From assembly GCA_016939365.1 (NCBI GenBank), contig JAFGHD010000043.1, positions 1 to 37,818 on the forward strand: DNA of 37,818 nucleotides. Direction: 5' to 3'. Shown one piece after another: positions 1-37,818 of this stretch. Source of the DNA: Bacteroidales bacterium (GTDB lineage: Bacteria; Bacteroidota; Bacteroidia; Bacteroidales; JAFGHD01). Every line of letters starts with the position of its first letter. Position 1 is the stretch's first letter. A program made the translations under genes and the position numbers. The notes below the pieces were generated by a model. It was not told where the DNA came from. It ran no database searches and saw only the letters and a program-made list of their open reading frames with translations.

Positions 1-23
1 ATATTTCAGACGATAAATGTCTG

Positions 24-79
24 AATTTTAAAACTGACGAAATCAGACAGTTTAAATTTGCAAACCTGATTTCCGTCAG
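24..79 (-). terminator. Probable intrinsic terminator of the minus-strand glycosyltransferase
   Basis: On the plus strand CTGACGAAATCAG (34-46) is complementary to CTGATTTCCGTCAG (66-79) with one bulged base. The 19-nt loop can close further through GTTT (50-53) with AAAC (62-65). Read on the minus strand, the hairpin lies just past the glycosyltransferase stop and is followed by TTTTAAAATT. A second small hairpin (TTCAGAC 5-11 with GTCTGAA 19-25) follows it. Confidence 0.6.
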
Positions 80-110
80 TATACTTTCGTTACCGAATCA
101 ATGGGCAGCA

Positions 111-1796
111 TCAGTAATAGCATTGCGCACCCCCGATGACCCTGATTTCTGAATTTTCGTTGATATAGGCGGGAAGCGGTTCATCCTGGCGGAAGACGGC
201 GATCCTTTTCCCCTGTTCCAAGAGTGAGCGGACCTGCTCTTCGGAAGGTATGCCGGGATACGACAGGTGTTTGGTGTAGAACATGATGGGGACGTATCCC
301 CAGGGGCAGGGATTGAAGATCACCCATGGGCCTTCGCCCAGGACTTCGGGCAGTGAGTGTATCATCTGCATTTCATTGAGGCGTACCATGCGGAATTTCT
401 GGGCGTCGGAGTTGCCGGGGAGGCGGTTTTGCATGATGCGGTTAAGGTCCAGACTGAGGTAGCTGGTGACGGCGAGGACGGTCACTGCCAGGGTAGTGGC
501 TGCCCATCGGTTGCGTATCAGCTTTCCGCTTTGGCTGAGAAGCCATTCTATGAGGCTGCCGAGTGCGAGGAAGACGAAGGGTGCTGCAGGGAGGCAGTAG
601 GCGGTCATTTTGGTGGCCATCAGGCTGTAGAAGAGGTAGAGGATGACCACGCCCAGGAGTGCGGCGCGGGCGGCGGTATGCCGCCAGGCGCGGATGCCGA
701 GGGCTGTCAGGGCCAGACCGGCCAGGTAGGGTACGGCCTGGCCTCCGCCGTACAGGGTGTTCAGGGCACGGATGTGGTAGAAGAAACCACCCCCGTGGTC
801 CTCGATCACTTGGCCGGCATGGCGGCCGAACTGACCGATCTCAAAAGCCGCCTCCTGCGGCCAGCGGATGAAGATATAAATGAACCAGGGGGCGGCCGCA
901 ACCAGGGCGACACCTGCGGCAGCCAGTACCGGCATCTGCGCCTGCAGCCGGATCAGAAGATCTTTTTTGATGTAATTTGTTTTCCGCCACGGAGGGCCCG
1001 CAGTTGCTTTCTGTGGGTTGTCAACATGGACATTCTCTGCGTGCTCACCGGCTCTGGTTGCAACCTGGCTTCTGAAGCGGCTGTCGCGCCGCATCCTGGC
1101 AAGAGACCACGCCGGAAACACCAGCAATCCCGGCAGCCACTTCACCAGCACTGCACCACCTGCCACCAATCCAATTACCCAAATCCATAATCTCCTCCCG
1201 GAATGCTCATACTCGAACATGGCCCAGAACGATGCACATACCTGGAACAGGAATGCCGTGTCGTTATGATCGGTATGCAGTGCCCCCGAAAGCAGCTCCA
1301 GCGGGTAATAGGCAAACAGGAAAAGAAGGCCGCCATACAGGCCCGTGTTGCGATTGACGATCATCACCCCCATACGGAAGATCATCAGTGCAGTAAGCGC
1401 ATGCATGAACACCGAAGGAAGCCTTACAGCCATCTCGTTGCATCCGAACAGCCGGATGCTCAGCGCCATCTCCCATAAAAACAGAGGCGGCTTATGCACC
1501 CAGATGTGGTTCGCAGTCCAGTTACGGAAGTCCAGAGGGAGGACCATCTCCGGATAGAGCACCGGGCGGAAGGGACGGGTGGACATATTTTTGGCCACCA
1601 GGGCATGAAACTGCTCATCCCATAGACTCAGGAAGGGATCCAGCGATGCCATGAACAGCCCCAGCAGCAAACCGGCAAGAAACAGCAGCCACAATCCTGG
1701 CCGGACCCTTTCTTCCCGGATAAAGATGATGGTAATAAGGGCAGCAACGGAAGCCCCACAAAACAAAATATATTGCCACCCGTGCAACGCTGCCAT
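111..1796 (-). CDS. ArnT/PMT-like (GT39-type) membrane glycosyltransferase
   Basis: A 561-residue integral membrane protein of the dolichyl-phosphate-mannose mannosyltransferase / ArnT superfamily (PMT_2). Such enzymes move a sugar from a polyprenyl-phosphate carrier to a lipid or protein on the outer face of the inner membrane. Visible hallmarks are an N-terminal TM helix, an acidic WDE motif in the first loop (SLWDEQFHALVAKNM), the HKPPLFLW motif that follows it, and many hydrophobic helices, with a short soluble tail. An open frame extends 41 codons further upstream. I chose the internal ATG at 1796 because it begins a normal membrane-protein N-terminus and because the longer form would overlap the promoter at 1843-1875 and the divergent gene. 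Donor and acceptor cannot be told from sequence. It stands alone and is followed by a terminator. Confidence 0.82.
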   Translation of the reverse strand: MAALHGWQYILFCGASVAALITIIFIREERVRPGLWLLFLAGLLLGLFMASLDPFLSLWDEQFHALVAKNMSTRPFRPVLYPEMVLPLDFRNWTANHIWVHKPPLFLWEMALSIRLFGCNEMAVRLPSVFMHALTALMIFRMGVMIVNRNTGLYGGLLFLFAYYPLELLSGALHTDHNDTAFLFQVCASFWAMFEYEHSGRRLWIWVIGLVAGGAVLVKWLPGLLVFPAWSLARMRRDSRFRSQVATRAGEHAENVHVDNPQKATAGPPWRKTNYIKKDLLIRLQAQMPVLAAAGVALVAAAPWFIYIFIRWPQEAAFEIGQFGRHAGQVIEDHGGGFFYHIRALNTLYGGGQAVPYLAGLALTALGIRAWRHTAARAALLGVVILYLFYSLMATKMTAYCLPAAPFVFLALGSLIEWLLSQSGKLIRNRWAATTLAVTVLAVTSYLSLDLNRIMQNRLPGNSDAQKFRMVRLNEMQMIHSLPEVLGEGPWVIFNPCPWGYVPIMFYTKHLSYPGIPSEEQVRSLLEQGKRIAVFRQDEPLPAYINENSEIRVIGGAQCYY

Positions 1797-1842
1797 ACAC
1801 GCAGGATATCTGTTCAATGGTTGTTTTAATGAACAGTGGTGC

Positions 1843-1875
1843 CAAAAATAATGATATATTTGTAATTCATTCAAA
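1843..1875 (-). promoter_or_regulatory. Bacteroidota-type promoter for the glycosyltransferase
   Basis: On the minus strand TTTG (1875-1872), 21 nt, then TATTTTTG (1850-1843) match the TTTG-N19-21-TAnnTTTG consensus of Bacteroidota primary sigma promoters. The -7 box ends 46 nt before the ATG at 1796. It is the only promoter in the window where I see both boxes at standard spacing. Confidence 0.6.
1855..1862 (+). promoter_or_regulatory. -7 element TATATTTG for the Asp-box protein
   Basis: TATATTTG matches TAnnTTTG, 23 nt before the ATG at 1886. It lies 4 bp from the oppositely oriented -7 box of the glycosyltransferase promoter. No good TTTG is seen at the -33 distance. Confidence 0.5.
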
Positions 1876-1885
1876 CCATTATCAA

Positions 1886-3454
1886 ATGCTGAGATTATTC
1901 CCATTATTGCTGATGGCAATCACTTTCCACCATGTGACGGCCCAGCACCAGAATGTCATGATCAGCAGCTCCAGCCAGCCCGAAGAGCCTTCCATATTCG
2001 TCAACCCCAAGAATACGGATCATCTCGTGGGCGGGGCCAACATCAACAATGTTTACTTTTCATTGGACGGCGGGTTTACATGGAACAAATCCACCCTCTA
2101 TTCCCAGCAATATGGGGTTTGGGGAGACCCGTGCACGATCATCGACACGGCAGGGAACTGTTACTTTTTCCATCTTTCAAATCCACCGTCGGGTAGCTGG
2201 ATCGACCGAATAGTGTGCCAGAAATCGACGGATGGGGGGCAGACCTGGGACGACGGCACCTATATGGGCCTGAACGGCACGAAGGCGCAGGACAAGGAGT
2301 GGGGCGTGGTCGACCGCTCGAATAACAATATTTATGTCACATGGACGCAGTTTGATGATTACGGCAGCGGCAATCCCAACGACAGCAGTATCATCCGGTT
2401 CGCCAAGTCGGTTGACGGCGGTATGACATGGAGCGAGGCCGTCAGGATCAACAAGGTGGCGGGCGACTGCATCGACAGTGACAACACGGTGGAGGGCGCT
2501 GTTCCGGCAGTGGGTCCCAACGGTGAGATATACGTAGCCTGGGCCGGACCTGAGGGCCTTGTGTTCGACCGGTCGCTGGACCAAGGGGAGACATGGCTGG
2601 ATGAGGATATCTTCGTGACCGATTTCCCGGGCGGTTGGGATTACAGCATCCCTGGCATATATCGCTGCAACGGATTGCCCATCACGGAATGCGACCTCAG
2701 CGGAGGAGCCCACCACGGGACCATCTATATCAACTGGACCGACCAGCGGAACGGAACGGACGACACCGATGTCTGGCTGGTTAGGTCTACTGACGGCGGG
2801 GATACCTGGAGCGAGCCCATGAGGGTGAATGACGATCCGCCGGGCAGGCAGCAGTTCTTCACCTGGATGGATGTCGACCAGGTCACCGGATTCCTGTGGT
2901 TCGTGTTTTACGACCGCAGAGATTATACCGATAACAACACCGATGTGTATTTGGCGGTCTCCATCGATGGGGGTGACACCTTCATCAATTTCAAGGTGAG
3001 TGAATCGCCTTTCCTGCCGAACGCCTGGGTCTTTTTCGGTGATTATAACTGTATTTCGGCATACAATAACGTCGTCAGGCCTATATGGACGCGTCTGGAG
3101 GGAGGAGATCTCAGTGTATGGACGGCCATTGTTGACCCTTTTGCGGTGATCATCTCCGGCGAAGCCGCACCGCCTGCCATCCCGCTATCCACTCTTGAGC
3201 AGAACTATCCCAATCCCTTCCAGGATAATACATACTTCTCCTTCAAGCTGAACGAGCCCTCAGTGGTATCCCTCCATGTCTTCGACATGATGGGCAGGCT
3301 GGTCGCCACAGTGATCGATGGCATACGAATGGCTCCCGGCAGATATATTGAGCGCTTCGATGCCTCCTCCCGGTACCTGAGTCCCGGAGTCTATTATTTC
3401 TCATTGGTGACCAACGGCCTTGCCCAAAAACGGAAGATGCTCCTGGCGGAATAG
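1886..3454 (+). CDS. Secreted BNR/Asp-box (sialidase-like) beta-propeller with T9SS sorting domain
   Basis: A 522-residue secreted protein. The ATG at 1886 gives a good signal peptide (MLRLFPLLLMAITFHHVTAQ); the frame is open further upstream, but that stretch contains the promoter. Six Asp-boxes of the SxDxGxTW type are visible near residues 59, 114, 175, 230, 301 and 359 (for example STDGGQTW, SVDGGMTW, STDGGDTW), which predicts a six-bladed sialidase-fold propeller. The last ~80 residues (from about 441) are a T9SS type A sorting domain with NYPNPF and LSPGVYYF. Asp-boxes are structural and do not prove sialidase activity. The Arg triad, Tyr and FRIP motif of true sialidases were not recognised, so function is open: a glycan-binding or hydrolytic exoprotein. 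It converges on the EEP-family gene with a 21-nt gap. Confidence 0.85.
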   Translation: MLRLFPLLLMAITFHHVTAQHQNVMISSSSQPEEPSIFVNPKNTDHLVGGANINNVYFSLDGGFTWNKSTLYSQQYGVWGDPCTIIDTAGNCYFFHLSNPPSGSWIDRIVCQKSTDGGQTWDDGTYMGLNGTKAQDKEWGVVDRSNNNIYVTWTQFDDYGSGNPNDSSIIRFAKSVDGGMTWSEAVRINKVAGDCIDSDNTVEGAVPAVGPNGEIYVAWAGPEGLVFDRSLDQGETWLDEDIFVTDFPGGWDYSIPGIYRCNGLPITECDLSGGAHHGTIYINWTDQRNGTDDTDVWLVRSTDGGDTWSEPMRVNDDPPGRQQFFTWMDVDQVTGFLWFVFYDRRDYTDNNTDVYLAVSIDGGDTFINFKVSESPFLPNAWVFFGDYNCISAYNNVVRPIWTRLEGGDLSVWTAIVDPFAVIISGEAAPPAIPLSTLEQNYPNPFQDNTYFSFKLNEPSVVSLHVFDMMGRLVATVIDGIRMAPGRYIERFDASSRYLSPGVYYFSLVTNGLAQKRKMLLAE

Positions 3455-3475
3455 ATTGCACTCTTTTCAATTGGA

Positions 3476-4537
3476 TCAGTCATACAGCAGCATGACCTTC
3501 AGGAGGACGGGATGATGGTCGGAGTATTCGAATCCAAGATCGGGGGTGGAAACATTCTCAATGGCGATATTGGGTGAGAGGGCGAAGAAATCGATGACGG
3601 TAGTACCGGTTTCTCCGGGAACATAAGGCATGTTCACCTTACGGTTGGTAGGCATGGAGGGATCGAACGCCCACTGCCATCCGGCGGGAAGGAACCCGGG
3701 GTCCATCGGAGAGACCTGAAAGGGACGGTAAGTTTCCGCGATCCGTGATGTGTCATATCCCGGCGGATTCTGGTTCCAGTCGCCACCGATGATCACATGG
3801 CATCCGTTTTCAAACTCCCTTACCGCCGTTTCCCTGATCAGAGCCAGCTCGGACTCCCTCAGAGTCGCGGCATCATCGTAAGCCGAGTTGTGGATGTGAA
3901 GGATCACCAGGTCTTTATCCGGTTGTGTCCCGTACCGTGTCATCAGGATGCAGCGTTGAGGCATAAAAAGCCGTTTGGGCCAGGAATAACTTTTCTGAGA
4001 GGACAGACGAAGGGCTTCCGACGCTGCTGTTGCAGACAGGGTCAATAAACCTGACCTCACCCGGCCCATGGGTGACAGGAATGGCAACGGGACATGAAAT
4101 GAGCTGTAATTCAGCGCATAGACCTGCTCAAAACCAGGAAGCGCCTGTGAGATCATCGCAGCCTGTGGCGTGTGGTATGACCTCCGGGAGTCTGAATCCA
4201 CCTCCTGTAAGAGGATGACTGCAACATGATCCAGGGAGAGAAGCACCTCCCGGATACCTTCAAGATAATGGAAGACCTGATCCTTCCGGGGACGCACCAT
4301 CTGGCCTCCCTCATAGAAGAAATCCATTTCCCTTCCGAGACTTCCATAACCCATATTCCATGATACCAGTGAAAACCGTTCCGGTAAATGATCCTCATCC
4401 TGATCCCCGGCCTTTATGGTCACCGGCAGACGGGGTGGAGGTCTGTACTCCGTAATGACAGAGGCAGCGATGACAAGAACTGCATAAAGCAAGGGGATCA
4501 GCGCCAGCATACCCAATATGAATCCTGCGAGTTTCAT
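3476..4537 (-). CDS. Endonuclease/exonuclease/phosphatase (EEP) family protein
   Basis: A 353-residue protein with one N-terminal hydrophobic segment (MKLAGFILGMLALIPLLYAV), predicted to anchor it in the inner membrane or direct it to the periplasm. EEP-fold motifs occur in order: SLVSWNMGYG (metal-site Asn), ILLQEVDSDSRR (metal-binding Glu), HVIIGGDWNQNP (GDxN), TTVIDFFALS, and YSDHHPVLL near the C-terminus (catalytic SDHxPV). The family includes DNases, phosphodiesterases and inositol or sphingolipid phosphatases; the substrate cannot be assigned. I preferred the ATG at 4537 over a GTG four codons upstream. It diverges from the GH3 gene. No clear TAnnTTTG was found on its side of the intergenic region. 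Confidence 0.82.
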   Translation of the reverse strand: MKLAGFILGMLALIPLLYAVLVIAASVITEYRPPPRLPVTIKAGDQDEDHLPERFSLVSWNMGYGSLGREMDFFYEGGQMVRPRKDQVFHYLEGIREVLLSLDHVAVILLQEVDSDSRRSYHTPQAAMISQALPGFEQVYALNYSSFHVPLPFLSPMGRVRSGLLTLSATAASEALRLSSQKSYSWPKRLFMPQRCILMTRYGTQPDKDLVILHIHNSAYDDAATLRESELALIRETAVREFENGCHVIIGGDWNQNPPGYDTSRIAETYRPFQVSPMDPGFLPAGWQWAFDPSMPTNRKVNMPYVPGETGTTVIDFFALSPNIAIENVSTPDLGFEYSDHHPVLLKVMLLYD

Positions 4538-4685
4538 CACACCAGCCACGCTTCAAAGTTCTGATAAATCAACAATCTCCTGATCTCCCCGATCATCTCC
4601 GAAAAAGTATGTGCATGATGGTATATCCGCTCCGTCTGAAACCCTGAAGGTTTGCATCGGGAGTCGCCTGGTATATTAAATTTTC

Positions 4686-4693
4686 TATATTTG
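4686..4693 (+). promoter_or_regulatory. -7 element TATATTTG for the GH3-LysE pair
   Basis: TATATTTG lies 21 nt before the ATG at 4715 and matches TAnnTTTG. A TTTG at 4651-4654 is too far upstream (31 nt) to be a standard -33 box. Confidence 0.5.
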
Positions 4694-4714
4694 TGGCTCA
4701 TCAATCCCAATAAA

Positions 4715-6253
4715 ATGCCCATTCTCGGTTCCATCATCAAAAAGGCATATGAGCTGAGGAGCATTCCCATTGAGCAAAAGAGGCGGAGGCTGACCGATCC
4801 CCGGATTGCCCAGGAGAAAGAACTGAGAAAACTCCTGAAAAAGGCCCAATATACAGCTTTTGGCGAACATCATGATTTCGGATGGATACTGAAACAACCG
4901 GATCTGTTTGAAGCTTTCAGGAGAAATGTACCGGTATATGATTACAACAGCATGTTCCGGAAGTGGTGGTACCGTTCGTTGAACGGTGAGCCATATGTTT
5001 CGTGGCCCGGCAGGGTTAAATATTTTGCCCTCACCTCAGGGACTTCGGAGTCATCGAGCAAGCACATTCCTGTAACCGGGGATATGATCCGGGCGATACG
5101 GAGGGCGAGCATCCGGCAGTTGGTGTCGGCGGTGAAGTATGGTTTCCCCCTGGAGTTTTACGCTAAAGGCATCCTGATGATCGGCGGGAGTACGCACCTT
5201 CAGTACAACGGCACTTATTACGAAGGAGATCTGTCGGGCATTTCCGCGGGCAATCTTCCCTTCTGGTTTCAGCATTTCTATAAGCCCGGCAAGCGGATAT
5301 CCCGTGAACGTGAATGGTCCACGAAGCTTGAGGAGATCGTGCGCAAGGCCGGGGGGTGGGATATCGGTGTCATCGTTGGCGTTCCGGCATGGATTCAGAT
5401 CATCCTGGAGAAGATCATCGAGCATTACCGTATCCGCAATATCCATGAAATCTGGCCCGACCTGTCGGTTTATGTGCACAGCGGAGTTTCTTTCGGGCCG
5501 TATACCAAGAGTTTTGAGAAGCTCTTCGGCAAACGGATGATCTATCAGGAATCCTACCTGGCCTCAGAGGGGTATGTTGCCTGCCAGAACCGGGTGGATG
5601 TCAGCTCAATGGCTATGATACTCGACAACGGATTGTATTTCGAGTTCATTCCGTTCAATGACCGGAACTTCGATTCTGACGGAAACCTGAAGAAGGATCC
5701 GGAAACGCTGTCCATCCGTGATGTGAGGGAAAATACGGAATATGCATTGCTGTTGTCCACATGCGCGGGCGCCTGGAGGTACCTGATCGGGGATGTGGTG
5801 CGGTTCACTTCGGTGCCGTTGCACGAGATCGTTATCACGGGAAGAACAAAGCATTTCCTGAGCATATGCGGTGAACATCTCTCGATTGACAATATGAGCA
5901 GGGCCATTGAGATACTTGAGAACGAAATGAATGTGGAGATCCGGGAGTTTGCGGTGGCCGGTATACAGCACGACAGCATGTTCGCCCATCAATGGTACCT
6001 GGGCAGCAATGACAGGATTGATCCCGTCCTTGCCCGTCAGAAAATTGATGAACACCTGAAGGTGCTGAATGACGACTACCGGGTGGAGCGCATCGAGGCC
6101 ATCCGTGATGTGTTCGTGAAGGTACTTCCCACCCGGATATTTGATGACTGGATGAAAAAGCACGGAAAGGAAGGCGGCGCCAATAAATTCCCCCGGGTAC
6201 TCAAAAAGGAGCTGCATCAGGAATGGAAGGCATTTATCGAGGAACACCAATAA
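4715..6253 (+). CDS. GH3 auxin-responsive promoter family protein (acyl-acid amido synthetase-like)
   Basis: A 512-residue cytoplasmic protein of the GH3 family. Plant GH3 enzymes (JAR1, GH3.x) adenylate a carboxylic acid such as jasmonate or indole-acetate with ATP, then join it to an amino acid. The P-loop-like ATP motif is seen as ALTSGTSESSSKHIP, followed by YLASEGYVACQ, a YLIGDVVRF motif typical of ANL-type adenylating enzymes, and a C-terminal lobe with HQWYLG. Length fits bacterial members. The start was moved to the ATG at 4715, because upstream in-frame codons would span the -7 box at 4686. It is followed after 12 nt by a LysE-type exporter, which suggests an operon. The bacterial substrate is unknown. 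Confidence 0.88.
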   Translation: MPILGSIIKKAYELRSIPIEQKRRRLTDPRIAQEKELRKLLKKAQYTAFGEHHDFGWILKQPDLFEAFRRNVPVYDYNSMFRKWWYRSLNGEPYVSWPGRVKYFALTSGTSESSSKHIPVTGDMIRAIRRASIRQLVSAVKYGFPLEFYAKGILMIGGSTHLQYNGTYYEGDLSGISAGNLPFWFQHFYKPGKRISREREWSTKLEEIVRKAGGWDIGVIVGVPAWIQIILEKIIEHYRIRNIHEIWPDLSVYVHSGVSFGPYTKSFEKLFGKRMIYQESYLASEGYVACQNRVDVSSMAMILDNGLYFEFIPFNDRNFDSDGNLKKDPETLSIRDVRENTEYALLLSTCAGAWRYLIGDVVRFTSVPLHEIVITGRTKHFLSICGEHLSIDNMSRAIEILENEMNVEIREFAVAGIQHDSMFAHQWYLGSNDRIDPVLARQKIDEHLKVLNDDYRVERIEAIRDVFVKVLPTRIFDDWMKKHGKEGGANKFPRVLKKELHQEWKAFIEEHQ

Positions 6254-6265
6254 AATGACCGGACG

Positions 6266-6925
6266 ATGAGCCCGTTGATTCAGGGTATGATCGTGGGCCT
6301 GACCTTTGCCGTATTGTTGGGACCGGTATTCTTTTCCCTGATCCAGACGAGCATTCACAGGGGATTCAGATCCGGTGTACTACTGGCGGCCGGGATTTTC
6401 ATAGGCGATCTGGGTGTGATGATCCTGTGTTATCTGGGAGCCAGCCAGATACTTGGGGAAGATCCGCGCGAGAATCTCACATTCGGAATTATCGGGGGGA
6501 TCATACTGATCATTTTCGGCACCTACACATTTACAAGGAAGGTCGCGGTCGGGTCCGGCCAGGATCCGGACCGTCTCAGGGTAAATACCCCCGGTCCGCT
6601 CATCTTCATCCTGAAAGGGATCTTCCTCAACGCCGCCAATCCGGGGGTATGGTTCATCTGGATCACCATAACGGTTTCCGTGACCGCCAATTTCGGCATC
6701 CATTCCCCATCGGTGTCCTTTTTCCTTGCAGGTGTGCTGATGACGATCCTTCTGACCGATATCCTCAAGTGTTTTATTGCCCACCATATCAAACACTTCC
6801 TGAATGCCACGGTCATGACCTGGATGAACCGGATCGTGGGATTGTTCCTGGTTTTTTTCGGGAGTTACCTGTTGATCAATGTGCTGTTTGACCTGCAAAG
6901 CATGATACCGGGCTACAACAACTGA
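6266..6925 (+). CDS. LysE family translocator
   Basis: A 219-residue inner-membrane protein of the LysE/RhtB amino-acid exporter superfamily. It begins with the family's typical first helix and motif (GLTFAVLLGPVFFSLIQTS), then shows about six hydrophobic segments and a central NAANPGVWFIW motif that corresponds to the conserved NPK/NP region. It probably exports an amino acid or small amphipathic solute by proton antiport. It starts 12 nt after the GH3 gene and shares its promoter; that linkage suggests its cargo could be a GH3 product or substrate (inference). Its last 13 nt overlap the 3' end of the convergent recJ. Confidence 0.85.
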   Translation: MSPLIQGMIVGLTFAVLLGPVFFSLIQTSIHRGFRSGVLLAAGIFIGDLGVMILCYLGASQILGEDPRENLTFGIIGGIILIIFGTYTFTRKVAVGSGQDPDRLRVNTPGPLIFILKGIFLNAANPGVWFIWITITVSVTANFGIHSPSVSFFLAGVLMTILLTDILKCFIAHHIKHFLNATVMTWMNRIVGLFLVFFGSYLLINVLFDLQSMIPGYNN

Positions 6926-8730
6926 TTGAGCGATGACTCCGCCGTTGTGGCAGGCCATTCGTCAGAGATTTCAGTGTGCCCTATGGTCTTGATGTCCTTG
7001 ATGTTGAGCTGGAGGGTGACCTGTCCGTTCCATTCATTCTCTTCAAGATGATAGCAAATGCTGAAGGGATGGCTGTTCAGCATTTGCTCAAGCTGGTCGC
7101 TCTGCTGGAAGGCGATGGCGGGTACCGGATAGCCCCGTATATCGGGATGGACCACCTCGAATTTGATGTGTTTTTTCCCGACAATTCGGGCGTAGCCCGT
7201 ATCTACCACATTGTCAGTTCTGAAAATCGGTATCATATTGCCGGGGCCGAAGGGTGCGAATTGCTTCAGGATACGGAAGAATTTTTTACTGATCTGGTTC
7301 AGGCACAGGATGGTATCGATCTCTACCTCAGGTGTGAGCATTTTATCCTCCAGGTGATCCCTGACATACTGTTCGAAGCGTGCCCTGAAAAGGGGGAGGT
7401 TTTCAGGCTTGAGTGACAGCCCGGCAGCATAGGTGTGCCCGCCGAAATGCTCCAGCAGGTCGCTGCAGTGGTCGATCGCGTCATAGATATCAAAATCCTT
7501 GATCGAACGGGCTGAGCCCGTGATGAGGCCATTGGAGCGGGTCAGCACGATCGTGGGCCGGTAGAAGTAATCGATCAGGCGGGATGCTACGATTCCGATC
7601 ACTCCTTTATGCCAGTTGGGATTGTAGATGATCGTGGATCTGGACTGGCTGAAGGAGGTATCTTCCTGGATCATGGTCATCGCTTCCTGGGTGGTATGGG
7701 AATCCAGGTCCTTGCGCTGGTTATTGAAATCGTTGATCTGTTCTGCAAGCATCCTGGCTGTCTCAATATCACGCGTGACCAGAAGCTCCACGGAATTGCG
7801 GGCGCTTTCGATCCGGCCCGCTGCATTGATCCGGGGACCGACAAGGAATACCAGGTCGCTGATGGTGAGTTTTTTGCTGAAAACGGAATCACTCCGCTCC
7901 GCTGAAGGGCCATTCCTCCTTGTGATGCCACTGCAGTTCAGGATGGCTTCGATACCCGGCCTGGGATTGGTGTTGACCAGGTGCAGGCCAAAATGAGCGA
8001 GAATCCTGTTCTCACCCGTGATATGGACAATGTCGGAAGCAATGCTCACCACCAGCAGGTCGAGATACTCCTTCAGCGATTCAAAGGGTATATCGTTCCG
8101 GGAGGCATAAGCCTGAATCAGCTTGAAACCCACACCGCAACCGGAAAGTTCATGATAGGGGTAAGGGCAGTCCGGCTGCTTGGGGTCCAGCACGGCCACC
8201 GCTTTCGGGAGCGACTCGCCCGGCCTGTGATGATCGGCAATAATATAATCGATATTCCGGCTCTTGGCATATGCGATCTTCTCAACGGCCTTGATGCCGC
8301 AATCCAGGACGATCACCAACGAAAAGCCGTTCTCGGCGGCATAGTCGATGCTTTTGTAGGATATGCCGTAACCCTCTTCATACCGGTCCGGTATATAAAA
8401 ATCAAGCCGGTCATGGAAATTCCTGAGAAAGGTGTACACCAGCGCCACCGCCGTAGTCCCGTCAACATCATAATCCCCGTATACCAGTATTCTTTCATTA
8501 TCGGAGACGGCTTTTTCGATCCGTTTCACCGCCTTTTCCATATCCTTCATCAGGAACGGATCGTGGAGGTCCTCCAGTCGGGGTCTGAAAAAGGCCTTTG
8601 CTTCATCATAGGTGAAGATGCCACGCTGGACAAGCAGGTTGCTGAGGTGCTGGTCAATGCCGAGTGCCTCGGCCAATGCCTTCACCTGAGCCTGGTCTCC
8701 CTGCCCTTTCAGAACCCAGCGTTTCTTCAT
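6913..8730 (-). CDS. recJ: Single-stranded-DNA-specific exonuclease RecJ
   Basis: A 605-residue 5'-3' ssDNA exonuclease of recombination and mismatch repair. DHH-family motifs are clear: YGDYDVDG near residues 84-91, VLDCG at 141-145, ADHHRP at 165-170 and PRINAAGR further on. The DHHA1 motif GGHTYAAGLSL follows, and a C-terminal OB-type domain ends the protein. Size fits RecJ. The ATG at 8730 gives the usual KKRWVLK start found in Bacteroidota homologues. It is downstream of the FtsX-type permease in the same direction, with a 149-nt gap that contains promoter-like motifs, so it is probably independently transcribed. Confidence 0.95.
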   Translation of the reverse strand: MKKRWVLKGQGDQAQVKALAEALGIDQHLSNLLVQRGIFTYDEAKAFFRPRLEDLHDPFLMKDMEKAVKRIEKAVSDNERILVYGDYDVDGTTAVALVYTFLRNFHDRLDFYIPDRYEEGYGISYKSIDYAAENGFSLVIVLDCGIKAVEKIAYAKSRNIDYIIADHHRPGESLPKAVAVLDPKQPDCPYPYHELSGCGVGFKLIQAYASRNDIPFESLKEYLDLLVVSIASDIVHITGENRILAHFGLHLVNTNPRPGIEAILNCSGITRRNGPSAERSDSVFSKKLTISDLVFLVGPRINAAGRIESARNSVELLVTRDIETARMLAEQINDFNNQRKDLDSHTTQEAMTMIQEDTSFSQSRSTIIYNPNWHKGVIGIVASRLIDYFYRPTIVLTRSNGLITGSARSIKDFDIYDAIDHCSDLLEHFGGHTYAAGLSLKPENLPLFRARFEQYVRDHLEDKMLTPEVEIDTILCLNQISKKFFRILKQFAPFGPGNMIPIFRTDNVVDTGYARIVGKKHIKFEVVHPDIRGYPVPAIAFQQSDQLEQMLNSHPFSICYHLEENEWNGQVTLQLNIKDIKTIGHTEISDEWPATTAESSLNQLL

Positions 8731-8742
8731 AACGGCTGTTTA

Positions 8743-8808
8743 ATTGTGTAAAGATAAAAAAATATTATTCCGGACACCCCTGAATTTTATGAACTAACAA
8801 CAAAGATA
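8743..8808 (-). promoter_or_regulatory. recJ promoter region: TATCTTTG plus TATCTTTACACAAT motif
   Basis: On the minus strand TATCTTTG (8808-8801) matches the -7 consensus, 70 nt before the recJ ATG. Closer to the gene, TATCTTTACACAAT (8756-8743) ends 12 nt before the ATG and recurs exactly upstream of the PTPS/QueD-like gene at 37306-37319. Either could be the -7 box; the sequence does not decide. Confidence 0.4.
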
Positions 8809-8879
8809 ATCAAACCAGTCTACTGAAGGGTTTATTTAGAATAAATTTAGAATGACCATTCTGATCCTCTATAAACGGA

Positions 8880-10124
8880 TCAAAAGGTCGATCTCATCGC
8901 TTCCACAGGATCGAGCTTTGAGGCCTGGAATGCAGGGAAGAAGCCGGAAACCAGACCGATGATGCTGGAAACGGAGATAGCAAGAATGATATTTCCCAGT
9001 GTAAGGATCAGCTCCAGGTCCAGGGCGGCAGAAACCACAAGGGTTCCCAGAAAAATGATCAGCAATCCGGTCAGACCACCGAACAGGGAGAGGAAGATGG
9101 CTTCGAAAAGGAACTGCATCAGAATGAAATACTTTTTGGCGCCCAGTGACATCTGTATGCCGATCTGGCTCGTCCGTTCCTTCACCGAGACGAACATGAT
9201 GTTGGCGATGCCGAATCCTCCTACCAGAAGTGAAAATCCTCCGATGATCCAGCCCACCATCGCAATCACACCAAACAGTTCATTGAAACCCTCGGTGATG
9301 ATGCTGGTCTCGTTGATCGAAAAATTATCTTCCGATCCCGGTTTCATCTTCCTGACGGCACGCATGATTCCCGTGAGCTCATCCCGGAGTTCATCATTGG
9401 GAACTCCCGGCCTGGCTTTCACCGCGATGGTGGCGTCCATGTTCTGCATGTCGATATGGTTCCGGGCGAAATTTACGGGAATGAACACCTGCTTGTCAGA
9501 TGAGTTACCGAACATGTCATCACCCTCCTTTTCCATCACTCCGATGACCTCCAGCTTCACACCGAAGATTTTTATTCTCCTTCCGATGGGATCGGATGCG
9601 CCGAAAAGGGGTGATGAGATGTCATGGCCGAGGATGGCGACATTCCGGCCGTTATTCGACTCCAACGGTGTAAAGTACCTTCCTTTTCCCAGCCTGAAAG
9701 GCATAACATGCTCATAATCATGAGAAATGGCCAGGATGGTGACATCTTCGATGCTGTTGTTCTCATATTGTACCCGCCGGTTCACCCCGATCATCAGCGC
9801 ACTCGCCTCGGCCGCCTGACTTCTCTTCTGGATATCCTGAAGATCCCGGTAAGATATCTCAGGTCTTTGCCAGTATTTCCACCAGGGGTAATCACCTCCC
9901 ATGGCCCAGGGCCATTTCTGGATGTAGAGGACATTATCCCCCAGCGATTCAATGCTGCCACGGATGGCCCTTTCCATCGAATCAAACACGGTAAAGACCG
10001 AGATCACCGAGAAAATGCCAATGGTGATCCCCAGCAGGGATAGGAGGGTGCGGACCTTGTTGACCACTACCGCCTGCAGGGCAAAAAGAAAACTCTCAAT
10101 GATCAGCCTGATGAATATCAGCAT
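8880..10124 (-). CDS. ABC transporter permease, MacB/FtsX type
   Basis: A 414-residue inner-membrane protein. An N-terminal helix (LLSLLGITIGIFSVISV) is followed by a periplasmic MacB_PCD-like domain of about 220 residues. Three C-terminal helices form the FtsX domain, with the typical NIMFVSVKERTSQIGIQMSLG and a C-terminal PAFQASKLDPVEAMR signature. In this family such permeases pair with a MacB/LolD-like ATPase and act in mechanotransmission, lipoprotein release or macrolide and peptide efflux. No ATPase gene is adjacent, so the partner is encoded elsewhere. It diverges from purH across a 193-nt region. Confidence 0.9.
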   Translation of the reverse strand: MLIFIRLIIESFLFALQAVVVNKVRTLLSLLGITIGIFSVISVFTVFDSMERAIRGSIESLGDNVLYIQKWPWAMGGDYPWWKYWQRPEISYRDLQDIQKRSQAAEASALMIGVNRRVQYENNSIEDVTILAISHDYEHVMPFRLGKGRYFTPLESNNGRNVAILGHDISSPLFGASDPIGRRIKIFGVKLEVIGVMEKEGDDMFGNSSDKQVFIPVNFARNHIDMQNMDATIAVKARPGVPNDELRDELTGIMRAVRKMKPGSEDNFSINETSIITEGFNELFGVIAMVGWIIGGFSLLVGGFGIANIMFVSVKERTSQIGIQMSLGAKKYFILMQFLFEAIFLSLFGGLTGLLIIFLGTLVVSAALDLELILTLGNIILAISVSSIIGLVSGFFPAFQASKLDPVEAMRSTF

Positions 10125-10230
10125 GGTTGCAGTTTGGCATTCGGCACGTAAAATTAATCAATGTTAACGACGGTGTGTTTTTTATTCCTGATCGCTGTAA
10201 GTAGCGTATTTATCCATAATGATCATCTGA

Positions 10231-10264
10231 CCCGCCTTCTCCCGGAGAATCGGGATTCGGCGGG
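10231..10264 (+). other. Two-tier hairpin in the purH leader region
   Basis: CCCGCC (10231-10236) pairs with GGCGGG (10259-10264). Inside it TCCCG (10240-10244) pairs with CGGGA (10251-10255), with a 3x3 internal loop and a 6-nt apical loop. It sits 53 nt before purH and is followed 20 nt later by CTTTTTCTT. It could be an attenuator or a leftover of an upstream gene's terminator. No known purine riboswitch consensus was recognised. Confidence 0.35.
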
Positions 10265-10317
10265 CAAACTCCTGACTTCTGACTTTTTCTTATCATTGCA
10301 GATTCAGTTGTCCCGAT

Positions 10318-11832
10318 ATGAAAAGGATACAATCTGCGTTGATCTCAGTCTATCACAAGGATCGCATGGATGAGATCGCACACCTGCTCGACCGTTTAGG
10401 CATCCGGATCTATTCGACGGGGGGGACATGGCGTTTCATCCATGATCTGGGTATCGAGGCCCTACCGGTGGAGAATCTGACCTCCTATCCTTCGATACTG
10501 GGCGGTCGTGTCAAGACGTTGCATCCTCTTGTGTTCGGTGGTATTCTCGGACGAAGGGATCATCCGGACGACCGCAGGGATTTCGGAGACTACAGGATCC
10601 CTGAGCTTGATCTGGTGATAGTGGATCTTTATCCCTTCACGGAAACGGTTTCGGGCGGTTGCACGGAAGATGAGGCCATTGAGAAGATTGATATCGGCGG
10701 TATTTCCCTGATCCGTGCCGCCGCGAAGAATTTCAGGGATGTGCTGGTGGTGCCTTCTTCGGAATGGTATGACGAGTTGATTGATCTGCTCAGGAATAAA
10801 GAGGGATATACCACCCTGGAGGAGCGGAAGAGGTTTGCGGTCCGCGCTTTTGATATCTCGTCCGGTTACGACACGTCCATTTACGGGTATTTCAGCGACG
10901 GCATGGAAGGCAGTTTCAAATACAGCGGCGGCCCCTCCCGCATACTCCGGTATGGTGAGAATCCCCATCAGAAGGGTGTTTTTTACGGCGATCTGGATCA
11001 GGTATTCATGCAGCTTCATGGAAAGGAGATATCCTATAACAACCTGGGTGACCTGGATGCAGGTATCCAACTGGCCGGCGAGTTCGACGAGCCCACGGTA
11101 GCCATCCTGAAGCATCAGAATGCCTGCGGTGTGGCATGCAGGGAGCGGCTGACGGACGCATGGAAGGATGCCCTGGCCGGTGATCCGGTCTCGGCTTTCG
11201 GGGGTGTGATCATCACCAACAGGCCTGTCGATGAAGAGACGGCTGAACTTATCAACCTGCTTTTTTTTGAGGTGATTCTGGCTCCGGGTTATGAAAATAA
11301 AGCACTGGAACTGCTTCAGTCACGGAAAAATAGAATAATTTTGCAGGCGGAAATTGTGCCGTTTACGGGAAAACAGTTCAGATCGCTCCTGAATGGTGTG
11401 CTCGGGCAGGAGCGCGATATGAAGAATGAGACGGAAGGTGATCTCCGCGTGGTCACGCGGTTGTCACCCACTCCCGGAGAAGTACAGGACCTGTTGTTTG
11501 CCAACAGGATCGTGAAACACACCAAGTCGAATGCGATCGTGCTGGCGGCAGGAAAGCGGTTGCTGGGGAGTGGCACCGGTCAGACATCACGTGTGGATGC
11601 ACTCAGGCAGGCCATTCAAAAAGCCGCTGATTTCGGCCTGGACCTGAAAGGCGGGGTGATGGCATCTGATGCATTCTTCCCGTTTGCAGACTCGGTGGAG
11701 ATCGCCTGGAGGGCGGGCATCAAATCCGTGATCCAGCCGGGCGGCTCCGTGAGGGACCAGGATTCCATCGACTTCTGCAATGAACATGGAATGAGCATGG
11801 TATTTACCGGTATAAGGCATTTCAAACATTAA
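10318..11832 (+). CDS. purH: Bifunctional AICAR formyltransferase / IMP cyclohydrolase
   Basis: A 504-residue cytoplasmic enzyme for the last two steps of purine synthesis: AICAR to FAICAR using 10-formyl-THF, then ring closure to IMP. The N-terminal MGS-like cyclohydrolase domain shows STGGTWRF, GGRVKTLHP and GGILGRR. The AICAR transformylase domain has the catalytic KHQNACGVA (Lys265-His266), DPVSAFGGVI, AVKYTKSNAI-like RIVKHTKSNAIV, and ASDAFFPFADSVE near the C-terminus. Length matches the family. It is 17 nt upstream of mreB, a linkage common in Bacteroidota. Upstream, TATCATTG (10291-10298) is a one-mismatch -7 box. Confidence 0.96.
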   Translation: MKRIQSALISVYHKDRMDEIAHLLDRLGIRIYSTGGTWRFIHDLGIEALPVENLTSYPSILGGRVKTLHPLVFGGILGRRDHPDDRRDFGDYRIPELDLVIVDLYPFTETVSGGCTEDEAIEKIDIGGISLIRAAAKNFRDVLVVPSSEWYDELIDLLRNKEGYTTLEERKRFAVRAFDISSGYDTSIYGYFSDGMEGSFKYSGGPSRILRYGENPHQKGVFYGDLDQVFMQLHGKEISYNNLGDLDAGIQLAGEFDEPTVAILKHQNACGVACRERLTDAWKDALAGDPVSAFGGVIITNRPVDEETAELINLLFFEVILAPGYENKALELLQSRKNRIILQAEIVPFTGKQFRSLLNGVLGQERDMKNETEGDLRVVTRLSPTPGEVQDLLFANRIVKHTKSNAIVLAAGKRLLGSGTGQTSRVDALRQAIQKAADFGLDLKGGVMASDAFFPFADSVEIAWRAGIKSVIQPGGSVRDQDSIDFCNEHGMSMVFTGIRHFKH

Positions 11833-11849
11833 CATCACCTTACAGCGCT

Positions 11850-12872
11850 ATGGGGCTGTTTTCCTTTTTTACCAAAGAGATCGCCATCGATCTGGGCACT
11901 GCCAACACCATCATCATCTACAATGACAAGATCGTGGTGGATGAGCCTTCGATAGTGGCCATTGAACGCAATACCGGAAAGATCATTGCCGTGGGGAAAC
12001 GGGCCATGATGATGCACGGCAAAACCCACGAAAACATCAAGACCATCCGACCACTCAGGGACGGTGTAATCGCCGACTTCCAGTCAGCGGAGTTTATGAT
12101 CCGGGAGATGATCAAGATGATCTGGCCGAAAAAGCCGCTCTTTCCCCCGGCACTCAAGATGGTGATCTGTATTCCCTCCGGAATCACCGAGGTGGAGGAA
12201 CGGGCAGTCAAGGATTCTGCCGAACAGGCCGGCGCCAAGGAGGTCAAGCTGATCCATGAACCCATGGCGGCAGCCATCGGCATCGGGATCGATGTGATGG
12301 AGCCTTCGGGAAACATGGTCATCGATGTGGGCGGGGGAACCAGTGAGATAGCGGTCATTGCCCTGGGAGGGATCGTCAACAACAAATCGATCCGTATTGC
12401 AGGTGATGATTTCAATTACGACATCGAGGAGTACATGCGGAAACAGCATAACATCAATATCGGTGAACGGACTGCGGAACGGATCAAGATCGAGGTGGGA
12501 GCAGCCATGACGGATATTGAAAATCCGCCGGAAGAGCTACCTGTTCATGGCAGGGACATGCTGACGGGCATTCCCAAGGAGATCAAGGTCAACTATGCCG
12601 AGATCGCGCATTGTCTGGACAAATCCATCTCCAAGATTGAAGCTGCTGTCCTGAATGCCCTGGAGATGACCCCTCCCGAACTGGCTGCCGATATCTTCAA
12701 GACAGGGATATATCTGGCCGGTGGGGGGTCCCTCCTGCGTGGACTCGACAAAAGGATCCACCTGAAAACCAAACTCCCCGTCCATGTTGCGGAAGATCCC
12801 CTTCATGCCGTGGCACGCGGTACGGGAATCGCTCTTAAGAATTTTGACAAATTCACCTTCCTGATCAAATAG
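11850..12872 (+). CDS. mreB: Rod shape-determining protein MreB
   Basis: A 340-residue bacterial actin that polymerises under the inner membrane and organises the elongation (Rod) complex. Actin-family phosphate loops are seen: DLGTANTIIIY at residue ~13, DVGGGTSEIAVI at ~160 and the adenosine motif GIYLAGGGSLLRGLDKRI near 290. An N-terminal MGLFSFF amphipathic stretch fits membrane attachment. Length is typical (~340-347). It stands between purH and mreC in one apparent operon. Confidence 0.96.
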   Translation: MGLFSFFTKEIAIDLGTANTIIIYNDKIVVDEPSIVAIERNTGKIIAVGKRAMMMHGKTHENIKTIRPLRDGVIADFQSAEFMIREMIKMIWPKKPLFPPALKMVICIPSGITEVEERAVKDSAEQAGAKEVKLIHEPMAAAIGIGIDVMEPSGNMVIDVGGGTSEIAVIALGGIVNNKSIRIAGDDFNYDIEEYMRKQHNINIGERTAERIKIEVGAAMTDIENPPEELPVHGRDMLTGIPKEIKVNYAEIAHCLDKSISKIEAAVLNALEMTPPELAADIFKTGIYLAGGGSLLRGLDKRIHLKTKLPVHVAEDPLHAVARGTGIALKNFDKFTFLIK

Positions 12873-12910
12873 CCATTCCGGGAACCGCGAAACGTGCCTG
12901 AAACTGAATC

Positions 12911-13729
12911 ATGCGACAGCTTTTTGCATTTATCCTGAGGCATCATTTCATCTTCCTGTTCCTTTTCCTGGAACTGCTGAGTTTCGGCATGCTCCTGAAC
13001 AACCGTTATCAGGGGGCCGCTGTGATGAATGCCACTGAGAATATCGCCTCCGTGATCCGTCAGGGTACCTTTGGTATCAGAAAATATTTCTCCCTCAGAA
13101 GGATCAATGAACAGCTGGTCCGGGAGAACGCCGAACTCAGGAAGAGGCTGGTGGGGCCATTGGACAGGAGTCAAGAACCGGTAGCAACGGCCAACGATAC
13201 CCTGTTCCGTTACTTACCCGCACGGGTGATCTCAGCCACGGTAGGCAAAAGGAAGAACTACCTTTTACTGGACCGTGGAAGGCGTGACGGTGTGAAGGCA
13301 GATATGGGGGTCATATCACCCGATGGTGTGGTCGGAACGGTGATCAGGGTCTCCGAGCGCTTCTCCCTGGTCATGCCCCTGCTGCATGTGGATAACCGTA
13401 CCAATGCCAGGATCCTCAGGAATGACCATCTCGGGAATGTGGAGTGGAAAGGAGGAGATTACCGGAAGGGCCGGCTGAAGAATATACCGGTTCATGTGAT
13501 GCTTGAAAACGGGGATACCGTGGTGACCAGCGGCCATTCACTGATCTTTCCCCCCGGTATACCCATCGGCATGGTAGAGGAATATCATACCGGTTCGGGC
13601 CGCCCTTTCAACGAGGCTACCCTCATCTTTTCCGTCGATTTCAACAGCCTTCATTATGTCTATGTGATTACCAGCCCGGTCAGGAATGAGTTCCGGGCGC
13701 TCGAAGCCTTGCAGAAGAACGATGAGTAG
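12911..13729 (+). CDS. mreC: Rod shape-determining protein MreC
   Basis: A 272-residue protein with one N-terminal TM helix (about residues 10-28), a heptad-like coiled-coil region containing RRINEQLVRENAELRKRL, and a beta-rich periplasmic domain (GVISPDGVVGTVIRVSERF, GDTVVTSGHSLIFPPGIPIG) diagnostic for MreC. In the Rod complex it activates PBP2/RodA from the periplasmic side. Its stop codon overlaps the mreD start by 8 nt, which suggests translational coupling. Confidence 0.93.
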   Translation: MRQLFAFILRHHFIFLFLFLELLSFGMLLNNRYQGAAVMNATENIASVIRQGTFGIRKYFSLRRINEQLVRENAELRKRLVGPLDRSQEPVATANDTLFRYLPARVISATVGKRKNYLLLDRGRRDGVKADMGVISPDGVVGTVIRVSERFSLVMPLLHVDNRTNARILRNDHLGNVEWKGGDYRKGRLKNIPVHVMLENGDTVVTSGHSLIFPPGIPIGMVEEYHTGSGRPFNEATLIFSVDFNSLHYVYVITSPVRNEFRALEALQKNDE

Positions 13730-14234
13730 CATTATTCTCAGAAATACGCTCCGGTTTGTCATCCTGGTACTTCTCCAGGTGTTGATCCTTGACCATGTTC
13801 ATCTCGGGGGTTACGTCAATCCTTACCTTTATGTCTATTTCATCCTGCTGCTTCCGCTGGAAATCCCCGGGTGGCTGCTGCTGGCCGTTTCGTTTCTGGC
13901 GGGATGGATGATCGACCTCTTTTCTCACACACCGGGAATGCATGCGGCGGCTTCTGTCTTCATGGCATTTTGCAGACCCCTGGTGCTTCGCAGCATCTCC
14001 TCGAGAACCGAATATGAACCCGGCATCCGCCCCACCATTCACGATCTGGGATTCCGGTGGTTCTTCTCCTACAGCCTCATCCTGATATTTGCACACCACC
14101 TGGTACTGTTCTATCTCGAAGTGTTCCGGTTCTCCGGATTCTTCCTGACCCTGCAACGGACACTCCTTTCGGTCCTGCTCACCCTTATACTTGTCATTCT
14201 GGCTCAATACCTGTTCAGCAAACCTTCCCGATGA
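13722..14234 (+). CDS. mreD: Rod shape-determining protein MreD
   Basis: A 170-residue protein with about five hydrophobic helices, in the size and topology of MreD. Visible segments include NPYLYVYFILLLPLEIPGW and a membrane-embedded GWMIDLFSHTPGMHAAASV motif, which is the conserved MreD region with the Asp. The start chosen is the ATG at 13722, overlapping the end of mreC; a further upstream in-frame start lies inside mreC. Many Bacteroidota continue with mrdA (PBP2) and rodA; here a secreted propeller protein follows instead. Confidence 0.87.
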   Translation: MSSIILRNTLRFVILVLLQVLILDHVHLGGYVNPYLYVYFILLLPLEIPGWLLLAVSFLAGWMIDLFSHTPGMHAAASVFMAFCRPLVLRSISSRTEYEPGIRPTIHDLGFRWFFSYSLILIFAHHLVLFYLEVFRFSGFFLTLQRTLLSVLLTLILVILAQYLFSKPSR

Positions 14235-14320
14235 ATATACTCGGACGAGATGAACCGGCTGCAAACATCAGGCTCCTGAAGTTTTTACTATTTTTAACAC
14301 GGTTTATTAATAATACGCCC

Positions 14321-16345
14321 ATGTCAGACCTTATGACTTGCAACACTGTTTTACGACACCTGGTATTGTTTCCATGCATGCTGTTCCTTCTTTGGATAAT
14401 ACCCCCGGTTTCCCGGGCGGATAACTGGCAGGTGGGGCCCGGTGGCAAGCCTTCCCGGCACAGCCTCTCCTCCGAACATGGTCCTTCCTTACCTCAGCTT
14501 TTATGGCAGGGAAGCCTGAATGCCGTGGTATCCCAGCAGGCGGTGATCGACGGGAACATCGTCGCATTGCCCAGGATGTTCAATATCAATGACGTTCTGC
14601 ACGGGACCCTGATCGTCACGCATGACCTGCAAACCGGCGACACCCTCTGGACAGCGGACCTGCCGGTCGATTTCCCCTCCACCGACTGGAGGAACAGGGT
14701 GTCCGCCTTCCGGGACGGTGTCGTTTACGCCACCCGTTCGGGCAATACCAACTACTCGTACATGTACGCGTTGTCGGCCGCTGACGGATCGATCATATGG
14801 AAATCACAGGGCCTGGTGAATGAAAGCAGTACGGAAGGGGTCTCTTTCACTTCGGAAGGCGATCTGGTTGTCGGAAACTTTTCCAGTGTGATGCGGATCA
14901 GTGCCCCGGACGGATCGACCGTTTGGGAAACCAACCGGAGCTGTCCGACCAGCAACGGCCAGGAGGTGGCGGTCTTCGCGGGCAAGGGATACTACTGGGA
15001 GGCCAGCCCCTATGGCCCGAAAGTCAGTGTCATCGACCTGGAAACCGGGGATGGCCTCTATTCCAGCGCCGCTTTGAGCCCGGGCTTCATCCAGCAACTG
15101 GGTCTTTTCATAGGCCCCGATGGCACGGTATATGCACCGCGGACCATGAACAATCCCACGACCGACTTCCTTTTTGCCCTTGAGGACAATGGATCCGAGC
15201 TGGTCATCAAATGGAGTGTGCCGCTCGGATATGTACCGTTCTCAACCTTCGGCACAGGCCCTGATGGATCGGTATACAGCTACTCCGTCAATGGCGAGGT
15301 GATCCGGCTCGATCCCACTACAGGCAGCATCCTGAACACCTCCATGGCGATCCTTTCGGGTACCTCACCCTCACCGAGGATGGCCGTCGATGCACAGGGA
15401 TATCTTTACATAACCAACGGTGGATTTGCCACCGGTGCCTTCCATTCGTTCAACCCGGATCTCTCCCTCAGGTGGACCGAACCGCTGCTGAACGTCAACG
15501 TGGGTGGCCCGGCCATCGGGAACGGGGGAACGCTGATCGTATGCGGGACAGGGAATGATGTGCGGGCATATAAGGGAACCTACGTGTTACAGGCCCTGTT
15601 CAGTGCAGATGACACCGATCCCTGTGCCGGAGATGTGGTAAACTTCACCGACCAGTCACTTGGCTCCGTGGTATCCTGGAGCTGGCATTTTCCGGGGGGA
15701 ACACCCGATTATTCCACGGCTCAGCACCCCGAAGTGGCATACCTCTCGACCGGAACCTATGATGTGACATTGGTGGTCTCTGACGGATCACTGACTGATA
15801 CACTGATCCGGCCAGGCTATATCGAAGTGCTTCCGCTGCCTGCCGCCACATTCGCCGGATTGCCTCTCTTTCACCTGGGTGATCCTCCATATCTCCTGAC
15901 GGAAGGATCGCCGGTGGGAGGAACATATTCCGGCCCAGGTGTAACGGAAGGTTATTTTTACCCCGACTCGGCCGGTCAGGGAACACATGAAATCAAATAT
16001 ACCTTCACGGATCCCAACGGATGCAGCAATTTTGCGGTTCAGACCGCGACAGTGCTGCCGGCCACATACCTCAACGAAATCCGGACAGACAGATTCATAC
16101 TGCTGCCCAATCCAGCCAGTCAGAACACTTTCCTGATTTCGGACATAAGCTTTCCGTGTACCATTTCTTTTCGGATCACGGACCTCAATGGCAATACGGT
16201 CAGGGAATTGAGTAATATGGGCGTGCCTGCCGGTGAAAGCAGGATGTCAATAGACACTGAAAGCCTCCTGCCGGGGATATATTTCTGGCACCTGGTATCG
16301 GATCTTCATACAGCAGTTTCAGGGAAGATATTACTGATCAGGTGA
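14321..16345 (+). CDS. Secreted PQQ-like beta-propeller protein with PKD and T9SS sorting domains
   Basis: About 674 residues (ATG 14321; an ATG at 14333 is equally possible). A signal peptide is followed by about 400 residues of PQQ/quinoprotein-like repeats (WTADLPVDFPSTDW, YMYALSAADGSIIWKS, SVIDLETGDGLY, FGTGPDGSVYSYS), the pattern of a BamB-like WD40-type propeller. A PKD domain (about 429-495) contains NFTDQSLGSVVSWSW and GTYDVTLVVSDG. An Ig-like domain with YTFTDPNGC comes next, then a C-terminal T9SS domain with LLPNPAS and LLPGIYFWHL. It probably acts as a surface or released scaffold, and no catalytic site was recognised. The frame is open upstream into mreD, but those codons overlap mreD. 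TATTTTTA just upstream is a weak -7 candidate. Confidence 0.82.
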   Translation: MSDLMTCNTVLRHLVLFPCMLFLLWIIPPVSRADNWQVGPGGKPSRHSLSSEHGPSLPQLLWQGSLNAVVSQQAVIDGNIVALPRMFNINDVLHGTLIVTHDLQTGDTLWTADLPVDFPSTDWRNRVSAFRDGVVYATRSGNTNYSYMYALSAADGSIIWKSQGLVNESSTEGVSFTSEGDLVVGNFSSVMRISAPDGSTVWETNRSCPTSNGQEVAVFAGKGYYWEASPYGPKVSVIDLETGDGLYSSAALSPGFIQQLGLFIGPDGTVYAPRTMNNPTTDFLFALEDNGSELVIKWSVPLGYVPFSTFGTGPDGSVYSYSVNGEVIRLDPTTGSILNTSMAILSGTSPSPRMAVDAQGYLYITNGGFATGAFHSFNPDLSLRWTEPLLNVNVGGPAIGNGGTLIVCGTGNDVRAYKGTYVLQALFSADDTDPCAGDVVNFTDQSLGSVVSWSWHFPGGTPDYSTAQHPEVAYLSTGTYDVTLVVSDGSLTDTLIRPGYIEVLPLPAATFAGLPLFHLGDPPYLLTEGSPVGGTYSGPGVTEGYFYPDSAGQGTHEIKYTFTDPNGCSNFAVQTATVLPATYLNEIRTDRFILLPNPASQNTFLISDISFPCTISFRITDLNGNTVRELSNMGVPAGESRMSIDTESLLPGIYFWHLVSDLHTAVSGKILLIR

Positions 16346-16629
16346 ACCGGAATTGATTTCAATACTTGTCCCACACGGATGCATTCCTGTCGTATGATGC
16401 AGCCTGTTTCGGATGCAACCTTTCATAAATAGGGTATGTCTTGCCAGTAATCAGAAAGATGAATACGGAATCAAAGGTTTGGTCCTGGTAATCCTCGTGG
16501 AATTGAACTTCAGAGGTGATTTCAGGAGTTTAACACATTATTAACAAAATGGAACATGCAGGCATTCAGGTGCTTTGATTATTTTAGGCCCCTGATACCG
16601 GCACAAGTCAACAAGGAGGAGTAACATAC
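16346..16629. other. 284-nt intergenic region before the M14 peptidase
   Basis: No ORF with coding character, tRNA or exact TAnnTTTG was found on the plus strand. It ends in AAGGAGGA (16613-16620), 9 nt before the ATG, a strong Shine-Dalgarno match that is unusual in this phylum. The region is AT-richer near TTAACACATTATTAACAAAATG (about 16530-16550), which may carry the promoter. Confidence 0.4.
16613..16620 (+). promoter_or_regulatory. Strong Shine-Dalgarno AAGGAGGA of the M14 peptidase gene
   Basis: AAGGAGGA is spaced 9 nt from the ATG at 16630. Most starts in this window lack such a site; the phylum normally relies on A-rich leaders and ribosomes that sequester the anti-SD. It supports this start codon. 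Confidence 0.6.
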
Positions 16630-19600
16630 ATGAAAAGGCTTTTTACAAACCTGATTTTGGTTATGCTGGTATCTGCCGGTTTGGCACAAGGCTGGAGACC
16701 CGGTGAGATGCAGGTTCTTGTCGGCATTCAGTCACCTGAACAGGCAGAGATGCTGGCGTTCATGGGCGTGAGTTTCGAATGGATGGGTACGGAGACCGGC
16801 CAGGTAAGGGCGTATTTGGTCCCGGATGAGTTGGAGAGGATCCGGCAGTCGGGCATGGATTATAGCGTTGAGGTTGAAGACCTCAACCGGCATTACGAAA
16901 ATTATTGGCTGTCGGAGGATTTCTATCATTCCTACCAGCAGATCATTGACCTGGCCGACAGCCTGGAACAGAGTTTTCCATCGATCTGCAAAAAGCATCT
17001 GTTCGGTCAGTCGGTGGCTGGCCGGCAGCTGGCTGCGCTCAAGATCAGCGACAATGTCGGAACGGATGAACCCGAACCGGAGGTGATGTTTGACGGTGGG
17101 ATCCATGGCGATGAGATCGGATGTTCTGAAAATGTGATCCGGTTTGCAAGGGATCTCTGTCTTGATTATGGAGTGGACCCCACCACCACCGACCTGGTCA
17201 ACAACCGCGAGATATGGCTTTACCTCATGGTCAATCCCGACGGGAGGGTCAATATGAGCCGGTACAATAACAACGGCGTGGATCTGAACCGTGACTGGTG
17301 CTATATGTGGGATTCGTGGGGCGGAAGTCCCGGCGCCTGCTCCCAGGTGGAAAGCAAGGCTTTGAGAGACTGTATGTACGGGAATCAGTTCGTGGTACAC
17401 ACCACTTACCACAGCGGAACGGAATTCATTTCATACCCCTGGAGCTACCGCTCCAATCCGACTCCCGATCAGGCTCATATCGACCAGCTGGCAGCCCTGT
17501 ACTCCTCAGTGTCGGGTTATTCAAATCTGCCCTATGGTCAGGGGTACAGCGGGATGTATGCCATCAACGGCAGCACGAAGGACGGCAACTACGGGATAAT
17601 GGGCTCCATCTCCTGGTCCCTTGAGATTTCCAACAGTAAACAGCCGCCTGCCTCACAGATCATGCTGTATTACAACCGCAATTATCCCTCGATGATGACA
17701 TTGATCGAGTACTCCGGTTATGGACTGCAGGGCCTTGTGACCGATGCAGTATCGGGCCAGCCTGTGGCAGCCAGCATCTTCGTCAGCCAGGGAAGTACAA
17801 ATTATTTCCCGACCTATACCGATCCGGAGGGTGGGGATTATCATAAATACGTCCTTCCGGGTACCTATTCCATCAGGGTGGTGGCCAACGGATATGTCAC
17901 ACAGATCATGAACAGCATCACAGTGGTGGCCGGAAACCCGACCAATACGGATTTTCAGCTTCAGCCGCAGGAAGGGCAGTTCGTCTACCGGTTTACCGCC
18001 TCACAGATCCCCGACAACAATTCCAGCGACGAAGGGAACACCCCTGCAGTGATCGGTCCTCCCGACAATATCAACTACTCCATCGGCAAGAACGGATGGT
18101 GTATCCTGGATATGCAGATTCCTATTGCTGATGGGGCCGGTCCTGACATCCGGGTACATGAAGGGGATTCCTCGCCGGAAGGATACACCTGTTATGCAGG
18201 CGAAACCATCGACGGCCCATGGATCAGCATGGGCACCGGGACGGGAACCACTGAGTTCGATATCGCACAGGCAGGTCTTCCCGATGTACAGTTCATCAAG
18301 ATCGTGGATGACGGAGACGGCCAGGCCAACGTTGCGGATGCAGGCTTTGACCTGGATGCCATTGAGGCCCTGGAGCCCGTCTCAGGGATATACCTGGCCC
18401 TGTTCGAGTATGTCATCGATGATGCTTCTGGCAACAACAACGGCAAGATCGACCCGGGTGAAACGGTCGACCTGATCGTCACCCTCAGGAACAACGGGGA
18501 CGTGACAGCCGAAAATGTCACCGGAACGGTTTCCGTCTCCACCTCCTTCATCACCTTGAACATGGCCACGGTCAGCTTCGGGAATATTGCACCCGGCGGA
18601 TCAGCCTCCGGTACCTTCACCTTCACGGCATCCCCGTCTACACCGGCCGGTTATCCCTTCGATATGAACCTTGATGTCACCTCCAACGGCGGCACTTACA
18701 ACAACAGCTTCGTCATGAGCTTTGTGGTGGGTCAGATCCCCGTGATCATCATTGACCTGGACGGGAACCACAATTCGGCGCCTGCCATGGAGGCCGCCAT
18801 GCAGGCCAATGGGATCAATCCCGATGTTTCAAGCGTTTTCCCGGCCGATATCGGCATCTATAGCTCTGCCTTTGTATGCCTGGGCGTTTATTCCGACAAC
18901 CATGTACTTACTTCATCTGAGGGTCAGGCATTGGCAGCCTTCCTGAACAACGGCGGCCGGGTGTATATGGAAGGCGGTGATACCTGGTATTATGATCCCG
19001 CAACGCCCGTGCACAGCATGTTCAACATCAACGGTGTGGATGACGGGGACGATGACCTCGGCACCATCAACGGGCAAGCCGGAACATTCACAGAAGGAAT
19101 GAGTTTCAGCTACAATGGGGATAACCTCTGGATCGACCATATCGAGCCCATATCACCGGCTTACATGATCCTGATGAACCAGTCCCCCAGTTACGGCACG
19201 GGAGTGGCGTATGATCAAGGATCATACAGGACCATCGGTTGTTCCCATGAGTTCGGTGGCCTCACAGATGGGGCCACTCCCTCAACAAAGGAGGAACTGA
19301 TGCATGAATACCTGGCCTTTTTCGGCGTGCTTCCCGATTATCTCATGGCGGCCTTCACCGCCGACCAGACAGAGGTCTGCGAAGGGGAGACTGTGAATTT
19401 CACCGATAACTCCTCAGGCAATGTCACCTCCTGGAGCTGGGAGTTCCCGGGGGGAACCCCTGCCACCTCCACCCAGCAGGATCCGTCAGTCGTTTACAAT
19501 ACTGCCGGGACCTATGATGTCACCCTGACCGTTTCGGATGGTACAAATACCCATTCCCTTACCAAGGAGAATTACATTTCGGTCCTTACTGTTCCACCTG

Positions 19601-20139
19601 CGCCCGGGACACCCCAGGGACCTGAACAGGTATGTGTGAACCTCACACCCACCACCACCTACAACACCTCCGGATCTGCCGGGGCTGAGAGCTATATCTG
19701 GGATATCCAGCCTCAGGATGCGGGATCGATATCCGGAACCGGAACCACAGGCACTGTAGCATGGAATCTTTGGGAAGGTACGGCGACAATTTCTGTCAAA
19801 GCGGTGAACGATTGCGGAGAGAGTGCTTTTTCCCAGGGGCTTGAAGTTTGGTGCGTTATTTGCACAGGTGCGGCTGAAATTGAGGTGGGGCATGAATGGC
19901 TGATCACACCCAATCCGAATGATGGCCGGTTCATCATACAAAATGCCGCCCATGATCTGTCCGGGATCAACCTCAGGGTCCTCCGCACTGACGGAAAAGA
20001 GATCTATTCCGGCAGTGACCTTCAAACCGACAGCAGGGGAGAGATCAGGATGAACATTCCTGAAGTACCTGCGGGAGTGTACATCCTTGCAATCAGGACA
20101 GGCCAGCTGGACATATATAAGAAAATAGTTATTTATTAA
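16630..20139 (+). CDS. Secreted M14 zinc carboxypeptidase, multidomain, with T9SS sorting domain
   Basis: A 1169-residue exoprotein. Signal peptide 1-19 ends in AGLAQG. A ~85-residue pro-region precedes the M14 catalytic domain (about 108-360). Zinc ligands are His159 and Glu162 (GGIHGDEIG) and His261 (HTTYHSG); substrate Arg221 lies in VDLNRDW and catalytic Glu332 in WSLEIS. Next come a CarboxypepD_reg-like domain (~365-445), a discoidin/CBM-like jelly roll (~450-590), a CARDB-like domain starting at SGNNNGKIDPGET (~592-700), an alpha/beta module (~701-905), a PKD domain (~908-982), an Ig/PKD-like domain and the T9SS tail (ITPNPNDGRF, VPAGVYILAI). Expected role: trimming C-terminal residues from extracellular peptides. 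It stands upstream of two C25 peptidases with a 45-nt gap. Confidence 0.92.
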   Translation: MKRLFTNLILVMLVSAGLAQGWRPGEMQVLVGIQSPEQAEMLAFMGVSFEWMGTETGQVRAYLVPDELERIRQSGMDYSVEVEDLNRHYENYWLSEDFYHSYQQIIDLADSLEQSFPSICKKHLFGQSVAGRQLAALKISDNVGTDEPEPEVMFDGGIHGDEIGCSENVIRFARDLCLDYGVDPTTTDLVNNREIWLYLMVNPDGRVNMSRYNNNGVDLNRDWCYMWDSWGGSPGACSQVESKALRDCMYGNQFVVHTTYHSGTEFISYPWSYRSNPTPDQAHIDQLAALYSSVSGYSNLPYGQGYSGMYAINGSTKDGNYGIMGSISWSLEISNSKQPPASQIMLYYNRNYPSMMTLIEYSGYGLQGLVTDAVSGQPVAASIFVSQGSTNYFPTYTDPEGGDYHKYVLPGTYSIRVVANGYVTQIMNSITVVAGNPTNTDFQLQPQEGQFVYRFTASQIPDNNSSDEGNTPAVIGPPDNINYSIGKNGWCILDMQIPIADGAGPDIRVHEGDSSPEGYTCYAGETIDGPWISMGTGTGTTEFDIAQAGLPDVQFIKIVDDGDGQANVADAGFDLDAIEALEPVSGIYLALFEYVIDDASGNNNGKIDPGETVDLIVTLRNNGDVTAENVTGTVSVSTSFITLNMATVSFGNIAPGGSASGTFTFTASPSTPAGYPFDMNLDVTSNGGTYNNSFVMSFVVGQIPVIIIDLDGNHNSAPAMEAAMQANGINPDVSSVFPADIGIYSSAFVCLGVYSDNHVLTSSEGQALAAFLNNGGRVYMEGGDTWYYDPATPVHSMFNINGVDDGDDDLGTINGQAGTFTEGMSFSYNGDNLWIDHIEPISPAYMILMNQSPSYGTGVAYDQGSYRTIGCSHEFGGLTDGATPSTKEELMHEYLAFFGVLPDYLMAAFTADQTEVCEGETVNFTDNSSGNVTSWSWEFPGGTPATSTQQDPSVVYNTAGTYDVTLTVSDGTNTHSLTKENYISVLTVPPAPGTPQGPEQVCVNLTPTTTYNTSGSAGAESYIWDIQPQDAGSISGTGTTGTVAWNLWEGTATISVKAVNDCGESAFSQGLEVWCVICTGAAEIEVGHEWLITPNPNDGRFIIQNAAHDLSGINLRVLRTDGKEIYSGSDLQTDSRGEIRMNIPEVPAGVYILAIRTGQLDIYKKIVIY

Positions 20140-20155
20140 AACCGAAAGGAAATCA

Positions 20156-20163
20156 TACATTTG
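20156..20163 (+). promoter_or_regulatory. -7 element TACATTTG for the first C25 peptidase
   Basis: TACATTTG matches TAnnTTTG, 21 nt before the ATG at 20185. It overlaps an in-frame TTG at 20161 that could be taken as a start, which argues against that start. The gene can therefore be transcribed separately from the M14 gene. Confidence 0.5.
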
Positions 20164-20184
20164 TCCTTTTCTAAAATTGAAACA

Positions 20185-23100
20185 ATGACGAAAATTTCAC
20201 TGCATCTCACACTGTTTTTGCTCCCATTCATGGCTTTTCCCCAGGAAGTTGTCTATTCCGGCAGCTGGGGGAAGGCAGGCTACACCCTGCAGGAGCAGGG
20301 TACGGAAGGGATCAGGGTCGGTTTTTCGGTTACCCGCTTTGTAATCAGTGATGTTCAGATCAACGGGGAGGGGATGTCGGCGATTTCCCTGCCTGAGGCG
20401 ATCCTTCCCAATCAGGCAGGTGCTCCGGATCTGCCCGGACTGGCCCGTTACATAGCAGTACCTGCCGGAGCCACAGCCACACTCAGGGTGACGGCCAGCC
20501 GGACTGAAACCCTTCAGGGAATGAATATTGCACCAGCGCCCAGGATTCCATGGGATACGGAGAGAGAAGCACTGGATTATCAGAAAGATGAAACCATTTA
20601 TTCCGCAGACAGGTTTTATCCGGAAACCCCGGTCATCCTCTCGGAAACCGGAACCATACGTGGTGTAGATGTCGTTCTTCTGGGCATTACCCCATTCGGA
20701 TATAATCCGGTGTCGAAGGAGCTGATCATTTACCGTGACCTCGAGGTGGAGATATCCTTTGAAGGTGGGACGGGCTTGTTCGGTGACGAGCGGCTGAGAA
20801 GCCGCTGGTGGGATCCGATCCTCCGTGACATGCTGCTCAATGAAGCCTCCCTGCCTGATCTGGATTATGGAAGGATGTACAGGAGCGGCAAGGAAGATGG
20901 TTGTGAATACCTGATCATCTCTCCTGATGGTGCGGAGTTTCAGTCATGGGCTGACTCCATCAGCCTGTTCCGTAACCGGCAGGGTATCCTGACCGATGTG
21001 GTCACCCTTTCTGAGATTGGCGGCAATACGGCAAACAGCATCGAGACCTATCTCAACAACGCCTATAATACCTGGACCATTCCCCCGGCAGCGGTGCTGT
21101 TCCTTGGGGATTACGGGACCAATGCCTCCAACAGCATCATCGCTCCCATATGGACCAATTACTGTGCATCCGACAACATCTTCGCCGATGTCAACGGCGA
21201 TAACCTGCCGGATATCGTCCATGCCCGGATCACTGCCCAGAATGCGGCACACCTGGAAACGATGGTCGGGAAATTCCTCTCCTATGAGCGTAATCCCCCG
21301 ACGAACCCGCATTATTACGATCACCCCATCACGGCGATGGGATGGCAGACCGAACGATGGTTCCAGATCTGCTCGGAAGTGATCAATGGTTTCTGGGAGT
21401 TTGGATTGGGAAAGGAGCCGGTGCGGGAGAACAACATTTATGAGGGAACACCGACCGGCATCTGGTCTACGGCCCAGAATACCAACACGGTGGTGGCCTA
21501 TTTCGGACCTGCAGGACTCGGATATATTCCGCAGACCCCTGACCACCTGATCGACTGGAATGCAGATGCTGAAAGCATCAATGCCGACATCAATGCCGGT
21601 GCATTCATGATGGTCCACCGTGATCACGGATACGAACAGGGATGGGGAGAGCCTGATTACAGTTCAAGCGACCTGACCGGGCTCAGCAACGATGACCTGA
21701 TCTACGTCTTTTCTGTGAATTGTCTCACGGGAAAGTATAATATGAGCGGCGAATGCTTTACGGAAGCCTTTCACCGGCACCAGCAAGGTGCCCTGGGACT
21801 GATCGCCGCCTCTGAAGTTTCATATTCGTTCGTCAACGATACCTATGTATGGGGTCTGATGGATAACCTGTGGCCCCAGTTCATGCCGGGATTCGGAACC
21901 AACCCGCCATCAAGGGATATCCTGCCTGCTTTCGGCAATGCCGCGGGGAAGTATTTCCTCCAGCAGTCGGGATGGCCTTATAATACCAGCAATAAGCTGG
22001 TGACCTATCACCTGTTCCATCCGCACGGCGATGCCTTTTCCACGGTATATTCCCACATGCCCCAGGAGCTGACGGTCCTGCACAACGGAGCCCTGCTTGA
22101 CGGAGCCAGCACCTATTCGGTGGTTGCAGATACATGTGCACTGATCTGTCTTTCCGTGAACGGTGAGATCATCGGGGTAGCTGAAGCGACTGGAGAACCT
22201 GTTGACGTGCAGATCATATCCCAACCGACCGGCACCACCGTGGAGCTTACTGTGACCCGGCAGGATTATTACCGGCATACCGAAACCATTCCCGTCGTCC
22301 CGGCCAATGTGCCCTATGTGGTCTATGAAAGCCATCTCCTTGATGATACAGGCGGTAACAACAATGGACTGATGGATTATGGCGAGACCATCCAGCTGAC
22401 CGTCACCATGGAGAACATCGGAATGCAGGCCGCCAGCAATGTGAACGTCACGCTCGGTACCGCCCACCCTGAGATCACCATCACAGACGGAACGGAGACT
22501 TTTGGCAACTTCACTCCCGGATCCACAGTGACCCGGCAGGATGCCTTCACCTTTGATGTCTCAGGCCTGATCAACGACCAGGATAAGGTGGTTTTCGACC
22601 TGGAAGCAAACGACGGGAGCAATACCTGGATGAGTTATTTCCTGATCGTGGCACATGCGCCCGATCTGGGGATCGAATCCTTCGGGATATCCGATCCCTC
22701 CGGTAACGGCAATGGCAGGCTGGATCCGGGAGAGACAGCTGATATTTCAATCACTCTGGTTAACGAAGGCAGTTCAGGAGCCATGAACGTTACGGGGACC
22801 CTCTCCTGCTCCGATCCGGTGATATCGATCAGCCAGGCCACACAGTCATACGGCAACCTGAACCCCGGAGCAAGCGCAGAAAAGTCATTTACCGTGACAG
22901 TGGATCCTGCGGCACCCCAGGGACACCAGGTAACCTTCGAAATCTCCATCACCGCCGACGGAGGAGTAACCACACAGGGATCCTTCATCACATTTATCGG
23001 CAAGTTCCCGGTATTGATTCTTGACCTTGACCCGAAGAATTATTCGGGCCCTGAAATATACAACACATTCCAGGAAATTGAGGTCTACGCGGATTATGCC

Positions 23101-23922
23101 ACCGCCTTCCCTCCCGACCTGGGATTGTACAAGAACATCTTTGTCTGCCTGGGCATTCACTTCAACAACCATGTACTCACCGAAACGGAAGGACAGCAAC
23201 TCAGGGACTTTTTGCTGGAGGGTGGAAACCTTTACATGGAAGGCAAGGTTACATGGCTTAACGATCCGCCGACACCGGTTCATCCGATGTTCGACATCAT
23301 TGCAGTCCAGGATACCTGGTTCGAATATTTAAATATCCTGGGTATGCCCGGAACCCTTACAAACGGTATGGACTTCGGGTATACAGGGGAAAATCCCTAT
23401 AACAACTACTACCTTGAACCTGACGGACAGGCCCATGTCATCTTTACGGTTCAGGATCCTCTCATGGGGTGCGGTATTGCCAACGACGAAGGAGATTACA
23501 GGACCATCGGCACCACCTTTGAATTTGGGAAACTGGCCGATGGAGCATCTCCCTCCACGAAACCGGAGCTCATGCAGATCATCATGGATTTCTTCGATGG
23601 CCTGATTACGGGAAATCCGGAAGAACGGCCCGCATCCCTTACTGATGCCCGGTCCATATCTGTTTATCCCAACCCGTTCCGTGAGGAAGTCGTCATCATG
23701 TTCACGACGGAAAAAGACTCACGGATTTCTGTCGAAATATTTGCTTCTTCCGGACAACTGGTCAGTACACTGATACATTCCCTGCCGCTGGATCCCGGTA
23801 TGCACCAGGTCAGTTGGAAGGGGACATCCGATTCCGGCCGTACAGTACCGGCAGGTATCTATCTGGTGAGAATCAGTGACGGAAAGGAAGTGGTCACAAC
23901 CCGAATGGTCAGGATTGATTAG
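20185..23922 (+). CDS. Gingipain-like C25 cysteine peptidase with CARDB-like pair, alpha/beta module and T9SS sorting domain
   Basis: A 1245-residue exoprotein. Signal peptide ends near FMAFPQ. A C25 propeptide (~22-225) is followed by the caspase-like catalytic domain (~230-640). The catalytic pair is His481 in VHRDHGYEQGWGEP and Cys513 in FSVNCLTGKYN; their 32-residue spacing closely matches His211/Cys244 of RgpB. A gingipain-type Ig domain follows, then two CARDB-like domains (from ~715 and ~831; motifs GGNNNGLMDYGET, SGNGNGRLDPGET), then an alpha/beta module (~939-1142) homologous to that in the M14 protein. A FlgD-like T9SS tail (VYPNPFREEVVI, VPAGIYLVRI) ends it. Arg/Lys specificity cannot be inferred. 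A close paralogue follows 113 nt downstream. Confidence 0.92.
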   Translation: MTKISLHLTLFLLPFMAFPQEVVYSGSWGKAGYTLQEQGTEGIRVGFSVTRFVISDVQINGEGMSAISLPEAILPNQAGAPDLPGLARYIAVPAGATATLRVTASRTETLQGMNIAPAPRIPWDTEREALDYQKDETIYSADRFYPETPVILSETGTIRGVDVVLLGITPFGYNPVSKELIIYRDLEVEISFEGGTGLFGDERLRSRWWDPILRDMLLNEASLPDLDYGRMYRSGKEDGCEYLIISPDGAEFQSWADSISLFRNRQGILTDVVTLSEIGGNTANSIETYLNNAYNTWTIPPAAVLFLGDYGTNASNSIIAPIWTNYCASDNIFADVNGDNLPDIVHARITAQNAAHLETMVGKFLSYERNPPTNPHYYDHPITAMGWQTERWFQICSEVINGFWEFGLGKEPVRENNIYEGTPTGIWSTAQNTNTVVAYFGPAGLGYIPQTPDHLIDWNADAESINADINAGAFMMVHRDHGYEQGWGEPDYSSSDLTGLSNDDLIYVFSVNCLTGKYNMSGECFTEAFHRHQQGALGLIAASEVSYSFVNDTYVWGLMDNLWPQFMPGFGTNPPSRDILPAFGNAAGKYFLQQSGWPYNTSNKLVTYHLFHPHGDAFSTVYSHMPQELTVLHNGALLDGASTYSVVADTCALICLSVNGEIIGVAEATGEPVDVQIISQPTGTTVELTVTRQDYYRHTETIPVVPANVPYVVYESHLLDDTGGNNNGLMDYGETIQLTVTMENIGMQAASNVNVTLGTAHPEITITDGTETFGNFTPGSTVTRQDAFTFDVSGLINDQDKVVFDLEANDGSNTWMSYFLIVAHAPDLGIESFGISDPSGNGNGRLDPGETADISITLVNEGSSGAMNVTGTLSCSDPVISISQATQSYGNLNPGASAEKSFTVTVDPAAPQGHQVTFEISITADGGVTTQGSFITFIGKFPVLILDLDPKNYSGPEIYNTFQEIEVYADYATAFPPDLGLYKNIFVCLGIHFNNHVLTETEGQQLRDFLLEGGNLYMEGKVTWLNDPPTPVHPMFDIIAVQDTWFEYLNILGMPGTLTNGMDFGYTGENPYNNYYLEPDGQAHVIFTVQDPLMGCGIANDEGDYRTIGTTFEFGKLADGASPSTKPELMQIIMDFFDGLITGNPEERPASLTDARSISVYPNPFREEVVIMFTTEKDSRISVEIFASSGQLVSTLIHSLPLDPGMHQVSWKGTSDSGRTVPAGIYLVRISDGKEVVTTRMVRID

Positions 23923-24035
23923 TGATGCGTACACCTGAAGAGAAGAAATGTACGGGAAGAAGATTATGACCGGTTGAATAAATATGAGAAAACAAACATA
24001 GATCAATAATTTTATTAACCAAATCACTTTTAAAG

Positions 24036-27000
24036 ATGAAAAATTTGAAAACCAAAATGTTGAATTTTATTCGCGACATGCAGTATATGCTGTATGCGGT
24101 GATGCTGGTTTCAGCCACTGTCCTGCAGGCTCAGGAGGTGGTTTACCAGGACAGCTGGGGAAACGAAGGGTATACTTTGGAGCAGCAATCTGCTGACGGG
24201 GTTAAGGTGAATTTCTCCATTACCCGGTTTACCATGCGGGATGACCAGATCAATGGTGAATCGATGCGGGTGATCGATCTTCCCGGGCATTTTCTTCCCA
24301 ACGATGAAGGGGCTCCGAACCTTCCCGGTTCAGGGCGCTTCATTGCCATTCCTCAGGGTGCAGAGGCTGTTGTGGAGGTGATATCCGCCCGGACAGACAA
24401 ATTCCAGGACGTTGACCTGGCCCCTGCCTTCCGGATCCCGTGGGATACGGAACCGGGTCCGCTCCAGTATGAAAAAGACATGACGATCTACGGGCAGGAT
24501 GCCTTTTATCCAGCGCAACCGGTCCAGCTGTCAGAACTTACCGAGATCCGCGGCGTGGACGCTGTGATGCTGGGAATCACTCCTTTCCAGTACAATCCGG
24601 TGACCAGGGAGCTGATCGTTTACCGCGACCTGGAGATCCGGGTGACTTTTGAAGGAGGCAACGGTCAGTTCGGTGACAACCGCCTGAGGAGCAGGTGGTG
24701 GGACCCGTTGTTCAGCGACATGTTCCTCAACTTTGAGACCCTGCCGGAGATGGACTATAACCGTTCTTTCCAGGGCGACACCAGGGATACCGGTTGTGAG
24801 TACCTGATCGTTGTCCCCACGGGAGCTGAGTTCCAGCAATGGGCCGACTCCATCAGGATCTTCCGCAACAGGCAGGGCATCCAGACCGATGTGGTAACCG
24901 TTGATGACTGCGGCGGAAATACAGCCACGGCTCTGGAGGCATATTTCAACAATGCCTACAACAACTGGGACATAGTTCCGGCAGCCGTCCTGCTGATGGC
25001 GGATTACGGCACCAACCCGGCGATGAACATCATAGCGCCGATATACAACAACTACTGTGCTTCGGATAATATCTACGCCGATGTCACCGGTAACTCAATG
25101 CCCGATATCGTTTTTGCAAGGATGACGGCCAACAGTGCTTCACAGCTGCAGGTGATGGTGACCAAATTCCTGAATTATGAGAGGACCCCACCGACCAATC
25201 CCGATTTCTACCAGCACCCCATCACCGCACTGGGATGGCAGACCGAAAGGTGGTTCCAGATCTGTTCGGAAACCGTCGGCGGTTACTGGAAACATGAGCT
25301 CGGCAAGGAGCCTGTGAGGATCAATGCAATTTTCTCCGGGAATCCCACCACTATCTGGTCCACTGCACAGAATACCAGTACGGTAGTGAATTTCTTCGGC
25401 CCCAATGGGCTGGGATATATTCCTGCCACTCCCGCCGAACTCGGCGGATGGAGCGGCGGCAATGCCACCATGGTGAACAATGCCATCAACAGCGGCTCTT
25501 TTATGCTGCAACACCGCGACCATGGGTGGGAGCAGGGCTGGGGCGAACCTGCCTATTCCTCCACCAACATCAACGCACTGACCAATACCGACCTGACGTT
25601 TGTGCTTTCCATCAACTGTCTTACCGGGAAATACAATATGGGCGGCGAGTGTTTCACCGAGAAGTTCCACAGGCATACCGCCTCAGGTAACAATTCGGGT
25701 GCCCTGGGTCTCACTGCCGCATCCGAAGTTTCCTATTCTTTCGTGAACGACACCTATGTGTGGGGACTGTATGACAACATGTGGCCGGATTTTATGCCCA
25801 CCTACGGCACCACTCCGGATTCGAGGGATATCCGTCCCGCTTTCGGCAATGCGGCCGGCAAGTATTTCCTTCAGTCTTCCAACTGGCCTTACAACACCAG
25901 CAACAAGATGGTCACCTACAATCTTTTCCATCACCACGGCGATGCCTTCAACTGGGTATATTCCGAGGTTCCCCAGAACCTGACTGTGTCACATGAATCC
26001 TCGCTGGCACCGGGTGCCACTACCTTCGAGGTGACTGCCGATGACGGCTCATTCATTGCGCTCAGCGTCAATGACGAGATCATTGGTACGGGTGACGGAA
26101 CGGGTGCACCGGTCTCCATCGAGATACCGTCACAGACGCCTCCGGGACAGATGAGGGTAGTGGTTACCAAGCAGAATTACTACCGTTATGAGGCGCTGGT
26201 GGATATTCAGTATAGTACGACCGCCTTTGCCGGTGATGATGCCGTGATCTGCGAGGGAAGCGACTATCAGTGCATGGGTACAGCCACCAATTACAACTCT
26301 GTCGAGTGGAGTACTTCCGGAACCGGAACCTTCGATAACACTGCCATACTCGAACCGCTTTACACTCCCAGTACCGATGACATCCTGAATGGTTCAGTCA
26401 CCCTGACACTGACAGCCATAGGTGCCTCCGTGACAGTCAACGACGATATGGATCTCACCATCATCGCCGCAGCCACCGGAGATGCCGGATCAGACGGACT
26501 GATCTGCGAGACCGATGTGTTCCAGATCACTGAAGCCGCCGCTGACAATTATTCCTCTATAATGTGGTCCACTTCAGGTGACGGTACCTTTGATGATGCC
26601 ACCCTGATGAACCCGGTTTACACTCCCGGAACCCAGGATCTCTTTAACGGCTCTGCCATCCTCACCATGATGGTTTACGGCAACCAGCCTTGCGGCGATG
26701 TGCAGGACGACCTGGTGCTTACCATTGAAAAGCAGGCGGAAGCCTTCGCAGGAGCGGATGCCACTATATGTGAAACAGACGGCTATCAGCTCATGGATGC
26801 CACCGCCGGCAACTATTCCTCACTTGCCTGGACTACCGCGGGAGATGGCACTTTCGATGATGCCACCATACTGAATCCGACCTATACACCGGGTGCAGGC
26901 GATATCTCCGCCGGATCGGTCACCCTGACAATTACTGCCATCGGCAATCAGCCGTGCGGTGACGTAGATGCCCAGATGGTTCTTTCCATTGTAGCAACCG

Positions 27001-27533
27001 CCACCGTTGATGCGGGTGCCGACGGTGAGATTTGCCACGATGCCACCTTCCCGGCCAGCGGTACGGTATCGGGCAACTACGACACCTATATGTGGAGCAC
27101 CTCAGGTGACGGTACCTTCGATGATCCCTCGCTGATGAATCCCATCTATACCCCGGGTCAGCAGGATATCCAGAGCGGAACCGTGAACCTGACGCTTAGC
27201 GCTACAGCGTTTGCCCCCTGCACGGATATCACCGATGAGCTTACACTTACCGTAAAGGATTGCTCCGGATGGGGTGAGATCACTTCTGCCGACGGTTTCG
27301 GGATTTATCCCAACCCGACCAACGGAGCCTTTACCATCCGCCTGAACGTGGAGAGCAACCAGGTCAGCATGACCCTGTTCAACTCGCTGGGCGAAAAGGT
27401 ATATGAGAACCGGGAAATGAACGTCGCGGGTGAAACCTCCATACCGCTGGATCTTGATCTTGAGAACGGTATCTATTATCTCAGGATTGAAGGCGATGAC
27501 TTTGTCAGCATGCAGAAGCTGATCGTCAGATAG
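24036..27533 (+). CDS. Gingipain-like C25 cysteine peptidase with four tandem adhesin-type repeats and T9SS sorting domain
   Basis: A 1165-residue paralogue of the preceding gene. Signal peptide ends near VLQAQE. The propeptide and catalytic domains align with it throughout (RSRWWDP, TDVVTV, QTERWFQICSE). The catalytic pair is His496 (QHRDHGWEQGWGEP) and Cys528 (LSINCLTGKYN), again 32 apart. After the Ig-like domain the two proteins differ. This one has four repeats from ~730 to ~1077 with ICE/ICH cysteines at 739, 824, 912 and 1000 (period 85, 88, 88) and motifs such as GDGTFDDATLMNPVYTPG. The tail has IYPNPTNGAF and LENGIYYLRI. Repeats of this type occur in large Bacteroidota surface adhesins. 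The gene ends before a strong terminator. Upstream, TAATTTTA (24007-24014) is a weak -7 candidate. Confidence 0.92.
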   Translation: MKNLKTKMLNFIRDMQYMLYAVMLVSATVLQAQEVVYQDSWGNEGYTLEQQSADGVKVNFSITRFTMRDDQINGESMRVIDLPGHFLPNDEGAPNLPGSGRFIAIPQGAEAVVEVISARTDKFQDVDLAPAFRIPWDTEPGPLQYEKDMTIYGQDAFYPAQPVQLSELTEIRGVDAVMLGITPFQYNPVTRELIVYRDLEIRVTFEGGNGQFGDNRLRSRWWDPLFSDMFLNFETLPEMDYNRSFQGDTRDTGCEYLIVVPTGAEFQQWADSIRIFRNRQGIQTDVVTVDDCGGNTATALEAYFNNAYNNWDIVPAAVLLMADYGTNPAMNIIAPIYNNYCASDNIYADVTGNSMPDIVFARMTANSASQLQVMVTKFLNYERTPPTNPDFYQHPITALGWQTERWFQICSETVGGYWKHELGKEPVRINAIFSGNPTTIWSTAQNTSTVVNFFGPNGLGYIPATPAELGGWSGGNATMVNNAINSGSFMLQHRDHGWEQGWGEPAYSSTNINALTNTDLTFVLSINCLTGKYNMGGECFTEKFHRHTASGNNSGALGLTAASEVSYSFVNDTYVWGLYDNMWPDFMPTYGTTPDSRDIRPAFGNAAGKYFLQSSNWPYNTSNKMVTYNLFHHHGDAFNWVYSEVPQNLTVSHESSLAPGATTFEVTADDGSFIALSVNDEIIGTGDGTGAPVSIEIPSQTPPGQMRVVVTKQNYYRYEALVDIQYSTTAFAGDDAVICEGSDYQCMGTATNYNSVEWSTSGTGTFDNTAILEPLYTPSTDDILNGSVTLTLTAIGASVTVNDDMDLTIIAAATGDAGSDGLICETDVFQITEAAADNYSSIMWSTSGDGTFDDATLMNPVYTPGTQDLFNGSAILTMMVYGNQPCGDVQDDLVLTIEKQAEAFAGADATICETDGYQLMDATAGNYSSLAWTTAGDGTFDDATILNPTYTPGAGDISAGSVTLTITAIGNQPCGDVDAQMVLSIVATATVDAGADGEICHDATFPASGTVSGNYDTYMWSTSGDGTFDDPSLMNPIYTPGQQDIQSGTVNLTLSATAFAPCTDITDELTLTVKDCSGWGEITSADGFGIYPNPTNGAFTIRLNVESNQVSMTLFNSLGEKVYENREMNVAGETSIPLDLDLENGIYYLRIEGDDFVSMQKLIVR
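26223..27268 (+). repeat. Four tandem protein-coding repeats (about 255-264 nt each)
   Basis: Within the second C25 gene, equivalent Cys codons lie at 26250, 26505, 26769 and 27033. Each unit encodes AGxDxxICE..., then W(S/T)T(S/A)GDGTFDD or a variant, (L/I)xxPxYTP, and a strand ending SVTLTLTA. Units 2-4 are more alike than unit 1, which has GTGTFDNTAILEPLYTP. Confidence 0.85.
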
Positions 27534-27555
27534 GTCTTCATGAGGATTCAATCAA

Positions 27556-27593
27556 ATGACGGAGTGAACGGAGTTCACTCCGTCATTTTTTTT
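27556..27593 (+). terminator. Strong intrinsic terminator after the peptidase island
   Basis: ATGACGGAGTGAAC (27556-27569), loop GGA, and GTTCACTCCGTCAT (27573-27586) form a perfect 14-bp stem followed by a run of eight T. It ends the C25 transcription unit. Its right arm overlaps the stop codon (27583-27585) of the convergent epimerase gene, so it may also act on that transcript. Confidence 0.9.
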
Positions 27594-28626
27594 CCAGAAA
27601 TTGTCTGCAAGCGTCGGCGAGTGTCTCTTTGACCGGTCTGAAATGAAAACCGGTATCCCTGATGACCTTGTCGTTTGAATAGCGGTATGTCTGCATTGAT
27701 GTCCCGGCGGTTTCACAGGTAATCAGCGGGCTATGTCCGGTGAAGAGTCCTCTTAAATACTCTGCCCTCCATGCCAGCTTGCTGATAAGCTTTCCGGCGC
27801 GGTATTTGGGAGGGTTCTTTTCCAACAGTTCTGCAATATAGGTAAAAAGAGTCAGATAGTCCAGGTTTTCCGAATTCAGGATGTAGCGCCCACCCGCATA
27901 ACCATCCCCGGTGAGCCGGATCATGAGCTTTACGACATCACGGACATCCACAAATCCGTTCATGCCCGGCGGATAAAAGGTCAATCCGTTCCATACCGTG
28001 GATATCAAACGGTAGGTTCCCCTTTGTTTCTCGCCATAGCCCAGGACAATGGAAGGATTGACAATGACTGCGTTCAGGCCTTCCTCCATACCCCTCCACA
28101 CCTGTTTTTCCGCCGCATATTTACTGATCGCGTAATAGGTATTATGGGCGGAATTCTTCCAAACGGCATTTTCATCCTGTATCTCGTCTGTGCCGTATCT
28201 TCCCAGTGCAGCCACCGAGCTGACATGGCACAGCTTTCGGATGTTCATTTCCAGCGATGCATTCACAATCAGTGCGGTGCCCGACTCGTTGATCCTCATC
28301 AGGTTTTTTCTTTGTCTGCGGTCGAACGAAACCAATGCAGCACAATGATAGACCTGCTTGATACCCTTCATGGCGGAGGTGAGGGAAAAATAATCCAGGA
28401 TGTCACCCTCCTTCCATTCCACGAGACTGATCAGGTGCGCCGGGATCTGACGGTATTCAAATACCTTTCGCAGAAACCTGTCGCTGCTTCCCGGTCTGCG
28501 TAATATCCGAACCTTTTTCCCGGAGGAGATCAGTTCGGCCGTCAGGTAGCCTCCTATAAAACCGGTGCCTCCGGTGATCAGGATTTCAGGTGCATTATCC
28601 GCATCCGGAAGGGAAAAGGGGTTCAT
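27583..28626 (-). CDS. NAD(P)-dependent epimerase/dehydratase (extended SDR, dihydroflavonol-reductase-like)
   Basis: A 347-residue cytoplasmic oxidoreductase. The Rossmann motif ILITGGTGFIGGYL is near residue 17, with DNA-encoded RRPGSS after strand 2, YHCAALVSF, and the catalytic YAISKYAAEK (YxxxK). The form resembles dihydroflavonol-4-reductase/3beta-HSD-type SDRs rather than nucleotide-sugar epimerases; the substrate is unknown. I chose the ATG at 28626, directly before MNPFSLPDADNAPEIL; an ATG at 28662 is possible. It converges on the peptidase island and shares its terminator. The nearest promoter-like sequence, TACTTTTA on the minus strand (28669-28662), would overlap the longer start. 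Confidence 0.85.
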   Translation of the reverse strand: MNPFSLPDADNAPEILITGGTGFIGGYLTAELISSGKKVRILRRPGSSDRFLRKVFEYRQIPAHLISLVEWKEGDILDYFSLTSAMKGIKQVYHCAALVSFDRRQRKNLMRINESGTALIVNASLEMNIRKLCHVSSVAALGRYGTDEIQDENAVWKNSAHNTYYAISKYAAEKQVWRGMEEGLNAVIVNPSIVLGYGEKQRGTYRLISTVWNGLTFYPPGMNGFVDVRDVVKLMIRLTGDGYAGGRYILNSENLDYLTLFTYIAELLEKNPPKYRAGKLISKLAWRAEYLRGLFTGHSPLITCETAGTSMQTYRYSNDKVIRDTGFHFRPVKETLADACRQFLEKK

Positions 28627-28937
28627 AGCGATTGTGTGTCGGATTATTGGCAAATCACTCATAAAAGTAACAAAATTTTACAAAAGGGGAAAATATCAGA
28701 CGATAGTCTTCCTGAATGGCCCGGATTGCATGCTGTTTCTGAAGTGATGCAAAACCCCTTGTGCAGGAAGCTTTGGCAGTGATCTGTCGAAGACATGCAT
28801 AACGGGATCTCAAGGGTACTTGCCTTTTTGTTTTTTCCATATATTTGCATTTGCGGTATTCTGAACGACCCCGGCATGGTGTTGTGGACGGAGGCCGCAG
28901 GGGTTAAGGTTATTATTAACGATAAAACCAAATAATT
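28627..28937. other. 311-nt divergent intergenic region
   Basis: It holds the promoter-like elements of the flanking genes and no convincing gene. The small minus-strand frames here lack coding features. The part near 28800-28935 is AT-rich and gives the outer-membrane protein gene a leader of about 90 nt. Confidence 0.5.
28820..28847 (+). promoter_or_regulatory. Promoter TTG-N17-TATATTTG for the outer-membrane beta-barrel gene
   Basis: TATATTTG (28840-28847) matches the -7 consensus and TTG (28820-28822) lies 17 nt upstream, slightly short of the usual 19-21. The leader to the ATG at 28938 would be about 90 nt. Confidence 0.5.
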
Positions 28938-29702
28938 ATGAAAAGAACAAAACTTTTAATGGCTGTCGTCCTTCTCTTTCTTTCAGGGCATGTTTTATCC
29001 CAGAAGGGCAAGGAGGTGATCCTGGGATTGGGCGGTGCCTTTACCAATGTCTGGATCGTAAACCAGAGTTTCTATGGTGAGCCTGAGGTGGACTATGCAC
29101 CCAAAACAGGTTTTGCCTTCGGCGCAAGCCTGGGATATGCATTTACGGAACAGATCGCAGCTGTAGTTGAAATCCAGTATTCGGGACAAGGGCAGAAGTA
29201 CGAAGGCAAACAGGCATTCAGCGGCTACAATTTTGCAAAGGTAGAGCGGAATATCAAGCTTTCGTACCTGAATATTCCCCTGTTCTTCAAATATACGTTC
29301 GGTGCGGGCGGAACCCGTTTCCGGCTGATGGGAGGCCCGCAGCTCGGGCTTTTGATGGGAGCCAAGCAGGATTATGTCCGTGACGGTGAGACCATCGGTA
29401 CGGAAAGGATTAACCTTGACGGTCAGAAATTCTTTACTGATGCTGAGGATATCAAAGACCGTTTCGAGAGTACCGATTTTGGTATTGCCCTTGATGTAGG
29501 TGCCGATATTTACCTCTCCAAGAAGTTTTATATCAATGCCGGGATACGCGGCAATTACGGATTTACCGATATCAACGCCCCGGCCTATCAGATTGATGCC
29601 CCCAATGAAGAATACGAGCCGTCGCATAATTTCTGGGGTGGTGCCTATGTGGGCATCAATTACCTGCTGGATGTTGAAGGATACAAGCAAAGGAGTTTCT
29701 GA
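28938..29702 (+). CDS. Outer membrane beta-barrel protein (PorT-family-like, OMP_b-brl type)
   Basis: A 254-residue protein with a signal peptide (LLMAVVLLFLSGHVLSQ) and alternating hydrophobic strands typical of an eight-stranded outer-membrane barrel: GFAFGASLGYAF, VVEIQYSGQGQKY, NIKLSYLNIPLFFKYTFG, FRLMGGPQLGLLMGA, GIALDVGADIYL, FYINAGIRGNYGFTDI. The SYLNIPLFFKY motif is typical of the family often labelled PorT. That label does not prove that this is the T9SS component PorT; it is more likely a generic family member. It has its own promoter and terminator, so it is a monocistronic unit. Confidence 0.85.
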   Translation: MKRTKLLMAVVLLFLSGHVLSQKGKEVILGLGGAFTNVWIVNQSFYGEPEVDYAPKTGFAFGASLGYAFTEQIAAVVEIQYSGQGQKYEGKQAFSGYNFAKVERNIKLSYLNIPLFFKYTFGAGGTRFRLMGGPQLGLLMGAKQDYVRDGETIGTERINLDGQKFFTDAEDIKDRFESTDFGIALDVGADIYLSKKFYINAGIRGNYGFTDINAPAYQIDAPNEEYEPSHNFWGGAYVGINYLLDVEGYKQRSF

Positions 29703-29717
29703 ACCGCGGGTAATAAG

Positions 29718-29753
29718 AAAAGGCCCGGTCTGCCGCGGTGGTCCGGGCCTTTT
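29718..29753 (+). terminator. Intrinsic terminator of the outer-membrane protein gene
   Basis: AAAAGGCCCGG (29718-29728) and CCGGGCCTTTT (29743-29753) form a perfect 11-bp stem around a 14-nt loop, followed by GGTTTG. It starts 15 nt after the stop codon. Confidence 0.85.
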
Positions 29754-29829
29754 GGTTTGATCCCGGAGGGCCTTATACCCATAACAAAGGCAGTGCACCA
29801 TCCCGGATACAAAGTAAATGTCCGAATAT

Positions 29830-29837
29830 TACCTTTG
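29830..29837 (+). promoter_or_regulatory. -7 element TACCTTTG for tyrS
   Basis: TACCTTTG matches TAnnTTTG, 33 nt before the tyrS ATG and downstream of the preceding terminator. No clear -33 TTTG was seen. No T-box is expected in this phylum and none was recognised. Confidence 0.5.
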
Positions 29838-29870
29838 AAGCGGAAATGAATTTCTTAACTCCGGTCAGAA

Positions 29871-31157
29871 ATGAAGATCAATTTAGTTGAAGAGCTCAGG
29901 TGGCGGGGAATGATTCATGATTTGACCCCTGGGACTGAGGAGCAGCTGATGAAGGAATCCACCACCGGTTATGCGGGATTCGATCCGACGGCGGATTCGT
30001 TGCACATCGGCAACCTGGTGCCCGTTATGCTGCTTGTGCACCTGCAGAGATGCGGCCATAAACCCATCGTCCTGGTGGGAGGGGCCACGGGGCTGGTGGG
30101 GGACCCCTCAGGCAAGTCCGAGGAACGAAAACTGATGTCAATTGAGGATATCCGATACAACCTGGAGTGCCAGAAACGCCAGCTCATGAAATTCCTGAAT
30201 TTTGAAAGCGGTCCGAACCAGGCCGCCGTTGTGAACAACCATGACTGGTTCAGGGATTACCTTTTCCTCGACTTCATCAGGGAAATCGGGAAACACATTA
30301 CCGTCAATTATATGCTCGCCAAGGATTCCGTGAAGAAGAGGCTTGAAACGGGCATGTCTTTCACCGAATTCAGCTACCAGCTTGTCCAGGGGTATGATTT
30401 TTACTGGCTTAATAAGCATATGAACTGCAAGTTGCAGGTCGGAGGGTCGGATCAGTGGGGGAATATCGTGACGGGTACGGAACTGATCCGAAGGATGGGG
30501 GGCGAAGAGGCATATGCACTGACCTGTCCGCTGATCACCAAGGCCGACGGAGCCAAATTTGGAAAGAGCGAGGAGGGGAATGTCTGGCTCGATCCCGTAA
30601 AAACCTCACCCTATAAGTTCTATCAGTATTGGCTGAATGTGTCGGATGTGGATGCAGAAAATTTCATCCGTATTTTCACCCTGAAGGAGCGGGATGAGAT
30701 CGACAGGCTGATCATCCGTCACAGGGAGGCTCCGCACGAAAGGCTTCTTCAGAAGGAGCTGGCCATGGATGTCACCACCCGTGTACATTCGATGGATGAT
30801 GCGGTAACTGCCATCGAAGCATCCCAGATCCTGTTCGGGAAGGGAACGACCGAGAGTCTCAGAAAGCTGCCTGAGGATGTCTTGGTTTCGGTTTTTGAAG
30901 GAGTGCCGCGCTTTGAGATCGTCCGGACGATTTTGGATGCCGGACTGCCGGTCGTCGATTTTCTCGCCGGAGCCACATCCGTATTTGAATCCAAAGGGGA
31001 GGCGCGGAGGATGCTTCGTGACAACGGCATTTCCATCAACAAGCAGAAGGTTGGCGAGAGCTACAGGATTACCTCTGAAGAACTTCTGAACGGACGCTAC
31101 ATCCTGGTCCAGAAAGGTAAGAAAAACTATTTCCTGGTGAGGGTTACGGATCAGTGA
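29871..31157 (+). CDS. tyrS: Tyrosyl-tRNA synthetase
   Basis: A 428-residue class I aminoacyl-tRNA synthetase that charges tRNA-Tyr. The HIGH-type motif is HIGN (45-48), the KMSKS-type motif is KFGKS (229-233), and the tyrosine-binding region includes [16 protein letters not shown] and [13 protein letters not shown]-terminal S4-like RNA-binding domain (from about 355, with [18 protein letters not shown]) ends the protein. Length is that of bacterial TyrRS. It converges with cysS across 150 nt. Confidence 0.97.
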
Positions 31158-31307
31158 ACCCTCTGCCTGCCCGCAATTCATTACAGAAAGAGCATTTTCC
31201 CCGAATGCATGGGATGCTGCCCGGCACTAAGGCATATCTATCCGCTTTGGAAAATGGTATTTAGGCTCCCTTGGGATGGTTCCCTGAAATGTGCAGGATA
31301 CGGCAGT

Positions 31308-32780
31308 TTAGTCTGTCTCTGCTGACCAGTCGGTTCCGTCACGGGTATCCCTTAGAGTGATGTTCATCCGGGCGAGCTCGTCACGGATCATGTCGGCTGC
31401 CGTGAAATCCCTGTTTTCACGGGCCCTTTGCCTGAGACGGATGATCAGTTCCATCAGTCCGCCGGTAAGTTTTTCATGGGTTTCTGACGTTTCAGGGATC
31501 AGGCCGAGAACGTCCACCACCCAGGTACGGAAAGAGTTTGAGAATGTTTCCAGGTCAGTTGCAACGAGTGTTTCCTTTTTATCCTTCAGGGCATGGATCA
31601 TTCGGACTCCTTCGAAGAGCTGTGCGATCAGTGCGGGGCTGTTGAAGTCGTCGTTCATGGCGACATAACAATCATCCCGCCAGGAAGCGGGATTCCAGGA
31701 GGAGCCTCCTGCCGGTTCGAGCTTTTCAAGAATAGACAGGGCAGCGGTCAGTCGTTTCAGTCCTTTTTCAGCAGCCTGAAGCGCTTCATTGGAGAAATCA
31801 AGGGTGCCCCTGTAATGGGCCTGGAGGATAAAAAAACGGATCGTCATGGGGCTGTATGGCTTCTCAAGCAGCTGATGGATGCCTGCGAAAACATCGTACA
31901 GCGGTATGGCGTTGCCGAGGGATTTGCCCATTTTCTGGCCGTTGAGGGTCACCATATTGTTATGGAGCCAGTATTTAACCGGCTGAATGCCGTTTGCAGC
32001 CATAGATTGCGCGATCTCCGATTCATGATGGGGGAACAGCAGGTCCATACCACCGCCATGGATGTCGAATCGTTCACCCAGGTAACGGGTTCCCATGGCG
32101 GAACATTCCAGGTGCCATCCGGGGAACCCCTGGCTCCAGGGCGAAGGCCACTGCATGATGTGTTCGGAGGAAGCTTTTTTCCAGAGTGCAAAATCCGCAG
32201 GATTTCTTTTTTCCTCCTGACCTTCCAGTTCGCGGGTATAGGTTAGCAGGTCATCCACGACGCGTCCGGAGAGGATGCCGTAGTGATGTTCCCTGCTGTA
32301 CCTGGCGATGTCAAAATAGACGGAACCGTTGACTTCATAGGCATATCCGGCCTCCATGATCTTTTTGATCATTTCCATCTGTTCGATGATATGTCCGGAT
32401 GCCCTGGGTTCAATACTGGGTTTGGATACGTTCATCATATCCATCACCTCGTGGTAGCGGTCGCTATAATACTGTGCGACCTCCATGGGTTCCAGCTGTT
32501 CCAGGCGGGCTTTCCTGGCCACCTTGTCCTCACCTGCATCGGAATCATGTTCAAGATGGCCGACATCGGTGATGTTGCGGACGTAGCGAACCCGGTAGCC
32601 CAGGTGCGACAGGTACCTGTATATCAGGTCGAAAACGACCGCAGGACGGGCATGTCCCAGGTGGGCATCGCCATATACCGTCGGGCCGCAGACATACATG
32701 CCCACATGCGGTGGTCGCAGGGGTTCGAAAGGCTCCTTTCGGCGTGTCAGAGTATTGTAAACATTTAGCAGATGTTCCAT
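31308..32780 (-). CDS. cysS: Cysteinyl-tRNA synthetase
   Basis: A 490-residue class I synthetase for tRNA-Cys. The HIGH motif is HLGH (40-43) and the KMSKS motif is KMGKS (283-287). Zinc ligands are Cys31 ([10 protein letters not shown]), Cys226 (HLECSAMG) and the FPHHESE His/Glu. The signature [16 protein letters not shown] is intact, and the anticodon-binding DALR-type helical domain follows. The frame is open 18 codons upstream, but those codons run through the promoter and into the kbl terminator, so the ATG at 32780 is the start. Confidence 0.96.
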
Positions 32781-32799
32781 GATCCTGATGTTGAAGTCC

Positions 32800-32807
32800 C
32801 AAAAGTA
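32800..32807 (-). promoter_or_regulatory. -7 element TACTTTTG for cysS
   Basis: On the minus strand TACTTTTG (32807-32800) matches TAnnTTTG, 19 nt before the cysS ATG and immediately beyond the kbl terminator, giving cysS its own transcript. Confidence 0.5.
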
Positions 32808-32816
32808 GGAAGAAAT

Positions 32817-32853
32817 CAAAAAAAAACCTGTCATGCGTAAAGGGATGACAGGT
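32817..32853 (-). terminator. Intrinsic terminator of kbl
   Basis: On the minus strand ACCTGTCAT (32853-32845), a 10-nt loop, and ATGACAGGT (32834-32826) form a perfect 9-bp stem followed by eight further U (32825-32818). It lies 24 nt past the kbl stop. Confidence 0.9.
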
Positions 32854-32877
32854 CTGATAAAAGGTTATCCCGTGCGG

Positions 32878-34119
32878 TTAACGGATCATGCCCAGGTCTC
32901 TTCCCACCTTGGAGAAGGCTTCAATGGCGCGGTCGATGTGATGCATGTCATGACCGGCTGAGATCTGCACCCTGATCCTGTCTTTGCCTTTTGGCACCAC
33001 GGGGAAGGAAAATGCAATGACATATATGCCTTCATCGAGCATCCTGTCGGCAAACTCGACGGCCAGCTTGGAACAGTCGGGGTACTTGCCGAACATGATG
33101 GGAACGATGGGATGATCCCCGGGGATGATGTCGAATCCGGCCTCGGTCATTTTGTTCCGGAAATGAATGGTATTTCTTTCCAGTTTGTCCCTGAGTGCCG
33201 TGGTGGAGGAGAGCAGGTCCATGACCTTGATGGTGGCGCCGACCACTGCCGGGGCAACAGTGTTGGAGAAAAGGTATGGTCTGGCTTTGTTGCGCATCCA
33301 GTCGATGACCTCTTTCGGGCCGGAGATGCAACCACCGGAGGCGCCCCCCAAAGCCTTTCCGAAGGTGGTTGTGATGATATCCACACGGCCCATCACACCG
33401 CGGTATTCATGCGTTCCCCTTCCTGTCCTTCCCATGAATCCGGTAGAGTGGCTGTCGTCCACCATCACCAGGGCGTCGTATTTTTCGGCAAGGTCGCAGA
33501 TCTCCTTCAGCCTGGCGATATCGCCGTCCATACTGAATACGCCATCGGTGGCGATCAACCTGAACCGGCATTCCTGTGCCTCTTTCAGGCATCTCTCAAG
33601 GCCTTTGCCCGATTTTCCCGTTGCCGGATCCATCTCTTCGACATCCCGCATATCACCATGGTTGTAAATCCAGCGTTTTGCCTTGCAAAGTCTGATCCCG
33701 TCAATGATCGAAGCATGGTTCAGGGCGTCCGTGATGATGGCATCATCCGGGCCCAGCAGCGGCTCGAAAACCGCACCGTTGGCATCGAAACAGGAGGAGA
33801 ACAGAATGGTATCCTCCATGCCCAGGAATTCGGATACCTTACGCTCCAGCGCCTTGTGAATATCCTGTGTCCCGCAGATGAAACGGACGGAGGACATCCC
33901 GTATCCCCTGCTGTCGATCTGTTCATGCGCAGCCTTGATCAGGTCGGGATGGGAGGAGAGCCCCAGATAATTGTTGGCACAGAAATTCAGACAGGGCTTG
34001 CCTTTGACAATGATCTCCGCCCCCTGTTCGCTTTCGATGATCCGTTCACTTTTATACAGACCGGCTTCTCTGATGCTTTTCAGTTCGGTCTGCAGGTAAT
34101 CTTTAATCTTGCCGTACAT
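32878..34119 (-). CDS. kbl: Glycine C-acetyltransferase (2-amino-3-ketobutyrate CoA ligase)
   Basis: A 413-residue PLP-dependent alpha-oxoamine synthase that splits 2-amino-3-oxobutanoate with CoA into glycine and acetyl-CoA. Diagnostic sequences are [40 protein letters not shown], the PLP-lysine motif [14 protein letters not shown] and [10 protein letters not shown]. The close fit to Kbl rather than to KAS/ALAS is supported by the adjacent divergent tdh, the enzyme that makes its substrate. It is somewhat longer than the usual ~395 residues, with extra residues around [16 protein letters not shown] before the SMDGD region. Confidence 0.94.
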
Positions 34120-34172
34120 TTTGAAGTGTTTTTAATTGATTCAGGATTGTTAACTGATTCACAGATAATCGG

Positions 34173-34180
34173 CAAAGATA
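34173..34180 (-). promoter_or_regulatory. -7 element TATCTTTG for kbl
   Basis: On the minus strand TATCTTTG (34180-34173) matches TAnnTTTG, 53 nt before the kbl ATG. It faces away from the tdh -7 box, with 71 bp between them. Confidence 0.5.
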
Positions 34181-34251
34181 TTGGAAATGATGAAAACCTG
34201 AAAAATATCTCAGGAGATGTGCCGGGCCTTCGGAGGGTATCTGAAAATTCA

Positions 34252-34259
34252 TATTTTTG
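34252..34259 (+). promoter_or_regulatory. -7 element TATTTTTG for tdh
   Basis: TATTTTTG matches TAnnTTTG, 38 nt before the ATG at 34298. In-frame codons upstream of that ATG would overlap it, which supports the chosen start. Confidence 0.5.
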
Positions 34260-34297
34260 CGGCCACAGGAACTGAATATCAAACAAATCAGCTGAAT

Positions 34298-35260
34298 ATG
34301 AAGAACATACTGGTGATCGGTTCGGTGGGCCAGATCGGCTCGGAACTGACAATGGAATTGCGAAAAAGATACGGCAACGACCATGTAGTGGCCGGATACC
34401 GGAAGACAGAGCCCTCGGAGGAGCTGGCCGGCAGCGGCCCGCTGGAAAGGGTGGATGCCACCGACGTGGCACGGTTGCATGAGGTGGTGAAGAAATACCG
34501 GATCGATACCATTTATAACCTGGCTGCGCTGCTGTCCGCTGTAGCTGAGGCAAAGCCCCAGGCTGCCTGGGAAGTAGGGGTGAACGGTGTGTTCAATATC
34601 CTAGAAGTGGCGCGTGAACATGGCTGTTCCGTCTTTTTCCCGAGCTCCATCGGCGCCTTCGGCCCCACCACACCTCTGGACAATACACCGCAGGATACCA
34701 TCCAGAGGCCCAATACCATGTACGGAGTTACCAAGGTGGCAGGCGAACTGCTGAGCGATTATTACCACAAACGGTTCGGAGTGGATACCCGCGGTCTCCG
34801 CTATCCGGGTATCATCTCATATGTCACCCTTCCCGGCGGCGGAACCACCGATTATGCAGTGGAGATTTTCTATGAAGCCATCAGGCACAGGAAGTTCACC
34901 TGCCCGTTGCCCCCCGGCACCTTCCTCGATATGATGTATATGCCTGATGCCCTCGATGCGGCCATCGACCTGATGGAGGCTGACCCCTCTAAGCTGAAGC
35001 ATCGCAATGCCTTTAATGTAACCGCTATGAGCTTTGACCCCGAGATCATCGCGGCTGAGATCAGGAAGCATATCCCAGGGTTCGTTATGAATTACCAGGT
35101 GGATCCGTTGAAGAAAGCCATTGCCGATACCTGGCCGAACAAGATGGATGACATCTGCGCCCGGGAGGAATGGGGCTGGAATCCGAAATACGGGCTGGAA
35201 GAGATGACCCGCGATATGATGGAGAAGATCAGCGCCAAGCTGGGGATCAGCTATAAATAA
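34298..35260 (+). CDS. tdh: L-threonine 3-dehydrogenase, epimerase (extended SDR) type
   Basis: A 320-residue NAD-dependent enzyme that oxidises L-threonine to 2-amino-3-ketobutyrate, the Kbl substrate. It is the short-chain type known from Bacteroidota, trypanosomes and mammals, not the zinc alcohol-dehydrogenase type of E. coli. The Rossmann GSVGQIGSEL is at the N-terminus, YGVTKVAGE carries YxxxK, and GLRYPGIISYVTLPGGGT plus TDYAVEIFYEAI is the family-specific active-site region. The gene diverges from kbl, and the two together make the complete pathway from threonine to glycine plus acetyl-CoA. A terminator follows. Confidence 0.93.
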   Translation: MKNILVIGSVGQIGSELTMELRKRYGNDHVVAGYRKTEPSEELAGSGPLERVDATDVARLHEVVKKYRIDTIYNLAALLSAVAEAKPQAAWEVGVNGVFNILEVAREHGCSVFFPSSIGAFGPTTPLDNTPQDTIQRPNTMYGVTKVAGELLSDYYHKRFGVDTRGLRYPGIISYVTLPGGGTTDYAVEIFYEAIRHRKFTCPLPPGTFLDMMYMPDALDAAIDLMEADPSKLKHRNAFNVTAMSFDPEIIAAEIRKHIPGFVMNYQVDPLKKAIADTWPNKMDDICAREEWGWNPKYGLEEMTRDMMEKISAKLGISYK

Positions 35261-35302
35261 CATTTCGGAAGGCTGCTTCCCCGGACACACCCACCCGCGA
35301 TG

Positions 35303-35350
35303 AATGATCCCGTAAAATTGCATTCTGCGTGCAGATTTTCGGGATCATTT
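35303..35350. terminator. Bidirectional hairpin terminator between tdh and the BI-1-like gene
   Basis: AATGATCCCG (35303-35312) pairs perfectly with CGGGATCATT (35340-35349). Inside it AAA pairs with TTT, and TGCA (35319-35322) can pair with TGCA (35330-35333). TTTATTTTC follows on the plus strand. It lies between two convergent genes and could serve both. Confidence 0.75.
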
Positions 35351-35404
35351 ATTTTCTGAAATTGGATTTCATGTGTGGTCGCCCCGGTTCCTGCCCACCC
35401 TGGA

Positions 35405-36130
35405 TTATTTGCGGTCACCCAGGAACCGTAGCAGGAAGAGGAAGAGGTTGATGAAGTCGAGATAGAGCGAGAGGGCGCCCATCAGGGCCAGTTTTCTGCT
35501 GCTTTCCGAACCGTATTCGATTCCGGCTCCGATCCTCTTGAGACGCTGTACATCCCAGGCTGTCAGCCCTGTAAAAACCAGAACTCCTATAAAGCTGATG
35601 ATATAGTCGAACGTGCCGCTTTTAAGGAATATATTCACTACACTGGCGATGATGATGCCGATCAGCCCCATGAACATAATGGATCCGAAGCGGGAGAGAT
35701 CCGTTTTTGTGGTGTAACCGGCGAAGGCCATGATGCCGAACATCCCTGCGGTAACGGCAAAGGTCTTGAATATGGAGGCGGAGGTATATACCAGCAGGAT
35801 GAAACTCAGGCTCATTCCCATCAGCACCGAATAGACCCCGAACAGCAATGCCAGGAATGTCGCCGGAATTTTTTGGAATCCCAATGACATCAGCAGGACA
35901 AACCCGATGGGTGACAGAGTGACTACCCAGCCCAGGGTCGTGAGTCCGGTCGGGCCGACCAGCATGCCGATCAGTTCCTCGCGGGATGCGAAATAATAAG
36001 CGGTCACTGCTGTCAGTGCCATGGCCAGACCCATCCAGGCAAACACGTTCGCCATGAAGCTGCGTGCCATCGTGCCTGTAAACCGTTCAGCCTGTGCGGG
36101 CTGAGAGATACCTCTTCCTGAAAGCATCAT
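35405..36130 (-). CDS. Bax inhibitor-1 / YccA family membrane protein
   Basis: A 241-residue inner-membrane protein with seven predicted helices and a C-terminal acidic SLYLDFINLFLFLLRFLG motif, which is diagnostic of the BI-1 (TMBIM/YccA) family. The conserved TGLTAWDVQRLK lies between the last helices. Members include E. coli YccA (a modulator of FtsH proteolysis) and a pH-sensitive calcium leak (BsYetJ); the role here is not known. ATG codons at 36130 and 36127 are both usable. It follows folE in the same direction after 71 nt, with no strong terminator between them. Confidence 0.88.
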   Translation of the reverse strand: MMLSGRGISQPAQAERFTGTMARSFMANVFAWMGLAMALTAVTAYYFASREELIGMLVGPTGLTTLGWVVTLSPIGFVLLMSLGFQKIPATFLALLFGVYSVLMGMSLSFILLVYTSASIFKTFAVTAGMFGIMAFAGYTTKTDLSRFGSIMFMGLIGIIIASVVNIFLKSGTFDYIISFIGVLVFTGLTAWDVQRLKRIGAGIEYGSESSRKLALMGALSLYLDFINLFLFLLRFLGDRK

Positions 36131-36201
36131 TTATTGAAAGTTTGTTTAAAGGTCATCAAAAAGAGTGCCCGGCAGCGAAGGACTGACAAAACCGCATGGG
36201 A

Positions 36202-36840
36202 TCAGTGCAGTTTCTGACCGATCAGGTGAATGAACTCCTCCCGTGTTTCGACGCGCTGAAAAGCCCCTGTGAAGTCAGATGTGGTGGTAACAGAGTTCTG
36301 TTTCTGTACCCCTCTCATCATCATGCACAAATGCTGGGCTTCGATGACCACGGCCACTCCCAGCGGTTTGAGGGTGTTCTGGATGCAGTCCTTGATCTGG
36401 GTGGTCAGACGTTCCTGAACCTGCAACCGGCGTGAGAACGCATCCACAACCCGTGCAATCTTGCTCAGCCCGGTGATGTAGCCGTTCGGAATATAGGCCA
36501 CATGTGCCTTGCCGATGAACGGGATCATGTGATGCTCGCACATGCTGTAGATCTCAATGTTTTTCACAAGGACCATCTCGCGGTAGTCCTCCTTGAACAT
36601 GGCAGATCGCAGAATCTCTTCGGGATTTAGCAGGTATCCGTGGGTGAGGAACTGTATGGATTTGGCCACCCGCTCCGGTGTCTTTAAAAGCCCCTCCCGG
36701 GACGGATTTTCACCGATCAGTTTCAGTATCTCGGTGTAATGCCAGGCAAGCTTCTCCACGTTCTCGCAGTTGTAAAGATCGATCTTCTCGTAGCCCTCTG
36801 AACGGGCCTCTTCCAGTAATTGCTTCTTATCTTTTTTCAT
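36202..36840 (-). CDS. folE: GTP cyclohydrolase I
   Basis: A 212-residue enzyme converting GTP to 7,8-dihydroneopterin triphosphate, first step to folate, tetrahydropterins and queuosine. Zinc ligands are Cys101 and His104 (SMCEHHMIP) and Cys172 (HLCMMMRG). Signature sequences [23 protein letters not shown] and [14 protein letters not shown] are intact. The start is followed by a basic leader, [15 protein letters not shown]. It lies 9 nt after the PTPS/QueD-family gene, so the two form an operon. Confidence 0.97.
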
Positions 36841-36849
36841 AACGGACGA

Positions 36850-37269
36850 TTATGAGTTGTATCCATAAAATTCAACGGAGTTGTTTTCAGTCTCCACCAG
36901 CCTGACGCAATGGAGCTCGGCTCCCAGTTTCCGGACCCCTTCCGCAAGCTCATCCCAGATGGCCGCAGCGATATTTTCGCTGGATACCAGCCGTCCTTTC
37001 ATGAAATCAACTTCCAGGTTCAGGTTGCGGTGATCCACCTTTTCGATCACACGCTCCCGGATCAGAAGGCTGAGATCTTTCAGGTTGAGCAGGAAACCTG
37101 TTTCAGGGTCGATCTCTCCTTTGACGGTCACGAATAATTCATAATTATGACCATGCCACTTGGGATTGGAACACTTTCCGAACACCTCCAGGTTCTGCTC
37201 ATCGCTCCATTCCTCCCGGAACAAGCGGTGAGCGGCATTGAACCGCTCCCTGCGCGTTATGTGTATCAT
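36850..37269 (-). CDS. 6-pyruvoyltetrahydropterin / 6-carboxytetrahydropterin synthase (QueD) family protein
   Basis: A 139-residue T-fold enzyme acting on the FolE product. Zinc ligands are His14 (NAAHRL), His39 and His41 (WHGHN); the catalytic Cys33 lies in GKCSNPKWHGH. The Cys is separated from HGH by five residues (CxxxxxHGH). From memory of the COG0720 subfamilies, this is the spacing of true 6-pyruvoyltetrahydropterin synthases, whereas QueD has CxxxHGH. Product assignment (biopterin-type, folate shunt or queuosine precursor) is therefore open. The ATG at 37269 is preferred to a GTG one codon upstream. It forms an operon with folE. Confidence 0.9.
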   Translation of the reverse strand: MIHITRRERFNAAHRLFREEWSDEQNLEVFGKCSNPKWHGHNYELFVTVKGEIDPETGFLLNLKDLSLLIRERVIEKVDHRNLNLEVDFMKGRLVSSENIAAAIWDELAEGVRKLGAELHCVRLVETENNSVEFYGYNS

Positions 37270-37305
37270 CACAGATGAAATTTAAAGGGCGTCCGTCACC
37301 AGCTC

Positions 37306-37319
37306 ATTGTGTAAAGATA
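37306..37319 (-). promoter_or_regulatory. Promoter-like TATCTTTACACAAT of the PTPS-folE operon
   Basis: The minus-strand 14-mer TATCTTTACACAAT (37319-37306) ends 36 nt before the ATG and is identical to the motif upstream of recJ. TATCTTTA differs from the -7 consensus at its last base only. Confidence 0.4.
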
Positions 37320-37329
37320 GTATTTTGCC

Positions 37330-37361
37330 AAAAGAAAATCCTCCACAGAGGGAGGATTTTC
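37330..37361 (-). terminator. Intrinsic terminator of the right-edge T9SS cargo gene
   Basis: GAAAATCCTCC (37334-37344) and GGAGGATTTTC (37351-37361) form a perfect 11-bp stem with a 6-nt loop. On the minus strand the stem ends in TTTTC followed by TTTTGG. It lies 28 nt past the cargo gene's stop. Confidence 0.8.
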
Positions 37362-37389
37362 AAAAGAGCAGTGGATTGAGCCTAACCAA

Positions 37390-37818
37390 TTAATTCACTA
37401 CCTGAATCTTACGGGTTTCGGCGACCTCTCCTGAACGGATGGTCACAAAATATATCCCTCCCTTCCATTCGCTGACATTCAAACGGTAGATGTGGTCAAT
37501 GGCGTTCATTCTGCCCAGCTGAGCACCGGAGATTTTACTCCCCAGCATATCGTAGATTTCGATCGTAATATCTGAGGCCAGGTTTAGGCCATATTGGATG
37601 TTGAGCACCTCTGAGGTAGGGTTGGGGTAAATCGTGATGGATTCTACCACAAAGGGGCTCTCTGTCGTGCCGGAGGTATTGGTCAGTGCTACTAGGCTGC
37701 CGCCTGCCGGCAGGGCAACCCACAGACCGAAGGCAGGACCGTTGCTGTTGTTCTCAGGAGCCAGGAAGCCGGAGGCCACCACGGCCAGAGCCGCATCCTG
37801 AAGTCCCAGAGTGGCCAG
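37390..37818 (-). CDS. T9SS C-terminal sorting domain protein (partial, N-terminus outside the window)
   Basis: Only the C-terminal 142 codons are present; the frame stays open to the right edge (the first residues read LATLGLQDAALAV), so the gene continues beyond the window. The last ~85 residues are a T9SS type A domain with ITIYPNPTSEVLNIQY, IYDMLGSKI and WKGGIYFVTIRSGEVAETRKIQV. The preceding residues (GLWVALPAGGSLVALTNTSG) have no recognised domain, so the protein's function is unknown. It has its own terminator. Confidence 0.88.
   Translation of the reverse strand: MATLGLQDAALAVVASGFLAPENNSNGPAFGLWVALPAGGSLVALTNTSGTTESPFVVESITIYPNPTSEVLNIQYGLNLASDITIEIYDMLGSKISGAQLGRMNAIDHIYRLNVSEWKGGIYFVTIRSGEVAETRKIQVVN

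What the first reader, a model, noticed from the sequence alone, without database searches (positions are those of the whole stretch)
18405..19345. Two-part C-terminal cassette shared by an M14 carboxypeptidase and a C25 cysteine peptidase
The M14 protein (residues ~592-905) and the adjacent first C25 protein (~831-1142) carry the same ordered pair: a strand-rich domain beginning SGNNNGKIDPGET / SGNGNGRLDPGET, then a ~205-residue alpha/beta module. In the module, landmark sequences align throughout: PVIIIDLD / PVLILDLD, FVCLGVYSDNHVL / FVCLGIHFNNHVL, FNINGV / FDIIAV, DQGSYRTIGCSHEFG / DEGDYRTIGTTFEFG, DGATPSTKEELM / DGASPSTKPELM. A strand, a CLG turn, a helix and GGxxYMEG suggest a ThuA/class I amidotransferase-like Rossmann fold. 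It is appended to two unrelated peptidase folds, so it may supply a common function such as substrate capture, pairing of the two enzymes, or a separate activity. I know no name for it.
Basis: partly seen in the sequence, partly recalled or inferred. Interest (0 to 1): 0.7.

Follow-up and report, generated by a model that had tools for sequence, protein, structure and literature searches.

The report
Shared pocket domain on secreted peptidases
Several kinds of protein-cutting enzyme that these bacteria export carry the same unnamed extra domain, shaped like an amidotransferase but lacking its catalytic cysteine; a relative of the domain appears to carry selenocysteine, which makes the domain's role worth testing.

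Summary
The M14 protein (16630-20139) and the adjacent C25 protein (20161-23922) share an Ig-like domain plus a ~200-residue module, 45% identical over 311 residues, E 3e-77. No Pfam family covers the module. The elbow position of the catalytic cysteine is Glu in 82 of 82, so it is no glutaminase.

Of 88 module proteins with a long enough upstream part, 71 match C25, 10 M14 and 2 S8; the other 5 look papain-like by motif only. Distant members sit on S8, M4, M36-like and cell-wall amide hydrolases. Module identity barely depends on the attached peptidase. I read it as an exchangeable domain binding one common ligand or partner; function is inferred.

Unexpectedly, a distant relative carries an in-frame TGA in a CxxU motif (10 of 10 copies, 8 genomes, each with a copy near selA-selB): probably an unlisted, T9SS-exported selenoprotein family.

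The parts
16630..20139 (+). M14 metallocarboxypeptidase, 1169 aa, T9SS cargo
   Evidence: Pfam Peptidase_M14 E 9.8e-46 at residues 106-352; CarboxypepD_reg 366-445; T9SS type A tail over cut-off
18385..18732 (+). CARDB-like Ig domain, first half of the cassette (SGNNNGKIDPGET)
   Evidence: aligned with the C25 copy; CARDB match E 0.0038, under cut-off; strands in model residues 4-115
18733..19329 (+). the module: class I amidotransferase-like domain without the catalytic cysteine
   Evidence: no Pfam family
19360..19833 (+). PKD_4 and PKD_6 domains after the module
   Evidence: Pfam E 5.2e-13 and 2e-12
19909..20133 (+). T9SS type A sorting domain of the M14 protein
   Evidence: TIGR04183 27.1 bits, cut-off 23
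20161..23922 (+). C25 (gingipain-type) cysteine peptidase, 1253 aa from TTG; a first ATG lies 8 codons further
   Evidence: Pfam Peptidase_C25 E 5.2e-44 at 250-624, Propeptide_C25 E 1.5e-24
22660..23004 (+). CARDB-like Ig domain of the C25 cassette (SGNGNGRLDPGET); an earlier Ig copy precedes it
23005..23598 (+). second copy of the module, on the C25 peptidase
   Evidence: 47% identity to the first copy; 271 bits against the module profile
23662..23907 (+). T9SS type A sorting domain of the C25 protein
   Evidence: TIGR04183 34.8 bits, cut-off 23
24036..27533 (+). third peptidase of the cluster, C25, with T9SS tail but without the module
   Evidence: Pfam Peptidase_C25 E 3.3e-41, Por_Secre_tail E 2.6e-12; no module

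Best explanation
The cassette is an exchangeable accessory unit of T9SS-secreted peptidases: a CARDB-like Ig spacer followed by a class I amidotransferase-like domain that has no glutaminase cysteine. The domain keeps a nearly invariant set of residues on loops after its parallel strands (DxDxN..S after strand 1, LG after strand 3, EGGDTW after strand 4, then T..H) and TxG...E near the end. Most likely these residues form a pocket that binds one common ligand or partner (a surface glycan, a peptide or protein end, or a sister module), so that endopeptidases (C25) and exopeptidases (M14) are held on the same target or in one assembly. Shown: the shared sequence, the predicted fold, the missing elbow cysteine, attachment to C25, M14 and S8 peptidases by Pfam, T9SS tails, and exchange between catalytic domains. 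Inferred: that the conserved residues form one pocket (no coordinates were available), that it binds a ligand, and that this pairs the enzymes.
For: Fold: cassette model pLDDT 94.4, pTM 0.80; module against 5xb7 GH42 Z 18.0, 2.8 A, 182 residues; 3rht GATase1-like Z 16.6; Pdx2 2nv2_F Z 15.1; ThuA-like 4jqs Z 14.4. No glutaminase: elbow residue Glu in 82 of 82; any Cys in cassette residues 190-204 in 4 of 82. Conserved: Ser131, Leu166, Gly167, Glu196, Gly197, Thr200, Trp201, Thr207, Thr283, Glu289 of the cassette in 82 of 82; the five residues after strand 4 average 0.97 conservation against 0.70 for the whole module. Peptidase-bound: of 88 upstream regions 71 C25, 10 M14, 2 S8. T9SS tail in 86 of 98 C-termini at E 0.01. 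Exchange: on the module tree M14 needs 8 changes for 10 rows. Between genomes module identity is 0.60 across carrier labels and 0.62 within one, while the Ig domain drops from 0.47 to 0.40. In L125 and L132, which are close relatives of each other, the adjacent M14 and C25 modules are 77% and 73% identical but their Ig domains 35% and 32%. 7 of 10 M14 genes with the module lie beside a C25 gene with it. A peptidase-free protein of the window's genome carries two modules (L022).
Against: No ligand, partner or activity was shown. The closest structural matches are oligomerisation-type domains, not known ligand binders. The loops after strands 1 and 5 are not more conserved than the residues before these strands (0.68 against 0.83, 0.77 against 0.80). 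3 of 10 M14 genes show no neighbouring C25 with the module, though in all three a side is cut by the contig end; in L105 an M14 gene lacks the module. The tree is a quick one with 38 of 100 inner branches open; branches with strong support force only 2 changes for M14.
Confidence: 0.45

Rival explanations
1. Oligomerisation domain: like the GH42 and GH5 (Op5Man5) trimerisation domains, the module self-associates and builds homo- or mixed oligomers of secreted peptidases.
For: Best structural matches include GH42 and other hydrolases with such a domain; in Op5Man5 (7bob, Z 15.4) domain B is called the trimerisation domain and the enzyme is a homotrimer (abstract and passages of PMC8233224). Module sequence is uniform across peptidase classes and slightly more alike within a genome (excess 0.02, 1 of 500 shuffles). 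Two modules without peptidase in L022 would suit a scaffold.
Against: A shared fold shows no function; the invariant polar residues are more than a plain interface needs. The Ig domain shows a similar small same-genome excess (0.013, 1 of 500).
Confidence: 0.22
2. A separate enzyme: the module is a catalytic domain (for instance a hydrolase or transferase using the conserved Glu, Asp, Thr, His and Glu) that acts on products or glycans of the peptidase's substrate. The selenocysteine branch would be a redox variant of the same site.
For: Glu196, Asp199, Thr200, His210 and Glu289 in 77 to 82 of 82 rows; the distant branch has a CxxU motif in the loop after strand 3.
Against: No nucleophile at the elbow; no catalytic family matched; the two Sec-branch alignments that I looked at have Val or Ile in place of the C-terminal Glu.
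Confidence: 0.2
3. Folding or secretion aid: the module is a chaperone-like or T9SS export aid rather than an extracellular functional part.
For: It lies between catalytic domain and C-terminus, mostly with a sorting tail.
Against: Rare in the phylum sample (13 of 296 genomes) although the sorting tail is widespread (recalled); the neighbouring C25 protein does without it; one module would have to chaperone unrelated folds.
Confidence: 0.08

Closest known systems
GH42 beta-galactosidase trimerisation domain (and domain B of GH5 Op5Man5, GH164)
   Same: class I amidotransferase-like fold, accessory to a hydrolase; Z 14.6-18.0 over 170-182 residues
   Different: on glycoside hydrolases; 8-17% identity; oligomeric role not tested here
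ThuA-like and DUF4159 domains
   Same: ThuA-like 4jqs Z 14.4; DUF4159 weak match E 0.11 in 3 of 24 members
   Different: no Pfam match at a meaningful level; different architecture
Class I glutamine amidotransferases (Pdx2, glutaminase of imidazole glycerol phosphate synthase)
   Same: fold, Z 14.2-15.1
   Different: Glu at the elbow in place of the nucleophile cysteine; His at the position before the C-terminal Glu in only 50 of 82
Gingipain adhesin (HA) domains of Porphyromonas RgpA/Kgp
   Same: works-like comparison: C-terminal accessory part of T9SS C25 peptidases (recalled)
   Different: beta-rich adhesin domains (recalled); no sequence relation was tested
Dockerin-bearing C25 and S8 peptidases with a cohesin scaffoldin in Ca. 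Stygibacter (Cloacimonadota), passage of PMC8542988
   Same: works-like comparison: one accessory domain type shared by C25 and S8 peptidases, inferred there to assemble them
   Different: dockerin, not an amidotransferase-like fold
CTP-synthase-related selenoprotein, GxUxG (NF004836; Table 1 of PMC13188914)
   Same: amidotransferase-related protein with selenocysteine
   Different: motif GxUxG, which I take to be the nucleophile elbow (inference); the relative found here has CxxU in the loop after strand 3 and a T9SS tail

Membership tests
class I glutamine amidotransferase (active glutaminase) | same fold | tested here: met
   Z 14.2-15.1 to Pdx2 and to the glutaminase of imidazole glycerol phosphate synthase
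class I glutamine amidotransferase (active glutaminase) | nucleophile cysteine at the elbow after the fourth strand | tested here: not met
   Glu in 82 of 82; Cys anywhere in cassette 190-204 in 4 of 82
class I glutamine amidotransferase (active glutaminase) | sequence match to a GATase or ThuA family model | tested here: not met
   no such Pfam match listed for any of 24 members at E 10 (HMMER's filters drop most matches above 0.1)
GH42-type trimerisation domain | same fold | tested here: met
   5xb7_C Z 18.0, 2.8 A, 182 residues
GH42-type trimerisation domain | mediates homotrimers | not testable with these tools
   no multimer prediction or bench data
T9SS type A cargo | C-terminal sorting domain TIGR04183 | tested here: met
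   both window proteins over cut-off; 86 of 98 C-termini match at E 0.01
papain-like peptidases (5 module proteins) | sequence or fold match to clan CA | tested here: inconclusive
   Q....CGQAS, NHAL..GY and N.Y...G.NGF motifs by eye; no Pfam or PDB sequence match; AlphaFold2 failed, pLDDT 31
selenoprotein (distant relative, not in the window) | in-frame TGA conserved in position with homology on both sides | tested here: met
   10 of 10 copies, one TGA each
selenoprotein (distant relative, not in the window) | Sec machinery in the genome | tested here: met
   tRNA-Sec over cut-off in 8 of 8 genomes, against 26 of 198 at E 1e-9; selA and selB on one contig with a copy in 8 of 8
selenoprotein (distant relative, not in the window) | bacterial SECIS stem-loop after the TGA | tested here: inconclusive
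   consensus stem of 7 pairs, 2 with a both-sided change, covariation term only -0.19; single folds z -4.2 to -0.15 in 7 copies, the G367 copy showing none (simple shuffles); no Rfam match besides tRNA-Sec in the one locus scanned
selenoprotein (distant relative, not in the window) | homologue with Cys at the TGA position | tested here: inconclusive
   none among the full-length copies of 198 genomes; no wider search was made

The most novel reading that the evidence does not exclude
The module's wider family includes an undescribed selenoprotein family that is exported by the type IX secretion system: signal-like start, Ig-like part, an amidotransferase-like module whose loop after strand 3 carries C-[LV]-[GSD]-U, and a T9SS tail, encoded near tRNA-Sec, selA and selB. 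The peptidase modules and the selenoprotein would then be two versions of one extracellular pocket domain, one for binding and one for redox chemistry.
Probability: 0.65. Interest if true: 0.78.

Novelty: new variant of a known kind. Interest (0 to 1): 0.6.

Why it matters
It would name a domain, absent from Pfam, that unites several unrelated secreted peptidases, and point to a common targeting or assembly principle in protein-degrading Bacteroidota and neighbours. The selenoprotein relative would, if confirmed, extend selenocysteine use to proteins exported by T9SS and give a direct handle on the chemistry that this fold can host outside the cell.

Tried and rejected
Viral contigs: 11 stretches matched a pattern, none encodes a relative. 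PDB by sequence: only chance-level hits for the module. Foldseek's list for the whole cassette, by E-value, was led by matches with large rmsd that mix the Ig part with other domains; for the fold I used the VIA list. Membership of the glutaminases rejected. That the second, neighbouring C25 also carries the module: rejected. That the TGA copies are decayed genes: rejected, as homology is collinear through the TGA in 10 of 10 copies with a single TGA each. That the Sec-type gene is linked to C25 peptidases: not supported, such a neighbour was found in 1 of 8 genomes, the window's own, within the stretches fetched. AlphaFold2 of the papain-like part failed, so that label is by eye. Literature (open-licence papers only; listings seen): 'selenoprotein' with 'type IX secretion' gave 1 paper, unrelated by its listing; others (15 of 222 listed; 12 of 14 listed; 8 of 9 listed) showed no title on the module or on a T9SS selenoprotein. 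A first phmmer scan used two module sequences run together by mistake; it was redone and its numbers are not used.

Rows dropped before counts: the 88 upstream regions are those, of 136 module-bearing frames (some are one gene seen in overlapping loci), in which the first module starts at residue 640 or later, identical ones counted once; cut ones, L022 (no peptidase), L024 (Sec-type piece) and L029 (M4, cut) are not among them. The tree left out loci L031-L059, whose upstream part was cut, and modules under 100 bits except L030; its carrier labels split C25 into three groups by likeness to the window's C25, cut frames can be mislabelled, and 8 rows are 'unknown'. Identity test: 87 rows with five labels. 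T9SS count: 98 of 102, 4 cut by contig ends left out. The genome contigs sample is the best 80 of 331 matches to one motif, so it leans to close relatives.

Full report
Observation. The M14 protein and its downstream neighbour, a C25 peptidase, share an Ig-like domain and a ~200-residue module. One collinear BLASTP alignment covers 311 residues at 45% identity, E 3e-77, and all quoted landmark pairs are present. Pfam sees M14, CarboxypepD_reg, two PKD domains and a T9SS tail in the first protein, and propeptide, C25, CARDB and a T9SS tail in the second, but nothing over the module. The third peptidase of the cluster, another C25, lacks the module.

No known family. Scanned one by one at E 10, 24 module sequences give no Pfam match better than DUF4159 at E 0.11, in 3 of them. 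Neither the single sequence nor a profile finds a relative among PDB sequences.

Fold. An alignment of 82 cassettes gave an AlphaFold2 model with mean pLDDT 94.4 and pTM 0.80. VIA-align places residues 117-318, the module, on class I amidotransferase-like domains: GH42 enzymes Z 15.7-18.0, STM1381 (3soz) 18.0, STM3548 (2gk3) 17.4, a GATase1-like protein (3rht) 16.6, the IFT52 N-terminal domain (5fmr) 16.0, Pdx2 15.1, a ThuA-like protein 14.4, the Thermotoga glutamine amidotransferase (1kxj) 14.4, Agd3 14.0.

Not a glutaminase. The elbow after the fourth parallel strand, where those enzymes have the nucleophile cysteine (recalled, and read from the order of strands), reads YMEGGDTW. Glu is there in 82 of 82 rows, and any Cys within cassette residues 190-204 in 4 of 82. 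Ser131, Leu166, Gly167, Glu196, Gly197, Thr200, Trp201, Thr207, Thr283 and Glu289 are invariant; Asp126 is in 81, His210 in 80, Asp199 in 77, His288 in 50. Cassette residue 1 is M14 residue 586, so add 585 for M14 numbers (Glu196 is 781); the M14 column printed in that call is two too high. Conservation after strand 4 averages 0.97 and after strand 3 0.87, against 0.70 for the module and 0.56 for the Ig domain; for strands 1 and 5 the side after the strand is less conserved than the side before it. That these residues form one pocket follows from the usual layout of such folds and was not measured, as no coordinates were available.

Where it occurs. The window's genome has 11 matches at E 0.1 or better: nine with E 1.5e-31 or better, one of them cut by a contig end, plus the weak Sec-type relative and one contig-edge fragment. 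In the order sample 34 of 198 genomes have a match at E 1e-5 (which includes Sec-type copies among its weak rows); in a phylum sample 7 of 296 with one sequence at E 1e-5 and 13 of 296 with a profile at E 1e-6. Among named genomes the motif scan gave 331 relatives, the best 80 kept in 74 loci: mostly Bacteroidales, with records labelled Ignavibacteriota or its families, Chlorobiota and Cloacimonadota.

What carries it. Of 88 upstream regions 71 match Peptidase_C25, 10 Peptidase_M14 and 2 Peptidase_S8. The remaining five (L023, L087, L088, L091, L106) match no peptidase model but share a domain with papain-like motifs by eye, which PDB sequences and AlphaFold2 did not confirm. The two S8 carriers (L028, L030) have weak modules of 146 and 83 bits. 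Outside the 88, L029 carries M4, L195 and L197 S8, L188 a fungalysin-type propeptide and a sub-cut-off M36 match, L187 that propeptide alone, and the weakest relatives Amidase_3 (L193) or sub-cut-off M23 matches (L189, L192). L196 has no recognised catalytic domain. L022 has a signal-like start, two modules and PKD domains but no peptidase; its C-terminus is cut. A T9SS type A tail was matched in 86 of 98 C-termini at E 0.01.

Exchange between peptidases. On a quick tree of 103 modules the nine carrier labels, one of them 'unknown', need 37 changes (minimum 8, shuffled mean 61.6), and 31 without the unknowns; part of this is change among three C25 subgroups. M14 needs 8 changes for 10 rows, of which well-supported branches force at least 2. 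Long branches (L023, L028, L029, L030) are unreliably placed. Between genomes, modules with different labels are 59.9% identical and with the same label 61.6%; the Ig domain falls from 46.6% to 40.3%. Within a genome the modules are slightly more alike (excess 0.02, 1 of 500 shuffles), and so is the Ig domain (0.013, 1 of 500). In L125 and L132, near relatives of each other, the modules of adjacent M14 and C25 genes are 77% and 73% identical while their Ig domains are 35% and 32%; in the window the values are 47% and 41%. So the module seems to be copied between unrelated peptidases and kept alike whatever it is joined to, which argues for a function outside the catalytic domain. M14 and C25 genes that both bear it are neighbours for 7 of 10 M14 genes; in L072, L098 and L103 none was seen, but a contig end cuts one side in each.

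Reading. The best-supported mechanism, in my judgement, is a binding domain with one common ligand or partner. Assembly by self-association is the main rival, since the nearest folds are trimerisation-type domains (abstract and passages of PMC8233224). A catalytic role cannot be excluded.

The selenocysteine-type relative. One weak relative in the window's genome (G000:C118, 9597-7795, minus) is interrupted by TGA and followed by tRNA-Sec (62.3 bits, over cut-off), selA and selB (NCBIfam equivalogs over cut-off). A search of 198 genomes of the order at E 1e-20 found 10 such genes in 8 genomes, each with one TGA, besides weaker matches to ordinary modules. All 10 read C-[LV]-[GSD]-U-[GS]-x-T-P-P-G with homology on both sides. 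selA and selB lie on one contig with a copy of the gene in 8 of 8 genomes; tRNA-Sec lies within about 220 bases downstream in 5, at 1.5 kb in 1, about 9 kb away in 1 and on another contig in 1; the second copy of G392 has neither within the 14 kb fetched. A stem-loop follows the TGA but its covariation is weak, and the G367 copy does not fold into it. The module part of these proteins matches the module profile at E 1e-16 to 8e-27 in a ten-sequence set. A T9SS tail was tested by model only in the window's copy: TIGR04183 24.9 bits, cut-off 23, Pfam's tail model below cut-off. Table 1 of PMC13188914 (section 7, parts 1 and 2 of 3) lists no such family that I can see; PMC9312934 was only searched for six terms, with none found.

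Verdict. The finding is real and its fold reading is right; the domain is unnamed in Pfam, and its association with exported peptide-bond hydrolases is strong in this sample. Function is open.

Noticed in passing
L024 (G000:C118) 7795-9597, minus strand; relatives in L134, L137, L138, L198-L202: A distant relative of the module with an in-frame TGA in a CxxU motif, a T9SS tail and, on the same contig, tRNA-Sec, selA and selB: a probable exported selenoprotein, 10 copies in 8 of 198 genomes of the order.
   Followed up: yes
L022 (G000:C34) 1-3420, minus strand: Protein of the same genome with a signal-like start, two modules, three repeats of a DFETGDFSKFPW-type domain and PKD domains, without a recognised peptidase; possibly a scaffold or adhesin.
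   Followed up: partly
L087, L088, L091, L106, L023 (N-terminal part): A cysteine-peptidase-like domain with papain-type motifs that Pfam does not recognise, joined to the module.
   Followed up: partly
L189-L194: T9SS proteins, three of them tested and with M23-like or Amidase_3 matches, carry a related but distinct domain (GDEST...SGSE.WDL); it may be a separate subfamily on cell-wall hydrolases.
   Followed up: partly
window 14192-16345, plus strand: Just upstream of the peptidase cluster: a PQQ-repeat protein with PKD domain and T9SS tail.
   Followed up: no
L024 3373-4194, minus strand: A ResA/thioredoxin-like protein with a T9SS tail, downstream of selB; it could be a redox partner of the Sec-type protein. 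A similar gene lies near the G452 copies.
   Followed up: no
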